The notes below the pieces were generated by a model. That model was not told the origin of the DNA. It did no database searches and saw nothing but the letters and a program-made list of their open reading frames with translations. This document shows positions 1-64,000 of a DNA stretch of 64,000 nt, piece after piece. The stretch's first letter is position 1. Each line of letters starts with the position of its first letter. A program made the position numbers and the translations under genes. This DNA is from an uncultured Acidobacteriia bacterium (GTDB taxonomy: Bacteria; Acidobacteriota; Terriglobia; Bryobacterales; Bryobacteraceae). The DNA is taken from the NCBI GenBank assembly GCA_903882645.1, contig CAIRXZ010000238.1, forward strand, positions 1 through 64,000. Direction: 5' to 3'.

Positions 1-120
1 CCCTCCTGCCTGGATCTGGTCACTCTGTTACGCAAGGAGATGGCGGAACACCCCGAACTTCTGACGGAGTTCGAGGTCAAAATCACGGAAAAGCAACTCG
101 TCCGCAGTGCCGCTGCCTGA
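1..120 (+). CDS. C-terminal end of an unrecognised protein (5' partial)
   Basis: Frame 1 is open from the first base to a TGA at 118-120 and encodes 39 residues, rich in Leu, Glu and Lys and ending in SAAA. The peptide looks like a helical C-terminus, but I cannot assign a family. The next gene starts about 50 bases downstream on the same strand. The start lies outside the window. Confidence 0.45.
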   Translation, partial: PSCLDLVTLLRKEMAEHPELLTEFEVKITEKQLVRSAAA

Positions 121-172
121 GAAAATGTAGAAACTCCAGTCAAGGGCGAAGCCCTTGTTATCATGGGCCTGT

Positions 173-2491
173 ATGAAGCTCTTCCTCTGCGCCGCCCTCG
201 CCGCAGGCCTCACCGCGCAGACCTTCCCCGGATCGCAGGCGCTTGACGACGCGGTCAACCAGGCGATTCGCGAGGGGCGGCTGCCGGGAGCGGTGGTCGT
301 GGTCGGGCACGAGGGGAAGATCGTCCACCGCAAGGCCTATGGCAAACGGGCGCTCGTACCCGCGCCCGAGGACATGACGGTCGACACCATCTTCGACCTT
401 GCCTCTCTCACCAAGGTGATTGCCACCACGCCGTCGCTGATGAAGCTCTTTGAACAAGGCAGATTCCGGCTCAACGACAAGATCACCGACTATATCCCCG
501 AGTTTCAGGGCGGCAAGAGCGACATTACCATCCGGAACCTGTTCACGCATTTCTCGGGGCTCCGGCCGGACCTGCCGCTCGAACCGGCGTGGAGCGGCTA
601 CGAAACCGGCATCCGGCTGGCGTGTACGACTCCGCCCGCTGGGCCGCCGGGCGTGCGCCACGTCTATAGCGACATCAATTTCGCGCTGCTGGGCGAACTC
701 GTCCACCGGCTCAGCGGCCAGTTGGTCTCCGATTACGCGCGGCAGAACGTTTTCTTGCCGCTCGGCATGAATGAGACGGCGTTCCTGCCGCCCGCGTCGT
801 GGGTCCCGCGCATCGCGCCCACCGGGCGCAATCCCAGGAACGGGCCCCCGCTGCGCGGCGTGGTCCACGATCCCACCGCGCGCTACATGGGCGGCGTGGC
901 GGGCCACGCGGGCCTGTTCTCCACCGCGGACGATCTCGCGCGCTTCGCTCAGATGATGATCGACGGCGGCCAGCTTGAGGGCGTGCGCCTCTTCAGCCCG
1001 CTAACGGTCCGGAAGTTCACCGAACCGCAAACTCCACCCGACCAGCCCATCCTGCGCGGGCTGGGCTGGGACATCGATTCGCCCTATTCCGCCAGCCGCG
1101 GCGAGCTGTTCCCCATCGGCTCGTACGGCCACACGGGATTCACCGGCACTTCCATCTGGATCGATCCATCCAGCCGGACCTACGTCATTCTGCTCGCCAA
1201 CAGCGTCCACCCCGAACCCCGCCCGGCGATCACGCCTTTGCGCGCCGCGGTGGCCACCATTGCGGCCGCGGGCGTGGGCATCGCCGCGGCCGGCGTAACG
1301 CTCACGGGGTACGGCGAGACGCTCGCGGGCGCGCGCCGCGAGGCGGAGCGCAACGCCGCCACCAGGACCGGCCTCGATACGCTGGTGGAGAAGAACTTCG
1401 ACCTGTTCCGCGGGAAGCGCGTCGGATTGATCACGAACCAGACGGGAGTGGACCGGCTCGGCCGGCGGAACGTGGACCTGATGAAGCAGGCCGGCATTCG
1501 GGTGACCGCGCTGTTTTCGCCCGAGCATGGCTTCGCCGGAGTCGAAGACCGCCCGGGCATTCGGAATGCCGCCGACCCCGCCACCGGCGTCCGGATCTTC
1601 AGCCTCTATGGGAGCACGCTCCGGCCCGCGCCGGAGATGCTGCGGGGCATTGACGCGCTGGTCTGCGACATCCAGGATGTGGGCGCGCGGTTCTACACTT
1701 ATGAGACGACCATGGCTTACTCGATGGAGGCCGCGGCCAAAGCCAGGATTCCGTTCTACGTCCTGGACCGCCCCAATCCCATCACGGGAACCCGCGTGGA
1801 GGGACCGCTCCTGGATCGGGCCTTTACGTCTTTCACGGGGTATCTCGCGGGGATGCCCGTCCGCCATGGCATGACGATGGGCGAGTTGGCGCTCCTCTTC
1901 AACGCGCAAAACCACGTTGGGGCGGCGCTGACCGTGGTCCCCATGGAAGACTGGCGCCGGGGCGATTGGTTCGATTCGACCAACCTCCCCTGGGTCAACC
2001 CCTCGCCGAATATGCGCAGCCTCGCCGCCGCAACGCTCTATCCGGGATTGTGCCTGCTGGAATCCCTCGAGGGGTTCTCGGAAGGCAGGGGAACCGACGC
2101 GCCGTTCGAGCAGATCGGGGCCGCGTTTATAGATGGCCGCGAGCTGGCGGCCTATTTGAACGGCCGGCAAATCCCCGGCGTGCGCGCCTATCCCACCAGC
2201 TTCACGCCCACGGAATCGGTCTCCAAAGGCGTGCGTATCCAGGGCGTGCGCTTCGAACTGACCAACCGCGAGTTGTTCGATTCCACGCGCCTCGGCTTGG
2301 AGCTGGCGGCGGCGCTCCGCAAGCTCTATCCCGGCAAAGTCGACTTTTCCGGAAGCCGGCGGCTGATCGGCAGCGGCGATGTCGTCGAATGGTTGAAATC
2401 CGGCGAGGACCCGCGCGCCATCCAGGAGAGTTACCGGGACGCCACCGATGCGTTCGTCAAGCTGCGCGAGGCGTATCTGCTGTACCACTGA
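173..2491 (+). CDS. Fusion of a serine beta-lactamase-family hydrolase with a NamZ-type (DUF1343) exo-N-acetylmuramidase
   Basis: Secreted cell-wall enzyme of about 772 residues. An in-frame TTG lies at 155, but ATG 173 is preferred because it opens directly into a signal peptide (MKLFLCAALAAGLTAQ). The first half is a class C beta-lactamase/transpeptidase-like domain: SLTK is the SxxK nucleophile motif, YSD replaces YxN, and HTG replaces KTG. After an Ala/Gly-rich linker, the second half from about residue 410 is DUF1343 (LITNQTG, FSPEHGF, WVNPSPN). This family includes NamZ of Bacillus subtilis, an exo-beta-N-acetylmuramidase assigned to GH171. In Bacilli the two activities are separate neighbouring genes (ybbE and ybbC), so this polypeptide joins two steps of muropeptide recycling. 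Both domains look intact; the role in this host is inferred. Confidence 0.88.
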   Translation: MKLFLCAALAAGLTAQTFPGSQALDDAVNQAIREGRLPGAVVVVGHEGKIVHRKAYGKRALVPAPEDMTVDTIFDLASLTKVIATTPSLMKLFEQGRFRLNDKITDYIPEFQGGKSDITIRNLFTHFSGLRPDLPLEPAWSGYETGIRLACTTPPAGPPGVRHVYSDINFALLGELVHRLSGQLVSDYARQNVFLPLGMNETAFLPPASWVPRIAPTGRNPRNGPPLRGVVHDPTARYMGGVAGHAGLFSTADDLARFAQMMIDGGQLEGVRLFSPLTVRKFTEPQTPPDQPILRGLGWDIDSPYSASRGELFPIGSYGHTGFTGTSIWIDPSSRTYVILLANSVHPEPRPAITPLRAAVATIAAAGVGIAAAGVTLTGYGETLAGARREAERNAATRTGLDTLVEKNFDLFRGKRVGLITNQTGVDRLGRRNVDLMKQAGIRVTALFSPEHGFAGVEDRPGIRNAADPATGVRIFSLYGSTLRPAPEMLRGIDALVCDIQDVGARFYTYETTMAYSMEAAAKARIPFYVLDRPNPITGTRVEGPLLDRAFTSFTGYLAGMPVRHGMTMGELALLFNAQNHVGAALTVVPMEDWRRGDWFDSTNLPWVNPSPNMRSLAAATLYPGLCLLESLEGFSEGRGTDAPFEQIGAAFIDGRELAAYLNGRQIPGVRAYPTSFTPTESVSKGVRIQGVRFELTNRELFDSTRLGLELAAALRKLYPGKVDFSGSRRLIGSGDVVEWLKSGEDPRAIQESYRDATDAFVKLREAYLLYH

Positions 2492-2560
2492 AGCGGCGCG
2501 GCGCGGGCTTCACTACTGGCGGGTCCTGCAATCGCCAATGGTGGTAAGATATGGCCCGAT

Positions 2561-3577
2561 ATGCGGATTGACTGTCGTGCTTTAGCCCTGCTGTTGGCCG
2601 TCTGCGCATGCGCGCCCGCGTACGCCCAAGCCGGCCAGTCCGACGAAGAACGGGATTTCGTGCCCGGCGAGAAGACCCTGCTCTACGACGACTTTACGGA
2701 TATGGCCAAGGGCGCCGCGCCGCCCCACTGGAAGGTCCGCGGCGGCGTCGCGAAACTCAGCCCCGACGGCCGGCTGCTGTTGAGCGGCTCGGGCAATCTC
2801 TTTGCCAACGTGAAGACCCTGCCGAAGAACTTTACGGTTGAGACCGAGATCGTGCCGACGGCCGACGTGTCTTCCGGAGGAGTGAATTGGATGTTCACCG
2901 ACGCGGCGGACGAGTCCGTCTGGTGCGTCGGGTTCCAGTTCGACCCCGGCGAGATCACGGCAAGCCTGCTGACCGGCCATGGCCACAGCGACTACGAGGG
3001 CCACCCCCGCGCCTCCATCAAGGTCGAGTACGGGAAACCCGTCCGGCTGGCCGTCTGGTTCCAGGATTCCCGCATTCGCGGATACGTGAACGGTCAGCGC
3101 GCTTTCGACGTGAATCAGGTGGAGTTCAAGCCGTCCACCGTGGCGCTGATGGAGTTCAACGTCTCCGACACGCCGACCTACATCGTCTCGGCGCGCATCG
3201 CCGAATCCATGCCGGACATAAGCAAGAACATGTTTTCCACCGGCCGCTACGTTAGCCACAACATCCTGTTCGACGTGAACAGCGACCAGTTGCGGCCGGA
3301 ATCGCTCAACGTGATCAAGGAGATCGCCGATGCGCTCACGGCGCAGCCCGCGCTCAACGTGCGCATCGAGGGCCACACCGATTCCACCGGCGATGCCGCC
3401 AGGAACCTGGACCTGTCGAAACGCCGGGCCGAATCGGTGAAGAGCGCGCTTGTCGCGTTGGGAATCACCGCCGGCCGGCTCACGGTCGACGGCTTCGGCC
3501 AGACCAAGCCGATGGCACCCAACGACACGCCGCAGAGCCGCGCCGAGAATCGCCGCGTCGAGTTCGTGAAGCTGTAG
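2561..3577 (+). CDS. OmpA-family outer-membrane protein with an N-terminal LamG/DUF1080-like domain
   Basis: 338 residues. A signal peptide ends near AYAQA at about residue 23. Residues 30-215 form a beta-rich segment (LLYDDFTDMAKG, PHWKV, LSGSGN) resembling concanavalin/LamG-like domains of the DUF1080 type. The last 110 residues are a clear OmpA C-terminal peptidoglycan-binding domain: ILFDVNSDQLRPES, EGHTDSTGDAARNLDLSKRRA, and the closing SRAENRRVEF. The protein probably sits in the periplasm or outer membrane and contacts peptidoglycan. It follows the muramidase gene on the same strand after 69 bases. The N-terminal assignment is weaker than the OmpA one. Confidence 0.82.
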   Translation: MRIDCRALALLLAVCACAPAYAQAGQSDEERDFVPGEKTLLYDDFTDMAKGAAPPHWKVRGGVAKLSPDGRLLLSGSGNLFANVKTLPKNFTVETEIVPTADVSSGGVNWMFTDAADESVWCVGFQFDPGEITASLLTGHGHSDYEGHPRASIKVEYGKPVRLAVWFQDSRIRGYVNGQRAFDVNQVEFKPSTVALMEFNVSDTPTYIVSARIAESMPDISKNMFSTGRYVSHNILFDVNSDQLRPESLNVIKEIADALTAQPALNVRIEGHTDSTGDAARNLDLSKRRAESVKSALVALGITAGRLTVDGFGQTKPMAPNDTPQSRAENRRVEFVKL

Positions 3578-3642
3578 CGCCTATCCCGCCCGGCGCCCTC
3601 CGGTCTAAGCTGGAGTCGATACTTCATTGGGAGGATGTTGAT

Positions 3643-4311
3643 ATGCCCGCCATGCCGATCGGTTCTATGTTGTTTCTTCAGGCGGCGCAGAGTGCCGAGG
3701 CAGGTCGGAATTCGGGTAAGCGGCGGACTGCTGTGGCGCCACTCCCGTCGGAAACGCCCGCGGAATACTGGGACCGCGCCTACTCGGATCCAAGCCTGGT
3801 TTTCAACACCGCGCCCAACACGTTCCTGACGGAAGCAGTGAAGGGACTGAAGCCGGGCCGCGCGCTGGACATCGGCATGGGGCAGGGCCGTAACTCGGTT
3901 TACCTCGCCAAGCTCGGTTGGGACGTCACTGGGTTCGACATCTCCGAACGCGGGATGGAGCTGGCGCGGAAATCAGCCGCTGCCGCGGGAGTGAAGATCA
4001 CGACCATCAGGGCTTCCATGGATGATTTCGATTACCGAGTCGGCCAGTGGGACCTCATCGTGGCGACCTACGAGGGAGTGAGCTGGCTGGAAGCGGCGGT
4101 CAAGGGCCTGAAGCCGGGTGGCTTCCTCGTTGTCGAGGGCTACTCCAAGCATCCCCAGGCGCCTCCCGGCGCTGCCTTCGGCCCCAACGAACTGCTGAAG
4201 CTGTTCATGGACCAAAACCTCCACGTCGTGCGCTACGAAGACGTGGAGGCCGAACCGGAGTGGTTGAAGCTGGACCGTGTCGTGCGGATGTTCGCGCGCA
4301 AGCCGAACTAG
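3643..4311 (+). CDS. Class I SAM-dependent methyltransferase
   Basis: 222 residues. ATG 3643 is preceded by GGAGG about nine bases upstream, which fixes the start. The Rossmann core starts near residue 60 with motif I (ALDIGMGQGRNS), followed by the acidic motif II (VTGFDIS) and a post-motif strand QWDLIVATYEGV. The sequence resembles TehB/UbiE-like small-molecule methyltransferases (Methyltransf_11/25). The substrate is unknown. The first 35 residues before PSETPAEYWDRAY are not conserved in the family and could be a weak export signal or spurious extension. The next gene converges on it. Confidence 0.8.
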   Translation: MPAMPIGSMLFLQAAQSAEAGRNSGKRRTAVAPLPSETPAEYWDRAYSDPSLVFNTAPNTFLTEAVKGLKPGRALDIGMGQGRNSVYLAKLGWDVTGFDISERGMELARKSAAAAGVKITTIRASMDDFDYRVGQWDLIVATYEGVSWLEAAVKGLKPGGFLVVEGYSKHPQAPPGAAFGPNELLKLFMDQNLHVVRYEDVEAEPEWLKLDRVVRMFARKPN

Positions 4312-4465
4312 CGCGCTGGAACCCGCCGATGCCTGTAAGCTCTGGATTCCAAATGGCGGTAAGGGCGGGATTCGTTTAATAAGTGATTTATTATCATCAC
4401 TACTGCCGCGACCGTTTGATTTGTACCTCAACGCCGCGGGCTGGGCATGCCCGGCCCGTACAGTC

Positions 4466-4506
4466 CGCTCTTGTAGGGGCGAGGCAGTGCCTCGCCCCCG
4501 CGCCAC
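4466..4506 (+). repeat. Copy 1 of a GAGGC-centred dispersed palindromic repeat
   Basis: A 41-bp element with an almost perfect palindrome at its core (GGGGCGAGGC then GCCTCGCCCC). It lies between the convergent methyltransferase and glycosyltransferase genes. The reverse complement recurs at 51078-51117 with about three differences, including the flanks (CGCTCTT at one end, GCGCCAC at the other). This is the structure of REP-like elements. As a hairpin it could also act as a bidirectional transcription stop. Confidence 0.8.
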
Positions 4507-4531
4507 ATGCCGCACACGACCAGGGAAGAAG

Positions 4532-6139
4532 TCAGGCGGTCAAGGGACTAGTCCGGTGCGGGCGCTTTTCAGACACCCCGTGGAGCTGCGAGACTTCACA
4601 GACCGGCGCCAACTCGCACCCCTCGCTCTCAATCACCGATGCCCTGATGCTGGATTGGCGCTCGGCGGTGGCCAGCAAAAGCGCCAGCGAGGGTCGGGGC
4701 TTCACCCGCATGAAGATCTGATAGGAAAACATGCCGCGCGACAACCGAATGAGAAGCCGGTTGACGGCAAGGAGCGTCCGGCTGATGAAATTGTCGCCGA
4801 TCGCCAGCGGATAGGGGGCCGGAACTCCCTTCGTCTCGAGAACGTCAAAACCCGCCTGGACCAGCGCCCGGCGGAAAGAAGCAAATGTAAACAGGCGCGT
4901 GTGGGTGACGTCCAGGATACCGCGCGGTCCGTAGTTAAACTGCCCAAATAACAGCATCGCCCGAGTCACGAAGCAGGCGACGTTGGCCGTGCTGATCATG
5001 AACTCGAGTGACGGATTCAGAGCCAGTTTCCGCCTCAGGTCTTCGAGGAAGACCTCCGGCCGGTTGAGATGCTCGATGACATCCAGCATGAGCACGGCGT
5101 CGTACCGGTTCGCATCGATGCGGGGTACGCCGGCATTGAGGTCGCAGAGGTCAAACTCGTCCAACGCCCTGCGCATCACCGGCGTACTGTCCATGCCGGT
5201 GACGAAACACTGTTTCCGATCCCGCAACTCCGAACCCAGATACCCACCCGCGCAACCAAGATCCAGTACTCTGGATCCACGCCGGACGCTGTCCAACGCC
5301 ATGGTGTGCGTGCTTTCATAGTCGAGCTTCGGAGTGTAGGGCGAATAGGTCTCCGGCGGCGCGCAGTCGAATCGCCGGTCATAGAACAGACTCAACTCCT
5401 GCAACCGGGCTTTGAAGGCCGCCACCGCCACGTTCGCCGCGTACTTGATCCCGTTCACGCGGCGAATTTCGTCGCCATGATACGAGGGGACCGGCAACTC
5501 CGCGATGGGCCGGCAGGCGATCAGCAACTGGATGGCGATCTCGGTATCGAACTGGAAGTCATTCGAGTTCCGCTCAAAGGGAATCGCGCGCAGCGCGGCC
5601 ACCGAATAGACCCGGTAGCCGGAATGAAACTCGCTCAAATTGGCGTGCAGCAGGCGGTTCTCGATCCACGTGAGAATCTTGTTCCCGACGAACTTGTAAA
5701 GCGGCATTCCGCTTGCGGCCACACCTTTGCCAGCCAGCATCCGGGAGCCGAACACCGCGTCCACTTCCCCGCGCCGCAGCGGTTCGAGCAGTTCCGGCAA
5801 ACGCTCCGGAGCATATTTGCCGTCGCCATGCAAGAGGGCGACGAAGTCGAAACCGTTCTCGATGGCGTAGTGATACCCGAGCTTCTGATTCCCGCCGTAG
5901 CCCAACTTCACCGGATTGAAGAGGACGCGAATCGGGAAAGGAAGATTGTCCGCCCTGGCAGCGCCGTAGCTTTGGGAGAAGGTCGAGTCGTGGGAGGCAT
6001 CGTCGACGATTAGTACATGAATGTCATAGATATCGACCAGCTCCCCAGGTATTCTCCGGATCACGGTCCGGATGGTCTTCCCGGCGTTGTAAGCGACTAT
6101 GAACACGAGCAAACGCGGCCTTGAACTTCTCTTCCACAT
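4532..6139 (-). CDS. Fusion of a family 2 glycosyltransferase and a class I methyltransferase
   Basis: 535 residues. Residues 8-230 are a GT2/DPM1-like transferase: LVFIVAYNAGKTI, VLIVDDASHDST (the DD nucleotide-sugar motif), NPVKLGYGGNQKLGY, LLHGDGKYAPE (DxD-like HGDG) and a QFDTEI motif. Residues 275-420 are a SAM-binding domain (VLDLGCAGGYLGSEL, then LMLDVIEHLNRPE). The combination suggests one protein that builds and methylates a sugar on a lipid carrier or a surface polymer. It begins 62 bases after the tadG-like gene on the same strand, so it may be the last gene of the Tad operon and could modify pilin or a nearby glycan. That link is inferred from position only. Confidence 0.82.
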   Translation of the reverse strand: MWKRSSRPRLLVFIVAYNAGKTIRTVIRRIPGELVDIYDIHVLIVDDASHDSTFSQSYGAARADNLPFPIRVLFNPVKLGYGGNQKLGYHYAIENGFDFVALLHGDGKYAPERLPELLEPLRRGEVDAVFGSRMLAGKGVAASGMPLYKFVGNKILTWIENRLLHANLSEFHSGYRVYSVAALRAIPFERNSNDFQFDTEIAIQLLIACRPIAELPVPSYHGDEIRRVNGIKYAANVAVAAFKARLQELSLFYDRRFDCAPPETYSPYTPKLDYESTHTMALDSVRRGSRVLDLGCAGGYLGSELRDRKQCFVTGMDSTPVMRRALDEFDLCDLNAGVPRIDANRYDAVLMLDVIEHLNRPEVFLEDLRRKLALNPSLEFMISTANVACFVTRAMLLFGQFNYGPRGILDVTHTRLFTFASFRRALVQAGFDVLETKGVPAPYPLAIGDNFISRTLLAVNRLLIRLSRGMFSYQIFMRVKPRPSLALLLATAERQSSIRASVIESEGCELAPVCEVSQLHGVSEKRPHRTSPLTA

Positions 6140-6201
6140 GCTCTATCGGTTTCCTATGCCGTGCCGGGCCGCCTTCCACCGGTTCCCGCCGTCACCGCCA
6201 A

Positions 6202-7512
6202 CTACTGCACCAGAGCGACCGAGTTCGTGAAGAGACCGGTTAACAATCCGGTGGAATCCCACTTGATGTTTACGCCGCCGGTAAACGACACCCGCTTGGC
6301 GACGATCGCCACGTAGTTGTTAGTACTGGCCCCATTCGTGAACAATACGGACGTTGTCGGAAAATACAGGCTACCGGTCAGTTGCATGGCGACGCCGCCG
6401 GAGAACGTGGCGTTAGCGGCCGGCGTAAGCGACTTGTTCTGAAAGAACAAGACCCCCATGTAGACGCCGGACGCCGGAGCCGACATGGTCACGCTCGCGC
6501 CGTTGGAGATGGTCACCGAACCATAGGACGCGTTCGTCCCCGTGAGGTAAAACATCACTCCGCTGCCCGTGTCGGTTTTGTTAATAAGTGAGACCCCGCC
6601 GCCGTTGACGATGTAAATGCCCGGATTGAACGTAGCCGTGGAGCCGTTGCCGAGGTTGATTCCGCCGCAATAAACCCCGGGATTGAGCGTCCACGTCCCA
6701 TAGCCGGGACTATAGTTGTTGTAGTTGCAGGCGCCAACGGCCGGCGCCGGCAACGCGGCGAAGGGGTCGGCCGACGCCACGACTCCAGTGGTTGGAGCGG
6801 GCGTGATACTCGATCCGCCGCTGATCACGGCTCCGCCGGCTATCGTAACCCCCGATGCGGTGACGCTCGATCCGCCAGATACGGTTACGGCATCGGCGTT
6901 TGTGGAACCTACCGCCAGGCCGCAGCCGCTTAACGCCACCGTCGAGCCGTTGGTCGCCTGAAACGCGTTCTGCGCGGAAGGATCCAGGACGGAGACGCAC
7001 TTCGTCGAAACCGTGCCAACGAGTCCGGCCGTCGCCTTTGCCGTGATACCGGAAGTGGCCGCAGCCCCCACAAACCGTATTAGTCCGGTTTTCAGGGTTC
7101 TTTGGACAGTAACGGCGAACGCCGGAACGGTAGCGTAGGTCAGAGTGACGCCGGAAACGGTTGTGGGAAAACTCAACGTCACCGTGTCCGCGGCGGTTCC
7201 GCCGAACCCATTGTTTCGCGCGTAGACGCAAGGCGTTCGACCGTCGGTTGTAGTGCAAATGGACGAAGCTATCGGAGGAGCGCCGGTCCCGAACGGATAC
7301 GCCGACGTGGCATTGGTTCCCTTGAAGATGCTCATGATGCCGGCCTGGGCGGCGGCATCCGCGGCAGCCTGCGCCATTTGCCGCTGCGCGTACATTTGCC
7401 CGGCATCGATCGCCAACCCGAGGGCGCCGATCAGCAGGATGCCCATTGCCACCACGACGAGAATGACAGCCTGTCCGTCCTCACGGCCGAAATGGATGGC
7501 GGAGTGTCTCAA
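6202..7512 (-). CDS. TadG-like Flp pilus assembly protein with a beta-helix-like body
   Basis: 436 residues. The N-terminus (GQAVILVVVAMGILLIGA followed by LAIDAGQMYAQRQMAQAAAD) is the PF13400 TadG N-terminal segment: one membrane anchor and an Asp-Ala-rich stretch. The Gly-Gln junction resembles a pseudopilin site but lacks Glu at +5. The long C-terminal part is rich in Gly, Ser and Thr with recurring turns such as NPGVYCGGI and NPGIYIVNGGG, suggesting a parallel beta-helix exposed outside the inner membrane. Its ATG overlaps the stop of the upstream tadE gene by four bases (ATGA), indicating translational coupling. Confidence 0.85.
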   Translation of the reverse strand: MRHSAIHFGREDGQAVILVVVAMGILLIGALGLAIDAGQMYAQRQMAQAAADAAAQAGIMSIFKGTNATSAYPFGTGAPPIASSICTTTDGRTPCVYARNNGFGGTAADTVTLSFPTTVSGVTLTYATVPAFAVTVQRTLKTGLIRFVGAAATSGITAKATAGLVGTVSTKCVSVLDPSAQNAFQATNGSTVALSGCGLAVGSTNADAVTVSGGSSVTASGVTIAGGAVISGGSSITPAPTTGVVASADPFAALPAPAVGACNYNNYSPGYGTWTLNPGVYCGGINLGNGSTATFNPGIYIVNGGGVSLINKTDTGSGVMFYLTGTNASYGSVTISNGASVTMSAPASGVYMGVLFFQNKSLTPAANATFSGGVAMQLTGSLYFPTTSVLFTNGASTNNYVAIVAKRVSFTGGVNIKWDSTGLLTGLFTNSVALVQ

Positions 7513-7964
7513 AATACTATGATCCCTTGCGTAGCGCTACCGAGGCGCAATGTTTTCGAGAAGTACGTTGTGAGTGGATCGTAGGGATACACGACGGTGA
7601 TATTCACAGACTGGCCGGGAGCGTTGGAACCACCGGGATATGTTACATTCACGACCAAGCGACTCGTGGTTAACAGACCGGCGCTCGCGAAGTTCTTCAC
7701 AACCGTCAGGACTTGGGCGGGGTTGCCGCCCGGCCCGCTGGCGCTATCGATCGTCGTCCCGGCGGAGCGCGTGCTGCCGTGCACGGTCGCGTAACGGAGG
7801 CCCGCGCGCGCAGAATTGGCGATTGTCGTATACACCAGCAGCATCCGGCCCATTTCGACGACGAAAAGGGCCGCAACGACCGTCAGGAGCGTCACGACGC
7901 AGAACTCCACGAGGGTTTGACCGCCACGTCCGGCAAGCCGGCTTGTCCAGGCGGCGCCGCTCAC
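7509..7964 (-). CDS. TadE-like pseudopilin
   Basis: 151 residues. The prepilin peptidase site is visible: GRGG at residues 12-15 followed by QTLVEF, giving Glu at +5. A hydrophobic helix follows (residues 21-45), then the TadE sequence TIANSARAGLRYATVHG. Known TadE proteins are cleaved by the TadV peptidase and act as minor pseudopilins. The gene overlaps its neighbours by four bases on each side (7961-7964 and 7509-7512), so three TadE/G-type genes form a coupled block. Confidence 0.88.
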   Translation of the reverse strand: MSGAAWTSRLAGRGGQTLVEFCVVTLLTVVAALFVVEMGRMLLVYTTIANSARAGLRYATVHGSTRSAGTTIDSASGPGGNPAQVLTVVKNFASAGLLTTSRLVVNVTYPGGSNAPGQSVNITVVYPYDPLTTYFSKTLRLGSATQGIIVF

Positions 7965-8845
7965 TGTAGCATCCTCATGACAACCTTCCGGTGGATTGTG
8001 CCGGATGGGAGAGTCGCGCTAATACCCAGCTTCGGAAACGAGAACAACGGGATGAAAGGCTTATACGTGTACGTCACGTCCACGGTGGCGAGAGTGTAAG
8101 CCGGCGCCTCCGGGTCGAAGAGGGCAGTGCAGCCGTTTGCAGCCGCCGTGTTATTGGTACACATCGCGACCGCAACGCTGGACCGGTTCATTAGCGACGA
8201 GACGTCATTGGTCACGATCATGGTGACTTGAGCCAGCGTCGCGGGAGCCGGGCCCCCCGGCGAAGAGCTGGACATGGTCATGTACTGCGCGCCGGAGCGG
8301 GCTGCGTTGGCCACAGTAATCCACGCGAAGACAAAGCCGCCGAGGTTCATAGCGTTCACGGCCAGAAGGAACACCAGTGGAACGATCAAGGCGAACTCGA
8401 CAAGGGCCTGGCCTTTCCTGTGCGATGCCGTTTCGGGCTGCGCGCTTTCCGCCGGCGCGGATGGGATCGCAGCCATGAACGACCGGAAACGCTTCTCCTC
8501 TTCGTCGTTGCGAAAGACGAACTCGACGGCTACCCCGTCGGACCCGTGCCTTACCACTCGCGCGCGGACACAAGTGGAAGCTCTTGGGGCCGCCGCGCCA
8601 TCGTTCGGCATCGCCGCGGCATACCCTTGAAGAATGAGCCGGACGATGGTACCGAGGTACCAGCGTTCCGGCGTACAAATGTACGCGCCGGTCTCGCTGA
8701 GGTCGTGGATGCGGCGCCCCTCCGGGGCGGAGCCATCCCAGTAATACACCACGATCTCCGGCTGCGCGATCCGCAACGCGCGCCTGGGTTCTTCATCCTC
8801 CTGGAGCAGCCATCCTTTCACCTTGCCCACCGCGCTCCGAAGCAT
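7961..8845 (-). CDS. PilZ domain fused to a TadE-like pseudopilin
   Basis: 294 residues. Residues 1-125 are a PilZ domain with both c-di-GMP signatures intact: RRALR (RxxxR, residues 21-25) and DLSETG (DxSxxG, residues 48-53). After a linker comes a class III prepilin junction, RKG at 143-145 followed by QALVEF, with Glu at +5, then a hydrophobic helix and TVANAARSGAQYM typical of TadE. If the TadV peptidase cuts after Gly145, the whole PilZ domain becomes a cytoplasmic leader released from the pseudopilin. The two domains are in one frame with no stop or frameshift. The gene starts nine bases after the DUF192 gene. Confidence 0.88.
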   Translation of the reverse strand: MLRSAVGKVKGWLLQEDEEPRRALRIAQPEIVVYYWDGSAPEGRRIHDLSETGAYICTPERWYLGTIVRLILQGYAAAMPNDGAAAPRASTCVRARVVRHGSDGVAVEFVFRNDEEEKRFRSFMAAIPSAPAESAQPETASHRKGQALVEFALIVPLVFLLAVNAMNLGGFVFAWITVANAARSGAQYMTMSSSSPGGPAPATLAQVTMIVTNDVSSLMNRSSVAVAMCTNNTAAANGCTALFDPEAPAYTLATVDVTYTYKPFIPLFSFPKLGISATLPSGTIHRKVVMRMLQ

Positions 8846-8854
8846 TGGCTTGCC

Positions 8855-9277
8855 TCACTCCCGAACTTCCGCGAAGGCGGGTTGCGGCCGATTCCGCTCC
8901 ACGGCCTCTTTCATCTCTTCCGGAGCGCAAATGACTAATTCATCGCCGATCTGGGTATTGGAGGAGTAAATGGCTCGGGCACGCATTTCCAAAATGCTGG
9001 CGCACTTCCCTCTGATGGGCGAAATACGAAACGGCTTCAAATGCTCGATGAGATGAATCACCCGGTTCGCCGAATCCAGGTAAATCACATCGATGGCAAA
9101 ACGCATTCCGAACGTGTGAATAGCGCAAGAAGGAACCAGCCAGATGCCATCTCCAGGCGTCAATGCGCCTTTTCCCAACAGCCCCTTCAAGCGCATCCGC
9201 CAGGTATCGGCGGGGGCGACGCGAAGCCCCAAAAACGATTCGCGATTCCGATTGTACACACACAAGACCCGTCTCAT
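8855..9277 (-). CDS. DUF192 family protein
   Basis: 140 residues, the usual DUF192 size. Diagnostic segments are ADTWRMRLKGLLGK, GIWLVPSCAIHTFGMRF, IDVIYLD and an alanine/glutamate-containing C-terminal motif near SILEMRARA. DUF192 proteins are small, often exported in other species; this one shows no signal peptide. Function is unknown. It lies between the 32-residue membrane peptide and the PilZ-TadE gene inside the Tad operon, so a role in pilus biogenesis is possible but unproven. Confidence 0.85.
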   Translation of the reverse strand: MRRVLCVYNRNRESFLGLRVAPADTWRMRLKGLLGKGALTPGDGIWLVPSCAIHTFGMRFAIDVIYLDSANRVIHLIEHLKPFRISPIRGKCASILEMRARAIYSSNTQIGDELVICAPEEMKEAVERNRPQPAFAEVRE

Positions 9278-9398
9278 GGTTGTCGCACCCGAATATTACT
9301 TCACCCCGCCGGCCTGGCGTCCATCCGACATACAGCCCCTTCCACCCGCGGCGCCACTGAAAGACCCACTGTCGGCGGGTCCTCAGCCGCGGCGGCAA

Positions 9399-9497
9399 CT
9401 ACCTTACCGCTTTGCGGCGGTGGCGCTGGATTAGGAATACTAATCCGATGACAAACAGGATGCCCGCCACGATCTGAACAACGGTTCCGGGATTCAT
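9399..9497 (-). CDS. 32-residue single-span membrane peptide in the Tad operon
   Basis: A short frame: ATG at 9497-9495, TAG at 9401-9399. The product starts MNPGTVVQIVAGILFVIGLV and ends in a basic tail (QRHRRKAVR): one hydrophobic helix of about 18 residues with a positive-inside C-terminal tail. A strong ribosome site, AAAGGAG, lies nine bases before the ATG. It sits 45 bases after tadC and 122 bases before the DUF192 gene, on the operon strand. I do not recognise a named family. The strong ribosome site and amphipathic design argue that it is translated. Confidence 0.65.
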   Translation of the reverse strand: MNPGTVVQIVAGILFVIGLVFLIQRHRRKAVR

Positions 9498-9541
9498 GAT
9501 GTTATCTCCTTTCTTCCGAGTTTAGACGGCTCGGCGCCGGA

Positions 9542-10450
9542 TCAATTCAAAAACTTCGCAAACCCGTCTCGCATCGCGATCATCGAGGGAGCAAGCGTCA
9601 CGACGAATAGCGACGGAAAGATAAATATGACCAGCGGGAAGACGAGTTTCACAGTAGTCTTCGCCGCCTTCTCTTCGGCATCCTGCCGCCGCCGCGCGCG
9701 CAACGCCTCCGAGTGAGCCCTCAGAGTCTTTCCAATACTCGTGCCGAACTTATCCGCCTGGATGAGTAACGACGCGAGCGAACGCACGATGTCGACATCG
9801 GTCCGGTCGGCAAGATGTTTCCACGCTTCGGCGCGCGGGCGGCCGGCGCGCTGTTCCAGGTATACGAGATTCAGTTCATCGGCGATTTCCGGCTGGCTGA
9901 TCCGCAACTCCTCGGAGGTGCGCATGGTCGCCTTGTCGATGCTAAGGCCCGCCTCCACGCAGATCACGATAAGGTCCAACGCCTCCGGAAGGCCCAAACG
10001 CAACTTGATCTTCCTGGCGGAAACGCGATTGCCCAGCCAGAGATCCGGCGCCAGAAATCCGAGGCCCGCCGCCAGCGCATACACGAACAATGGAGCGTAT
10101 GCGTAAACCTGCGTGACGGTGGCAAGGAGGAGCAGCGCGCCTGGAACGAGCACCTTGGCGGCATAGAAGATGCCGACGGAGGACTCCCGGCGATATCCCG
10201 CCATGGCGAGCCGCTTCTGAACAGTCGAGGCATCCCGCGAGCTCCTCGGCACGACCTTCTCAAACGGTTTGATGAGTTTCTCGATCCGGGACCCTGGGGC
10301 CTGGGCAATGCTATGCAACAATACGGCGTCCGCCGTCCTCGACATCACTTGCGACAGTCTCCGCAGCGTCCCATGCCGGTAGAAAATCAAGAGACCGAGA
10401 CTCGACGTCAACAGAAAGGCCGCGATGAACGAGAGTAGAGCAAGCTGCAT
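9542..10450 (-). CDS. tadC: TadC, inner-membrane platform protein of the Flp pilus
   Basis: 302 residues. It has a type II secretion F (T2SF) domain in the second half, including LPEALDLIVICVEAGLSIDKA and the C-terminal hydrophobic pair LVFPLVIFIFPSLFVV. Two N-terminal membrane segments precede it. TadC pairs with TadB to form the inner-membrane platform driven by the TadA ATPase. It begins ten bases after the tadB stop. Confidence 0.93.
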   Translation of the reverse strand: MQLALLSFIAAFLLTSSLGLLIFYRHGTLRRLSQVMSRTADAVLLHSIAQAPGSRIEKLIKPFEKVVPRSSRDASTVQKRLAMAGYRRESSVGIFYAAKVLVPGALLLLATVTQVYAYAPLFVYALAAGLGFLAPDLWLGNRVSARKIKLRLGLPEALDLIVICVEAGLSIDKATMRTSEELRISQPEIADELNLVYLEQRAGRPRAEAWKHLADRTDVDIVRSLASLLIQADKFGTSIGKTLRAHSEALRARRRQDAEEKAAKTTVKLVFPLVIFIFPSLFVVTLAPSMIAMRDGFAKFLN

Positions 10451-10460
10451 AAAGCGTCTT

Positions 10461-11429
10461 TCAAACCTTAATACGAACGATCTTTTGCACGATGAGGGCG
10501 CCGATAACGTCCATGACCGCGGCTGTGTAAAGCAGTTTCAGGCCCAGGGGGCGCGTCCACAAGACGCTCATTCCTTCGGGATTCACGAGGTACATGGCGA
10601 GCCCGAGCACGACGGGAAGAAGTGAAAGCACCCAGCCGGTCATGCGACCTTGCGCGCTGTGAACGCTCACCTGTTTCTTCAACCTGAACCTGTCGCGCGT
10701 GGTCTGGGCCACCTTCTCCAGCACTTCGGCCAGATTCCCGCCGCTTTCCTTCTGAATCAGCACGGCTGCGACAAAGATGCGAAAGTCCTGTATTGGAGCC
10801 CTGTTGGTGAGATTCACGAGGGCGGTGCGGAGGTCGATGCCGTAGTTATTCTCCTCGAAGCACCTGCGCAGTTCTCCGCTGAGCGGCGCCGGAGATTCCG
10901 CGGCGACAGCGCCGAGGCTGGCGATCAAACTATGGCCCACGCGGAGAGCGCTGACCACCATGGCAAGCGCATCGGGTAATTGCTGTTCGAGCTTGGATAG
11001 CCGCTTGGCGCGCTTGCGGCGGACGTAGAAGAAGGGCAGCGGAAGGAAACCGGCCGAAATGAGGAGCGCCGGGAGCGAGGCGCCGAACCGGAAGGAGAGC
11101 AGGCATGCCAGGGCGGCGAAGCCCGTGACGGACGTCAGCAGCAGGGTCCCGAGCGTGGAGGTCACGCCGGCTTGAGCCAGATACAAGCCGGATGCCGGCG
11201 CCAGGTTCATTTGGTTCAGCCAGCGGTTGAGCAACGGAATCGAGCTTAAGCGTCGCAGGTCTTTCCGGATATCGGCGGTCTTTTCCTCATAACCGGTCGG
11301 CTCGAACTCGTGATCCAAGGCAGCGAGCCTGATGGTTCCACGCTTCGACGCGCCCGTTCCAAGAATGATCGCGATCCACACCGCGGCGGCGAGAACCGCC
11401 AGGCAGATCGACAGGATCGTCATCAACAT
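10461..11429 (-). CDS. tadB: TadB, inner-membrane platform protein of the Flp pilus
   Basis: 322 residues from ATG 11429. An upstream in-frame start at 11489 would run 26 bases into tadA and adds a charged, non-conserved stretch, so ATG 11429 (GGAAG about ten bases upstream) is preferred. Membrane segments occur at the N-terminus, near residues 85-120 and at the C-terminus. The T2SF domain shows LPDALAMVVSALRVGHSL and FVAAVLIQKESGGNLAEVLE, typical of TadB. It follows tadA after 34 bases. Confidence 0.93.
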   Translation of the reverse strand: MLMTILSICLAVLAAAVWIAIILGTGASKRGTIRLAALDHEFEPTGYEEKTADIRKDLRRLSSIPLLNRWLNQMNLAPASGLYLAQAGVTSTLGTLLLTSVTGFAALACLLSFRFGASLPALLISAGFLPLPFFYVRRKRAKRLSKLEQQLPDALAMVVSALRVGHSLIASLGAVAAESPAPLSGELRRCFEENNYGIDLRTALVNLTNRAPIQDFRIFVAAVLIQKESGGNLAEVLEKVAQTTRDRFRLKKQVSVHSAQGRMTGWVLSLLPVVLGLAMYLVNPEGMSVLWTRPLGLKLLYTAAVMDVIGALIVQKIVRIKV

Positions 11430-11463
11430 ATCGCAACACTTCCTTGCGTTCCGGGCATCATTC

Positions 11464-12744
11464 TCAATCGACCTCCACGGAGCGCTCAAAAATCTCTACC
11501 GGCAGCAGGATGCCGGCGACGCGCAACCGGTCGAGGAATTTCGGACGAATGCCGCTGGGCCGGAAGGATCCCACGACCCGTCCATCAGGACCGATGCCTT
11601 TCCTGACAAAGTTGAAAATGTCGTGCATGCAAATGACGTTCTCCTCTTGGCCGGTGATCTCGGAAATATTGACCACCTTTCGAGTGCCATCGCTCATGCG
11701 CGACACCTGCACGATTACCGAAATCGCGGACGCGATCTGCTGGCGGACGGATCTCTCCGGCATATTGACGTTTGCCATGGCGACCATGGACTCGAGCCTT
11801 GAAAGAGCGTCGCGGGCGGTATTCGCGTGGATGGTGGTCATGGAACCCTCGTGCCCGGTATTCATAGCCTGCAGCATGTCGAACGCTTCGTCGCCGCGAA
11901 CCTCGCCGATGATGATCCGGTCCGGCCGCATGCGAAGGCTGTTGATCAAGAGTTGCCGCTGGCGCACGGCTCCCTGGCCCTCCACGTTCGGAGGCCTGGT
12001 TTCAAGCCGCACGACATCCTCGTGTTTGAGCTGCAACTCGGCGGCGTCTTCGATAGTGACGATCCGTTCGGTTTCCGGAATATAGCTGGAGAGGATGTTG
12101 AGGAATGTAGTCTTGCCGGCTCCGGTGCCGCCCGAGATCAGGATGCTGATTCTCGCTCTGACCGCGGCGGCTAGAATCTGCATCATCTCGACCGAAACGC
12201 TTTTCAATTTCACCAGAGTGTCCGCTGCGACGGGTCCGCCGCCGAACCGCCGGATCGACATGCAGGGACCGTCGAGGGCCAGGGGCGGAATGATCGCGTT
12301 CACGCGCGATCCATCCGGAAGCCTGGCGTCGACCATGGGCGAGGACTCATCCACTCTGCGGCCTACGCGAGACACGATCCGGTCGATCACCTGCAACAAA
12401 TGCCGGTCGTCCCGAAACCTCGCGCCAGTCTTCTCCAGGATTCCACGGCGCTCTACATAGACGACGTTTCTGTTGTTGACCAAAATGTCCGATACGGCGG
12501 GATCCTTCAACAACGGTTCCAGCGGTCCCAACCCGAATACTTCGTCCAGAAGGTCGTTCTCAACCCGCTCCTTTTCCACGGCATTCATTGGTATCTTCTG
12601 GCCGGCGACAATCTCCTGGATCATTGTGCCGACCGCGCGGCGGGCCTTGGCGTCGTCCACCGAGGAAAGCTTCTCGAGGTCGATCCTGGATAGCAGGGCG
12701 CTGTGCAGGCCGGTCTTCAGTGTTTCGAACTCGAGAGCATCCAT
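11464..12744 (-). CDS. tadA: TadA/CpaF, Flp pilus assembly ATPase
   Basis: 426 residues. Walker A is GGTGAGKTT, with the Asp box (VTIEDAAEL), Walker B ([16 protein letters not shown]) and the His box (TTIHAN). This hexameric type II/IV secretion ATPase powers pilus assembly. The N-terminal helical domain ([19 protein letters not shown]) is standard for CpaF. The start is adjacent to the tadZ stop with no spacer, so the two are probably translated together. Confidence 0.96.
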
Positions 12745-13971
12745 CTAGTTCTCCACCGGTTGCAGCATTCCCCGCATACCGAAAGGGTTGAACCCGTGGC
12801 TGGCCTTCTTCTTCTTCGGGGCGGTGAGGGGGGCGCCGCAAGCCGCTCTCGCCATCTGCACAATTGCGCGCGTGTAGGCCGAATCGCCCATGGCGAGCGG
12901 CACGCCACTGTCCTGCGCGGCCCGGACGATGGCGTAGACGTTGGGAATCCTCCAGCTAACCGGCCGGGCCAACGCCTTTACGGCGCTATCCTCGCCGATG
13001 GCGCCGTGGCGCGAGTTGAACCGATTGACGACCACTTCCAGATGGCGGTTCCGATCGGTGGCGTCGAGATAGGAGATCATCCGGTGCGCGTTACGCAGAG
13101 ACGCGAAAGTCATTTCCGTGACGAGATAGAGCGTGTCCGCGATTCCGAACAGCGTTTCCTGGAGGACGCCGTGACAGGTTCCGGCATCCACCACCACGTA
13201 GTCGAACTCCTCGCGCAGAATCCGGAACAACTTCTTGGCCCCGTCGTCGACGGCCAGGTGAAAGACGTTGTACTTCTCCGGAGAGGCCAGCACCGAGAGC
13301 CCGGAGCCGTGCCGGAGCAAAACGCTCGCCAGAAACTCGCGGTCGAGACGGGCGGCGTTCTTGAGCGCGTCCACGACCGAGAAGGTCGTGATCATGCCGA
13401 GCCCAGGAGCGATTTCACCCAGTTGAAAATCCAGGTCCACCACGACGACTTTGGCCCCGGATTCTTTCGCCAGAGCCACGGCATAATTCAGAGCGATGGT
13501 CGTAACGCCTACACCGCCTTTGGCCGGCACAAAAACCAACGCCTTCCCCGCGGCCTTGTTCTGATTAGGGCGGCGGGAGGAGGCGCGGGCAAGCGCCTCG
13601 GCCAGGGTTGAAGGAAGAAATGGCTCGATTAGGAATTCACGCGCGCCCGCTTCCATGGATCGGCGCAGCATTGTGAAGTCGTTCCTGCCTGTGCAGGCCA
13701 TAACGGTCACGGCGGCGGTGTAGCTGCAGATATTGGCGATCACATGGATGGCCTGCTCGACGTCGTCGTCCAGATCCACAATGACTACATCGCATCCCAG
13801 CCGCGCGATTTTGGGAAGATCGTCCCGCGCCGGATAAGAGGTAAACTCCTGGGCGATAGTCGACCGGGATCCGGCGAGCGCCGCCACAAGGGCCCGGCGG
13901 CGCGCATCGATCGGCACGATCAGCACAACGGAGAGTTCGGTGGATCTGCCGGAATCGGGAGCATTGGGCAT
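12745..13971 (-). CDS. tadZ: TadZ/CpaE, receiver-like and MinD-like localisation protein
   Basis: 408 residues. Residues 12-135 form an atypical receiver domain (CDVVIVDLDDDVEQA) and residues 155-385 a ParA/MinD-type ATPase with the deviant Walker A KGGVGVTT and the switch VVVVDLDFQLGEIAPGL. TadZ/CpaE proteins place the Tad machine at the cell pole or another site. Order and spacing with tadV upstream and tadA downstream match other tad loci. Confidence 0.93.
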   Translation of the reverse strand: MPNAPDSGRSTELSVVLIVPIDARRRALVAALAGSRSTIAQEFTSYPARDDLPKIARLGCDVVIVDLDDDVEQAIHVIANICSYTAAVTVMACTGRNDFTMLRRSMEAGAREFLIEPFLPSTLAEALARASSRRPNQNKAAGKALVFVPAKGGVGVTTIALNYAVALAKESGAKVVVVDLDFQLGEIAPGLGMITTFSVVDALKNAARLDREFLASVLLRHGSGLSVLASPEKYNVFHLAVDDGAKKLFRILREEFDYVVVDAGTCHGVLQETLFGIADTLYLVTEMTFASLRNAHRMISYLDATDRNRHLEVVVNRFNSRHGAIGEDSAVKALARPVSWRIPNVYAIVRAAQDSGVPLAMGDSAYTRAIVQMARAACGAPLTAPKKKKASHGFNPFGMRGMLQPVEN

Positions 13972-14014
13972 ATGTGAAACCTTTTAACTACCGGCTTTTC
14001 GCCAAGCCTTGCCG

Positions 14015-14530
14015 TTACATTGCAAGAAACGAGAAGATGGTCCCGATAGCAATCGCCGGAGCGTACGGCATTGTCCGGGCGTGAGGGTTATCGAGGACCA
14101 GGTTCGGATGGGGACGGAGGCCCCTCTTCCAGAACCCCAGAATGAGATCGCCGGATCCCTCCAGCGATTCGTTCACCGAGCCGCGCCATGCCGCCCAGAT
14201 CAGCGCCAGCACGCCGCCCGCGATGCCCGTTGCGGCCAGGGCCACGACCAGTTGGCCGGAGCCGATCCACGCGCCCACCGCGGCGCATAGTTTCAAATCA
14301 CCCATGCCCATGCCGCGAAGCCAGCAGAGTATTCCAGTAACGGCAAGCGCCAGCGCCATGCCGCCCATGCTCTGTCCCAGGCCCTTGGCGCCGTGACATG
14401 CCGTGTTCACCACGACCCCGGCGGCCAGAAATGGCAGCACGAGCCAGTTCGGGATGCGCCGGCTGCGGATATCCTCAACCGTCGCGATCGCGAGCAGTAT
14501 GAGAACAGGCCACCACGCGGTCGAGTGCAT
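14015..14530 (-). CDS. tadV: TadV/CpaA, class III prepilin peptidase
   Basis: 171 residues, an A24 aspartic protease of the short TadV type without the methylase domain. The catalytic aspartates are in VEDIRSRRIPN and in the GMGMGDLKL motif. Five to six hydrophobic segments follow. It would process the flp pilins and the TadE proteins encoded here, which all carry a G/Q junction with Glu at +5. It follows the pilin gene after 66 bases that contain a hairpin. Confidence 0.93.
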   Translation of the reverse strand: MHSTAWWPVLILLAIATVEDIRSRRIPNWLVLPFLAAGVVVNTACHGAKGLGQSMGGMALALAVTGILCWLRGMGMGDLKLCAAVGAWIGSGQLVVALAATGIAGGVLALIWAAWRGSVNESLEGSGDLILGFWKRGLRPHPNLVLDNPHARTMPYAPAIAIGTIFSFLAM

Positions 14531-14547
14531 GTTCGTACAGGTCTCCC

Positions 14548-14582
14548 AAAGAAAGCGGACGGCGCTTCCGCGCGCCCGTCCG
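14548..14582 (-). terminator. Hairpin between flp and tadV (intrinsic terminator or attenuator)
   Basis: On the minus strand, 15 bases after the pilin stop, CGGACGGGCGC and GCGCCGTCCG form a GC-rich stem with a one-base bulge, followed by CTTTCTTT. This is a plausible partial terminator that would let the pilin be transcribed in excess of the assembly genes. The T-run is interrupted, so termination is probably incomplete. Confidence 0.55.
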
Positions 14583-14596
14583 TCTCTTAGGAGAGT

Positions 14597-14806
14597 TCAA
14601 CTGGTGTAAGTTGTCAGCTTGGTGCCGACGGACGTGAAGGCGGTGCCAATGGTGGTTGCGAGGGCCTTCATGCTGACGGTGGCCGCCAGTGCGATCAGCG
14701 CAAGCACCAAGGCGTATTCGACCAGATCCTGGCCGCTCTCGTCCCTGACGAGGGCATCTTTCAGGTTCTGCATCCTTATGTAAAGCTTCAAACCGATGTC
14801 TTTCAT
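14597..14806 (-). CDS. flp: Flp/Fap type IVb major pilin
   Basis: 69 residues from ATG 14806, chosen because AGGAG lies nine bases upstream; a start at 14833 has no such site. The leader ends at Gly25 and the mature protein begins QDLVEYALVLALIALAA: Glu at +5 and Tyr at +6 are the Flp signature. The mature part is 44 residues. It is almost identical to the pilin at 16716-16964 (three changes). It heads the tad operon and is divergent from the membrane protein gene at 15054. Confidence 0.93.
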   Translation of the reverse strand: MKDIGLKLYIRMQNLKDALVRDESGQDLVEYALVLALIALAATVSMKALATTIGTAFTSVGTKLTTYTS

Positions 14807-15053
14807 GGGTTGTTTCTCCTGCCCCCTGTTCAAGCATTCGGAGAGCCGTTTGAAACAGCGCCAGGCAAATCGTTCACGGTCAGGAGCTTATAGCGAAGGG
14901 GGCGATTGTCTTAAGCAACGAATAGTAAGCGGATGTCTACACGGCCGCTTTTCGAGGGTGAACCTCCGGCGACACCGGAGAGGCGGAAACCGGTTTGGCG
15001 GCAGCCGCCCGGCGGTCCGCCGATTGGCGTCTCAATTGCCACGAGACCCGGTA

Positions 15054-16613
15054 GTGAATCTCCGAAAGGCAGCGCCTTCGGCCATCCTGATCGCCGCCAC
15101 GGCGCTCACGCGCTTCGTGTTCAGAAGTCACTACCTTTATGACATCGACTCGGTCAATTTCGCGCTTGCCCTGAAGCGCTTCGACCCGAGCGTCCACCAG
15201 CCGCATCCGCCCGGCTACTTTCTATACGTTTATCTTGGCCGCCTGGCCAGTTTCCTATTTCACGACGCCAACGCGGCGCTCGTGGCAATCAGCATAGTCT
15301 TTAGTTGCGGCGCGGTGGCGACGATCTATGTCATAGCCGGCGACTGGTTTGGCCGAAAGGCCGCCTCGTTCGCCGGCCTGATCTTTGTTTTCTCTCCTTT
15401 GGCGTGGTTTCACGGAACGGTTGCGCTCACCTATATTGTCGAAGCCTTCTTTTCGGCGCTCACCGGATATCTCTGCTGGCGCATCTACTGTGGAGCGGCC
15501 CGGTTCATCCTGCCGGGCGCGATTGTCGTGGGCGTTGCGGCCGGTTTCCGCCCGTCGTCGCTCCTGCTGCTGGGCCCTCTGTTGCTCTTTTCGTTTCGCG
15601 GCGCAAGCCGCAAGCAGGCTGCCGCCGGGATCGGCGCGCTGACCCTGACGCTGCTCGCGTGGTTCATTCCCATGATTCGGATAAGCGGCGGGACAGCTTA
15701 CATCTCATCTCTTGCGTGGCTGTGGCTGGCAGTGCCGTCAAAGGGGATGGTTTTCAATTCCTCCGTGGCAACATCGCTCGTTCGCGCCTGCACGATTGCC
15801 GGCATCTATATTCTCTGTTTCGGTTGCGCCGCAATACTTCCGTTCCGGGGGCGGCGCAAGGATTCCACCGCCGACCGGCGCAAGACCATCTTCACGCTGG
15901 TCTGGATCGCGCCGGGCCTGCTTTTCTTCACGTTCATCTATCTGAAGTTCGTAAACGGCGGTTACCTTCTGGCGCTCGCTCCGCCGGTCTGCACATGGAT
16001 GGGTCTGTGGGCCTCAACATGGTACGCGGATGTCCGGCCAGGCAGGGCCCTGAAGATCCTGGCGATCGGAGGCTGCGCCGCCGTTAATACCATGGTCTTT
16101 CTTTGCGCTCCCGTGTACTGCTCATACGGAGAAGTCCGGCGATTTGAGATGGAACTCGAGAACGTCGCCGGAGTTCTGCCGCAAATCGCATCGCCGCGCG
16201 AGACCATGATCGTCGGTTTCGATTCTCATTTCCTCGGTTACCGGCACGCCGGGTACTACCTGCCCGGCTACCTGACCGTCCAGTTTCCGGAGGTCCAACT
16301 CGCTTCGGGCACGCGAGTATTTGCGATGAAGGATCGAAGCACCCGGCTGGAACGCGCGCTCCCCCCCGCCGGCATTCAAAGCTTCGTCATTTTTCCACTG
16401 CCGTTGGGCGACAGCGAGTACAGCAGCTATATGGCGCAAGTGCGGAAGAGATTCCCTCCCGGCGGCCTGCGCGCAATCACGCGCGGCGGCCATGAGTTCG
16501 CAGTCGGCGCGGTGGCGGATCTCCGGGTTCTATTCCCCGTTTCCGCGCCCGCCGCCGGCGCACCTGTATCCGGACAGGGACTAGCGCTCGCACCATTAGC
16601 AAACAGCCGTTAA
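15054..16613 (+). CDS. Polytopic membrane protein, probable GT39/PMT-like glycosyltransferase
   Basis: About 519 residues from GTG 15054; the frame is open further upstream to 14796, but that part is basic, non-hydrophobic and overlaps the divergent pilin gene. The protein has some ten hydrophobic segments. The first periplasmic loop carries YLYDIDSVNFALAL and the following PHPPGYFLYV, features of lipid-phosphate-sugar-dependent transferases (DUF2723/GT39-like), where the acidic residue of the first loop is catalytic. The substrate is unknown. It lies between the tad operon and two extra pilin genes, so pilin glycosylation is a possibility. Confidence 0.7.
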   Translation: MNLRKAAPSAILIAATALTRFVFRSHYLYDIDSVNFALALKRFDPSVHQPHPPGYFLYVYLGRLASFLFHDANAALVAISIVFSCGAVATIYVIAGDWFGRKAASFAGLIFVFSPLAWFHGTVALTYIVEAFFSALTGYLCWRIYCGAARFILPGAIVVGVAAGFRPSSLLLLGPLLLFSFRGASRKQAAAGIGALTLTLLAWFIPMIRISGGTAYISSLAWLWLAVPSKGMVFNSSVATSLVRACTIAGIYILCFGCAAILPFRGRRKDSTADRRKTIFTLVWIAPGLLFFTFIYLKFVNGGYLLALAPPVCTWMGLWASTWYADVRPGRALKILAIGGCAAVNTMVFLCAPVYCSYGEVRRFEMELENVAGVLPQIASPRETMIVGFDSHFLGYRHAGYYLPGYLTVQFPEVQLASGTRVFAMKDRSTRLERALPPAGIQSFVIFPLPLGDSEYSSYMAQVRKRFPPGGLRAITRGGHEFAVGAVADLRVLFPVSAPAAGAPVSGQGLALAPLANSR

Positions 16614-16715
16614 CAGCCAGTGGTCCGTCAGTCCGGGTCTGCCCCCGGCCCTGTGATCGGTGGAGCGTCCGGACCCGGCTTCGCGAAACGGCACTGCACG
16701 TGCTCCACTGAGGCT

Positions 16716-16964
16716 ATGATGCAAAAGAAACAGCGGGCTTACCTGATACCGGACGCGTGCTTCTTCTGGGCACGTGGACTTTCCGTGAGACTTCGAGCGT
16801 TGACCGGGGCGTTGCTCGGCGACAGCGGCCAGGACCTGGTCGAATACGCCTTGGTGCTTGCGCTGATCGCACTGGCGGCCACCGTCAGCATGAGGAGCCT
16901 TGCAGATACCATTGGCACCGCCTTCACGTCCGTCGGCACCAAACTCACCACTTATACCTCCTGA
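16716..16964 (+). CDS. flp: Flp pilin, second copy
   Basis: 82 residues from ATG 16716, with a 38-residue leader ending at Gly38 and a mature part of 44 residues beginning QDLVEYALVLALIALAA. The mature part differs from the operon pilin only at three sites (K/R, A/S, T/D near residues 22-26). The start aligns with that of the next pilin gene in the duplicated segment. AGG lies directly before the first of two adjacent ATG codons (16716 and 16719), so the second may be used. The long leader is unusual for Flp pilins. Confidence 0.85.
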   Translation: MMQKKQRAYLIPDACFFWARGLSVRLRALTGALLGDSGQDLVEYALVLALIALAATVSMRSLADTIGTAFTSVGTKLTTYTS

Positions 16965-17037
16965 CCGGTGAGAGCGGAGGGTCGCGCTCATGCGCCTGTC
17001 TTCGGCTCCCGGCCACAACCTCGTTGAGATCAAGCGT

Positions 17038-17166
17038 ATGATAACAGCTTCAGGCTCAGCCGGATCCGCTGGGCCATCGTTCCTGGTTGTTGAAGCTGGA
17101 GTCATAGAGCCGCTGGTCTGCCGGCCCCGGCTCGCGCACTGTCCGGCCGATCCGAGAAGCGATTGA
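17038..17166 (+). pseudogene. Remnant of the 5' end of the membrane protein gene at 17532
   Basis: Within the tandem duplication this frame starts MITASGSAGSAGPSFLVVEA, matching [20 protein letters not shown] of the gene at 17532. It then diverges and stops after 42 residues. It marks the boundary of the duplicated block. Confidence 0.75.
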
Positions 17167-17209
17167 TTCCGGCTTCGCGGCGTGGCCTCTGACGTGCTCA
17201 ACTCTTCAC

Positions 17210-17458
17210 ATGAGACGCTTGCGGCAGTCGGTGTGGCTTCGGGCGCGCCTGTGCCCGATTTGGGTGCGTAACCTCTACGCAAACAGACAAACGTTGACCC
17301 AGGCTTTGCTCGACGAGAGCGGCCAGGATCTGATCGAGAATACGCTGGTGATAGCTCTGATTTGCCTGGTGATTGTTGTCGGCATTCGAAGCTTGGCCGC
17401 GCTTGCCGGCGCTGGTTCCACGGATACCGGCGGCGCGCTCGTCGGATACGTGTTCTGA
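17210..17458 (+). CDS. Diverged Flp pilin-like protein, third copy
   Basis: 82 residues with the same 38+44 architecture as the preceding pilin. The peptidase junction SG/QDL and Glu at +5 are kept, but the invariant Tyr at +6 is Asn (IENTLVIALICL) and the C-terminal half has lost the TIGTAFTSVG sequence for an Ala/Gly-rich one. The frame is intact, so it may be a minor pilin that has changed role, or a decaying duplicate. It is followed after 73 bases by the membrane protein gene. Confidence 0.7.
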   Translation: MRRLRQSVWLRARLCPIWVRNLYANRQTLTQALLDESGQDLIENTLVIALICLVIVVGIRSLAALAGAGSTDTGGALVGYVF

Positions 17459-17531
17459 CCGGTGAGAGCGGAGAATCGGACGCCGGCGGCGGTCTTCGAT
17501 TCCCGGCCACAACCTCGTTGAGAACAAGCGC

Positions 17532-19247
17532 ATGATAACAGCTCCAGGCGCGGCCGGATCCGGCGGGCCATCGATCCTGCTTGTCGAAGCTGGAGTTGCT
17601 TTGATTGCGTTCGCGGCGGCAGCTTGTTGGCCGGGAGCCGGCCATACCTGGCTATCGAAGGCGGGGCGATGCCTCGGCCGCCTGGCGCGCAGGCGCGGAT
17701 TATCCGTCCTGGCGGTAGGCGCCGCAGCGCTTCTGATCCGGCTCGCGATTCTCCCGTTGTCTCCTATTCCCAAACCGTTCGTTCACGACGAGTTCGCCAA
17801 TCTGCTGGCGGCGGATACGTTCGCCTCCGGGAGGCTGACCAATCCGACCCATCCTGTGTGGGTGTACTTCGAAAGCTTCCACATCACTCAAAAACCAACT
17901 TACATGTCCATGTATTTCCCGGCGCAGGGCATGGTCCTGGCGGCGGGGAAGGCGCTGGCGGGCAATCCGTGGTTCGGAATCTGGCTCAGCGCCGGGCTTA
18001 TGTGTTCCGCAATTTGCTGGATGCTGCAAGGGTGGCTGCCCCCAGGTTGGGCGCTGTTGGGCGGGGCCCTGGCGGTGATGCGGCTGGCTCTCTTCAGCTA
18101 CTGGGTCAATGGGTATTACGGGGGCGCGGTAGCAGCCACCGGCGGCGCGCTCGTGCTCGGCGCCCTGCCGCGCATTCTGCGCACGGCCCGGGTTCGCGAC
18201 GGGCTTTGGATGGCGCTGGGAGTTGCGATTCTCGCCAACAGCCGCCCTTACGAAGGCCTGCTGGTGTGCATCCCCGTGGCTTTCGCCCTCTTGTGGCGGG
18301 GGGCCACCAGAGCGCGGCCGGCCGTTTCCGTTGTTCTCCGCCGGGCTGCGGCGCCAGCCGCGCTGCTGCTCATTGTGGCCGCAATGGGCGGGTACTACAA
18401 CTATCGCGTCTTCGGCAGTGCTTTTACGCTGCCTTACCAGGTGAATCGAGCGACTTATGCGTCGGCGCCGGTCTTTCTTTGGCAGCAGCCCCGGCCCGAG
18501 CCCGTCTACCGGTACAAGACGATGCGCGATTTCTATTCCAAATGGGAATTGGGCGATTTTCTGTACGCTCGGACGCCGACCGGGTTTCCGATTCGAACCG
18601 CGCAGAAACTCGGAATAGCGCTGGTGTTCTTCTTCGGCGTAGTGTTGCTCCCACCCCTGATCATGCTGCCCCGTGCGCTCCGGGATCGGCGGCTGCGCTT
18701 TCTGGTTGCCGCCGGCGCCATATACGGGGCCGGTTTGAGCATGAATGCCTGGCTGTTTCCGCACTACGTCGCTCCGTTTACGTGCGCGCTGTACGCCATC
18801 CTCTTGCAGGCAATGCGCCACCTGCGCGCGTGGCGTCCAGGAGGCCGGCCGTCGGGATTGGCGGTGGTACGCGTCATGCCGGTGGTCTGCCTGGCGCTGA
18901 TAGGACTTCGCCTGTACTCCGCGCCTCTGAACCTCTCCATCCCTCGCTGGCCGACTATGTGGTACGGCACGGAGCCGCTTGGTCTTCCGCGCGCCCGTGT
19001 TTTGGCCGGCTTGGAAGCCTATCCCGGACGGCAACTTGCAATTGTCAGATACGGTCCCGATCATACGCCGTTTGACGACTGGGTTTACAACGCGGCGGAC
19101 ATCGATAAGTCCAAGGTGGTCTGGGCGCGTGAACCGGAGACTGGAAGTAGTTCGGAGCTTCTTCGGTATTTCCGTGAGCGGAGAGCCTGGCTCGTGGAAC
19201 CCGATTCCAATCCGCCAAAGATCTCACCCTATCCAGGGCAGCCGTAG
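17532..19247 (+). CDS. Polytopic membrane protein, ArnT/GT39-like glycosyltransferase
   Basis: 571 residues. The first 60 residues contain a membrane segment, and about ten more follow. The first periplasmic loop has [19 protein letters not shown], an acidic HDE motif placed as in ArnT/PMT transferases, and a conserved [11 protein letters not shown] segment. A C-terminal soluble domain of about 130 residues ([19 protein letters not shown]) probably lies in the periplasm. Its first codons fall inside the duplicated block described above. Donor and acceptor are unknown. Confidence 0.72.
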
Positions 19248-19348
19248 AGAATCGCTCCGGGGCCAGTGCTCGTGAGCGCGTGGAAAACGGGCCTTGGCGA
19301 TTGGCCCCCCGATTGCACCTTGGAATCGGTCACCGGAGGTCCGAGAGA

Positions 19349-21298
19349 ATGAGCCCGATCCCGATCAGCGCGGTTCTGCTGGTTGAAGATAACCCCGGAG
19401 ACGCGCGCTTGTTCCGCGAGATGTTCAAAGAGGATGGCTTGCAGGACGCCGAATTGACGCACGTGGAGTGCATGAGCGACGCCGAGAAGCAACTTGCGTC
19501 GCGTTCATTCGACATTATCGTGCTCGACCTGGGTTTGCCCGATGCGCAAGGACTGGAAGCGGCTCGGCGGGCCCACGCGGCCGCGCCCGACGTTCCCTTG
19601 GTGGTCTTGACCGGCATCGACGACGAGTCGCTGGCCGCGCAAGCCTTGCGGGTGGGCGCGCAAGACTATTTCGTCAAGGGCCAGATCCAAACGCGCGAGC
19701 TTCTGCGGGCCATGCGCCACGGCAGGGAGCGCAAGGCCGCGGAACTGGCGCAGCGGCAGAGCGACGAATCGTACAGGCGGCTCTTCGATTCCAGTCCACA
19801 GCCAATGTGGGTGCTCGATGCGGAGAGCAAAGCCTTTCTTGCCGTGAACGATGCGGCGGTCCGGAAATACGGCTACTCGCGCGAGGAGTTTCTGGAGATG
19901 GACGGATACGACCTCCGGCCGGCGGAAGAGCGTGGTTGCGCCGACGCCGGGATGGCAGCGACTGCCGGACGAGCGCTGCCGCTGGGGTCGCTCGACTCGT
20001 TCAAGCACCGCAAGAAGAGCGGCGAGATGATGGATGTCGAGATTGCCAGCGGGCCGATCGCGTTCCACGGTCGCTCCGCGTTGCTTACCCTGGCCAACGA
20101 CGTTACCGAAAGGAACAGCCTGCAAGCTCAGCTTTTTCGGCCGCAGAAAATGGCGTCCCTTGGGCGGATGGCAGGAGGCCTGGCTCACGATCTGAACAAT
20201 CTTATGGGCGTTGTCATGGGATACGGCGACATCGCTCTCGAACAGCTCGACCCGGCAAGTCCCCTGCGCGCCAACGTGGAAGCGATGCAGGGCGCGGCCG
20301 GCCGCGCCGTTGCGATCGTTCACCAACTATTGGTGTTCAGCAGCAAGCAGATCCAGCAGCCGCGGAAGCTGTGTCTCAACGCGGTTGTCGAGGGCATGGT
20401 GGAGATCCTGCGCCATCTGCTTGGCGACGACATTCAGTTCTCCTTTAACCCCTGCCCCAACCTCGGAACCGTCAAGGCGGACCCAGGGCAAATCGAACAA
20501 GTCATTATGAACCTTGCCTTGAACGCTCGCGACGCCATGTTCGAAGGAGGACAACTGACAATAAGCACGGCCAATGTCGAGCTGGATGAGGCGGACCCGC
20601 GGCACGAGTTTCGTACCCCGGCCGGCCCCTATGTAATGCTGACGGTGAGCGATACCGGTTGCGGAATGGACCCGAACACGCAAGCCAGAATCTTCGAACC
20701 ATTCTTCACAACCAAGGAGCAGGGCAAAGGGACGGGACTGGGACTATCGACGGTTTACGGAATTGTGAAGCAGAGCGCGGGAAGTATTCTGGTGCGCAGC
20801 GAACCGGGACATGGCGCGACATTCGGGATCTGCTTTCCAAGGGTGGAGGGGGCGCCGCGGCCGGACAACGCGATGCACCCGTCCAAGGAAATCCCCAGAG
20901 GATCGGAGACGGTCCTCCTGGTGGAGGACGCCGAGCCTCTCCGCGTGGTCGTGAAGCAGTTCCTTCAGGACGCAGGCTACAGCGTATTGGTGGCCGAGGA
21001 CGGCGCGAACGCTTTAGAAGCCGCCTGGAAGCACGCTGGCCCAATCGACCTCCTGTTGACGGATGTGGTGATGCCGGGTCTTAGTGGTCCTCGGATTTCG
21101 CGGGAGCTGCGCGAGGCCCGCCCCGGCATGAAGGTGCTCCTGATGTCCGGGTATGCGGGCGATGCTCTTTGCGAACACGGGGCGTTGGAACCGGGCTTGG
21201 CCCTCCTGGAGAAGCCTTTCACCCGCGGGTCGCTAATGCGGAAGCTGCGGGAGGTTTTGGACCCGGTCGAGAGTCTGCCGTGCGGAGAGCTTCGATGA
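19349..21298 (+). CDS. Hybrid sensor histidine kinase: REC-PAS-HisKA-HATPase-REC
   Basis: 649 residues from ATG 19349, which has GGAGG eight bases upstream. Receiver 1 ([11 protein letters not shown], phosphoacceptor Asp60 in IIVLDLGLPDA), PAS at 142-255 (YRRLFDSSPQPMWVLD), HisKA with His280 (GGLAHDLNNLMGVV), an HATPase with GTGLGLSTVYGIVKQ, and receiver 2 at about 515-635 (LLLTDVVMPG). There is no membrane segment, so it is a cytoplasmic sensor that takes input through the first receiver. It begins a signalling operon; its stop overlaps the next start by four bases. Confidence 0.93.
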   Translation: MSPIPISAVLLVEDNPGDARLFREMFKEDGLQDAELTHVECMSDAEKQLASRSFDIIVLDLGLPDAQGLEAARRAHAAAPDVPLVVLTGIDDESLAAQALRVGAQDYFVKGQIQTRELLRAMRHGRERKAAELAQRQSDESYRRLFDSSPQPMWVLDAESKAFLAVNDAAVRKYGYSREEFLEMDGYDLRPAEERGCADAGMAATAGRALPLGSLDSFKHRKKSGEMMDVEIASGPIAFHGRSALLTLANDVTERNSLQAQLFRPQKMASLGRMAGGLAHDLNNLMGVVMGYGDIALEQLDPASPLRANVEAMQGAAGRAVAIVHQLLVFSSKQIQQPRKLCLNAVVEGMVEILRHLLGDDIQFSFNPCPNLGTVKADPGQIEQVIMNLALNARDAMFEGGQLTISTANVELDEADPRHEFRTPAGPYVMLTVSDTGCGMDPNTQARIFEPFFTTKEQGKGTGLGLSTVYGIVKQSAGSILVRSEPGHGATFGICFPRVEGAPRPDNAMHPSKEIPRGSETVLLVEDAEPLRVVVKQFLQDAGYSVLVAEDGANALEAAWKHAGPIDLLLTDVVMPGLSGPRISRELREARPGMKVLLMSGYAGDALCEHGALEPGLALLEKPFTRGSLMRKLREVLDPVESLPCGELR

Positions 21299-22389
21299 TC
21301 CCCCGCCCTCCGCTTCCCTCAACCATCCTTGTCGCCGACGACCTGGAAGCCAATCGGGACATGCTCGCCGACGTGCTGCGAAACGAAGGCTACCGGGTAG
21401 TCTTGGCCGCGGACGGCGACGAGGCGTTGGAACTGCTGGCGACGGGACCGATTGACCTCGCATTGCTCGACGTCATCATGCCGCGACGCTCCGGCACAAG
21501 CGCGTGCCGCGAGATCAAGAGCAAAACCGAGAGCCGGCTGCTTCCCGTGATCCTGATAACCGGTTCTTCCAGCTCGGACCGCGTCAAAGGAATCGAGTGC
21601 GGCGCGGACGACTTCCTGACCAAGCCGATCAAGAAGGAAGAACTGATCGCCAGGGTGAAGTCCCTTCTGAAGATCAAGCAGTACACCGACGAGTTGGAGA
21701 GCGCCGAAACCGTTCTGTTCAGCCTGGCTCTCAGCATTGAAGCCAAGGACCCGCTCACGGAAGGGCATTGCGAACGGCTGTCCAAGTACTCCGTGGCCTT
21801 GGGCAGGCGCATTGGGCTCCCGGAAGACCAGCTCGTCGCCTTGCGTCGCGGCGGCATGGTTCACGACTTGGGAAAGACCGCCATTCCCGAACGGATTATA
21901 CAAAAGGCCGATCGCCTCACCGAGGATGAGTGGGTGCTGATGAAGAAACATCCCGAGATCGGCGAGCGGATCTGCCGGCCGTTGCGATCCTTCGGCCTGG
22001 TGCTCCCGATCATCCGTCACCACCACGAGAAGTTCGACGGGAGCGGATATCCGGACGGGCTGAAGAACGACGCGATCCCGCTGACGGCCCGAGTCCTGAC
22101 AACGGTGGACATTTACGATGCCCTGACCACCGATCGCCCATACCGGAAAGCGCTCGCCCAGGGAAGAGCCTTCGAGATTATCCGAAGGGAAGCAGCGCGC
22201 GGCTGGTGGGACCCCGGCCTCACGGCGGAATTGCAAGCTATGCTGCAAGAGACGCCTTGGCCTGCCACGTGCTTGAAGGGTAAGCGGCCACTGGACGATC
22301 TCGAGTGGATCGCATCTCGCCTGGACCGCTCCCCGGCGGAGCGCGGCTCCGACGCGCCTCTCAATACCGCGGCCGCGAGGCGGCTATGA
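21295..22389 (+). CDS. Response regulator with HD-GYP c-di-GMP phosphodiesterase output
   Basis: 364 residues. ATG 21295 overlaps the TGA of the kinase gene (ATGA), which fixes the start. Receiver at 9-130 with Asp59 (LALLDVIMPRRSG). HD-GYP domain at 150-320: MVHDLGKTAIPERI holds the HD pair and IRHHHEKFDGSGYPDGL the HHExxDGxGYP signature. This RpfG-like protein hydrolyses c-di-GMP and is probably controlled by the adjacent kinases. The last 40 residues are an unconserved tail. Confidence 0.93.
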   Translation: MIPRPPLPSTILVADDLEANRDMLADVLRNEGYRVVLAADGDEALELLATGPIDLALLDVIMPRRSGTSACREIKSKTESRLLPVILITGSSSSDRVKGIECGADDFLTKPIKKEELIARVKSLLKIKQYTDELESAETVLFSLALSIEAKDPLTEGHCERLSKYSVALGRRIGLPEDQLVALRRGGMVHDLGKTAIPERIIQKADRLTEDEWVLMKKHPEIGERICRPLRSFGLVLPIIRHHHEKFDGSGYPDGLKNDAIPLTARVLTTVDIYDALTTDRPYRKALAQGRAFEIIRREAARGWWDPGLTAELQAMLQETPWPATCLKGKRPLDDLEWIASRLDRSPAERGSDAPLNTAAARRL

Positions 22390-22449
22390 GGAAATCGGGC
22401 GAATGGCCGGGTTGGCAGGCGAAGCAGGCGCAAATACCCGGCTTGTCCT

Positions 22450-22473
22450 GGTGGCGCAGGCGGTTTCGCCTGC
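22450..22473 (+). repeat. GCAGGCG-type dispersed palindrome at a gene start
   Basis: These 24 bases contain the palindrome GCAGGCGGTTTCGCCTGC and are the exact reverse complement of 27247-27270. Related copies occur near 27297 and 39391-39460. Here the repeat lies between the HD-GYP stop and the next kinase start, in a stretch whose translation (WWRRRFRLRF) looks repeat-derived. Confidence 0.8.
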
Positions 22474-22496
22474 GATTCGCGGATTCTGCTAGTGGA

Positions 22497-24122
22497 ATGC
22501 TCTTCCCGACGCACGGTTTGGAGTCGGATGGCCGATCCACGGCGTTGCGTTATGGCGCCGGCGTCGCGGGCGTCGCGGTGGCGTTGCTGGCGCGCGCGGC
22601 GCTCAGTCCCCAGCTTCACGGCGAGATGCCGTTCGCCACATTTTTCGCGGCGATAGCGGCGGCCGCCTGGGTTGGCGGTCTGGGGCCATCGCTGCTGAGC
22701 GCGGCGCTGGGTTTTGTGGCCGGCGAGTGGTTCTTCGTTGGCCACGGCGCGGGGGGGACGGCAACCGCAAACGGCCTCGTGGTCGCGGGCAGCTACTTCC
22801 TGGTCGCCGCGGCCATCATGGCGGTAGGCCATGCCGCGCACAAGGCCGGCGAGCGCGCCCTAGCCCGGCAAATCGAGCTCGGGCGGGAAGTCGGACAGCG
22901 AATTCGGGCCGAAGCGTCGCTACTTAAGGCGCATGACGAACTGGAGTCCCGGGTGCGGGAGCGTATCACGGAACTGAACACCGCCATGGAGGCGCAAGAA
23001 CGAGATCGAGCGAGCCTCGCGGAGCAGGCCGCGCTGCTGCAACTCGCCGGCGACGCAATCCTGGTGACCGATATGAGCGGCAGAATCTCGTTCTGGAACC
23101 GGGGGGCGGAAGAACTTTACGGCTGGCCGCCGGACGCGGCCGTTGGCGCCGACGTTCACGAACTCCTGCGGACTTCGTCCCCCGTTCCGCTGAACGAGAT
23201 CTGGGCCGCGATTCGGGAACAGGAGAGATGGGAAGGCGAACTGTCCCATTTCACCCGGAGCGGCGAGGCGGTCACGGTGGCGAGCCGCTGGTCGTTGCAG
23301 CGTGATCGCGAAGGGAAGCCGGGCGCGGTTCTGGAGATCAACAGAGACATTACCGGCCGCAAGCGCACCGAGCGGGCCCTTGCGGACAGAATCGCCGAGC
23401 TGGCGCGTTCCAACGCCGAATTGCAGCGATTCGCCTACGTCGCTTCCCACGACCTTCAGGAGCCGCTGCGAATGGTCGCCAGTTTCACCCAGCTCCTGGC
23501 GGATCGGTACGCCGGGAAGCTGGACCAGGACGCGCGGGAGTTCATCGGCTATGCCGTCGACGGCGCAAGGAGAATGCAGACCTTGATCCAGGATCTACTG
23601 GCCCTTTCGCAGCTTGGCTCCCGGGGCATGAACTTCGAGATGGTCCGGTTCGACGAAGCGATGGGCCGCGCGGTGGCGAATCTTCAGTTCGCTATCCGGG
23701 AAAGCGGGGCGTTCGTGAGCCATGACGAACTGCCCGCCGCCATGGCGGATTCCTCCCAGATCGTGCAACTCTTTCAGAACCTGATTGGCAATGGCGTCAA
23801 GTTCAAAGACGAGAAACCGCCCCGAATCCATATTTCGGCCGCCCGGAGCGGCGATGAGTGGATATTCTCGGTGCGCGACGACGGAATCGGATTCGATCCT
23901 CAATACGCGGAGCGAATCTTCGCCGTTTATCAGCGCTTACACGCCCGCGACAAATATCCCGGAACCGGCATGGGACTAGCCATGTGCAGGAAGATCGTCG
24001 AGCGGCACAACGGCAGGATTTGGGCGGAGTCCAAACCCGGATCGGGATCGACCTTCTTTTTCACCATACCGGCCGCCGCGAACCCGGCGGAGCGGGCGGA
24101 ACGAACGATCGGAGCGGCATGA
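22497..24122 (+). CDS. DUF4118/PAS sensor histidine kinase (phytochrome-type kinase core)
   Basis: 541 residues from ATG 22497. An earlier ATG at 22386 would force translation through a dispersed repeat, so the later start is preferred. Residues 18-105 have four hydrophobic stretches matching the DUF4118 membrane module of KdpD-like kinases ([18 protein letters not shown]). A coiled coil leads to a PAS domain ([16 protein letters not shown]), then HisKA ([16 protein letters not shown], with His in SHD) and an HATPase ([28 protein letters not shown]). The kinase core is the Cph1 type usually paired with a free Rcp1-like receiver, which is the next gene, overlapping by ATGA. Confidence 0.9.
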
Positions 24123-24580
24123 CATATCACGACGCCGGACCGGCGCACTGCGGGCCGGCGGAAATCCTGTTGGTTGAAGATAATCCGGGCGACGTGCGTT
24201 TGACCCGGGAAGCACTCAACTCGGAGCGGCTGTGGAACAACCTGAGCGTGGTGGCGGACGGGGTCGAAGCCATGGCCTTCCTTCGCCGGGAAGGCAAGTT
24301 CGGCGGCGCGGCGCGGCCCGACTTGGTCCTGCTGGATCTCAACCTGCCTAAGAAGGATGGCCGCGAGGTGCTGGCGGAGATCAAAGCCGATTCGGACCTC
24401 AGGCGGATACCGGTAGTGATTCTGACGACCTCCGCGGCGGAACTAGACATCCTCAAAGCGTACGGACTGCACGCCAACTGCTACATCACCAAGCCCTTGG
24501 ATCTGGGGCAGTTCATGAAGGTGGTGAAGTCGATCGAGGACTTCTGGTTCGCGATAGTAAGGCTGCCGGCAAACAAATGA
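24119..24580 (+). CDS. Single-domain response regulator, Rcp1-like
   Basis: 153 residues. A lone receiver: [18 protein letters not shown], phosphoacceptor in [17 protein letters not shown], Thr in VILTTSA and Lys in YITKPLDL. The inserted loop [15 protein letters not shown] is typical of Rcp1 receivers that serve phytochrome-type kinases. There is no output domain, so it acts through protein contacts or phosphotransfer. Its start overlaps the kinase stop, and its own stop overlaps the next start, both by ATGA. Confidence 0.93.
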
Positions 24581-27123
24581 GCGAAAACATTAACGTACCG
24601 ATCATCGAGGCGACGCGGAAGGCGGCAGCCGGGTCCATGGCCGAACGCGAAAAGAACCTGGCCCCGAAGCACTGGGCGGCGAGGAACTGGCTTCCTCTGG
24701 CGCTCTTGAGTGCGTGGACCTGTCTGGCGGCCCTGCTGTTCTCTCTGCATGACACGGCCACCGTCGTCGGTTTCGGCGCTATATGGCTGATGGGGATGGT
24801 TAGCACGATCGTGGTTTTGGTAAGGCGGGAGATGCATACGCGCGAGCACTCCGCGGGCGAGGCGCTTTTCCGCGAATTCTTCGAGGATGCGCCCATCGCT
24901 CAACACGAACTCGACGGCTCAGGCATTATCCAGCGCGTAAACCGCGCGGAGTGCGCTTTGCTCGGCTACGAGGAGCACGAGTTGTTGGGCAGCGCGATTT
25001 GGGATTTCATTCCAGCAGCGGACAGGGATACCGGCCGGCGCGCGCTTGAGGCAAAGCTCACCGGCAAACAGCAGCTTGAGCCGTTCCTCCGCCGCTATCT
25101 GCGGCGGGATGGAAGCGAGATGACGCTGGAGATTCACGACAGCCTCGTGAGGAACGAGCGCGGCGCAACCGTCGGCATCCGATCCGCCTTACTGGACGTC
25201 ACCGACCGGCTTCGCGCCGAGGAGGCGCTGCGGGAATCGCGGGAAGTCCTTGAAGGGGTTCTCAACGCGGCGCCGGCGCGGATCTTCTGGAAGAACAAAA
25301 ACCTGATGTACGCCGGCTGTAACATGCCGTTTGCCCGAGACGCCGGGTTCGAGAAACCCGAGGACATCGTCGGAAAGGACGACCATGCCATGAGTTGGCG
25401 GGAGCAGGCCGAAGCTTACCGGGCCGACGACCGTGCCGTGATCGAAAGCGGGGTCGCCAAACTCCTTTTCGACGAGATGCAGACGACGCCTTCGGGAGAG
25501 CGGATTCACCTGCTGACGAGTAAACTCCCCCTTCGGGACGCCAGCGGGGCGACTGTCGGCATAATGGGCACCTATTATGACATCACCGAGCGCAAGCACG
25601 CAGAGCAGGCGCTGCACGATAGCGAGGAGACGTTTCGGGCGGTCACCGATGGCGTATTGAACGCCATCATCATGATGGACGCCGACGGCCGCGTCACTTT
25701 CTGGAACCCGGCGGCCGAGCGCATGTTTGGGTACGCCAAGGCGGAGATGATGGGCCAGATGGTCCACGACCGGTTGGCGCCGGCCGAGTTTCGCCCGAAC
25801 TTCCATGCGAACTTCGGCGCATTCCGCGAGACTGGAACGGGAGCGGCGATCGGCAAGGTGACCGAGTTGCGGGCGCTGCGCAAAGACGGAAGCGAGTTTC
25901 CGGTGGAACTCGGCCTGAGCGGCGTTCGAATTCGCGGTCAATGGCAGGCCGTGGCGGCCGTTCAAGACGTCTCCGAACGCGCCCGCTCCCAGCGCGAGAT
26001 CGCGGCGGCGCACGCGAAGCTGGCTGGCGTGGTGGAGCAGCTTGAGAAGAGGAACCTGCGAAACGGGATTCTCAACGACCTGCGCGAGTTCCTGCTTGGC
26101 TGCCCGTCGGTGGCCGAAGTCGGGCCTGTGATGGTGCATTCGATGGCCCTGCTGTTCCCAAATTACGAGGGCGCCCTTTACATCCTGAGCCCCTCCAGGA
26201 CCGACCTGGAACTTCTGGCGAACTGGGGAGCGGGTTTGGCCGGAGGGGAAGAGCGGACGATCTCTCCGGAGGCGTGCTGGGCACTGCGCCGGGGCAGGCC
26301 CTATATGGTCGAAAACGCGGGCGCCGCAATGGTGTGCGACCACCTTCGCGATTCGCCAAGAACGCCCTACGCTTGCCTGCCGCTGATGGCCAAGACCGAC
26401 GTCATCGGCATGCTTCACCTTCGGGAGTCGCCGAATGCGCGTTCGGCCTCCGGCATCGTATCCGATCTCGGAGACATGGTCCCCGACCTTTGCGGACTCC
26501 TGGCGATGTCCATATCCAACCTCCGGCTAAAGGAAACCTTAAAAGTCCAGTCCATCAAGGACACGCTGACCGGCCTGTTCAACCGGCGCTACATGGAGGA
26601 ATGCCTGCAGCGTGAGATCTGGCGCGCCTCCCGCACGGAGCGCCAGATTGGAGTGGTCATGGCCGACATCGACCATTTTAAGAACCTCAACGACGTGTAC
26701 GGACATGGCGCGGGAGATTACGTGCTGAGCGCGTTCGGCAACCTCGTGAATGCGCAGATCAGGGGCTCCGATATCGCTTGCCGTTACGGCGGGGAGGAGT
26801 TCACGATCATCCTGCCGGAGGCGACCGCTCAAGACGCTCCCTGGCGGGCGAACGACTTGCGGGAAAAAGTGAGGTCGTTGAAGCTCACGTACGGCGGCCG
26901 CGAACTCCCCACGGTCACCATCTCGATGGGTGTTTCCACTTACCCGGTTAACGGAACCACGTCGGAGGAACTGCTGAACGCGGCGGACGCGGCCCTTTAC
27001 AAGGCGAAACTGGCGGGCAGAGACCGGGTCGTCGTGCACGGCCAAAGCGACAGCTCACCCGCGCCTCCGCTTTCCGAACGGGTCGACCTAGCTCCCGCTC
27101 ATACCCTAAAGCGCGCCTCATGA
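24577..27123 (+). CDS. PAS-PAS-PAS-GAF-GGDEF diguanylate cyclase
   Basis: 848 residues. Two membrane helices at about 35-80, then PAS domains beginning near residues 95, 220 and 345 ([20 protein letters not shown]), a GAF-like domain at 490-640, and a GGDEF domain at 655-820. The active motif is GGEEF, with an RGSD product-inhibition site five residues upstream, so it should be an active, feedback-controlled cyclase. No EAL domain. It is the last gene of the chain and would counter the HD-GYP phosphodiesterase encoded two genes earlier. A repeat-rich gene-free stretch follows. Confidence 0.93.
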
Positions 27124-27194
27124 TCCGGCGTCCTTGTGGGGGGATTGGGGTTCGTTCCGAAATGGCTGCGCCAACCGCTCCATTACTGCCGCGG

Positions 27195-27406
27195 CTTCGG
27201 TGCGTCCGAGCCGCGAACGTAAGAAGCTGTGAGACAAACACGGAACGCAGGCGAAACCGCCTGCGCCACCTCCGGAAGTCCTGTGTTTGCGGCGGTGGGG
27301 CAGGCGCTTTCGCCTGCCGAGCCCGCTTGCGGACTATTTCTTCCCAGCTTCCAAGGGAGCGGTTGCCCGATGCGTCCGAGCCGCGAACGTAAGAGAGCGG
27401 TTGCCC
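27195..27406. repeat. Gene-free stretch holding a cluster of dispersed palindromes
   Basis: The 357 bases between 27124 and 27480 contain no gene. They hold two direct copies of a unit reading TGCGTCCGAGCCGCGAACGT (27201-27220 and 27371-27390), flanked by GAGCGGTTGCCC at 27358 and 27395, plus two GCAGGCG palindromes (27247-27270 and 27297-27318). The same units occur in inverted order at 39335-39555. This arrangement is typical of REP/BIME-like clusters. Confidence 0.8.
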
Positions 27407-27480
27407 TCGATCGCTGCGATTTCATAACCATGCGATCGCGACGCGAGGCCGGCGGCCGCAGTCCCCTGTGAGATGCCTTC

Positions 27481-28560
27481 ATGCGCGCAATGGCGAAGCC
27501 GGGTCACGATTCGAATCTGGATATCCTGCGCTCGGCCGCGGTGCTAGCGGTCTTCCTGAGCCACGCGCTGGAGGTGACTGCCGGCTGCGCATTCGGAGAG
27601 CACCTTGCCTATGGCGTGGAGACTTTCTCCCTTGGGCGAATCGGCGTCCTGCTGTTCTTTGTCCACACCAGCCTGGTTCTAATGCAGTCCCTTGAGCGGG
27701 CCGCGACAAACCTGGCCGATTGGCCGCTGGTCAAGTACTTCTATGTCCGGAGAGCATTTCGCATTTACCCGTTGAGCGTTTGCCTGATCTTGCTTTCCAT
27801 CGCATTCTCGGTCCCGGCGAACGCTTTGGGCGTTCCCTACGGATGGCACGGAGTGAAGTGGGCCTTGGCGAACCTCCTGCTCATCCAAAACATCACCGGC
27901 GCGGTTGTAATTTCGAGTCCTTTGTGGAGCTTGCCGTACGAGGTGCAGATGTACCTCGTGCTGCCGATCCTGTTCCCGTTGGTGAGAGCGCCCAGGGGCG
28001 GCGCTCGCCTCATTCTGATCTACATCGTTGCCGCGCCGCTTAGCCTGTTCAATCCGCTGTTTCTCTACGCGCCGTGCTTCCTCGCGGGGGTGATCGCCTA
28101 TAAACTGCTCGGAACAGTCCGGCCGCGTCTTCCAGCCTGGCTGTGGCTCCCCGCGGTCGTGGGCGCGGTGGCGTTCTACCTGTCGAGGCCGTACTCCGAG
28201 TCGAGCTGGTTAAAGGATGTCTCTATTTGCCTTATTGTTGGCGCGTCGATTCCGCTGTTCAAGAGAAACCGCGGTCCGATCGCCGCCGCCGCTTCGCAGA
28301 TAGCCAAGTACTCGTACGGCATTTATCTTTGCCACACGCCGGTTCTATGGCTGGTCTATCGCAAGCTGACGATTCCCGGCTGGCAGCGGCCTATCTGGAC
28401 CGTGATCGCAACGGGCGTCGTCTCCGTGGCTTGTTACCACGCGATTGAGGCCCCCCTAATCCGGATTGGCACGCGACTCGCAATCGGGATGTCCGTGAAG
28501 CCGAGGGCCCCGGCCCCAGTATGCCCTCAGTGGCCGTCCGCGGAGACCCGGCCGGCGTAA
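27481..28560 (+). CDS. Acyltransferase 3 family membrane protein (OafA/YrhL type)
   Basis: 359 residues, about ten hydrophobic segments. Family motifs are LDILRSAAVLAVFLSHALE (the catalytic His in the first helix), YFYVRRAFRIYPL (the R-x-R-IYP motif) and SPLWSLPYEVQMYLVLP. These enzymes O-acetylate surface polysaccharides or lipids. ATG 27481 and ATG 27490 are both possible, and neither has a strong ribosome site. The gene ends 34 bases inside the convergent gene. Confidence 0.87.
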   Translation: MRAMAKPGHDSNLDILRSAAVLAVFLSHALEVTAGCAFGEHLAYGVETFSLGRIGVLLFFVHTSLVLMQSLERAATNLADWPLVKYFYVRRAFRIYPLSVCLILLSIAFSVPANALGVPYGWHGVKWALANLLLIQNITGAVVISSPLWSLPYEVQMYLVLPILFPLVRAPRGGARLILIYIVAAPLSLFNPLFLYAPCFLAGVIAYKLLGTVRPRLPAWLWLPAVVGAVAFYLSRPYSESSWLKDVSICLIVGASIPLFKRNRGPIAAAASQIAKYSYGIYLCHTPVLWLVYRKLTIPGWQRPIWTVIATGVVSVACYHAIEAPLIRIGTRLAIGMSVKPRAPAPVCPQWPSAETRPA

Positions 28561-29750
28561 CGATGTTCCAGAGCCAGGCGAGCGTAACGCCAAAGCACGA
28601 CGCCCATCGCAATCCAGCAAACGAAGCCCATGAGGATAAGCATTGTGAAGTGCTTCGCGGTCAGCAGGTCGGCGTAGGCGTTGGCGTGCCACCCTCCGGC
28701 GGCTTCCGTGTACACGGCGATCATAAATGCGCCGGCGATGGCGTAGTATGCCGCCGCCGGCTGGATTCCCAGAGCCACAATCCAGGGGACCGTCCAGGCA
28801 AGGTACTGGAGGCCGAATCCGGGCGAGAGGAACAGGAAAAGAAACGTGATCGCGCCGCATTGCACAAAAAGAGAAGGACGAGAAGCGAGCGCCTTGAACA
28901 CAAACGGCAACAAGGCCGCCGCCAACAGCGCAGCCCACCTGGCGACGGGAGCGTACAGATCGTGAATGCCGGCCATCCCCATCGTCTTGAGCAGGCCGGA
29001 GAGGAAATAGAAGCCCCACAATCCCGTGGCGCTGCCATAACTCAGCATCGTTCGCAGGATCAGCCCCGGATATCGCGCCAGCCAGGGCATCGACGCCGCA
29101 ACCCAGGTGGCGGCGGCGATGGCGGCCCATCTGGCCCTTACCGTGTTGCGGGGCAGGTAGACGATCATCGCCGGCAGGTAGATCAGGGGAACAAGCTTGA
29201 TACTGGCGGCCAAACCGAACGCAACGGCCGCCCAGCCTGGACGCCTTCGCTCCACCAGCAAGACGGTCAGCGCCACAAAGAACACCATAATTGGATCCGT
29301 GTTCCCGTGAAATCCCGAAACCAGTACGGAGATGGGCGAGAGCGCGAGCAATAGGATCGAACCTGCGGTCCCTGCGCCGCGGAAGAGCGACCAGACCACC
29401 GCCACTGTACCAACGTCCGCAAGCGCGCACAGCAGCCGCATCCAGAAAGCGAGCGGCAAACCGGAGACATCCTGGAGGATTCCCAACCCATATAGCCCGG
29501 AGACAACGCCCGGCGGGTGGATGAAAGGTTGCCTTTGGTAGAGTTTCCCCGAAGGGGAAGCGTACTGAACGCCTTCGCGGTACAAGTTGGCAGGGCCCTC
29601 AATCCTCAAGATCGAGAGATCGTGCGTCCAGGTGAGGGCGTCGTTGGCGCCAACGGTGGTAAGGGCGAGAAACGCCTTGGCTAACAAGGCGGCGACGACA
29701 GCCCACGCTGGAAAACGCGTGGACGGGATCTCCGCGGCGTCCGCTGGCAT
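28527..29750 (-). CDS. GT87/DUF2029-like membrane mannosyltransferase
   Basis: 407 residues, ten or more hydrophobic segments. Features of the polyprenol-phosphate-mannose-dependent GT-C fold: an acidic motif in the first loop (NDALTWTHDLSILR), IHPPGVVSGLYG, SGFHGNTDPIMVFFVAL and LAASIKLVPLIYLP, the last two typical of GT87/PIG-M-like proteins. Acceptor unknown. Tail-to-tail overlap of 34 bases with the acyltransferase. Together they suggest a surface glycan decoration pair. Confidence 0.8.
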   Translation of the reverse strand: MPADAAEIPSTRFPAWAVVAALLAKAFLALTTVGANDALTWTHDLSILRIEGPANLYREGVQYASPSGKLYQRQPFIHPPGVVSGLYGLGILQDVSGLPLAFWMRLLCALADVGTVAVVWSLFRGAGTAGSILLLALSPISVLVSGFHGNTDPIMVFFVALTVLLVERRRPGWAAVAFGLAASIKLVPLIYLPAMIVYLPRNTVRARWAAIAAATWVAASMPWLARYPGLILRTMLSYGSATGLWGFYFLSGLLKTMGMAGIHDLYAPVARWAALLAAALLPFVFKALASRPSLFVQCGAITFLFLFLSPGFGLQYLAWTVPWIVALGIQPAAAYYAIAGAFMIAVYTEAAGGWHANAYADLLTAKHFTMLILMGFVCWIAMGVVLWRYARLALEHRYAGRVSADGH

Positions 29751-29823
29751 CGGTGATCGCTCCTCATGACGATGTTAACGCCGAATCGCCCGCGGGCGGC
29801 GCTCGACACACGATCCGTCGGGC

Positions 29824-31212
29824 CTACGCGGTTGTATAGGTGTCCGCGGAAGCCGTCGAATCTTCTTCTTCGGGATCCTTGATGAGACGATGCATATAGG
29901 TCCTGGAAATGTGGAGGCTGCGGGCCGCGAGAGTCTTGTTTCCGTTGTATTCCTGAAGGGCCTTGTGCACGACCTTGAGTTTGTAATCGTGCATTTGCTC
30001 TTCGAAGGAAGCTCCGGGCAGAGCGTCCCCCAGGCCCAACAGGTCCGGTTGCTGCATTGCCGCTGGAAGATCCTTGGGTTGGATGGCGTCGTCGTCGCAC
30101 AATATGATGGCGCCCTGGATAACGCTCTCCAGTTCACGGACGTTTCCCGGCCACCTATATTCAAGCAGCAGCGCCATGGCATTCACCGTCACTCGGGTCA
30201 TCGGCTTTTGGTAGAGATCCGAGTACTCCTTCAAGAAATGCTGAGCCAGCGTTGGAATATCTTCCGTATGGTCCCGAAGCGGGGGGGACTTGATTCCCAT
30301 GACGTTGACTCTGTAATACAGATCCTCGCGAAACGTTCCTTCTTCCACCATCCGGAGCAGGTTCCTGTGCGTGGCGAATAGCAGGCGGGCCGGCAGCGGG
30401 ATCAGTTGGCTGCTTCCCAGGCGGCTGAATACCCTCTCCTGCAGCACCCGCAGCAGCTTGACCTGCGTGTGCGCGCTGAACTCCCCAATCTCGTCGAAGA
30501 AGAGCGTTCCGTTGCCGGCCTCTTCCAGGAACCCTTTTCGCCTGGCGGCCGCGTCCGTGAACGCTCCCTTTTCGGCGCCGAACAACTCCGCCTCGATCAG
30601 CGTATCCGGAATGGCCCCGCACGAAACCGCGACGAATGGGCGTCCCTTCCGGGCGCCCAGGCTATGAATCGCGCGGGCGATCAACTCCTTGCCGGTCCCG
30701 GTTTCGCCGGTGATGAGCACGGCGGCATCCAGATTGGCCACGCGCCGGATCAGGCCGTAGACCACCTGGGCTCGCGCGCTGGAACCGATCAGTTGGTCGC
30801 AATTGGAAGGAACCGACGCCTCGCGCGCACGTTCAGACTCACGCTTCAGGACGGCGAATTCGTACGCCCGGCGGACGACAATCTTGAGTTCCGGCAGGAC
30901 AGGCGGCTTTCGGATGTAGTTGTAGACGCCGCGCTCCACAAGGTCCAGCGCGATTTCCCTGCTGTCCCTGTCCGCCATCACCACCACCGGAGCACCACAA
31001 TCGCGGATCTCGTCGAAGAACCCGAGTTGGTTCTGAATCGCGGATGAATTGGAATCCAGGTCCTGGATGAGAACGTCGCACCGTTTTTGCGAAATGGCTT
31101 CCTTTATGGCGCTTGATCGGCGTTCGATGAGAAGAGAGAAGTCGGCGCCGAGCGTCGCCGCGAGTAGGGCGTGCATATCGGCGTCTTGGGAATACAGCAA
31201 CAGACGGATCAT
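29824..31212 (-). CDS. Sigma54-dependent response regulator (NtrC family)
   Basis: 462 residues. Receiver-like domain 1-115 that lacks the usual N-terminal acidic pair (LLLYSQDAD) but keeps an Asp at VLIQDLD; it may not be phosphorylated normally. AAA+ domain at about 140-375: Walker A GETGTGKE, Walker B TLFFDEIGEF, and the sigma54-contact loop reads GAFTDA instead of GAFTGA. The C-terminal Fis-type helix-turn-helix is NKTLAARSLHISRTYMHRLI. No kinase gene is adjacent on the same side. It might activate genes in this window from sigma54 promoters, but I found no convincing -24/-12 site. Confidence 0.9.
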   Translation of the reverse strand: MIRLLLYSQDADMHALLAATLGADFSLLIERRSSAIKEAISQKRCDVLIQDLDSNSSAIQNQLGFFDEIRDCGAPVVVMADRDSREIALDLVERGVYNYIRKPPVLPELKIVVRRAYEFAVLKRESERAREASVPSNCDQLIGSSARAQVVYGLIRRVANLDAAVLITGETGTGKELIARAIHSLGARKGRPFVAVSCGAIPDTLIEAELFGAEKGAFTDAAARRKGFLEEAGNGTLFFDEIGEFSAHTQVKLLRVLQERVFSRLGSSQLIPLPARLLFATHRNLLRMVEEGTFREDLYYRVNVMGIKSPPLRDHTEDIPTLAQHFLKEYSDLYQKPMTRVTVNAMALLLEYRWPGNVRELESVIQGAIILCDDDAIQPKDLPAAMQQPDLLGLGDALPGASFEEQMHDYKLKVVHKALQEYNGNKTLAARSLHISRTYMHRLIKDPEEEDSTASADTYTTA

Positions 31213-31411
31213 TCAAAGTCAATAGAACTCTGAGATTCTTCTATTATGATAGCCCCAACGGGTTATGAAATAGTCCATGAAATACGATTCTTCTGTAGAA
31301 CTGATCGGGGTTTCTTGTAATGGTTTATTCTACAAACATGCACCGGCGCCCCTTGGGCGACGCGCATGGCCGGCAAGGACGGAGGTACGGGAAGACTGGC
31401 GGGGGGCTAAC
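31213..31411 (-). promoter_or_regulatory. AT-rich upstream region of the sigma54 activator, with repeated motifs
   Basis: This is the most AT-rich intergenic segment nearby. GATTCTTCT occurs at 31234 and 31286, and TAGAACT at 31224 and about 31297, giving two similarly built blocks 52-73 bases apart. TATCATAAT on the minus strand is a possible -10 element. The repeats could be binding sites for autoregulation, but this is inferred from pattern only. Confidence 0.3.
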
Positions 31412-32044
31412 CTAATCGGTAAGATCGTTGGAAAGCGCATAATGCATCAGCTCGGCGGTGGTCCTCATGTTCATCTTTTCCAGGATGCGGGCCCGGTACG
31501 TGCTGATGGTCGTCAGGCTCAAATGGAGTTCTTCGGCTATCTGCGTGGGCGTTCTGCCGGAGCCGAGGAGCCGCAGAACCTGGAATTCCCGGTTGGAGAG
31601 ATTCTCGTGCGGCTGCCGGCCGGAGTCCGGCTTCAGGCGCGCCGCGAGGTCCTCTCCCATCTCCGGGCTTACGTACAGGCGCCCCGCTAGAACCTGGCTG
31701 ATCGCCCGTACCAGGTCGTTCGGCGCGCTCATCTTGTTCACGTAGCCGGAGGCGCCGGCCATGAGCGCCCGCTTCCCGTATTGCGCCTCGGGATGGATGC
31801 TCAACACCAGCACGGGGAGGTTGGGTCGCGCGCGCTTGATCTCTTTGAGGGCATCCAGGCCGCTCCGCCCCGGCATCGTGATATCCATCATCACCAGGTC
31901 CCAATCCCGGCGTTCCACTTCCTCGAGGGCCTCTTGCCCTGTCCTCGCTTCGCCGCACTGGACGCCTGCGATCGCGTTGGTCAGGATGTCCCCTAGTCCC
32001 TTCCGCACCACAGGATGATCGTCGGCTATGAGGATCCTAATCAC
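31412..32044 (-). CDS. NarL/FixJ-family response regulator
   Basis: 210 residues. Receiver with ILIADDHPVVRKG, Asp in LVMMDITMPGRSG and Lys near YVNKMSAP. A linker leads to a LuxR-type helix-turn-helix: LSNREFQVLRLLGSGRTPTQ and LHLSLTTISTYRARILEKMN. Its start overlaps the end of the kinase gene by eight bases, making a NarX/NarL-like pair. Confidence 0.94.
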   Translation of the reverse strand: MIRILIADDHPVVRKGLGDILTNAIAGVQCGEARTGQEALEEVERRDWDLVMMDITMPGRSGLDALKEIKRARPNLPVLVLSIHPEAQYGKRALMAGASGYVNKMSAPNDLVRAISQVLAGRLYVSPEMGEDLAARLKPDSGRQPHENLSNREFQVLRLLGSGRTPTQIAEELHLSLTTISTYRARILEKMNMRTTAELMHYALSNDLTD

Positions 32045-34223
32045 TTCCCTGCGCTTTCCTTCGGCCGGCTGGTATCCAGGCGATCACGGCCGCGCCTTCT
32101 CCGGGCGAACTCGCGATGGTCAGGCGGCCATCGAGGCGGAGCGCCCGTTCCCTCATTCCCAGGATTCCGAGCGATCTGCCGTGTGCGAGCTGCGCCTCAT
32201 GGAAGCCTCTTCCGTTGTCGCGAACCTCCAGGCGCAGGCCGCCGTCGTCCTCGGCCAGCCGGACGCCGAATTCCGTCGCTTCCGCGTGCCGCGCGATGTT
32301 CGTCAGCGCCTCCCGCAGGATCCGATAGAGCGCCGTGGCCGCCTCCGGGTCGATCGCGAGGTCTTCCCGCGGCGTCTCCAGCGCGCACTTCATTCCGGTG
32401 TGCCCCGCGAAATCCTGAGCCGCCCATTCCACCGCGGCCGCCAACCCGAGGTCGTCCAGCACTCCGGGCCGGAGCTCCGTCGAAATTCGCCAAACGGACT
32501 GAATCGCGCCGTCCGCCAGATCCATGATGCTCCGACACCTCCTGGCGCGCTCCTGCGCTCGCACCGGCAGGTTACGGAGCAAGGCGCTAGCGTCGATCTT
32601 GATAGCGGTCAAGGCCTGCCCCAGCTCATCGTGGATCGCGCGCGCTAATCGCCCTCGTTCCTCTTCCCGGACGCTTTCCGCTTTTGCGACCGCGTGCTTC
32701 CGCTCGGTGATGTCTTCGAGGAAGCCCTCGTAACCGGCTGGCCGTCCGCCCCTTTGACGGACTTTCCGGCCGGCAAGCAGCACCCAAATCGTGGTTCCAT
32801 CCTTGCGCTTCAACCGGCACTCATGCCTCCGGACCACTTCCTGAGCCTCGACTAGTCTTAGAAACTCCAACCGCTCGTCCGGGTCTGCCCACACTTGACG
32901 GGCTGTGTCGGCGACCGCGGAAACGAGATCCTCCACCGAGTCGTAGCCTAGCATACTCGCCAGGGCTGGATTCGCGCCTAACAGGTCGCCAGCTAGCGAT
33001 GTTCGATAGATTCCGTCGATCGCGCCCTCGAATAAGCGCTGATAATCGTCCTCGGCTTCCCGTCGCGCAGCCTCTGCCGCTTCCCGCTCTGTGATGTCCT
33101 TTCCGAAGACCGAAATGCCTATCGTTTCACCATCGTGGACGATCGGGTTGAAAACCATTTCCAGGGTTCGGCCACCGACTCGCGTGTACTTCTCCTGGAA
33201 TGAGCCTTCCTTCAGCGCACGCTCGTATAACGCAAGAAACAGCGCCGCTCTCGCGGGCGGCAGCAGGTCCGCCGGTCCCATCCCCACTGCCGCCCGGACG
33301 CCATAATCGCGCAGGAACCCCTCAGACAATGCCCTGTTGAGCGTCAACAGCCGGTAGTTAAGATCCACCGACCATACAAAGTCCTCAGTACTCTCGATCA
33401 AGGCCGAAAGGTAGGCTTCGCTGCGCCGCAACCGTTCTTTCGCCCCCTTCTGCTCCGTGATGTCCTGGAAGATCGCCACGAAGCGGTAGACTTCGCCGGC
33501 GGCATCCCGGACAGAGAAGCCGCGATCCCGAATCCAGCGTACGGATCCGTCCGGGTGGATCACGCGGTACTCTCTTTCCTTGGGGCTCGAGTTCTGGAAA
33601 TGCCCTTCAGACGCGTCCTGAAAAAACCGCCGGTCTTCCGGATGTATGGCGTCTATGAAAGATCGCGTATCCCGATACAGGCTCTCGCAGGTCCTGCCCC
33701 AGATCCGTTCGTACGCCGGACTCACATAGAGCGTTTGCCGGGCCTTGGGGTCCACTACCCAGAACACTTCGTCAAAATGCTCGGCAAGTTCCTGGATCCT
33801 CCGCTCGCTCTCGCACAGCGCGTGTTGGGTTCGTTTCTGCTCCGTGATGTCTTCGGCGATAACCAACGCGCAACTGGACGAACCAAGACCGGCTGGGATC
33901 GGCGATACGGTCAGCCGAACCCAGATCAGGCTCCCATCCTTGCGCCGGTACCGTTTCTCGGCCCGATATTGCCGGACGGCTCCCGTGCCCAGTTGGCTCA
34001 AGCGGTCGAGGGTGGCGAGCCGGCCGGCTTCCTCCGTTAGATCCAGAGGCGTCAGTTCCCGAAGCTCGGCCTCGGTATAGCCGGTGATCCCCTGGTAAGC
34101 GGAGTTGGCCATCAGAAATCGGCCACTGAGTTCGGCTACGGCCATTCCGACGGGAGAATTCTCGTAAATGTGTTCAATCCAACGATCCGGGGAGGGGATC
34201 CCCTGCGCTTGCTCGCCACTCAT
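32037..34223 (-). CDS. Multi-PAS sensor histidine kinase of the NarX/HisKA_3 type
   Basis: About 728 residues from ATG 34223; an in-frame start at 34301 adds a Cys/Ala-rich stretch with no homology. Four or five PAS/PAC repeats (IYENSPVGMAVAEL, FDEVFWVVDPKARQTLYVS, ESTEDFVWSVDLNYRLLTLN, LFEGAIDGIYRTSLAGDL), each followed by a PAC segment ending in DITE. HisKA_3 follows with RLARAIHDELGQALTAIK, then an HATPase with NIARHAEATEF and DNGRGF. No membrane segment, so it senses a cytoplasmic signal. It forms an operon with the NarL-type regulator. Confidence 0.93.
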   Translation of the reverse strand: MSGEQAQGIPSPDRWIEHIYENSPVGMAVAELSGRFLMANSAYQGITGYTEAELRELTPLDLTEEAGRLATLDRLSQLGTGAVRQYRAEKRYRRKDGSLIWVRLTVSPIPAGLGSSSCALVIAEDITEQKRTQHALCESERRIQELAEHFDEVFWVVDPKARQTLYVSPAYERIWGRTCESLYRDTRSFIDAIHPEDRRFFQDASEGHFQNSSPKEREYRVIHPDGSVRWIRDRGFSVRDAAGEVYRFVAIFQDITEQKGAKERLRRSEAYLSALIESTEDFVWSVDLNYRLLTLNRALSEGFLRDYGVRAAVGMGPADLLPPARAALFLALYERALKEGSFQEKYTRVGGRTLEMVFNPIVHDGETIGISVFGKDITEREAAEAARREAEDDYQRLFEGAIDGIYRTSLAGDLLGANPALASMLGYDSVEDLVSAVADTARQVWADPDERLEFLRLVEAQEVVRRHECRLKRKDGTTIWVLLAGRKVRQRGGRPAGYEGFLEDITERKHAVAKAESVREEERGRLARAIHDELGQALTAIKIDASALLRNLPVRAQERARRCRSIMDLADGAIQSVWRISTELRPGVLDDLGLAAAVEWAAQDFAGHTGMKCALETPREDLAIDPEAATALYRILREALTNIARHAEATEFGVRLAEDDGGLRLEVRDNGRGFHEAQLAHGRSLGILGMRERALRLDGRLTIASSPGEGAAVIAWIPAGRRKAQGSD

Positions 34224-34490
34224 GCGGCCCTTCAATGCCGACTCCGTTTCCGGCGCCGTGCAACAGGCGCGGGAACTCGCCGCGCATATTCTACTGTACA
34301 ACTAGTCCCCCGACAAGTAGGTAATGTCCTATGCCGTACGGGAATGAGCGGCGCCGTTCCGCCGGCATTCCGTTGCATTAGCCATGCGCCGCTCGACGAC
34401 CTTCTTGCAGATCGCGAGCCGCCCGATGCCAGCGCCGGGGAACCCCCCTGGTGTTCCATCGCGGTCCGCCATTACCTCACAACCCTTCCG

Positions 34491-34620
34491 GTGTCTTCGC
34501 GGGGATACTTCGCCGCAGAGGGACTGGAAGCAGTTGTCCACAGCACCGGCCAGAAGCGGCTACGCAACTGCTTGATTCTCATGGCAGGGCGGCCATCTCG
34601 ACCCACGGGCATCCAATTGC
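34491..34620 (+). repeat. 130-bp direct repeat, copy 1
   Basis: The segment from GTGTCTTCGCGGGGATAC to GGGCATCCAATTGC matches 35522-35650 over its length, including GGACTGGAAGCAGTTGTCCA and CTTGATTCTCATGG. The stretch 34224-34868 contains no intact gene. Outside this repeat and the cpaB remnant I see nothing in it. Confidence 0.85.
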
Positions 34621-34623
34621 ATT

Positions 34624-34770
34624 CTTGTGAATGAGTGTTCCAACCGCAAGATCCCGAGCGGCCACCACAGGTTCCGCAGTCTTGGGCGCCTTTCCGGCGC
34701 TCGCTTCGGTTCCAACTGCCCAATGGACCGGATGAGTGGCGCAAATGGATAGCACGAACCTGGCGCCGAG
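34624..34770 (-). pseudogene. Inverted remnant of the cpaB N-terminus
   Basis: Read on the minus strand, this stretch translates to VLSICATHPVHWAVGTEASA and then AEPVVAARDLAVGTLIHKN. The intact CpaB at 35694 reads VLSACASYLVYRAVKTRAAV and then VEVVVAARDLAVGTLIRDA at residues 18-55. The match is nearly continuous, then is lost at the junction with repeat copy 1. It lies about 1 kb from the intact gene in opposite orientation, a scar of rearrangement. Confidence 0.8.
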
Positions 34771-34868
34771 ATCCTCTGGCAGCCGGCCCAACGGCAGGCG
34801 ATTTGGGCATCCGCTTCGTGGGCCGTAGCGCGGACAATCCGGAGCGCGGCGAGAGACTGGAGAAGGCC

Positions 34869-35291
34869 GTGGTATCGGAGAACAGAATTCGGATCGTGCT
34901 CTACACGCAGCACTCGTTTGTCGCACAAGGATTGGCCGCGGTCTTCCGCACCCACGCGGATCTGGAACTGGCGGCATGCCTGGATACTCTATCCGGCACG
35001 CTCGACTGCCTGAAATCCATCCGACCGGACGTGCTGCTGGTCCACGTCTTATCGGGAATCCGTCTGTCGGATTTGTCCGAGATTCGGTCTGCCGGCAGCG
35101 GCTGCCAGGTCATCCTGTGGGGGCAGGAACTGGAGGGCAAGTTTGCCTTTCAAGCGATGCGGTTGGGTGCGCGCGGCATCCTTCCCGCTAACGCATCGAT
35201 CGACAACGTATTGGCGGCTCTGCGCAATGTCCATCGGGGCGCGCTGTGCTTTGGAAGAGGGTTCCTGTCCCAAATGTGCGATTGGGGATAA
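34869..35291 (+). CDS. Degenerate, truncated receiver-domain protein
   Basis: 140 residues from GTG 34869 (GGAGAAGG just upstream). The fold pattern is a NarL-type receiver: IRIVLYTQHSFVAQGLAAVF, RPDVLLVHVLSGI, AMRLGARGILPANASIDNV. The acidic pocket is YTQH, and the phosphoacceptor Asp is replaced by His (VLLVHVL). The frame stops just where a LuxR helix-turn-helix would normally begin. It may be a pseudo-receiver or the first half of a broken regulator. It lies between the two 130-bp repeats. Confidence 0.6.
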   Translation: MVSENRIRIVLYTQHSFVAQGLAAVFRTHADLELAACLDTLSGTLDCLKSIRPDVLLVHVLSGIRLSDLSEIRSAGSGCQVILWGQELEGKFAFQAMRLGARGILPANASIDNVLAALRNVHRGALCFGRGFLSQMCDWG

Positions 35292-35521
35292 TCGTCTTTC
35301 CATCAATGAGTTCTGGGTTCCCGGCGGCACAACGGGTCTATCCTGGCGGCGGGATCGCCCGGTGTACGGGCCGGCAGCGCCCCCGCATGCCCGATTTCAT
35401 CATGGCGATCGAAAACGCTCTCACCACCGGGCAGCCGGACCGGCCGTTTAACGAGTATCGGGCGAAAGCGGCGTTCCCTTTACCGTTTCGCTGTCGACGT
35501 CCCGCAGTCCCTTCAGAACGA

Positions 35522-35650
35522 GTGTCTTCGCGGGGATACTTTACCCACAGGGACTGGAAGCAGTTGTCCACACCGCCGGTCAGGCGCGGCCAGGCAACAG
35601 CTTGATTCTCATGGCGAAACGGTCATTCGGAACTACGGGCATCCAATTGC
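35522..35650 (+). repeat. 130-bp direct repeat, copy 2
   Basis: Second copy of the 34491-34620 repeat, ending 43 bases before the cpaB start. The 402-base stretch 35292-35693 otherwise shows no gene. Because it lies directly upstream of cpaB it may contain the promoter of the cpaB-cpaC operon, which would explain the cpaB fragment beside the other copy. Confidence 0.8.
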
Positions 35651-35693
35651 ACTCCAGGCTGTGCGCCGAGTCGTCGGCTGAAGGTACCCTTGA

Positions 35694-36575
35694 ATGAACC
35701 GGAGAGTGCTGGTCGTTATTGTGTGCGCGCTCGTCCTGTCCGCCTGCGCCAGTTATCTGGTGTATCGGGCAGTCAAGACCCGAGCGGCCGTTGGGAACGC
35801 GGTGCCGACCGTGGAAGTCGTCGTGGCTGCCCGGGATCTTGCAGTTGGAACGCTCATTCGCGACGCCGACTTGAAAATGGCCGTCTGGTACGGCGCACCG
35901 CCCAGAGGCGCAGCCCTCAAACCCGATGCCTTCCGGAACCGAGGCGTCGTTTCCCCGATCTACGAAGATGAGCTGGTGACCGAATCTCGGCTTGCGCCTT
36001 CAGGTTCGGGTGGCGGTTTGGCCGCCACGATTCCTCCCGGAATGCGAGCGTGCGCGGTAAGGGTGAACGAAGTGGTTGGCGTCGCGGGATTCGTTGTCCC
36101 CGGAATGCGCGTGGATGTGCTGATCACTGGGCTTCCGCCCGGAGGAAACCCGGTCGACGGACCCAGGGTACGGACGCTCCTACAGAACATTCAGGTCCTT
36201 TCCGCCGGTGTGAATTTTCAGAAAGATCGGGAAGGCAAGCCGGAACAAGCGCAGGTTGTCAATCTGCTGGTCGCGCCGGCCCAGGCGGAGATCCTCAGCC
36301 TCGCCAGCAACGAAACACATATTCAACTGGTGCTGCGGAATCCGATGGATACTCAGGTTGTCGCGCTACCGGGGACGATTCTGTCGACTCTCTTCGGCGG
36401 CGTGCGCACGCCGGAGCCGGTCCCATCCACCCGCGCTGAAAGCGCGCCGGCGCCAGTGCCTCCGGCAGCGCCGGCTGCCGCCGAACCTGCCGCGCCCGGT
36501 GTGTACAACATCGAGGTGTCGAACGGTTCCGTGCATACGAAAACCGGGTTCAGCCGGCCTGGAGGAGAACAGTGA
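35694..36575 (+). CDS. cpaB: CpaB/RcpC, periplasmic Flp pilus assembly protein
   Basis: 293 residues. An N-terminal anchor or lipoprotein-like signal (VIVCALVLSACASYL) is followed by the SAF domain (VVVAARDLAVGTLIRDADL) and the RcpC region (IPPGMRACAVRVNEVVGVAGFVVPGMRVDVLIT). The C-terminus is a Pro/Ala-rich linker. CpaB is thought to support the secretin. It is separated by 20 kb from the rest of the tad genes and overlaps cpaC by four bases (GTGA). Confidence 0.93.
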   Translation: MNRRVLVVIVCALVLSACASYLVYRAVKTRAAVGNAVPTVEVVVAARDLAVGTLIRDADLKMAVWYGAPPRGAALKPDAFRNRGVVSPIYEDELVTESRLAPSGSGGGLAATIPPGMRACAVRVNEVVGVAGFVVPGMRVDVLITGLPPGGNPVDGPRVRTLLQNIQVLSAGVNFQKDREGKPEQAQVVNLLVAPAQAEILSLASNETHIQLVLRNPMDTQVVALPGTILSTLFGGVRTPEPVPSTRAESAPAPVPPAAPAAAEPAAPGVYNIEVSNGSVHTKTGFSRPGGEQ

Positions 36576-38125
36576 GAACCGGGGGGAGGCACGGAGTCGC
36601 TGCAATGCCGGCGGCCTGTCTGCTTGCCCTCTCATTCGTGAACGCCGTCGCCGGTCAACAGACGGAGGGCCTGCTTCCGGCGGCGCCCGCTCCCATGGCG
36701 CAGTCGGACCAGGATTCGCGGACCGATCTCTTCTTGACTGTTGGAAAGTCCGCGATCATCGATACCGCGCTTCCTCTTCAGCGCATCTCGGTGGGTTTTG
36801 GAGACATAGCGGAGGCTACGGCGATCAGCCCGCGCCAGTTACTCGTGAGCGCCAAGGCGCCGGGAGCGACCAGCCTTATCATCTGGCACGAGGGAGGCGC
36901 CAGGCGGCTCTTCGACATCACCGTAGTGGCCAGCAGTTTAATGGCGGATAGACGCATCGAAGGCATCAAGCGTGAATTGGAACGGGAACTGCCCGGACAG
37001 AGCGTCGATTTAAGTTTTGAGAATGAGACCGCCTTCTTACGTGGGACGGTTAAGGATGTGACGAGCGCGGACCGCGCGGTCTCAATCGTTTCGACGCTGG
37101 GAAGGACCGTGAACCTTCTTTACGTGGATGTGCCGGCTCCGCCGAGGCAGATCTTGTTGAAGGTCAAATTCGCCAGTGTAGACCGGAGCGTCCAGACACA
37201 ACTGGGTCTAAACGTTTTCAGCACAGGCGCCACAAACACCATCGGATCTGTAACCACGCAACAGTCCTCTCCGCCAGGATTCGCCGTCCAGGCCGGCGCG
37301 CCGGCCCTGGCGACGATTTCGGACGCTCTGAATCTCTTCTTCTTCCGCCCCGATCTGAATCTGGGAGCCACCATTAAGGCGCTGGAAGTCAAGGGACTTC
37401 TCCAGGTTCTCGCCGAGCCCAACATGCTTGCGGAAAATGGCAAGCAGGCGAGCTTTCTTGCGGGGGGAGAGTTTCCCTTCCCGAGCGTGAGTTCGAGCAC
37501 GGGAGGCACTCCGATGGTTTCCATTCAATTCCGCGAGTTTGGCGTCCGCCTGACTTTCACTCCAACCATCACGCCGCGCGGGACTATTCATTTGGCAGTG
37601 GCGCCCGAAGTTAGCGCCCTTGATTTCACGAACGGCCTGTCGGTAAGCGGCTTCAATGTCCCGGCGCTTACAACACGCAAGCTGGATACGCAGATCGAAT
37701 TGGAGCAGGGACAGAGTTTTGCGATCGGGGGTCTTCTCGATAATCGGACGACGGATACCATCGAAAAGGTTCCTTTCCTGGGGGACATTCCGGTCTTGGG
37801 AAAGTTCTTCCAGTCCAAATCCACTTCAAAGCAAAACACGGAACTGATAGTCATTGTGACCCCTGAGCTGGTTCGCCCGATCCCCGCGGGTCAGCCCGTG
37901 CCCGAGTTGAAGTACTCCAGACCATTCCTCCGGCCAAATACGGGCAAGGAGTTGGCGACTCCCGGGATCGATGCCACAGGCTCCGTACCAGTCAAACCGC
38001 CGAACCCGGCGATTCCCATCGAAGACTTGATGCTAAGCCTGCAGCAGGCCGCGGCTCAGGTCCAGCCGGGCTCGACACCCGCGGCGGCTTCGGCGAAACC
38101 GCCAGCCTCCCCGCCACCCCGGTGA
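36572..38125 (+). CDS. cpaC: CpaC/RcpA, outer-membrane secretin of the Tad system
   Basis: 517 residues, GTG start at 36572 overlapping the cpaB stop. Signal peptide (PAACLLALSFVNAVAG), a pilus-assembly N-terminal domain (ILDTALPLQRISVGF-like, residues 55-125), a BON-like segment (SVDLSFENETAFLRGTVKD), then the secretin domain at about 230-430 with the signature VPFLGDIPVLGKFFQS. This forms the outer-membrane channel for the Flp pilus. The tail is Pro/Ala-rich. No pilotin or tadD-like TPR gene is seen nearby. Confidence 0.95.
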   Translation: MRTGGRHGVAAMPAACLLALSFVNAVAGQQTEGLLPAAPAPMAQSDQDSRTDLFLTVGKSAIIDTALPLQRISVGFGDIAEATAISPRQLLVSAKAPGATSLIIWHEGGARRLFDITVVASSLMADRRIEGIKRELERELPGQSVDLSFENETAFLRGTVKDVTSADRAVSIVSTLGRTVNLLYVDVPAPPRQILLKVKFASVDRSVQTQLGLNVFSTGATNTIGSVTTQQSSPPGFAVQAGAPALATISDALNLFFFRPDLNLGATIKALEVKGLLQVLAEPNMLAENGKQASFLAGGEFPFPSVSSSTGGTPMVSIQFREFGVRLTFTPTITPRGTIHLAVAPEVSALDFTNGLSVSGFNVPALTTRKLDTQIELEQGQSFAIGGLLDNRTTDTIEKVPFLGDIPVLGKFFQSKSTSKQNTELIVIVTPELVRPIPAGQPVPELKYSRPFLRPNTGKELATPGIDATGSVPVKPPNPAIPIEDLMLSLQQAAAQVQPGSTPAAASAKPPASPPPR

Positions 38126-38191
38126 ACTGCGGAGCGTAAGACGCGAGTCAAGACGGTCTGTCAAAGCGAATCGAGCGCGCGTAGCGCTTGT

Positions 38192-38364
38192 TATACAGCC
38201 GCGCAGAACTAACGGGACATGACGGCCCATGTGGCGCACGCTTCAGCGTGCTGCGGCGAGTTTCAACTCGCCGTGCTGGCTCTCCGCAGGCTGAAGCCCG
38301 CGGCGGCGCGCTGAAGCGTGCGCCACGGCCGGTGAATGTCTCTTTGCTTATGCGCGGCTGTATA
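38192..38364. mobile_element. MITE-like element with nested inverted repeats
   Basis: 173 bp bounded by perfect 14-bp inverted repeats, TATACAGCCGCGCA at 38192-38205 and TGCGCGGCTGTATA at 38351-38364. Inside lies a second perfect inverted repeat of 18 bp, GTGGCGCACGCTTCAGCG at 38231-38248 and its complement at 38309-38326, and a third small one (GCGAGTTT and AACTCGC). No coding capacity. I see no target-site duplication. Confidence 0.7.
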
Positions 38365-38386
38365 GATCGGTAGAAGAGGTGGCGAA

Positions 38387-38725
38387 GTGCTGGAAACCAA
38401 GGCCGAATTCAACGAGCGTGCAAAGCGGCGTTATCCGATCGAGCAATCGCTGCGCTACAGGGTGTTGTACGGCAAAGGCATCAGACAGAATGGGGAAGGC
38501 CGCACAGTAGACATGTCCAGCAAAGAAGTCACTTTCACAACTGCGAGCGAGCTGCCGGAAGGTGGCGCGGTGGAGTTGACCGTCGAGTGGCCGGCATTGC
38601 TCCATGATTCGGTCCGGATGAAGCTCATGCTTTTCGGCGTTGTGATGCGCGGGGACCAACGCGCAACCTCCGTGGCGATCAACAGGCACGAGTTTCGCAC
38701 CCAACGCGCCGTCAAACCCGTATAG
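38387..38725 (+). CDS. PilZ-domain protein
   Basis: 112 residues from GTG 38387, preceded by AGAGGTGG. A single PilZ domain: RAKRRYPIEQ supplies the RxxxR-type motif, and DMSSKEVTF matches DxSxxG except that Gly is Glu. Such proteins bind c-di-GMP, but the change may weaken binding. It follows the secretin gene after the MITE-like element and is the second PilZ protein beside Tad genes. Confidence 0.75.
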   Translation: MLETKAEFNERAKRRYPIEQSLRYRVLYGKGIRQNGEGRTVDMSSKEVTFTTASELPEGGAVELTVEWPALLHDSVRMKLMLFGVVMRGDQRATSVAINRHEFRTQRAVKPV

Positions 38726-39124
38726 GCTGCGAGGAACGCGCCTCGCCCCCTTCCCCCGAAGTCCGGCGACTCGGTCTACGATGCGATCCTTTGAAGCGAG
38801 CGCGACGGGCCCGTTCGGCGACTTGCGCCGTCTATGGCGGACCTTCTCCTGGAACTGCTCGATCCCCCGCTCATCGAGCGGCGTCATCCAGCCGGTGTAG
38901 ACGCTGACCGAAATGAAGTCCGCCAGATCCCTGCCGGTCCGCTTATAGCGGTAGTTGTTGACCACGCCCGCGGCCCGCTGGTGGTGGCTCGTAATGGTCG
39001 CCCTCGCATTCGGGACGGCGCCGTCGATACAGCGTGAGTGCCGTTTGGGGCCGCCTTCATTCTCTGCCGTTGCACGCTATTGCGCGCTGGAGAGCCGATT
39101 GTCTGTAAGTTATTGATTCTAAAG
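38726..39124. other. 399-base stretch without a recognised gene
   Basis: The only open frame of note is on the minus strand at about 38750-39010, containing VVNNYRYKRTGRDLADFISV. It has protein-like composition but no recognisable family, no clear ribosome site, and runs on antisense to the PilZ gene. It may be a gene remnant. The right end leads directly into the 3' end of tRNA-Ser. Confidence 0.4.
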
Positions 39125-39214
39125 TGGCGGAGAGAGTGGGATTCGAACCCACGTTAGAGTTTCCCCTAAACACGCTTTCCAAGCGTGCGCCTTCAACCAC
39201 TCGGCCATCTCTCC
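39125..39214 (-). tRNA. tRNA-Ser (anticodon GGA)
   Basis: Read on the minus strand: 7-bp acceptor stem GGAGAGA/TCTCTCC, D-arm ATGGCCGAGTGG, anticodon stem CACGC/GCGTG enclosing TTGGAAA (anticodon GGA), a long variable arm (TTTAGGGGAAACTCTAA), T-arm GGGTTCGAATCCC, discriminator G and encoded CCA. About 90 nt, a normal class II tRNA. Confidence 0.96.
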
Positions 39215-39334
39215 GGCGCGGGACAAGACGCCGCTTGCGGTTTCCTCAAGCGGCTTTGGAAGGCTTTTTTCAGCATAGCATGGGGCCGGGGCGGGGCCGG
39301 TGGCGTTGTAGCGCCGCCGGAGGGCTTTGGTTTC

Positions 39335-39555
39335 GCGCGGGCAACCGCTCTCTTAGCAGCCGTGAAGAAAACAGCCGGCAAGCCGGCTTGACAAGCGAAA
39401 CCGCCTGTCCCGCCTTGGCGCCGAAGGAGTTGCAGATTGGTGGGACAGGCGGTTCCGCCTGGCGGCCGATTTTTTCACAGCTTCTTACATTCGCGGCTGG
39501 GGCGTACACCCCGCGCGGCAACCGCTCTCTTACCTTCGCGGCTCGGTCGCACCCC
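39335..39555. repeat. Gene-free stretch with the inverted counterpart of the 27.2-27.4 kb repeat cluster
   Basis: The 450 bases between the tRNA and asnB hold GGGCAACCGCTCTCTTA at 39339, GAAACCGCCTGTCCCGCC and its inverted partner TGGGACAGGCGGTTCCGCC (39397-39460), CAGCTTCTTACATTCGCGGC at about 39478, and GGCAACCGCTCTCTTACC at 39517. These are reverse-complement versions of units at 27201-27406. No gene seen. Confidence 0.78.
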
Positions 39556-39667
39556 GCGGCAGTTGGCCGCCGCCCCAGTGGGCGCCGATGTGCTATATTC
39601 AACGTTCCACCAAGCCGCCGCAGAGCGGAGAATCGCACTACCCGCGAATCGAGGAAGTTGGGGCCAT

Positions 39668-41587
39668 ATGTGCGGCATTGCGGGATTTACGACGCTGAAT
39701 CGAGGCGCCGACCGGGGCGTAGCGGGCCGCATCGCCGAAGCCTTGTATCATCGGGGACCGGATCAGCAGGGGATCTTCGAAGGCCGCGGAGCGACGTTGT
39801 GCGCCGTCCGGCTGAAGATCATAGATCTCGCCGGCGGCGACCAGCCGATCATCAGCGAGGATGGCGACACGGTCATCGCGTTCAACGGCGAAATCTACAA
39901 CCATAGAGAAATCCGGACCGAGTTGGAAGGACTGGGGCACCGCTTCCGCTCCAATTGCGACACGGAGACGGTGCTGCGGGCGTTTCTCCAATGGGACACG
40001 CAATGCTTCTCGCGAATGCGGGGAATGTTCGCGGCGGCGCTCTGGAGCGAATCGCGCGGGCGCCTGGTGCTGGCGCGCGACCGGATGGGGATCAAGCCGC
40101 TCTACTATTGCGAGCGCGCAGGCGACCTGTACTTCGGCAGCGAGCTGAAAGCGATTCTGGAACATCCCGAGCTGTCCAGGCGCCTGGATACGGAGGCGCT
40201 CGATGCGTATCTTTCCGTAAACTACGTTCCCGGCCCGCGCACGCTGATCGAAGGCATAAGGAAAGTTCCGCCGGGGCATCTGCTGGAATGGCGGCGCGGG
40301 GAGGCGCGGCTCGAGGCTTGGTGGAAGTTTCCGGCGGCGGCGCCGCGGCGGCGCCCGCTCGAGGCGGCGAAGGAGGAACTGGACTGGCTGCTGAACGACT
40401 CGATTCGGGAGCAGATGGTTTCGGATGTCCCGCTGGGCGTGTGGGCATCGGGAGGCTTGGATTCGTCCACCGTGCTGCACTACGCGGCCGCGCACTGCTC
40501 CGGACGGCTGAAGACGTTTTCGGTTTCGTTCGCCGGGCGCAGCTTCGATGAGAGCCCGTATTTCCGCCAGGTGGCGCGGGTCTACGACACCGATCACCAT
40601 GAGTTCGACCTGAATCCGGACGTCGAACTACGGAGCGCCATCCAGGATTTCGCATACTACTCGGACGAACCGAGCGCCGACGCGGGCGCGCTGCCGGTAT
40701 GGTATCTCTCGCGCATGACCCGGCGGCACGTAACGGTGGCGCTTTCGGGGGAAGGCGCGGACGAGTTGTTCGGCGGGTACATAACCTACGTCGCGGACCG
40801 GCTGACGGGTCCGTTCCGGCTGACGCCATCCCCCGTGCGGCGGATGATGCTCCACGCTCTGGACCGGTATATGCCCGTCTCCGACGAGAAGATCAGCCTG
40901 GAGTACAAGCTGAAGCGCTGGATCGAAGGAAGCTGGCTGCACCCGGACGAGGCGCACTTTTTCTGGAATGGGACGTTTTCGCCGGAACAACTGAAGCAGA
41001 TCCGGCCGGGAAGCGGCGGGAGCGGCCTGCGGGCGCTGGCGGCGCGGCTGGGCTCCGGGCCCGCGGGCGTAGAACGTTATCTCAGAACAGATCAGAATTA
41101 CTATCTGCCGGATGACATTCTGTACAAGACAGACCGCATGAGCATGGCGCACTCGCTGGAGGTGAGGCCGCCCTTCCTGGACCACCGGATTGTGGAGTTC
41201 GCGGCTTCTCTGCCGGCGAATATGAAGATCCGGGGCTTCCGGCAGAAATACCTGCTCAGGGAACTGATGCGGGCGAAACTCCCGCGAGCGGTGCTGGACC
41301 GCAAGAAGACGGGTTTCGACATCCCCACGCACGAATGGTTTCGCGGGCCGCTGCGGGGGCTGCTGATGGACACCCTGACGCCCGATGCAGTGCGGGCCAC
41401 GGGCATTTTCGACGCGCAGGCAATCGAATCCCTGGTACGCGATCATATGGAGAGGCGGGTCAATGCCGGGTATCACTTATGGGGTCTGCTGACGCTCTTC
41501 CTTTGGATGAGGAAGTGGAAGGTCGAGATCCTGCCTCCGGCCGAGGCGGCGAGGCGGACATCCGCGGGCGCGCTTACTGCCAGCTAA
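39668..41587 (+). CDS. asnB: Glutamine-hydrolysing asparagine synthetase
   Basis: 639 residues. The true start is ATG 39668, because the nucleophile must be Cys2 (MCGIAGFTTL) after Met removal; the open frame extends upstream but through repeats. N-terminal Ntn glutaminase: YHRGPDQQGIF, FNGEIYNH, RMGIKPLYY. C-terminal synthetase: WASGGLDSSTVLHYAA (the PP-loop SGGxDS), LSGEGADELFGGY, SLEVRPPFLD. Such paralogues often sit in polysaccharide loci where they amidate a glycan, and a glycosyltransferase gene follows with a 73-base overlap. Confidence 0.93.
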   Translation: MCGIAGFTTLNRGADRGVAGRIAEALYHRGPDQQGIFEGRGATLCAVRLKIIDLAGGDQPIISEDGDTVIAFNGEIYNHREIRTELEGLGHRFRSNCDTETVLRAFLQWDTQCFSRMRGMFAAALWSESRGRLVLARDRMGIKPLYYCERAGDLYFGSELKAILEHPELSRRLDTEALDAYLSVNYVPGPRTLIEGIRKVPPGHLLEWRRGEARLEAWWKFPAAAPRRRPLEAAKEELDWLLNDSIREQMVSDVPLGVWASGGLDSSTVLHYAAAHCSGRLKTFSVSFAGRSFDESPYFRQVARVYDTDHHEFDLNPDVELRSAIQDFAYYSDEPSADAGALPVWYLSRMTRRHVTVALSGEGADELFGGYITYVADRLTGPFRLTPSPVRRMMLHALDRYMPVSDEKISLEYKLKRWIEGSWLHPDEAHFFWNGTFSPEQLKQIRPGSGGSGLRALAARLGSGPAGVERYLRTDQNYYLPDDILYKTDRMSMAHSLEVRPPFLDHRIVEFAASLPANMKIRGFRQKYLLRELMRAKLPRAVLDRKKTGFDIPTHEWFRGPLRGLLMDTLTPDAVRATGIFDAQAIESLVRDHMERRVNAGYHLWGLLTLFLWMRKWKVEILPPAEAARRTSAGALTAS

Positions 41588-43338
41588 TCGTCGCACTGGT
41601 GGCGGCAGCGATCTTCCTGGGCTGCATCGTCAGCCCGCCCTCGTTGATGGACGACGTAGACTCCGTGCAGGCGCAGATCGCGCGCAACATGCTGCAATCG
41701 GGCGACTGGGTCACGGCGCGGCTGGACGGGGTCGCCTACCTGGAGAAATCCCCTCTGAAGTACTGGGCGATGGCGGCGTCGTTCCGGGTTTTCGGCGTTC
41801 ACGACTGGGCGGCGCGGATTCCACTCGCGCTGGCGGCGGTGGGGTTATGCTGGCTGACCGCGCGCTTCGGGGCGTGGGCGTTCGGGCCGCGGGCGGGGCT
41901 GTACTCCGGGCTCGCGCTGGCTACCAGCGTCGGGCTGTTCCTGTTTACGCGGATACTCATCCCGGACGCGATGCTCACGCTGGCGATCGCGGCGGCGCTG
42001 TGGAGCCTGTTGCGGGCAACGGACGAGAACGAGCCGCGACCGCGGATCTGGGCGCTGCTGATGTGGGCTTCGATGGGAACCGGATTGCTGCTCAAAGGGC
42101 TGATCGCGGCCCTGATCCCGATGGCAGCCGGACTTCTGTATCTGTTCTTCACGGGGCAGTTGCTCCGCCGCGGCACGTGGGCGAGGCTGCGGCCGATTTC
42201 CGGAGTGCTGGCGCTTCTCGCGATCGCAGCTCCGTGGCACATTCTCGCCACGCTGCGGAATCCGCCGTACCTGGATTTCACGATGCACAGCGAGAGGGGA
42301 TCGTATCACGGGTTCTTCTGGTTCTATTTCATCAACGAGCACGTACTTCGATTTCTGAACCTGCGGTATCCGCGGGACTACAACACCGTGCCGCGCGTGT
42401 ACTTCTGGTTTTTCCACTTACTCTGGCTGTTTCCGTGGAGTTTCTACCTGCCGGCAACGTTGAAGCTGAACTATCGGAAGCCGGACCGCGCGTCCCGAAC
42501 GCGCCTCATGGCGGTGTGCTGGGGCGGCTTCGTACTGGCGTTTTTCACATTCTCGACCACTCAGGAATACTATTCGATGCCAGCCTACCCTGCCCTGGCT
42601 TTGCTGCTGGGATCGGCGATCGCCGCGGGCGGCCGGCTGCTGAAGTACGGGACGCGGGCGATCGCGGCGGTGACGGCGATCGCAGCCATCGCCGCGGCGG
42701 CGATTCTGTGGATGGTGCGGGGGATGGCGGCGCCGGGGGACATCTCGTCGGCGCTGAGCCAGAATCCCGATGTCTATACGCTTTCGCTGGGGCACATGAC
42801 GGACTTGACCCTGGCGGCTTTCGCGTACTTGAAGCTGCCGCTGGCGATGGCGGGGGTGGCGTTCGCTATCGGCGCCGCGGGAGCGTGGAGATGGAAGACG
42901 GCGCGCGGACCCGTCCCGGCGCTGGCGCTCTCGGTAATGATGATATTGTTTTTCCACGCGGCGCGCGTAGCGATGGTTGCGTGGGACCCCTACCTGGCAT
43001 CACGGCCTCTGGCGGAGGCTTTGCTTCACGCGCCGCCGGGGGAACTGATCGTGGACGACCAGTACTACACGTTTTCGTCGATCTTCTTTTACACGAACCG
43101 GCGCGCCCTGCTGCTGAATGGGCGCGTGAACAACCTTGTGTATGGGTCGTACGCTCCCGACGCTCCCAAGGACGTGTTCATCGACGACGCCGGCTTCCAG
43201 CAACGGTGGCGGACGCCGGAGCGGTACTACCTGGCCGCCGAGGGCGCCGCGGTCCCGCGACTGGAGAGCCTGGCAGGCAAGAACGCGCTCCATGTGGTGG
43301 CGGCGAGCGGCGGCAAATTTCTCTTCACCAATAATTAA
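41515..43338 (+). CDS. GT39/ArnT-like membrane glycosyltransferase
   Basis: About 607 residues if GTG 41515 is the start (GAGG just upstream, inside asnB); GTG 41599 is an alternative beyond the asnB stop. Ten or more hydrophobic segments. The first loop has the ArnT/PMT signature MDDVDSVQAQIARNM then GDWVTARLDGVAYLEKSPLKYW, with catalytic Asp pair and substrate-binding KxPLxYW. These enzymes move a sugar from a lipid phosphate to lipid A or protein. It is probably co-expressed with asnB. The stop is followed by an A/T run and then a leader with two terminators. Confidence 0.87.
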   Translation: MEGRDPASGRGGEADIRGRAYCQLIVALVAAAIFLGCIVSPPSLMDDVDSVQAQIARNMLQSGDWVTARLDGVAYLEKSPLKYWAMAASFRVFGVHDWAARIPLALAAVGLCWLTARFGAWAFGPRAGLYSGLALATSVGLFLFTRILIPDAMLTLAIAAALWSLLRATDENEPRPRIWALLMWASMGTGLLLKGLIAALIPMAAGLLYLFFTGQLLRRGTWARLRPISGVLALLAIAAPWHILATLRNPPYLDFTMHSERGSYHGFFWFYFINEHVLRFLNLRYPRDYNTVPRVYFWFFHLLWLFPWSFYLPATLKLNYRKPDRASRTRLMAVCWGGFVLAFFTFSTTQEYYSMPAYPALALLLGSAIAAGGRLLKYGTRAIAAVTAIAAIAAAAILWMVRGMAAPGDISSALSQNPDVYTLSLGHMTDLTLAAFAYLKLPLAMAGVAFAIGAAGAWRWKTARGPVPALALSVMMILFFHAARVAMVAWDPYLASRPLAEALLHAPPGELIVDDQYYTFSSIFFYTNRRALLLNGRVNNLVYGSYAPDAPKDVFIDDAGFQQRWRTPERYYLAAEGAAVPRLESLAGKNALHVVAASGGKFLFTNN

Positions 43339-43434
43339 AAAATATTTTCGCCATTGTTTTCAATGACTTGGGCCGGGCGTCTCAGGCGTCTGCGCGGCCT
43401 CGAATGGTACGTTGAAATTGGGATGAGGGTTGCG

Positions 43435-43466
43435 CGGCTCCGCAGTTTTGCGGGGCCGTTTTTTTT
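43435..43466 (+). terminator. Intrinsic terminator 1 upstream of the phage-like cluster
   Basis: CGGCTCCGCA pairs with TGCGGGGCCG (one G-T pair) across a GTTT loop and is followed by eight T residues. Confidence 0.85.
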
Positions 43467-43470
43467 GAGC

Positions 43471-43504
43471 GCGGCCTCGCGGCTCTGCGAGGCCGCTCTT
43501 TTTT
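43471..43504 (+). terminator. Intrinsic terminator 2 upstream of the phage-like cluster
   Basis: GCGGCCTCGC pairs perfectly with GCGAGGCCGC across a GGCTCT loop, followed by TCTTTTTT. An identical GCGCGGCCTCG block lies earlier, at 43392-43402, and could pair with the 3' arm instead, giving a possible alternative fold. The first phage-like gene starts 32 bases later. Confidence 0.85.
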
Positions 43505-43535
43505 GGGCGAATTCAAAAGAGGAGCAGGGACCGAA

Positions 43536-43796
43536 ATGAAACAGCAAGAAACAGCTCCCGAAGGTTGTGAGGGATGCAAGAAGTGGAAAGAAGCCAAGAA
43601 ACGGGTACGGATCGCGAATCTGCTGGCGAATGCGACCGGCAGGCTGGCGAAAAAGATCGAGGACGACGACTGGAAACCGACGATGGCGGAGTATCTGAAG
43701 CTGCTGCAATTGGAGCAGGAGTACGAGGAGGAGAGTCCGAAGGAGATCAAGGTGACATGGGTGGAACCGACGCCGGCATCCTCGAACGAGGAATAA
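43536..43796 (+). CDS. Small phage-like protein in the terminase small-subunit position
   Basis: 86 residues from ATG 43536 (AGAGGAGCAGGGA upstream). Charged and helical, with a CEGCKKW motif near the N-terminus and a coiled-coil-like C-terminus (EYLKLLQLEQEYEEE). It overlaps the large terminase gene by 40 bases. Position suggests a small terminase subunit, but sequence similarity to that family is not evident to me. Confidence 0.65.
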   Translation: MKQQETAPEGCEGCKKWKEAKKRVRIANLLANATGRLAKKIEDDDWKPTMAEYLKLLQLEQEYEEESPKEIKVTWVEPTPASSNEE

Positions 43797-45061
43797 TATA
43801 CGATCCGCTGCCGTCACAGAAGGCGTTTCACGCCTCGGAAGCGCGGTTCAAGGGCTTCTCGGGGCCAATCGGATGCGGAAAGAGCCAGGCGCTGTGCCAG
43901 GAGGCCATCCGGCTGAGCTACGTGAACGCGGGGCGACCGGGCCTGTTGGGGGCGCCGACCTACCCGATGCTGCGAGACGCGACTCAAGCGACGCTGCTGG
44001 AGATCCTGGACTCCAACGGGATTCCGTACGAACACAACAAGGCCGAGAACACTCTGACCATGAGGGACTCGGGATCGAAGATCCTGTTCCGGCCGGTAGA
44101 GGAGTTCGAGCGGCTGCGCGGCACAAATTTGGCCTGGTTTGGCCTGGACGAGCTGACATATACGCAGGAAGCCGCCTGGCTGCGGCTGGAAGGACGGCTG
44201 CGCGACCCGAAGGCGCAGCACCTCTGCGGATTCGCGGTGTGGACGCCGAAGGGCTATGACTGGGTGTACCGGAGATTCCTGGCAAACGGGCGGAGCGCGT
44301 ACGAGACGATTCTCGCGAAGCCGTACGAGAACCGGCATTTGTTGAAGAAGATCCCGGACTACTACGACCGGCTGAAGGCGAGTTACGACGAGACGTTCTT
44401 TCAGCAGGAAGTTCTGGGGGAATACCTCAGCATGGACGGCGCGCGGGCATATCACGCCTTCAGCCGCGAGGCGCACGTGACGTCCTTGAGCGCCGTTCCC
44501 GATCTGCAGCTGCGATGGGCTCTGGATTTCAACGTGGACCCGATGTCATCGGTGATCGTGCAGATCGTGAAGAGCAAGATCAGGGTGCTCGACGAAATCG
44601 TGATCCGGCACGGAACCACGCAGGAGGCTTGCGAGCAATTCCTCGAGCGGTTTGGAAAGCATCGCCCCGGAGTGGTGGTCTATGGAGACGCCTCGGGCCA
44701 TCAGCAGCACACGACGGGAATGTCGGACTACGACGTGATCCGGGAGTACTTCCAGGTTCACGCGAACGTGCCGGTCCAATACCGCACGCCGCGAGTCAAC
44801 CCCGGCGTGAGGGAGCGGTTGAATCTGATGAACGCCAAGCTGCGGTCGGCGCGGGGCGAGATCGGCATGCAAGTCGATCAGAAGTGCAGGGAGCTGATAC
44901 AAGATTTCGAGCAGGTGTTATTCAAGGCGGACTCCTGGCAGATCGACAAGGACCGGGACCGCATGAGGACGCATTTATCGGATGCGTTGGGGTATCTGAT
45001 CTGGCACGAGTGCAGACCGGAGCGGCCTATCGGCGAACAGCCGAGGCGGCTGCTTGGCTAA
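43757..45061 (+). CDS. Phage terminase large subunit
   Basis: 434 residues from ATG 43757, with AGGAGAT eleven bases upstream. ATPase: Walker A SGPIGCGKSQALC, Walker B LAWFGLDELTYT. Nuclease: LDFNVDPMSSVIVQ, VVYGDASGHQQ and a C-terminal HLSDALGYLIW, the three acidic positions of the RNase H-like fold. This motor cuts and packages DNA into proheads; its intact motifs indicate that DNA packaging is retained. Confidence 0.93.
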   Translation: MGGTDAGILERGIIYDPLPSQKAFHASEARFKGFSGPIGCGKSQALCQEAIRLSYVNAGRPGLLGAPTYPMLRDATQATLLEILDSNGIPYEHNKAENTLTMRDSGSKILFRPVEEFERLRGTNLAWFGLDELTYTQEAAWLRLEGRLRDPKAQHLCGFAVWTPKGYDWVYRRFLANGRSAYETILAKPYENRHLLKKIPDYYDRLKASYDETFFQQEVLGEYLSMDGARAYHAFSREAHVTSLSAVPDLQLRWALDFNVDPMSSVIVQIVKSKIRVLDEIVIRHGTTQEACEQFLERFGKHRPGVVVYGDASGHQQHTTGMSDYDVIREYFQVHANVPVQYRTPRVNPGVRERLNLMNAKLRSARGEIGMQVDQKCRELIQDFEQVLFKADSWQIDKDRDRMRTHLSDALGYLIWHECRPERPIGEQPRRLLG

Positions 45062-45147
45062 GCGGCTTTAGACCCTTTACAGGAAGCGCAGCCCCGAAGT
45101 TCAGGCGGAACGGTTGTAAGTAGAAGTGCGCGGCGGAGGAAGCGGTT

Positions 45148-46542
45148 ATGGAAGGAGTTATGCAGAACATCAATCGGGAACATCCGGAGTACATCGCGCG
45201 CAAGGCGATGTGGAGACAGTACAAGGACCTGTACGCGGGCGGCGAGCGGCTGCGCGCAAACGCCGCGGAATACCTGGTGCGGCGGCACAAGGAGCCGGGC
45301 GAGGTCTACCAGGAGCGCCTGAACCGCGTATTCTACGAGAACTACATCGGATCGATCGTGGACTGGTACGCGGCCACGCTGATCCGCAGGGCGCCGGTAG
45401 TGCTGTTTGAAGGCAACGACGGAGCGGCGAGGAACTACTACAACCTGCTTTCCAGCAACTGCGATTTGAAGGGTACAAGCCTCAGCGAGTTCTTCCGGCA
45501 GCGGTTCGTGCAGGCGTTAGTGTGCGGCTGCAGCTACATCGTGGTGGACTTTCCGCGGGCGAACGGCGCCGCTCTGACCCGCGCGGAAGAAGACGCGACG
45601 GGACGCTCGCGCGCATATCTGATGGAGTACAGTCCCGAGGAAGTCATCAACTGGAACTACGACGACGCCGGGGGGCTGGAGTGGGCGGTTATTCGAACAT
45701 CGTGCCTTCAGCAGTCGAAGGTCACGGACGCGAAATGGGAACGGGAGACGCGCTGGATCTACTACGATCGCGAGAACTATCAGATTTTCCGGAAAGCCGG
45801 GGAGGCAGGGCCGACGGAACTGATCGACGAAGGCCAGCACGGTCTGGCGGCAATGCGGCGGGTCCCGCTGTTTCGGATGCAGGTATCGGAGGGGCTGTGG
45901 CTGGTGAACAAGGCCGCGCTCCTGCAACTGGAACACTTCAACAAGTCCAACGCGCTCTCGTGGGCGCTGACGATGGGGCTGTTCGCGACTCCGGTGATTT
46001 ACTCGGAGCGCGAGTGGAACCAAATTGTGGGCGAGTCCTACTACATCCAACTCGGGCCGCAAGACCGGTTCGGGTGGACGGAGCCGGAAGGCAAGGTTTA
46101 TCAGATCGCGGCGGACAACCTGGTCCGGTTAAAGGACGAAATCTACCGCGTCTGTTACCTGATGAACCAGGCTGGGACGCCGAGCGCGGGCGACCTGCGC
46201 GTTTCCGGCATCAGCAAACAGCGGGACTTCAGCGTGACGCAGGAAGTGCTGCGCGCGTATGGAGATGCCGTGAAGGAAGCGCTGAAGCAAGTTCTGTGGG
46301 CGATCGTGACCGCCCGGCAGGATGGAATCACGATCGATGTTTCCGGGTTAGACGAGTTCGACATCGACGACTTTAGCGGCGAACTGGACGACGCCAAGAA
46401 ACTGCTGGACCTGGGGATCGGCTCGGAGACATTGAAGAAGCAGGTTTTCAAGAACCTGGCATTCAAGTACCTGTGCGACGCGCGGCAGGAAGTCAAGAAC
46501 CGGGTTGCGGAAGAAATCGACGGGATGAGCTACACGAGTTAG
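45148..46542 (+). CDS. Phage portal protein (DUF4055-like)
   Basis: 464 residues; ATG 45148 has GGAGGAA upstream, ATG 45160 is a close alternative. Typical elements are FYENYIGSIVDWYAATLIRR, an extended beta wing (ALVCGCSYIVVDFPRAN), the stem and tunnel region FNKSNALSWALTMGLFATPV and a crown helix near TQEVLRAYGDAVKEALKQVL. The portal forms the dodecameric DNA channel and docks terminase. It follows terminase after 86 bases. Confidence 0.88.
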   Translation: MEGVMQNINREHPEYIARKAMWRQYKDLYAGGERLRANAAEYLVRRHKEPGEVYQERLNRVFYENYIGSIVDWYAATLIRRAPVVLFEGNDGAARNYYNLLSSNCDLKGTSLSEFFRQRFVQALVCGCSYIVVDFPRANGAALTRAEEDATGRSRAYLMEYSPEEVINWNYDDAGGLEWAVIRTSCLQQSKVTDAKWERETRWIYYDRENYQIFRKAGEAGPTELIDEGQHGLAAMRRVPLFRMQVSEGLWLVNKAALLQLEHFNKSNALSWALTMGLFATPVIYSEREWNQIVGESYYIQLGPQDRFGWTEPEGKVYQIAADNLVRLKDEIYRVCYLMNQAGTPSAGDLRVSGISKQRDFSVTQEVLRAYGDAVKEALKQVLWAIVTARQDGITIDVSGLDEFDIDDFSGELDDAKKLLDLGIGSETLKKQVFKNLAFKYLCDARQEVKNRVAEEIDGMSYTS

Positions 46543-46570
46543 AAGACCAAGAACCAAGAACAGGAGGCTT

Positions 46571-47122
46571 ATGGAAGGAATCGACGTTCAGACGATCGTC
46601 AGGCAGGCGATTCAGGAGTTCGTCAGCAGCGAGCAGTCCAAGAGCGAACCGGCTTACAAAGCGGAGCTCGAGGATGAGCGCAAGCGACGGGAGCAACTGG
46701 AGCGCAGGCTGAACGAACTAGTGGCGGAGAACAAACGCAGCCGGCAGATTGCGGAAGAAGCGGAGCGGAGTTCGGCGGTCCGGGCCGCGCTACAACGGCT
46801 GGGAGTGGCCAAAATCGACCTTGCGTTCAAAGCGGTGAAGGACGAGATCGCGCGGACGGAAGACGGGCGGCTGGTGGCTCGCGGGGACAACGGTCAGATG
46901 CCCTTGAAGGACTATCTGACGGTTTTCGTCAACGAGAATCCGGAATTCCTGCCGGCCCGGATCGCGGGAGGGACCGGCATGACGGCGACCCTCAAGGCGC
47001 CTGCGGAGGGCAGAGAGACGGTAAGTATCGAGCAAATCCGGCCAGGCATGAGCGCGGAAGAGATGCGGCGGGTACGAGAGGAAATCGTGCGCGTGGCGTC
47101 GCAGACCCTGCGGGGGCTGTAG
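46571..47122 (+). CDS. Scaffold-like protein preceding the coat gene
   Basis: 183 residues, AGGAGG ribosome site. Residues 25-75 are a strong coiled coil rich in Glu, Arg and Lys (KAELEDERKRREQLERR). The second half (KDYLTVFVNENPEFL) resembles DUF4355/scaffold-type proteins. Placement directly upstream of the coat gene, with no protease gene, supports a scaffolding role. Family assignment is inferred. Confidence 0.7.
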   Translation: MEGIDVQTIVRQAIQEFVSSEQSKSEPAYKAELEDERKRREQLERRLNELVAENKRSRQIAEEAERSSAVRAALQRLGVAKIDLAFKAVKDEIARTEDGRLVARGDNGQMPLKDYLTVFVNENPEFLPARIAGGTGMTATLKAPAEGRETVSIEQIRPGMSAEEMRRVREEIVRVASQTLRGL

Positions 47123-47179
47123 AGAAGCAACACGGGCGGGCCAGGCGCCTGTCCAACAAACAAAAGTCAAGGAGAAAGA

Positions 47180-48091
47180 ATGGCAGCAATAACCTCAACA
47201 AACGTCGCGAACGCGATCGTGAAGCTGGTGGCGGCGGACGCTTTGCCGGTGCTGGTGGGGAACCTCGTGATGGGGAACCTCGTAAATCGCGACTACGAAC
47301 CGGTGCTGGCGCATGCCGGCGATACGGTCAACGTGCCGATTCCGCCGACCATGGTGGCGAACAACATCCTGGAAGGCGGGACGGTGCAAACGCAAAACCC
47401 GAGTCTGGGGAACGCGCAGATCGTGCTCAACACGCACGCGGAAGCGACGTTCCAGATCCCGGACGTGACCAAAGTGCTGGCCGTGCCGGACCTGCTGAAG
47501 ATGTACATGCAGCCGTCGGTCGCGGCGATCGCGCAGAAGATCGAGACCGATCTGCTGAACCTGTACGCCGGCTACACGGCCAACACCCCGGTGGGCACGC
47601 CGGGCACGCCGATCACGGAAGCCGTGATCGACGCCGCGGAAACAGCCCTGTTCCTGGCGAAGATCCCTCCCAGCGAGCAGAAGTTCATCGTGGTGGACGC
47701 CGCCACGTATTCGGCCTGGCGGCAGATTCCGCGGTTCAGCGAGTTCCAGACCGCTGGCGACGCCGGCCTGCGCGCGATCATCGACGGCACAGTGGGGAAG
47801 GTCAAGGACTTCTTCGTGTTCCGCTCGCAGTTCGTGCAGAAGACGGGCGCCAGCCCGGTGACGACCCACAACCTGGCGTTCACGAAGGACGCCATGGGCC
47901 TGGTGATCCGGCGCCTGCCGCAGCCTCTGCCCGGGACCGGCGCCATCGCGGAGTACGCCGAACTGGGCAACTTCGGAATGCGCGTGGTGATGAGTTACCA
48001 GCCGAACACGCTGGCGCAGCAGTTCACGGTCGACGTGCTGTATGGCTGCGGCGTGCTGCGGAACGCCTCGGGCGTGCAGGTGAACACGTAG
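47180..48091 (+). CDS. Major capsid protein, P22 coat-like HK97 fold
   Basis: 303 residues, strong site AAGGAGAAAG. It starts MAAITSTNVANAIVKLVAAD and contains VNRDYEPVLAHAGDTVNVPIPP, an E-loop-like strand (GTVQTQNPSLGNAQIVLNTH) and LAFTKDAMGLVIRRLPQP, features of the P22 coat protein family (phage P22 gp5-like). No prohead protease gene exists in the cluster, which agrees with P22-type assembly using a separate scaffold. Confidence 0.88.
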   Translation: MAAITSTNVANAIVKLVAADALPVLVGNLVMGNLVNRDYEPVLAHAGDTVNVPIPPTMVANNILEGGTVQTQNPSLGNAQIVLNTHAEATFQIPDVTKVLAVPDLLKMYMQPSVAAIAQKIETDLLNLYAGYTANTPVGTPGTPITEAVIDAAETALFLAKIPPSEQKFIVVDAATYSAWRQIPRFSEFQTAGDAGLRAIIDGTVGKVKDFFVFRSQFVQKTGASPVTTHNLAFTKDAMGLVIRRLPQPLPGTGAIAEYAELGNFGMRVVMSYQPNTLAQQFTVDVLYGCGVLRNASGVQVNT

Positions 48092-48160
48092 AGGGCGCAT
48101 TGCAATCCGGCAGGCCGGGGCAAACAGGGCAGCCGGCCTGCCCTATCAAAGGAGAACAAG

Positions 48161-48493
48161 ATGGATCTGACAATCTATTACCAGAAGATTAGAGCTGTGG
48201 AAGCGACGATCGCGGACGCTTATCCCGTGGTAGTGAGTATGGCGACGGCCGATGGCGGCAAGGAGGGAGTCGCGACGGAGGTCACGCGCGGAATCGCCGC
48301 GAAGATGATCGTTGAAGGGGAGGCGCGCATGGCAGCGAGCGAGGAGGCGGAAGCGTTCCACGCATCGCAGGCTGAAGCGAAGCGGATCGCCGACCAGATG
48401 GCCCAGGCGTCGAAGGTGCAGTTGTCGGTGCTGACGACGGCCGAGCTCAACAAATTGAGGGAGGTCGCGGACTCCCTGAAGGACACGGCGTAA
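48161..48493 (+). CDS. Small helical phage-like protein
   Basis: 110 residues, AAAGGAG ribosome site. Ala/Glu-rich and almost fully helical by composition. No family recognised. Its place between coat and connector genes suggests a head decoration or head-completion role. Confidence 0.65.
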   Translation: MDLTIYYQKIRAVEATIADAYPVVVSMATADGGKEGVATEVTRGIAAKMIVEGEARMAASEEAEAFHASQAEAKRIADQMAQASKVQLSVLTTAELNKLREVADSLKDTA

Positions 48494-48497
48494 CGAC

Positions 48498-49271
48498 ATG
48501 GCTCTGTTCACGGACGGTCCCGTATCGACTATCGACGATCTTTCGGCCCAGGACTCCCAACTTGCGGACGTGGCCAACGCCGAAAACATCGATGTCACGC
48601 GGAAGCTGGCTCTGGCGCAGGAACAAGTCGCGTTGGAGCTCGGCGCGCTGCTGACTAGAATGAGCTTTGCGGACCAACCGTTTTGGCTGTCCCCGCAGCC
48701 GAATGTCAGCAACGTGGTGGCGACGCCGGCGCTCAGGCTCTGGCATACCTATCGCGCCCTGGAGATGGTTTACGCCGACGCATACAACAGCCAGTTAAAC
48801 GACCGGTATGCGGGCAAGCGCGACCAGTTCGATTCCATGGCGAGCTGGGCCTACGAGAAACTGGTTCAGATTGGAGTCGGAGTGGTCTTCGATCCCGTCG
48901 CCAGAGCCGTCACGCCAAACGTGACGGCCGCGCCCGGGGCGCCCGCTCCTCTTCCATCGGCAACCTACTACGCGACCGTGGCGTGGACCAACAAGGCCGG
49001 CGAGGAGGGCGCGAGCGCCTCGCCGGCCACCATCACGACGGCCGGCGGCACACTGCTGGTTCAGCCCGCGAATCCACCGAAAAACGCGGCGGGGTGGAAC
49101 GTGTACGTTGGCGGCGGCCCCGATTCAATGTTCCGACAGAACGGAACGCCAATCGGAACCGCACAGACCTGGACCCAGCCTGGGTCCCTGGCGACAACCG
49201 GGCAGTTAGCCGGCCAGGGGCAAACTCCCAACTACCTAAAACCGGTTCCAAGAGTAATTCAGAGGGGCTAA
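48498..49271 (+). CDS. Phage-like head-tail connector candidate with a C-terminal Ig-like module
   Basis: 257 residues. The N-terminal 140 are helical (TRKLALAQEQVALELGALLT, LWHTYRALEMVYADAYNSQL), as in head-tail connectors. After a Pro/Ala linker there is a beta module of about 85 residues (ATYYATVAWTNKAGEEGASA, NAAGWNVYVGGGP) similar in pattern to one in the tail hub at 53629. Its TAA shares a base with the next ATG. Confidence 0.65.
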   Translation: MALFTDGPVSTIDDLSAQDSQLADVANAENIDVTRKLALAQEQVALELGALLTRMSFADQPFWLSPQPNVSNVVATPALRLWHTYRALEMVYADAYNSQLNDRYAGKRDQFDSMASWAYEKLVQIGVGVVFDPVARAVTPNVTAAPGAPAPLPSATYYATVAWTNKAGEEGASASPATITTAGGTLLVQPANPPKNAAGWNVYVGGGPDSMFRQNGTPIGTAQTWTQPGSLATTGQLAGQGQTPNYLKPVPRVIQRG

Positions 49272-49771
49272 TGACGGCAAAACTAGGAAGCGCCATCAGC
49301 GACAAGATAATCCAGCTAATTGCCGCGCCAGCGGGCGTCAATTCCAGCCTGGCAGCGCTTTCGGCGGCGGACAGCGCGCCGGCGGCGGCGCTGGACATGG
49401 CCCGGGTTTGCGCACAAAACGTCGCCGCGGATTTGATGGAGCGCAGCGGCGCCGTGAACTATCCGGCGGTCAACGTGTATTGCGAAAAGATCGTGAACGC
49501 TCTGACCGAGAAGTCCAGGAGCTTCTCCGGCTCGGCCCGGATGACCGTCGAGGTGCGGCACTCGCAAGACCGGCTCGATGGACTTCAGGACACCCTGGAG
49601 CTCTATGTGGACGCGGTGACGCAGACGCTGAGCGCGAGCCGCGGCGATTGGGGCGACGGCATGTTTTACGGCGGCGGATACGAGGTATCGTTCGCCGCCG
49701 TAAAGCATGGCGGCAGGAATTTCATCCAGACGGCGAAGGTCGCCTTCGAGATAGGAGTGAGCAGAAATTAA
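49271..49771 (+). CDS. Phage-like neck or tail-terminator candidate
   Basis: 166 residues, with the start overlapping the previous stop (TAATG). Alternating helix and strand pattern (NVYCEKIVNALTEKSRSFSG, DTLELYVDAVTQTLSASRGD, a final strand FIQTAKVAFEIGV). Size and position between connector and tail tube fit a tail-completion protein. No family recognised with confidence. Confidence 0.6.
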   Translation: MTAKLGSAISDKIIQLIAAPAGVNSSLAALSAADSAPAAALDMARVCAQNVAADLMERSGAVNYPAVNVYCEKIVNALTEKSRSFSGSARMTVEVRHSQDRLDGLQDTLELYVDAVTQTLSASRGDWGDGMFYGGGYEVSFAAVKHGGRNFIQTAKVAFEIGVSRN

Positions 49772-49772
49772 C

Positions 49773-50996
49773 ATGTCCTCGTATATTTCGTCTAACGCAA
49801 ACCGATTCTACACGGCATTGGAAGACGCTTTCGGCAACGTGGAGGCGATCACCTCGGCGAACCGTATTCCTGCCTTGAAGCTGGCGGTCCAGCAGCAACT
49901 CGAAGTTACAACGCGAAAGGACAAGACAGGCAGCCGGACGTTTCCGGGTCTGCCGGTTGGCGGCCGGCGCCGGACCAGCTTCGAACTGCGCACTTACCTG
50001 ACAAGCTGGCAACAGCCGACGGCGGCGCCGTCCAACGCCCCCTCGCCGAATGCGCCCTCGCCCAACTCTCCGGGGGGTCCGGGATACGGACCGCTCTTTC
50101 AGGCGGCGCTGGGCGGGACGCCGCTCGGGTTCGCGGGCGGGACGGTGGCTTCCAGTACCACGGCCGGGAGGCTGGCCTTCCAGGCGCCGCATGGTCTCGC
50201 GGCGGGGCAGGCGGTCTCGTGCGGGGGCGAAATCCGGTTCGCGGCGGCGATCGTCGATGCGCAAACGGTACAGTTGAACGCGCCGTTCGCGGTTCAACCT
50301 GCCGCCGGCGGCGCCGTGGCGGCGACGGTCACCTACGTTCCCGCAACGGAACTGCCCAGCGCGAGCATTTTCGACTACTGGACGCCGGCGACAGCGGCGC
50401 AGCGTCTGCTCTGCGGGGCGGCCGTCGACAAGATGGACATCCTGCTCAACGGGGATTACCACGAGTTTCACTTCAGCGGGCTGGCGCAGGACTTGCTGGA
50501 TAACAGCAGCTTCAGCAGCGGGGCCGGGGCATTGCAGAGCTTCCCTTCGGAACCGGCGCTCGACGCGTTCGACTACTCGATCGTGCCGGGACAGATGGGC
50601 CAGGCGTGGCTGGGCGCGTCGCCCTCGCAGTTCTTCACGATCACAAGCGCGACGGTGACGCTTAAGAACGGCCTGGCTGCGCGGTCGAGGGAATTCGGGA
50701 CCAACCTGCCCAGGGCTATCGCGCCCGGCCAGCGCAGCGTGACCGCGGCCTTTGAACTCTACAGCCTGGACGACGGCGCCACAAGCGCGCTCTACCAAGC
50801 GGCCCGGCAACAATCGCCCATCAGCGTGATGTTCCAGTTGGGCGAAGCCCAGGGACAGGTGATGGGCGTCAACCTGAACAGCGTGATCCCTGAAGTGCCG
50901 GAGTTCAACGACGGCGAAAACCGGTTGCAGTGGAAGTTCCGGGGATCGCGGGCTCAGGGAACGGTGGACGACGAGATCACGGTAGCGTTCGGGTGA
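49773..50996 (+). CDS. Phage-like major tail tube protein
   Basis: 407 residues. Two beta-rich halves separated by a Pro/Ser insertion (APSNAPSPNAPSPNSP) and a beta module (VSCGGEIRFAAAIVDAQTVQ). The second half shows tube-like features: MDILLNGDYHEFHFSGLAQD, then LNSVIPEVPEFNDGENRLQW and a C-terminal strand. It precedes the chaperone genes, as tube genes do in siphophages. There is no sheath gene, so the tail would be non-contractile. Confidence 0.75.
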   Translation: MSSYISSNANRFYTALEDAFGNVEAITSANRIPALKLAVQQQLEVTTRKDKTGSRTFPGLPVGGRRRTSFELRTYLTSWQQPTAAPSNAPSPNAPSPNSPGGPGYGPLFQAALGGTPLGFAGGTVASSTTAGRLAFQAPHGLAAGQAVSCGGEIRFAAAIVDAQTVQLNAPFAVQPAAGGAVAATVTYVPATELPSASIFDYWTPATAAQRLLCGAAVDKMDILLNGDYHEFHFSGLAQDLLDNSSFSSGAGALQSFPSEPALDAFDYSIVPGQMGQAWLGASPSQFFTITSATVTLKNGLAARSREFGTNLPRAIAPGQRSVTAAFELYSLDDGATSALYQAARQQSPISVMFQLGEAQGQVMGVNLNSVIPEVPEFNDGENRLQWKFRGSRAQGTVDDEITVAFG

Positions 50997-51077
50997 AGAA
51001 GAAGCTGTCGGCTATCAGCCATCGGCTTTCAGCCAGTACCAAGACGGCGTGATTTCTCTTCCGGCGGTCGGAAGCAC

Positions 51078-51117
51078 GTGGCGCGAGGGCGAGGCATGCC
51101 TCGCCCCTATAAGAGCG
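51078..51117 (-). repeat. Copy 2 of the GAGGC-centred palindromic repeat, inside the phage-like cluster
   Basis: Reverse complement of the element at 4466-4506 with about three differences. It lies in the 143-base gap between tail tube and tail chaperone genes. The bases before it (50997-51060) also look like intergenic repeat debris (GGCTATCAGCCATCGGCTTT). Confidence 0.8.
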
Positions 51118-51139
51118 CTGAATGCTCATTGAGGTTCTC

Positions 51140-51505
51140 ATGACTTACGAAAGCGTGAAGGTAGTGGAATCGGCGATTGCGCCGGGGGTACGTTACACGG
51201 TGGCGAAGATGTCGTTCGCGCGGCGCGTGGAACTGATGCGCACGGTGCGCGAATTGGCCCGGCGGATGGAATTTCTGGAGGCGGGCGCCAGCGCCGGGGA
51301 CAAGATGGATGCGGCGCTGCTCCAGGCCGAGATCGACCGGCTCTACTTGACGTGGGGCTTGCGAGAGGTATCGGGGCTCGAGGTAGACGGATCCGGCGCG
51401 ACCGCGGATTCGCTCGCGGAGGCGGGGCCGGAGGATCTCTTTAGAGAAGCGCTGGCCGCGGTGCGGGCGGAGATGGGGTTGAGCGAGGCAGAACGAAAAA
51501 ACTGA
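51140..51505 (+). CDS. Tail assembly chaperone, short (G-like) form
   Basis: 121 residues from ATG 51140 (GAGG seven bases upstream); ATG 51122 is possible but lacks a site. Helical protein (MSFARRVELMRTVRELARRM, EIDRLYLTWGLREVSG) ending SEAERKN at a TGA. The last two codons and stop form AAA AAC TGA after CGA, a slippery sequence. Position between tail tube and tape measure matches lambda gene G. Confidence 0.75.
   Translation: MTYESVKVVESAIAPGVRYTVAKMSFARRVELMRTVRELARRMEFLEAGASAGDKMDAALLQAEIDRLYLTWGLREVSGLEVDGSGATADSLAEAGPEDLFREALAAVRAEMGLSEAERKN
51496..51502 (+). promoter_or_regulatory. Programmed -1 ribosomal frameshift site (A AAA AAC)
   Basis: The heptamer is in register with the chaperone frame (cgA AAA AAC) and directly followed by the UGA stop. 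A slip of one base back continues CTG ATT GTC into a stop-free frame of 117 codons. Sites of this type drive expression of lambda G-T-like tail chaperones. Confidence 0.85.
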
Positions 51506-51855
51506 TTGTCGCCTTCCATTTTCAGTTCTCCAACCAGGCCGGTTGGAAGTGCGACGCCTGCCGGAGATCCGGTCTGGAGCACAAGCGGCGGTGCGGATGG
51601 CTGGCGCGGGGCGAGGAGACGAGCGCGCCGCTGGTGTGGGCACGGAAGGGCGTCTGGCTCAGCACGTGTCCAAAGTCCTGCATCACAGTGGAGAGCCAGG
51701 CGCTGGTGGAGGAGTTCTTCGTCCGGCGGCGCCTTGGAGGGACGAGCTTTTCGGATCTGAGCGCGCGTCAAGTAGAGGCGTTCGCGATCCTGGAAAGCGA
51801 GCTCGCTACGGAGATAAACGATGGCCAGAACCACGCAAGAGGAGTTGCTCGATAG
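51502..51855 (+). CDS. Tail assembly chaperone, T-like extension read by -1 frameshift
   Basis: 117 codons with no ATG near the beginning (first in-frame GTG at 51634), so expression by frameshift from the preceding frame is most likely, giving a 238-residue fusion. The sequence is protein-like, with CDAC, RRCGW and CPKSC near residues 17-60 suggesting a small metal-binding knuckle, and a helical end (LSARQVEAFAILESELATEI). It overlaps the next gene by 35 bases. Confidence 0.75.
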   Translation: MIVAFHFQFSNQAGWKCDACRRSGLEHKRRCGWLARGEETSAPLVWARKGVWLSTCPKSCITVESQALVEEFFVRRRLGGTSFSDLSARQVEAFAILESELATEINDGQNHARGVAR

Positions 51856-52498
51856 TTTCACGGCGATCGCAGGGCGCGAAGCGCCGGACCCGGGAGCCGC
51901 CCTGGCGGCGACGCGGGACCTGGCGACCGCCCTGGAAGACGCCGCGCCGCAGGCTGGCAGCGCAGGCGAGGCCGTGGCATCCCCGGTGGCGCAGGCCCTG
52001 ATTGAGAGCACTATTGCATCGTTAACGGGGAACACTGGATCGGCGGCCAGTTCGAGCTCGGCCGGCAGCGGCGGCGGAGTCACGGCGTTTTCGGTGGCGA
52101 AGACTGTTCTGGAGAGCGGCTTCGGTCTGATTCCGCTGATCGGAGGGCTGATCGGGCTATTCAGCGGCGGGGATTCCAGCGCTCCGCCGACGCTGGTCAA
52201 GTACGCCATGCCGCCGGCGCTCGACTTCCAGGCCGCCGAGACGGGAGTAGGATTGACCAGCGCCGGTTACGACCAGATGGGAGCGCCAAGGGCGCTTGGC
52301 GGCGGGACCGAGAGGCAATCGTCAACCCCAACGGGAGACTACGCCGGCGGACCGGGCGAGTCGCCGGCGCAGATTGCGGCGAGCACGCAGGCAATGGACG
52401 CGCGATGGTTCATGGACCATAGCGCGGACATCGCGGCCGCGGTACGGAACGCGATGCTCAATCTCAACTCGATAAATGACGTGGTAAACGACCTATAG
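51821..52498 (+). CDS. Putative very short tape-measure protein
   Basis: 225 residues. Ala-rich helical N-terminus, Gly/Ser linker, one hydrophobic stretch (GFGLIPLIGGLIGLFSGG) and a final helix (HSADIAAAVRNAMLNLN). It sits exactly where a tape measure gene belongs, after the frameshifted chaperone and before distal tail genes. A scale of about 0.15 nm per residue, as for lambda, would give a tail of only some 30-35 nm. The family itself is not recognised; function is inferred from order. Confidence 0.6.
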   Translation: MARTTQEELLDSFTAIAGREAPDPGAALAATRDLATALEDAAPQAGSAGEAVASPVAQALIESTIASLTGNTGSAASSSSAGSGGGVTAFSVAKTVLESGFGLIPLIGGLIGLFSGGDSSAPPTLVKYAMPPALDFQAAETGVGLTSAGYDQMGAPRALGGGTERQSSTPTGDYAGGPGESPAQIAASTQAMDARWFMDHSADIAAAVRNAMLNLNSINDVVNDL

Positions 52499-52500
52499 CC

Positions 52501-52860
52501 ATGGCAACCTTCCCAACATTGAAGACCAGCGCCGTAATTCAGTATCCGGCGACGCGGCAGGCGCGCTATCAGAACCAGGCCCTGCGCTTTTTGGACGGGA
52601 CGGAACAGCGCTACCGCGATTGCGCCGGTCCGCTGCTGCGATGGGAAATACCGCTCAGCCAATTGGATGAAGGCGAGGTGGCGGCGATCGAGGAGTTCTT
52701 CGCCGCGAACCAAGGGGCGTTTGGAAGCTTTGCATTCACCGATCCCTGGGACGGAACGGTGCACCCAAACTGCAGCCTGGACACGGACGAATTGCAGACG
52801 ACGACCACAGCGGAAATGGACTGCGCCACAGTGCTGACCGTGGTCGAGAACCGAGGGTAA
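52501..52860 (+). CDS. DUF2460-like distal tail protein 1
   Basis: 119 residues. FPTLKTSAVIQYPATRQARY, then LDEGEVAAIEEFFAANQGAF followed by GSFAFTDPWDG. This is the pattern of DUF2460/TIGR02217 proteins (the distal tail protein of the Rhodobacter gene transfer agent belongs there). Starts three bases after the previous stop. Confidence 0.7.
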   Translation: MATFPTLKTSAVIQYPATRQARYQNQALRFLDGTEQRYRDCAGPLLRWEIPLSQLDEGEVAAIEEFFAANQGAFGSFAFTDPWDGTVHPNCSLDTDELQTTTTAEMDCATVLTVVENRG

Positions 52861-52862
52861 AC

Positions 52863-53645
52863 ATGCTGGTGTATCCACAACTCGGAACGGGAGCGCTGAG
52901 TCAGTTTCCGATTCGAAAGCAGCGGCGCGCGCGCACGGTAGTGAACGCCGCGTTGGATGGGAGTTCGATCAAGCTGGCGGACGCCGCGGGGGAGACCACG
53001 GAGTGGGCGCTGAGCTACGCGGGCCTGTCAGACGCGGAAATCGGCGCGCTGGAGCAGTTCTTCGCGTCCGCGGAAGGGACGCTGAACGGATTCACGTTCC
53101 TCGATCCGGCGGCGAACCTGCTGGGCTGGAGCGGGGCGCCGGGCGAGGCGGTTTGGAAGCGGGATCCCCAGCTTTCGCTCACGGGCGGAATACAGGACCC
53201 GGCCGGCGGATCGGCGGCGTGGCGTCTGACGAATGCCGGCGCGGCGCCGCAGGCGATCTCGCAGACTCTGGCCGCGCCGGGGGGATACGTGTACTGCCTG
53301 AGCGCTTACGTGCGCGCGCCGGCGGCTTCCACGGCCACGATGCTGCTGGGAAGCAGCCGGGGAAGCCGCGCGATTCAAACGCAGTGGAGCCGGATCGTGT
53401 TTTCGGCGGCCGGAGACGCAGCGACGGCCGAAGTTCTTTTCGGACTCGAAATCCCGGCCGGCGGCGAGGTGGACGTATTCGGGATACAAGCCGAGCCGCA
53501 AGCGGGAGCGTCCGCATACAAAGTGAGCACATCCGGCGGAGTCTACGAAGGCGCGCGGCTCCGGGACGACGAACTCGCGGTCACGGCCACGGGCGTGAAC
53601 CGCCATTCCTGCACGGTGAATATCACACATGTCAACCATCTTTGA
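52863..53645 (+). CDS. DUF2460-like distal tail protein 2 with a C-terminal jelly-roll module
   Basis: 260 residues. Residues 1-85 repeat the pattern of the preceding protein (LSDAEIGALEQFFASAEGTL then NGFTFLDPAANLL). Residues 95-235 are a beta-sandwich of carbohydrate-binding-module type (LTNAGAAPQAISQTLAAPGG, YCLSAYVRAPAASTATMLLG, IVFSAAGDAATAEVLFGLEI). The first part is a paralogue of gene 52501; the second may bind surface glycans. Its end overlaps the hub gene by 17 bases. Confidence 0.72.
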   Translation: MLVYPQLGTGALSQFPIRKQRRARTVVNAALDGSSIKLADAAGETTEWALSYAGLSDAEIGALEQFFASAEGTLNGFTFLDPAANLLGWSGAPGEAVWKRDPQLSLTGGIQDPAGGSAAWRLTNAGAAPQAISQTLAAPGGYVYCLSAYVRAPAASTATMLLGSSRGSRAIQTQWSRIVFSAAGDAATAEVLFGLEIPAGGEVDVFGIQAEPQAGASAYKVSTSGGVYEGARLRDDELAVTATGVNRHSCTVNITHVNHL

Positions 53646-56600
53646 TCTGACGCAGCAGACGGTCACGGATACGCCGCTTCTGCTATTCGATTGCGCGCTG
53701 CCGGACGGGCGGACGGAAAGGTGGAGCACGCACGGAGTAACGGTGAATGGCGGCGCTTACGCGGCGCGGGTCCTGCAACACAGCGCGTTCGAGATGCAGA
53801 CCGCCTCGGCGCAAGGCGTGGACGGCATCTCGCAGATTTCCATCGTGCTGGCGAACGCCGATTCGCATTTTTCGGAAATCGAGCGCTCAACCGGCTGGAA
53901 GGGCGCACGGTTGACGGTGAGCTTTCTGTTTTACGACCTGCGGAATCGGGTTCCGGCCAGCGATATCGCAGTGCTGTTTCAGGGAATCTGCAATCCGCCG
54001 GACGAGATTCTGGAAGCGACGTTCCGGATGACGGCGACCAACCGGATGAGCTTGCAGCGGGTACTGCTCCCGCAAGTGCGAATCCAGCGAACATGCCCGT
54101 GGGATTTCCCCGCGACCGCGGACCAGCGCGCGGAGGCGATCGACGGAGGAAGCAACGGGAAATACTCGCGGTACTACCGCTGCGGGTACTCGGCGGGGAT
54201 TGCGGGCGGCGCGGGAAACCTCAACGGAAGCGAGCCGTACACAAGCTGCGGATACACGCGGAGCGATTGCCAGGCGCGGGGCATGTTCGCGAACTTCGGC
54301 GGCATCGAATTCGTGCCGCCGGCCATCATGGTGCGGCCCTCGGGGGGGAACTGGCAGACGTCGGCGGTGAGCGTGAACGCGGCGCTGTACAACGATTTTG
54401 TGCCCATGGTCTACGGGACGGCGTGGTACGCGCCGCCGATCGTGTTCGCGCGCAACGACGGCAACCTGACGAGGATGGAAGTCCTGTTGGGGATCGGCGA
54501 AATGCAGAATGTGCTGGCCGTTCTGGTCAACGACGTGGAGATTCCGCAGGGCGTGGCGGGAACTCACATGACGGGAACCGGGTGGTACAACATCCCGACC
54601 CTCGGAACACGCACCGGGGCGTGCGACGGCAACTTCCTGGACGGAAACGGGCAGCCGGCGGGCGACCCTTACGGAAGCATGGCGTATCTCTCGGTGGTGG
54701 TTCCAAACCAATTGAACAACGGGACGACGCTTCCCAGGGTCATGGTGCTGGCGCAGGGGCTGAAGACTCCAATCTACGACGCGAATGGCGCGCAGACGGG
54801 CGAGCAATTCAGCAACAACCCGGCCTGGATTCTGCTGGACATGCTGCGGCGAGTCGGGTGGAGCGCGGCCGAGATCGACATTCCGAGCTTCGCGGCCGCG
54901 GCGGCATACTGCGACGAGGGGATCGACGCGCTGGATATCTACGGCAATGCCATCTCGCTCGCCAGGTTCCAGTGCAACCTGGCGCTCAAGACCAGGAAGA
55001 GCGCCGGCGACGTGACCCGCGGGGTCCGGATCGCCGCGCGACTGTTGCTGACCTACGGCAGCAACGGGCTCTTGCAGCTTCGCGTGGAGAACGCAATCGC
55101 CAACGAGCAGCCCGCGAAACCCCAGTGGTCGAACAGCGCCGAATCTCTCAACGGCGGTTGGCCGGGTTACGAATTCGGAGACGGCAGCAACGGTTTCACC
55201 GGAATCCTGCGGCTTCCCAGTGGAGCGCCGAGCGTGCGCGTGTATTCCCGCAGCATGGCGGACACCCCGAACAGTCTCAGCGTGGAGTTCCAGGACGCGC
55301 TGAACGATTACCAGCAGGACGGCTTCTCGGTGGTCGATCCGGACGATGTGGCGCTGTGCGGGCAGGAGATTTCGGCGGGTTTGAACGCGATCGGGCTTCC
55401 GAATTACGACCAGGCGGGCCGGATCCTAAAGCTGAACCTGGACAAATCGGTGCGCGGCAATGCGTACATCGAGTTCCAGACCAGCGTGCGATCGTTCGGC
55501 GTTCGCCCAGGCGACCTGATCGCCGTCACCTACCTCAAAGAAGGATTCATTCGCCAGCCGTTCCGGATTTTGAAGATCGCTCCGGGACTCAATCACCGCG
55601 TGACGACGATTACAGCGCAGATTCACGACGACGCGTGGTACGCCGACAGCAATGGGCAGGCCACTTCGGCGGCGGGAGGGCGGCGGCAGAGCGATGCCGG
55701 CGTGGGCGTGCCGCGTCCGCTGCTGGGCAGCGTTGTGGACAATAACGGAGACGTGCAATTCGGGGTAATGGAGGCCTGCGACACCAGCAGCGATGGCTCG
55801 GTCGAAACAAGCGTCACCGTGAGCTACATTCCCGCGCCCAGTTGCGCGGCGGCTGGCCCGGACATCCCCCTTGTGAGCTTGGCGGCGGAAGTGGCGGCGG
55901 GCGGAACCCTCGCAAGCGGCCAGGTTCTGTACTACGCGGTTTCGGCGCGGGACTCGGCCGGGAACGAGAGCGCGCCGTCTTTTCTGGTGACGGCCGCGAT
56001 CGCCAACAGTGGAAGCGCGGTTACGCTGTCCGGGCTGAGTTTCTCGCCGAATACGGCGGCTTTCCACGTCTATCGCGGCAACGCGCCGGGGAGACTGTTC
56101 CGGATCGCGAGCAACCAGCAAACCGCGGGCCAGTTCACCGATTCCGGTCTTCCGCCGCAGATTATCGCGCCGCCCGACCCCAACTTCGACCATGCGAATT
56201 TCTATTGGCGCATGGAACTCCTGCCGGAGACGGCGGCGACGCTGCGCTCGGTCAACACGGCGGGCAACGCCTCGCTTAACGTGAAGGTCAACGCATTCGC
56301 CGGGATGACGGCGCGGATCACGCGCGGGCGCGGGGCCGGACAGGAACGCACGATCGCATCGAATACGCACACCACGCTGACCGTATCGCCGGCCTGGGCG
56401 GTGGAACCGGATGCCACCAGCTACTTAGTGGTGGCGGAGACCGGCTGGAAACCCGGCGCGACGACGACGAGCGCGACGGCGCAGTTCACGATTGCGAACC
56501 GGTCCGGGGAGGTGGCGCACATCACCGGGCGCGCCGCAAACGTCAACAATGTGGAGTGCGATCCGGAGATCTCGACCGTGACGCGATGGCAGATTGGCGG

Positions 56601-57513
56601 AGCGGGCGTGGCGGACGCGGCCGTTCCACCGCAGCCGCTTTTCGGGCTGGGGCCCGGCGCTCAGGGCGGGACGGTGGAGTTGAGCGGCGTTTCATTCCCG
56701 GACCTGGCGAACACGCGCTCGATATCCTCGGCTACGCTGACGATGTATTACTGGAACGAACTGGCAGGCACGCCGGGGATCACGCTCGCCAGCGCGGCGG
56801 GAGCGCCGGACACCATGCTCAACCTTAGCCAGCCGGGACCGGGACTGCCGGGGAGCTATCTCCAAATCGACGGCGAAGTAATCCGCGTGGAAGCGTCGCT
56901 CAACGGCGGCGCCACTTACCGGGTGACGCGAGGATGCCACGGGAGCCAGGCGGCGCCGCACACGGCGGGGCAGGCGCCGGTGTACCATCTTGCGAGCAAG
57001 AGCGCGATCGCGGCGTTCCCACCCGAGTTCTTCGGGAGCCCGTACAGCGGGAGCTGGACTTACCCTGTGATCCTGCCGGACGTGCGGGTGGTAAGCGCCG
57101 AGCTATTCGCGACCAACAACAAAGGAAACAGCCCGACTGGCAGCATCGCTCTGACCCACACCACCGACTTGGGACTGCGCACGACCTCCGGCGGGCAGTA
57201 TACGATTCAAGTGGACGGCTTTCTGGCGGTGGACCAATACGCGGCTCCGGCCCTGGTCATGGAGGCCTCGCACGCAGTTCGCGAGATTTACGCCGTGTTG
57301 GGCAAAGCGGCCGACGCGCAGGTGCGACTGCAGTTGAACGTCAACGGGAGTCCGTACTGTTCACTGGCCTTCAATCCCTCGAATTCGGTCTCCAACAGCG
57401 TGCCGGGCAATACGGTGGCTCCGCTGGCGGCCGGCTCGCAGGTCACTCTATCGATTCTCACGGTGGGGCAGGCGTATCCGGGCGCCGACTTGACCGTGCT
57501 GATCCGGCTCTGA
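53629..57513 (+). CDS. Large tail hub protein with gpL/DUF2163-like N-terminus
   Basis: 1294 residues. Residues 1-150 are hub-like beta domain (FEMQTASAQGVDGISQISIV). Four cysteines follow at 156, 185, 207 and 214 (RTCPW, YRCGY, SCGYTRSDC) just before NFGGIEF, the arrangement of the iron-sulfur hub domain of lambda gpL and of GTA DUF2163 proteins. Residues 250-680 resemble tail attachment (J-like) modules (YLSVVVPNQLNNGT, FGVRPGDLIAVTYLKEGFIR). Ig-like and beta modules make up the remainder. It fuses functions that lambda divides among several genes. Confidence 0.78.
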   Translation: MSTIFDLTQQTVTDTPLLLFDCALPDGRTERWSTHGVTVNGGAYAARVLQHSAFEMQTASAQGVDGISQISIVLANADSHFSEIERSTGWKGARLTVSFLFYDLRNRVPASDIAVLFQGICNPPDEILEATFRMTATNRMSLQRVLLPQVRIQRTCPWDFPATADQRAEAIDGGSNGKYSRYYRCGYSAGIAGGAGNLNGSEPYTSCGYTRSDCQARGMFANFGGIEFVPPAIMVRPSGGNWQTSAVSVNAALYNDFVPMVYGTAWYAPPIVFARNDGNLTRMEVLLGIGEMQNVLAVLVNDVEIPQGVAGTHMTGTGWYNIPTLGTRTGACDGNFLDGNGQPAGDPYGSMAYLSVVVPNQLNNGTTLPRVMVLAQGLKTPIYDANGAQTGEQFSNNPAWILLDMLRRVGWSAAEIDIPSFAAAAAYCDEGIDALDIYGNAISLARFQCNLALKTRKSAGDVTRGVRIAARLLLTYGSNGLLQLRVENAIANEQPAKPQWSNSAESLNGGWPGYEFGDGSNGFTGILRLPSGAPSVRVYSRSMADTPNSLSVEFQDALNDYQQDGFSVVDPDDVALCGQEISAGLNAIGLPNYDQAGRILKLNLDKSVRGNAYIEFQTSVRSFGVRPGDLIAVTYLKEGFIRQPFRILKIAPGLNHRVTTITAQIHDDAWYADSNGQATSAAGGRRQSDAGVGVPRPLLGSVVDNNGDVQFGVMEACDTSSDGSVETSVTVSYIPAPSCAAAGPDIPLVSLAAEVAAGGTLASGQVLYYAVSARDSAGNESAPSFLVTAAIANSGSAVTLSGLSFSPNTAAFHVYRGNAPGRLFRIASNQQTAGQFTDSGLPPQIIAPPDPNFDHANFYWRMELLPETAATLRSVNTAGNASLNVKVNAFAGMTARITRGRGAGQERTIASNTHTTLTVSPAWAVEPDATSYLVVAETGWKPGATTTSATAQFTIANRSGEVAHITGRAANVNNVECDPEISTVTRWQIGGAGVADAAVPPQPLFGLGPGAQGGTVELSGVSFPDLANTRSISSATLTMYYWNELAGTPGITLASAAGAPDTMLNLSQPGPGLPGSYLQIDGEVIRVEASLNGGATYRVTRGCHGSQAAPHTAGQAPVYHLASKSAIAAFPPEFFGSPYSGSWTYPVILPDVRVVSAELFATNNKGNSPTGSIALTHTTDLGLRTTSGGQYTIQVDGFLAVDQYAAPALVMEASHAVREIYAVLGKAADAQVRLQLNVNGSPYCSLAFNPSNSVSNSVPGNTVAPLAAGSQVTLSILTVGQAYPGADLTVLIRL

Positions 57514-57520
57514 ATCCGAA

Positions 57521-60298
57521 ATGGCGGAACAACTCACCAAGCTGCGGCCCGACCGGGACCTGCAATGCTACTTCCAGCAACCAAGCGCAGCCGCGGCCTT
57601 GAGCGAAACCAGCGCAACCGGGTTCACGGTGTCCGGGTCCTTTCGCCAGCAGTTCGATTGGGCGGTAGTCGAGTGGGCCCGCGACGACGTCTTCGAGCAT
57701 CCGGCGCTGCGCTGCCTGCCGGACGGCGACCTCAGCGGGCTGCATCTTTCCTACGACGAGCAACGCCAGAACTGCATGGCGATGGACTCCACGCTGTGGC
57801 CGACGGTAGACTGGCCATACCTCCGGATCTGGGCGACAGGCTCGGACGGCGTCGAACGGGAGTACAAGGTTCCGCTCAAGACCTACGCGACACCCGCGGC
57901 GGGGAGTTTTGCGCCGGCGCAGGCGGTGTTCGAACTCACGGGCGCGGTGAGCGCCTCCGATAACGTGGAGCTGGCCTGGGCGGCGGCGGACGCGGTAGAC
58001 CCATCGAGCCAGCACGCCACCCACCAGATGTACTACAACGACACGCTGGAAGGCGTGGCTGCGCTCTTGGCGAATGCGATCGCTGCGAACACCGCCGCGA
58101 CGGGCATGACGGCAACGGCCGCGGGCGCGCAGATCACGCTGCAGTCCCAGGGCGCGGCGGGGGCCAACGGAAACCGGGTCGGCGTCTACGGCAACGTGAG
58201 CGGCGCACAGACCGAGATCTGGCAGCCGGCGTGGCAGACCATGAGCGGTGGGACTTCGCCGGCGAAGTGGCACGTCGATCTGGACTTCAGTAATCTCCAG
58301 GGTTACCAGGGGCCGGATTTCACTACGCTTGTCCACGTGCCGGCGAGCGCCGTCCGCCGGATGCGGTGGACGTGGGCGCCGGACCAAAAGCAGGGCGCCT
58401 TCGCGCGGACCGAATTCCAGGTGACTGTTTCGAACTGGACGGTCGCCGGAACGAATCTCGGGCAACAAGTCGCCGGGCCGGGAAGCTGGCGCGCCGAAGA
58501 CGGGTCCGACCTGGTCGTCTGGTCGGGCGCCTGGGACAATTGCGCCATCGGCAACTACTCCGGCGGCTCGATTCGATCCACGGAGACGCCCGGATCGTCC
58601 GTCTCGTACACCTACGCGGCAACCGGCAGCCACACGCTGTACCTGGGGACGCGCATGTTCCGTAACGACACGGCGGCCGGCGCGCAGATCTCCATCACGA
58701 TCGACGGCGCGGCGCGCACCGAGAGCCTGGCGTTCGCCGGCGCCGAGGATTTCCTGGTCCGGATCAAGGTGGCAGACCTCAACGCGGGGCAGCACGCCGT
58801 GACGGCGGCGCACGCCGGGAGCGGAGTCTTCTATTTCGACTTCTTCGAGATCGCATTCCCAGCGGCCGAACTGCCCTCGTTCGCTCAAACCCCGGGCACG
58901 ACGCTGGCAACCGACTGGGATACCTATCATTCCATCTGCCTTGCTCCGGAGCGCACTGCGTGGCTGATCGACAAGCTCGGTTTCGGTGGACGGGCGAACC
59001 ACTATGCCGGCGCGATGTGGTTCTACGAACTGACGCGGCCGGGGCACCACTACGCTTCGGCGACCGTGACGTTCGCGGGCGCGCCGGATTTCGGCCTGTA
59101 TACAACTGTCAACGTCGGCGGAGCGGGGTTCCGGCACATGAGTTTCATTGCGGACACGGCGGCGAGCGTGGCCAAGGCGCTGGAGCTCTCGATCAACGCC
59201 GGGGCCACCGCGGTTTGGGCAAGCGCGGCAGGGAGCGCGCTGACCATCTGGTCGCGCACGATGGGGGCGGCCGGAAACGGGATGACGATCGCCGCGGACA
59301 CGGGCGGCAGCCAGCACTTGACGGCGCAGGCGAGCGGGCCGCTGGCCGGGGGCGTGGACGGCGACCTCACGACGATGCCGTGGGCGCAGGGCTGGCGCAC
59401 CGACCTGACATCGTCCCCACGCATCAACCGGGCGGCGCGAGACTGGCACGCCAGCTACTTCGCCGCGCTCAAAGGTTACGGCATCGACGCCGCGGCGGCG
59501 TTTTCCATGGAGCTTCAGCACGGCGATCCGCAACCGGCGACGGGGATTGCGCAGCGGTATCCCGACGGCAGTCCCGCGCTGCTCAATACGCCGGCCCTTC
59601 AGACGAACTTCTCGCCGGTTAGCACCGCGTTCTGGCAGCAGGTTTACCGCGATATGGCGGACATCATGAGCGCGGCCGGCCTAGTCCCGTATCTGCAGTT
59701 CGGGGAAGTCGAGTGGTGGTTCAACGCGGCGTCCTCGGGCATGCCGTTCTATGACGCCTACACCGAGAGCGCGTTTCAGACGGCCAAGGGACGGCCGCTG
59801 GGGATCATCCCGAGCCAAAATGCGTCCCCGAGCGACTTCCCCGACGAATGCGCTTTCCTGCCAACCCTGATTGGCGAATTCACAAATGCGGTCATGGCTT
59901 TCGTGCGGACGACGTATCCGAACGCCCGCTTCGAATCGCTCTACCCCGTGGACGCCAACGACACGCCGTTGAACAAGATCGTCAATTATCCGGCGGCGTA
60001 CTGGACCCCCGCGACTCTGAACTGCCTGAAAACCGAGAACTTCATCTACACCGGCGGCCGCGATTTGGACAAAGCGCGCGAATCGATCGAGTTGCCGGCG
60101 CAGCTCGGGTTCCCGCAATCGCAGAGCAGCCACCTGGTGGGAATCGGCGATTGCACCACGCCTTGGCTGAAAGAAAGGAGACTGGCGCTGGAGAATGGGG
60201 TAGAGTCGGTGGTGCTGTTCGCGCTCGATCAGTTCTGTCTGATTGGGTACCCGGCGCCGCTGGCCAGGAGCTCGCGGCGGTCGGGGAAGATGGGGTAG
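57521..60298 (+). CDS. Tail-tip protein with repeated beta modules and a TIM-barrel-like C-terminus
   Basis: 925 residues, starting eight bases after the hub gene. A module of about 60 residues occurs twice, near 173-230 (LEGVAALLANAIAANTAATG, GAAGANGNRV) and near 540-600 (SVAKALELSINAGATAVWAS, MGAAGNGMTI). The C-terminal 300 residues (SMELQHGDPQPATGIAQRYP, YLQFGEVEWWFN) look like a glycosidase-type TIM barrel, although I cannot place catalytic residues. Probably a receptor-binding or cell-wall-acting tip. It is the last gene of the cluster. Confidence 0.65.
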   Translation: MAEQLTKLRPDRDLQCYFQQPSAAAALSETSATGFTVSGSFRQQFDWAVVEWARDDVFEHPALRCLPDGDLSGLHLSYDEQRQNCMAMDSTLWPTVDWPYLRIWATGSDGVEREYKVPLKTYATPAAGSFAPAQAVFELTGAVSASDNVELAWAAADAVDPSSQHATHQMYYNDTLEGVAALLANAIAANTAATGMTATAAGAQITLQSQGAAGANGNRVGVYGNVSGAQTEIWQPAWQTMSGGTSPAKWHVDLDFSNLQGYQGPDFTTLVHVPASAVRRMRWTWAPDQKQGAFARTEFQVTVSNWTVAGTNLGQQVAGPGSWRAEDGSDLVVWSGAWDNCAIGNYSGGSIRSTETPGSSVSYTYAATGSHTLYLGTRMFRNDTAAGAQISITIDGAARTESLAFAGAEDFLVRIKVADLNAGQHAVTAAHAGSGVFYFDFFEIAFPAAELPSFAQTPGTTLATDWDTYHSICLAPERTAWLIDKLGFGGRANHYAGAMWFYELTRPGHHYASATVTFAGAPDFGLYTTVNVGGAGFRHMSFIADTAASVAKALELSINAGATAVWASAAGSALTIWSRTMGAAGNGMTIAADTGGSQHLTAQASGPLAGGVDGDLTTMPWAQGWRTDLTSSPRINRAARDWHASYFAALKGYGIDAAAAFSMELQHGDPQPATGIAQRYPDGSPALLNTPALQTNFSPVSTAFWQQVYRDMADIMSAAGLVPYLQFGEVEWWFNAASSGMPFYDAYTESAFQTAKGRPLGIIPSQNASPSDFPDECAFLPTLIGEFTNAVMAFVRTTYPNARFESLYPVDANDTPLNKIVNYPAAYWTPATLNCLKTENFIYTGGRDLDKARESIELPAQLGFPQSQSSHLVGIGDCTTPWLKERRLALENGVESVVLFALDQFCLIGYPAPLARSSRRSGKMG

Positions 60299-60338
60299 GG
60301 CTGGTACCGTTCCTCTCGCGGGCTGGCCGGCCACGGGC

Positions 60339-62474
60339 TCAGCCGGTCATGGCGGCGGGGTCGGTGGTGGGGAGTTCCAGCCAGCCTTGCTGGGGGACGG
60401 CGTCCACGGGGAGACCGGACTGCCAGAGGGAGAACTGGAAGCGGAGGCCGGCGCCTGGGGCGATGGCCAAAGCGGCGAGCGGGACGCGCGCCTCGAGGAT
60501 GCGCGCGAAGGCGCATTCCACGGGGTTGGGGGCGGCCGGCGGGGCGGCGGCCAGCCTGGCTTCGGAAGTCAGGACGGCGCCGTTGGCCAGCGTGATGTTC
60601 GCGTAGCTCGGGCCGGCGCCTTCCAGCGATTGGATGGTCAGCCGCACCTCGGTGGCCGATAGTCCGGCTTGGGAGCCGGGGTGAAAATCCACGCGGAGAT
60701 AGAGATTGGCGCCGTCGCTGCCGAAGTACGCCTCCTTCACCAGGGATTTCTTGCCGTGCATGGATCCCGAGCGCTGGTCCACGCGATAGGTTCCGGCGCC
60801 GATCCATTCAAAGTAGGAGGTCACGCGGCCGTCGATGACGGGAGTAATGGGACCGGAGGGCGGGATACGCAATTCGGGCGCGGCGGAGCGCAGAATCGGC
60901 CGCGAGAGTTCCTCCGGCGGGACCAAGTCCAGGAAGCGATAAACGTTGGCCAGGTGGCTGCGATAGAGCTGGTCGAATTCCTCGCGGTTGACCGATTCGT
61001 GCTCCGGCCCGTACCACCAGCACCAGTCGCTGCCTTCGGCGATCATCAATTCCTCGAGGGCCAGACGGCGCCGCTCCGGGGAGACGCCGGTGGCGGAATC
61101 GAAGGTCTGGCGCGCGCGCAGGAGTTGGGTCCAGGCTTGGTTGTCCTCCCCGGCGCCGATCCACACGTCGAAGTTGGCGTCAATCCACGATCCTGGAAAG
61201 ATGCCGTCGAGCGGCGAGGCCGGCAGCAGCTTCAGAGCCTCGCTAACCGTGACCGCGCGCATGCCCGCGCCGGCGGAGATGCGGCGGTAAAGCTCGCGGA
61301 GGAAGGGGCGCCCGTTTTGGAGGTAGTATTCCCAGGCGTTCTCGCCGTCGAGGACGATGGGCACGAAAGCGTCGCGCCCTCCCGCGAGGATGCCGGCGCA
61401 ATTGGCGCGGATGCGGTCGAGAAAATCGGCGGCGGCGGGGCCGCTGTCCATCTTGGAATAGACGAAACCGATGAGGTCGCTGAGGAAGTGGTCGCGAAAG
61501 ACGACGGCCAACGAACGGCCGCTTTGCCACCACCGGTAAGTCCGGTAGAGGCCATCGACGCCCACGGCGCGGCCCAGAGTCCGGTTGAGCACGCCGCTGT
61601 CGGTGGCGGCCCACTCGAAGCCCAGGTCCGCGGCGATGGCGAAGACTTCGTCGGAGACCGAGCCCTCCGAAGGCCATAGTCCGACGGGAGGGGCTCCGAA
61701 CGTCCGGGCAATGGCGTCACGCGACAGGACGAGCTGGCGGCGGGCATCGTCGGGGTAGCGAAAGCGCGGCGGTAGCGTCACGCCGGGGTGGGAGACGGCG
61801 GCAATGTCGGAATCGCAGAGCAGCGGCAGGATGGGATGGTAGTACGGGGTGGTGGAGATCTCGATCTGGCCCGCGGCCGCCAGCTTGCGGTATTCGGGGA
61901 GCACCTGGGAGACGATCTCGCGCTGCTTTTCGCCCATGCGGCGCTGGTCCGCGAGAGTGAAATCGCGGCCGCGCGCGATCCAGCCGCGCACCTCCGGATC
62001 CCCGGCCTGAAACTCCTCGTCGAACCAGGCGAGCTGCGACCACATTTGGAGATCGCGGATTTCCTGGGCGTCGAAGTGGCGCGCGGAGGCGGAGTGCTTT
62101 TGCGCCTGCCAGGCGTCGAACAGCTCGCCGTAGCGCGGGTAGCGGTAGATCATGCGCCGCGGATCCGAGTAGAAGGAATGGCGCATCAGGAAAGCTCGCT
62201 CCTCGCCGGAGAGCTGCTCGGCGGGCTTGAGCGCGAGGGCGAGAAAGGGATCGGCCGCCTCGCCCGAGGCGTATTCGGCGATCTGCGCCGTGAGGGAGGG
62301 CACCAGGTTAAACGTCTGGTGGATCTGGGGGAACTCCTCGAGGATGCGCGCCATGCCGTAGTAATCCTTGAGGGCGTGCATGCGCGTCCAGGGCATTTTG
62401 TACTCGCCGGAGCTCAGGTCCTTGTAAAACGGCTGGTGCATGTGCCACAGGAAGCACAAGTAGATTTGCGGCAT
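60339..62474 (-). CDS. Glycoside hydrolase family 57 (alpha-amylase/glucanotransferase type)
   Basis: 711 residues. N-terminus YLCFLWHMHQPFYKD is the GH57 hallmark (HQP). The nucleophile Glu lies in GLWPSEGSVSDEVF, and the acid Asp in FVPIVLDGENAWEYY. Residues 480-711 form a beta-rich C-terminal domain (ITPVIDGRVTSYFEWIGAGT). No signal peptide, so it probably acts on glycogen or maltodextrin in the cytoplasm. It follows the phosphoesterase gene after 35 bases and converges with the phage-like cluster. Confidence 0.93.
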   Translation of the reverse strand: MPQIYLCFLWHMHQPFYKDLSSGEYKMPWTRMHALKDYYGMARILEEFPQIHQTFNLVPSLTAQIAEYASGEAADPFLALALKPAEQLSGEERAFLMRHSFYSDPRRMIYRYPRYGELFDAWQAQKHSASARHFDAQEIRDLQMWSQLAWFDEEFQAGDPEVRGWIARGRDFTLADQRRMGEKQREIVSQVLPEYRKLAAAGQIEISTTPYYHPILPLLCDSDIAAVSHPGVTLPPRFRYPDDARRQLVLSRDAIARTFGAPPVGLWPSEGSVSDEVFAIAADLGFEWAATDSGVLNRTLGRAVGVDGLYRTYRWWQSGRSLAVVFRDHFLSDLIGFVYSKMDSGPAAADFLDRIRANCAGILAGGRDAFVPIVLDGENAWEYYLQNGRPFLRELYRRISAGAGMRAVTVSEALKLLPASPLDGIFPGSWIDANFDVWIGAGEDNQAWTQLLRARQTFDSATGVSPERRRLALEELMIAEGSDWCWWYGPEHESVNREEFDQLYRSHLANVYRFLDLVPPEELSRPILRSAAPELRIPPSGPITPVIDGRVTSYFEWIGAGTYRVDQRSGSMHGKKSLVKEAYFGSDGANLYLRVDFHPGSQAGLSATEVRLTIQSLEGAGPSYANITLANGAVLTSEARLAAAPPAAPNPVECAFARILEARVPLAALAIAPGAGLRFQFSLWQSGLPVDAVPQQGWLELPTTDPAAMTG

Positions 62475-62509
62475 GGGTAGTCTATCGGCGGAAAGCCGCG
62501 GGAACTTCG

Positions 62510-64000
62510 CTATTTCCCGAAGAAGCTCCTGGTTGGCGGGGGTGGTGGATCTGTGCGAATGGCCCGCCAGAGAATATCGTTCAAGGCGTCGTCGTCGTTC
62601 CTGTCGGCCTCGTCGAAGTCCATGCGTCGGGACTCGGCCGCTTTGGGGGCGTCCGGCGGGTTCTTTGCATCCAGGCTGATGCGGGGCTTCTCGGCTTCGT
62701 AAGGCGCCGGGTCGGGGGACGCCTGGAACGCGGCGGTCATGGGACGCGCGCCGGCGTCGAAGTGGGTCATGGGGCGCAGTCCCAATAGAAACTCGATGGT
62801 GCGCAGCACGGAGGTGGTGTTGTACATCGTGCTGTCCACGATGCGGCGCTTGACATAGGACGAAATCACAAAGGCCGGGGAGCGGTGCGAATCGACGTGG
62901 TCGGGACCGTTCTGCGCGTCGTCCTCCAGAACGAAGATGGCGCTGCTGGTCCAGAAGCGCGACTTGGAGACGCCCTCGACGATCATGCCAAGGGCGTAGT
63001 CGTTATCCGCGGCCGCGGAAAGGGGAGCGATTTTGCCGGCCGAAGTTCCGGAAGTATGGTCGTTGCCCAGGCGCATGACGATGAGCTGGGGCATGTTGCC
63101 GGACTTCTGGTATTCGGCGAGCTCGGCGAGGAAGACCTTGGCGCGCTCGACGTCCGGGTAGCCGAGGTCGAAACCACGGTACGCGCGGTTGGTGACCTTG
63201 GCCAGGACGGGATCGTGGACGCCGCCGATCTGCTCTTCGCCGGTGGGGGCCGCTTTGGCCTTGTTGTCCACCATGTAGCCGAAGTTGCGCATGGTGATGC
63301 CGGCGGTGGCGGCGTTGGTCCAGAGGTAGCCGGCGGGAGGAAGCGCGGCCACGTCGCCCTCTTCGTAGTCGTAGGTCTTGCGGCGGCCGGCGTAGCTGTT
63401 GGGCCAAAGCTTCTGCACGTAGTCGGGCGCGATGGCGGCGGTCGACCAGTTGTGCCCGTCGGCGCTGACGTCGGAATTGACGTAGAAATTGTCCAGCAGC
63501 GCGAACTGGCGCGCGAGCTTGTGGAGGTTGGGCGTGACGTTTTCGCCGAAGAGGACCAGCGAGGCGTCGCCGTTGCCCTCTTTCACGTCGCCCAACACCT
63601 GGTCGTAGGACCGGTTCTCCTTGACGATGTAGATGACGTGCTGGATGTGGGGCAGCGGGTTGGCGGCGAGCAGCTTGGAATCGCTATAGGGCGAGTTCGC
63701 CAGCGCCGTCTTGGTCCAGGCCGCGAGCCGATCCGCGTCGAAGGGATCGATCCACGAAGCCGAGCCGACCTGTATGAGGCCGACGTATTGGAATCCCGGC
63801 ACGCCTTCGTGGAGCGGTTCGGGGCGCCGCGCGGGATTGGGACCGTCGGGGTTGGGGTAGGAACGGACGCCCTTGCCATTGAGCACGACGAGCGCGCCGG
63901 AGGAGAGCGCGCGCACCGCGGTGGGATACCAGCCGGCGGGGATGAAACCCGTGACGTGGCTGCGCTCGCCCGAGACATCCATTACCGCGACCGCATTCGC
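62510..64000 (-). CDS. Phosphoesterase-family protein on a beta-propeller (5' partial)
   Basis: The frame stays open to base 64000 (ANAVAVMDV before the first internal Met), so at least 496 residues are present and the N-terminus is missing. The first 90 residues are a YVTN-type propeller blade (GFIPAGWYPTAVRALSSGAL). The rest is PF04185 phosphoesterase (phospholipase C/acid phosphatase fold): VIYIVKENRSYDQVLGD holds the metal-binding Glu-Asn, NFYVNSDVSADGHNW follows, then IFVLEDDAQNGPDHVDSHRS. Such proteins are usually secreted. The C-terminus is a charged tail ending in PPPPPTRSFFGK. Confidence 0.9.
   Translation of the reverse strand, partial: ANAVAVMDVSGERSHVTGFIPAGWYPTAVRALSSGALVVLNGKGVRSYPNPDGPNPARRPEPLHEGVPGFQYVGLIQVGSASWIDPFDADRLAAWTKTALANSPYSDSKLLAANPLPHIQHVIYIVKENRSYDQVLGDVKEGNGDASLVLFGENVTPNLHKLARQFALLDNFYVNSDVSADGHNWSTAAIAPDYVQKLWPNSYAGRRKTYDYEEGDVAALPPAGYLWTNAATAGITMRNFGYMVDNKAKAAPTGEEQIGGVHDPVLAKVTNRAYRGFDLGYPDVERAKVFLAELAEYQKSGNMPQLIVMRLGNDHTSGTSAGKIAPLSAAADNDYALGMIVEGVSKSRFWTSSAIFVLEDDAQNGPDHVDSHRSPAFVISSYVKRRIVDSTMYNTTSVLRTIEFLLGLRPMTHFDAGARPMTAAFQASPDPAPYEAEKPRISLDAKNPPDAPKAAESRRMDFDEADRNDDDALNDILWRAIRTDPPPPPTRSFFGK

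Follow-up and report, generated by a model that had tools for sequence, protein, structure and literature searches.

A likely gene transfer agent with a P22-type coat in the Bryobacteraceae (Acidobacteriota)

Introduction

To our knowledge, nearly all gene transfer agents (GTAs) whose gene clusters are known belong to Alphaproteobacteria, and few are from elsewhere. The tail hub of the GTA of Rhodobacter capsulatus (RcGTA) carries a cysteine cluster. Its tape measure protein has a length of about 216 aa (PMC7296036). The small terminase (TerS) of RcGTA, gp1, is an essential protein that starts with a coiled coil and shows weak binding to DNA; it has no DNA-binding domain, which was proposed as the hallmark of GTA-type TerS (PMC6854486). 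The FpGTA of Faecalibacterium was recognised by a TerS without an obvious DNA-binding domain and packages host fragments of ~9 kb (PMC12946183). PBSX of Bacillus subtilis is domesticated and packages host DNA, like the particle proposed here, but it kills without transfer, unlike a GTA.

No GTA of Acidobacteriota was found in the open literature; subscription papers and preprints lay largely outside our coverage. Copies of the element analyzed here have been in the literature since 2025 under the name of “group (i)” proviruses, which are specific for Bryobacterales (PMC11924767). The gene set was confirmed in two of them, UViG 639633060 of Ca. Solibacter usitatus (our L097) and the also listed KBS 96. 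That publication reads the group as proviruses and not as a GTA, and its text, as far as searched, contains neither gene transfer nor family-wide prevalence, host congruence or the short TerS.

Results and discussion

Gene content of the locus

The window, i.e., the whole stretch of 64,000 nucleotides analyzed here, belongs to a Bryobacteraceae MAG (Acidobacteriota) of 5.27 Mb in 366 contigs, whose relatives carry the names Bryobacterales, Bryobacteraceae and Solibacter. It contains an intact head-packaging-tail locus of 16.8 kb (43536-60298, + strand), all genes of which lie on one strand. On the left it is preceded by a tRNA-Ser, asnB and a membrane glycosyltransferase gene, and on the right it is followed by a convergent GH57 gene. 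The only tRNA of the window (39125-39214) is located 4.3 kb from the locus. The upstream glycosyltransferase (41335-43338) was read with 667 aa and then overlaps asnB, so its true start lies further in. The features of the locus are:

43434..43496, +, two tandem terminator-like hairpins (insulator or attenuator), directly upstream of the first gene
43536..43796, +, small terminase (TerS) candidate of GTA type with 86 aa; two helices and no HTH at the N-terminus (tblastn, AF2, comparison with phage TerS)
43757..45061, +, large terminase (TerL) of 434 aa with intact motifs for ATPase and nuclease (phrog_2, E=1.9e-33)
45148..46542, +, portal protein (phrog_145, E=6.6e-47)
46571..47122, +, scaffold protein (phrog_1879, E=4e-4)
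47180..48091, +, P22-type major coat, 303 aa (PF11651, 1.4e-15; phrog_283, 6e-39)
48161..48493, +, conserved head gene, 110 aa, no assigned role (synteny in nearly all loci)
48498..49271, +, head-tail connector, Hc3-like (phrog_8040, E=0.008, and position)
49271..49771, +, tail completion/terminator candidate, 166 aa (conserved ORF at that position)
49773..50996, +, tail tube protein (phrog_290, E=2e-9, and position)
51122..51505, +, tail assembly chaperone, short form (position, conservation)
51496..51502, +, slippery heptamer AAAAAAC for a -1 frameshift; the fusion extends to 51855
51821..52498, +, short tape measure candidate, 225 aa (flanked by the chaperone and the distal tail genes)
52501..52860, +, DUF2460 distal tail protein a (PF09343, 1.3e-10)
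52863..53645, +, DUF2460-like tail protein b (PF09343, 8.7e-5, below the Pfam cut-off)
53629..57513, +, baseplate hub, lambda J-like, four invariant Cys (phrog_31, 1.4e-23)
57521..60298, +, tail tip protein with TIM barrel (PF23845, 1.3e-18)

A previous sequence-only reading of this DNA had named terminase, portal, scaffold, P22-like coat and tail genes on one strand, including two DUF2460-like genes, and all of them are present, intact and on the + strand. The terminase is intact with its motifs, as had been stated, and over 24 genomes the conservation of Walker A, the DE box and the nuclease Asp residues is 95% or higher. Its start at 43574, however, had to be revised. The long ORF read as terminase begins within a gene that uses another frame. 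This first gene is the TerS candidate, and the most likely start of TerL is therefore 43757. This candidate carries the motif KEIKVTWVEP near its C-terminal end and is conserved in related loci (85 tblastn hits). The coat is only 27.5% identical to the nearest coat among isolated phages.

The proposed frameshift of the chaperone is borne out by the heptamer A AAA AAC, which in 22 of 24 genomes is found in frame close to the ORF end. Similarly, the four-Cys cluster seen in the hub (C156, C185, C207 and C214) is present in 23 of 23 genomes. The identity of the tape measure candidate rests on position and size only; its length across the loci (22 genera) is 171-255 aa. The tip gene is strongly diverged, and in four genera (G015, G028, G031, G036; L400-L403) it is absent from the locus while a homologue of 31-36% identity is encoded elsewhere. 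These unlinked homologues stand alone, far from the locus and surrounded by ordinary genes.

Integrase, repressor, replication and lysis genes were not recognised in 43536-60298 or in the other loci examined, and no direct repeats of the att type were found flanking the locus. This had been claimed before. Outside the locus, no integrase is among the matches listed within ~40 kb of any of the 24 loci. In addition, no regulatory genes for the locus were identified, and neither a prohead protease gene nor a separate cell-wall peptidase gene was found in it. Of the 5 nearest relatives, 4 have hairpins similar to the tandem terminators upstream of the locus, as does one other genus. A function as family-wide control element was rejected, since they are confined to this clade and the one additional genus.

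Comparison with known particles

Like RcGTA and the alphaproteobacterial GTAs, the locus is a one-strand particle cluster of similar size with a DUF2460 tail gene. As in RcGTA, the hub has a Cys cluster, the tape measure is short, TerS has no N-terminal DNA-binding domain, inheritance is vertical and replication genes are missing. In contrast, the RcGTA coat is of HK97 type with a protease, whereas the coat of the locus is of P22 type. Further differences from RcGTA are the lambda J-like hub, the TIM-barrel tip gene, the lack of a detectable separate cell-wall peptidase, the different phylum, the absence of a known regulator and an activity that is only inferred. Because of the P22-type coat and the missing protease gene, membership of the alphaproteobacterial GTA family was rejected. 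The separate origin postulated by the sequence-only reading is supported by the coat type and by a separate TerL clade, in a tree which does not include RcGTA.

FpGTA is, like the locus, nearly ubiquitous in its group, has a TerS without an obvious DNA-binding domain (PMC12946183) and consists of an operon of terminase, portal, scaffold and coat with tail or lysis genes partly unlinked. Unlike the locus, it is podovirus-like and belongs to a Gram-positive host, and its particles and packaged DNA were shown experimentally. A GTA domesticated independently of the alphaproteobacterial one is the best explanation for the locus, and there is good reason to assume a new GTA-type element.

Prevalence and inheritance

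The coat gene was identified in 147 of 170 Bryobacteraceae genomes (each at least 90% complete), covering 62 of the 64 genera and usually as a single copy; it is absent from 23 of the genomes. Outside the family, only three carriers (G044, G057, G594) were found in a sample of 399 genomes of the class, and 396 genomes drawn across Acidobacteriota gave no further close match. Core gene order and lengths are maintained over ~25 genera. In the 24 genomes compared, nearly all core genes have constant order and length, with a coat of 303-304 aa in all of them and a hub of 1185-1312 aa.

The locus is inherited family-wide and mostly vertically with its host. A tree of the concatenated locus has 7 of 21 internal splits in common with the RpoB+RpoC tree, whereas label permutations reached 2 at most, and the patristic distances of both trees correlate with r=0.78. 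Clades found in both trees include the six-genome clade of the window, G026+G034, G007+G016 and G035+G320. A few deep splits conflict with the host tree (G005/G011, G010/G015), and these involve the longest branches. Hence, some transfer or long-branch error remains. The TerLs of the loci form one clade, separate from the phage TerLs (SH-aLRT 99), which points to one domestication.

The comparison across related genomes, which had been suggested as a check, gave a vertical signal and family-wide presence. The asnB/glycosyltransferase flank is common to the nearest relatives only, so the site is not conserved throughout the family. Other genera have different flanks, which are alike within subclades, as expected of old vertical inheritance combined with rearrangement. 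A relative with an empty site would have spoken against a host element. One genus does have a member without the locus: G027 (contig C14, L398/L399) lacks the locus and the right flank, while its congener G320 carries the locus. The left operon is conserved between both up to the locus edge (~50-79% protein identity) and the right side differs, which indicates loss or rearrangement. A clean empty site of the att type was therefore rejected.

Selection on the locus genes

The genes of the locus are kept by purifying selection. In independent pairs with dS of ~0.3, dN/dS is 0.092 for the scaffold, 0.096 for the coat, 0.119 for the portal, 0.138 for TerS, 0.167 for TerL and 0.171 for the hub; the tape measure candidate reaches 0.56. 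The coat and terminase values had been called for by the sequence-only reading, and both agree with its inference of a domesticated particle of the host, which is also supported by the family-wide presence and the vertical signal; DNA content and transfer are inferred. In-frame stops were found in only ~10 HSPs among ~1,600 copies of phage genes. Purifying selection is also seen in active phages. The argument for a GTA rests on purifying selection occurring together with vertical descent where phage functions are missing.

The distribution of constraint bears on the main alternative, a PBSX-like killer particle, which would package host DNA or nothing, bind to relatives, kill or damage them without gene transfer and be kept by selection as a bacteriocin. 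The same gene inventory would suffice for such a particle, and the strong divergence of the tip gene and its unlinked position in four genera would fit it. However, constraint is strongest on scaffold, coat and portal, which would not be needed for pure tail killing, and no immunity gene was seen adjoining the locus. We consider a killer particle unlikely, and the GTA remains the preferred interpretation.

Related phages in the same family

Real prophages with related head genes occur in Bryobacteraceae. G035 (L210/L211, C144) carries the locus and, separately, a prophage region with a coat of 73% identity and a TerS of 203 aa, which also encodes DNA methylases, ParB, a sigma factor and a HerA-like ATPase. 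Prophages in G576 (L409-L411, C1) and G517 (L412/L413, C157) have the same gene order as the locus, with DNA polymerase, helicase or clamp genes inside or adjoining. Their candidate tape measures have 1145 aa (G576) and 944 aa (G517); a PHROG tape-measure match was obtained for that of G517 alone. In G576, two such prophage coats are located ~17 kb apart in opposite orientation. The prophage coats share 59-74% identity and a similar length with the coat of the locus. Judged by this similarity, the head may hold the 17-kb locus itself.

Compared with these phage relatives, both the tape measure and TerS of the locus are short. TerS has 67-118 aa in the loci and 199-216 aa in the phages; viral contigs with a TerS of 201-216 aa include some of 26-49 kb, whereas those with a short TerS reach ~20 kb or less. 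L366, a short viral contig considered as a phage, was rejected because its small TerS-like ORF identifies it as the same element as the locus. For the phage TerS, AlphaFold (AF2) predicts a helical domain at the N-terminus, a long coil and a C-terminal part, and for the TerS of the locus two helices only. The models were built on reference-based alignments (A3/A4) with a mean pLDDT of ~69. By length and predicted structure, the TerS of the locus thus appears to lack the N-terminal sequence-specific DNA-binding domain. A profile comparison of short and phage TerS gave no significant homology (hhalign, E=0.09; one row of the input alignment had a wrong start), so a “truncation” is inferred from position, size and the predicted structures. 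Foldseek with the phage TerS model gave no informative match.

These relatives, together with the published reading (PMC11924767), would speak for an ordinary or decaying provirus. Against it, replication, integration and lysis genes were not recognised in the loci examined, att sites were not found and no integrase is among the matches listed within ~40 kb. Moreover, the locus shows no decay, occurs as one copy in most genomes and in 62 of 64 genera, and has a mostly host-like phylogeny, which makes a provirus very improbable. A phage satellite or capsid-forming island using a helper phage for replication and spread would explain structural genes without replication genes, and some genomes (G035, G576) also contain related prophages. 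Satellites, however, are mobile elements with an integrase and regulators, neither of which was found in the locus. As the locus also encodes a complete tail and descends vertically, this explanation is hardly tenable.

Proposed function and implications

Taken as a GTA, the locus is likely to have been domesticated once in Bryobacteraceae, from a lineage of P22-coat siphophages that still infects the family, with particles, packaging and transfer being inferred. It also seems plausible on balance, with more reserve, that an active GTA arose from such a siphophage in a single event, at about the time when the family originated or earlier, by an RcGTA-like solution of a TerS without DNA-reading domain and a tape measure of ~220 aa. 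Bryobacteraceae cells would then probably make particles by which pieces of their DNA pass from cell to cell.

In the proposed mechanism, the operon would be expressed by the cell in some unknown state, and portal, scaffold and coat would form the head. TerS would retain the oligomerisation helices and the TerL-binding tail without the sequence-reading domain. TerL may then start on arbitrary host DNA and fill the heads with pieces of the chromosome. This DNA would be delivered to relatives by a short non-contractile tail, its length set by the 225-aa tape measure, from which ~35-50 nm would be predicted, and its tip formed by the four-Cys hub and the TIM-barrel protein. Particle production, random packaging, release by genes located elsewhere, delivery and recombination are all inferred in the absence of expression, particle or DNA data. 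The question can be tested, since cultured carriers exist (KBS 96, Paludibaculum fermentans, Ca. Solibacter usitatus) and the true phage relatives provide a control within the family.

If confirmed, this would be the first GTA of Acidobacteriota and the first of P22-coat siphovirus type, and it may be a driving force of gene exchange in a family that is dominant in soil. It would also mean that the domestication of phages into DNA exporters recurs by the same steps. Many “proviruses” of Bryobacterales from IMG/VR and peat may be host genes, which affects soil virus counts; pieces of the locus in IMG/VR may inflate these counts for soil Bryobacterales. Hundreds of short IMG/VR viral contigs (L093-L172; up to ~18 kb among those examined) are pieces of the host locus.

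A different, conserved module was observed in genus g91 of another acidobacterial family (G291, L242/L243; G315, L244/L245). In both genomes it is located beside a trmFO-like gene, and it consists of TerL, portal, scaffold, P22-type coat, connector and chitosanase-like and holin-like genes, without tail genes. The possibility that these distant coats represent a second copy of the Bryobacteraceae locus was rejected, as only head genes are present. The g91 coat is 24-26% identical to that of the window, and at least 13 species of the genus have it.
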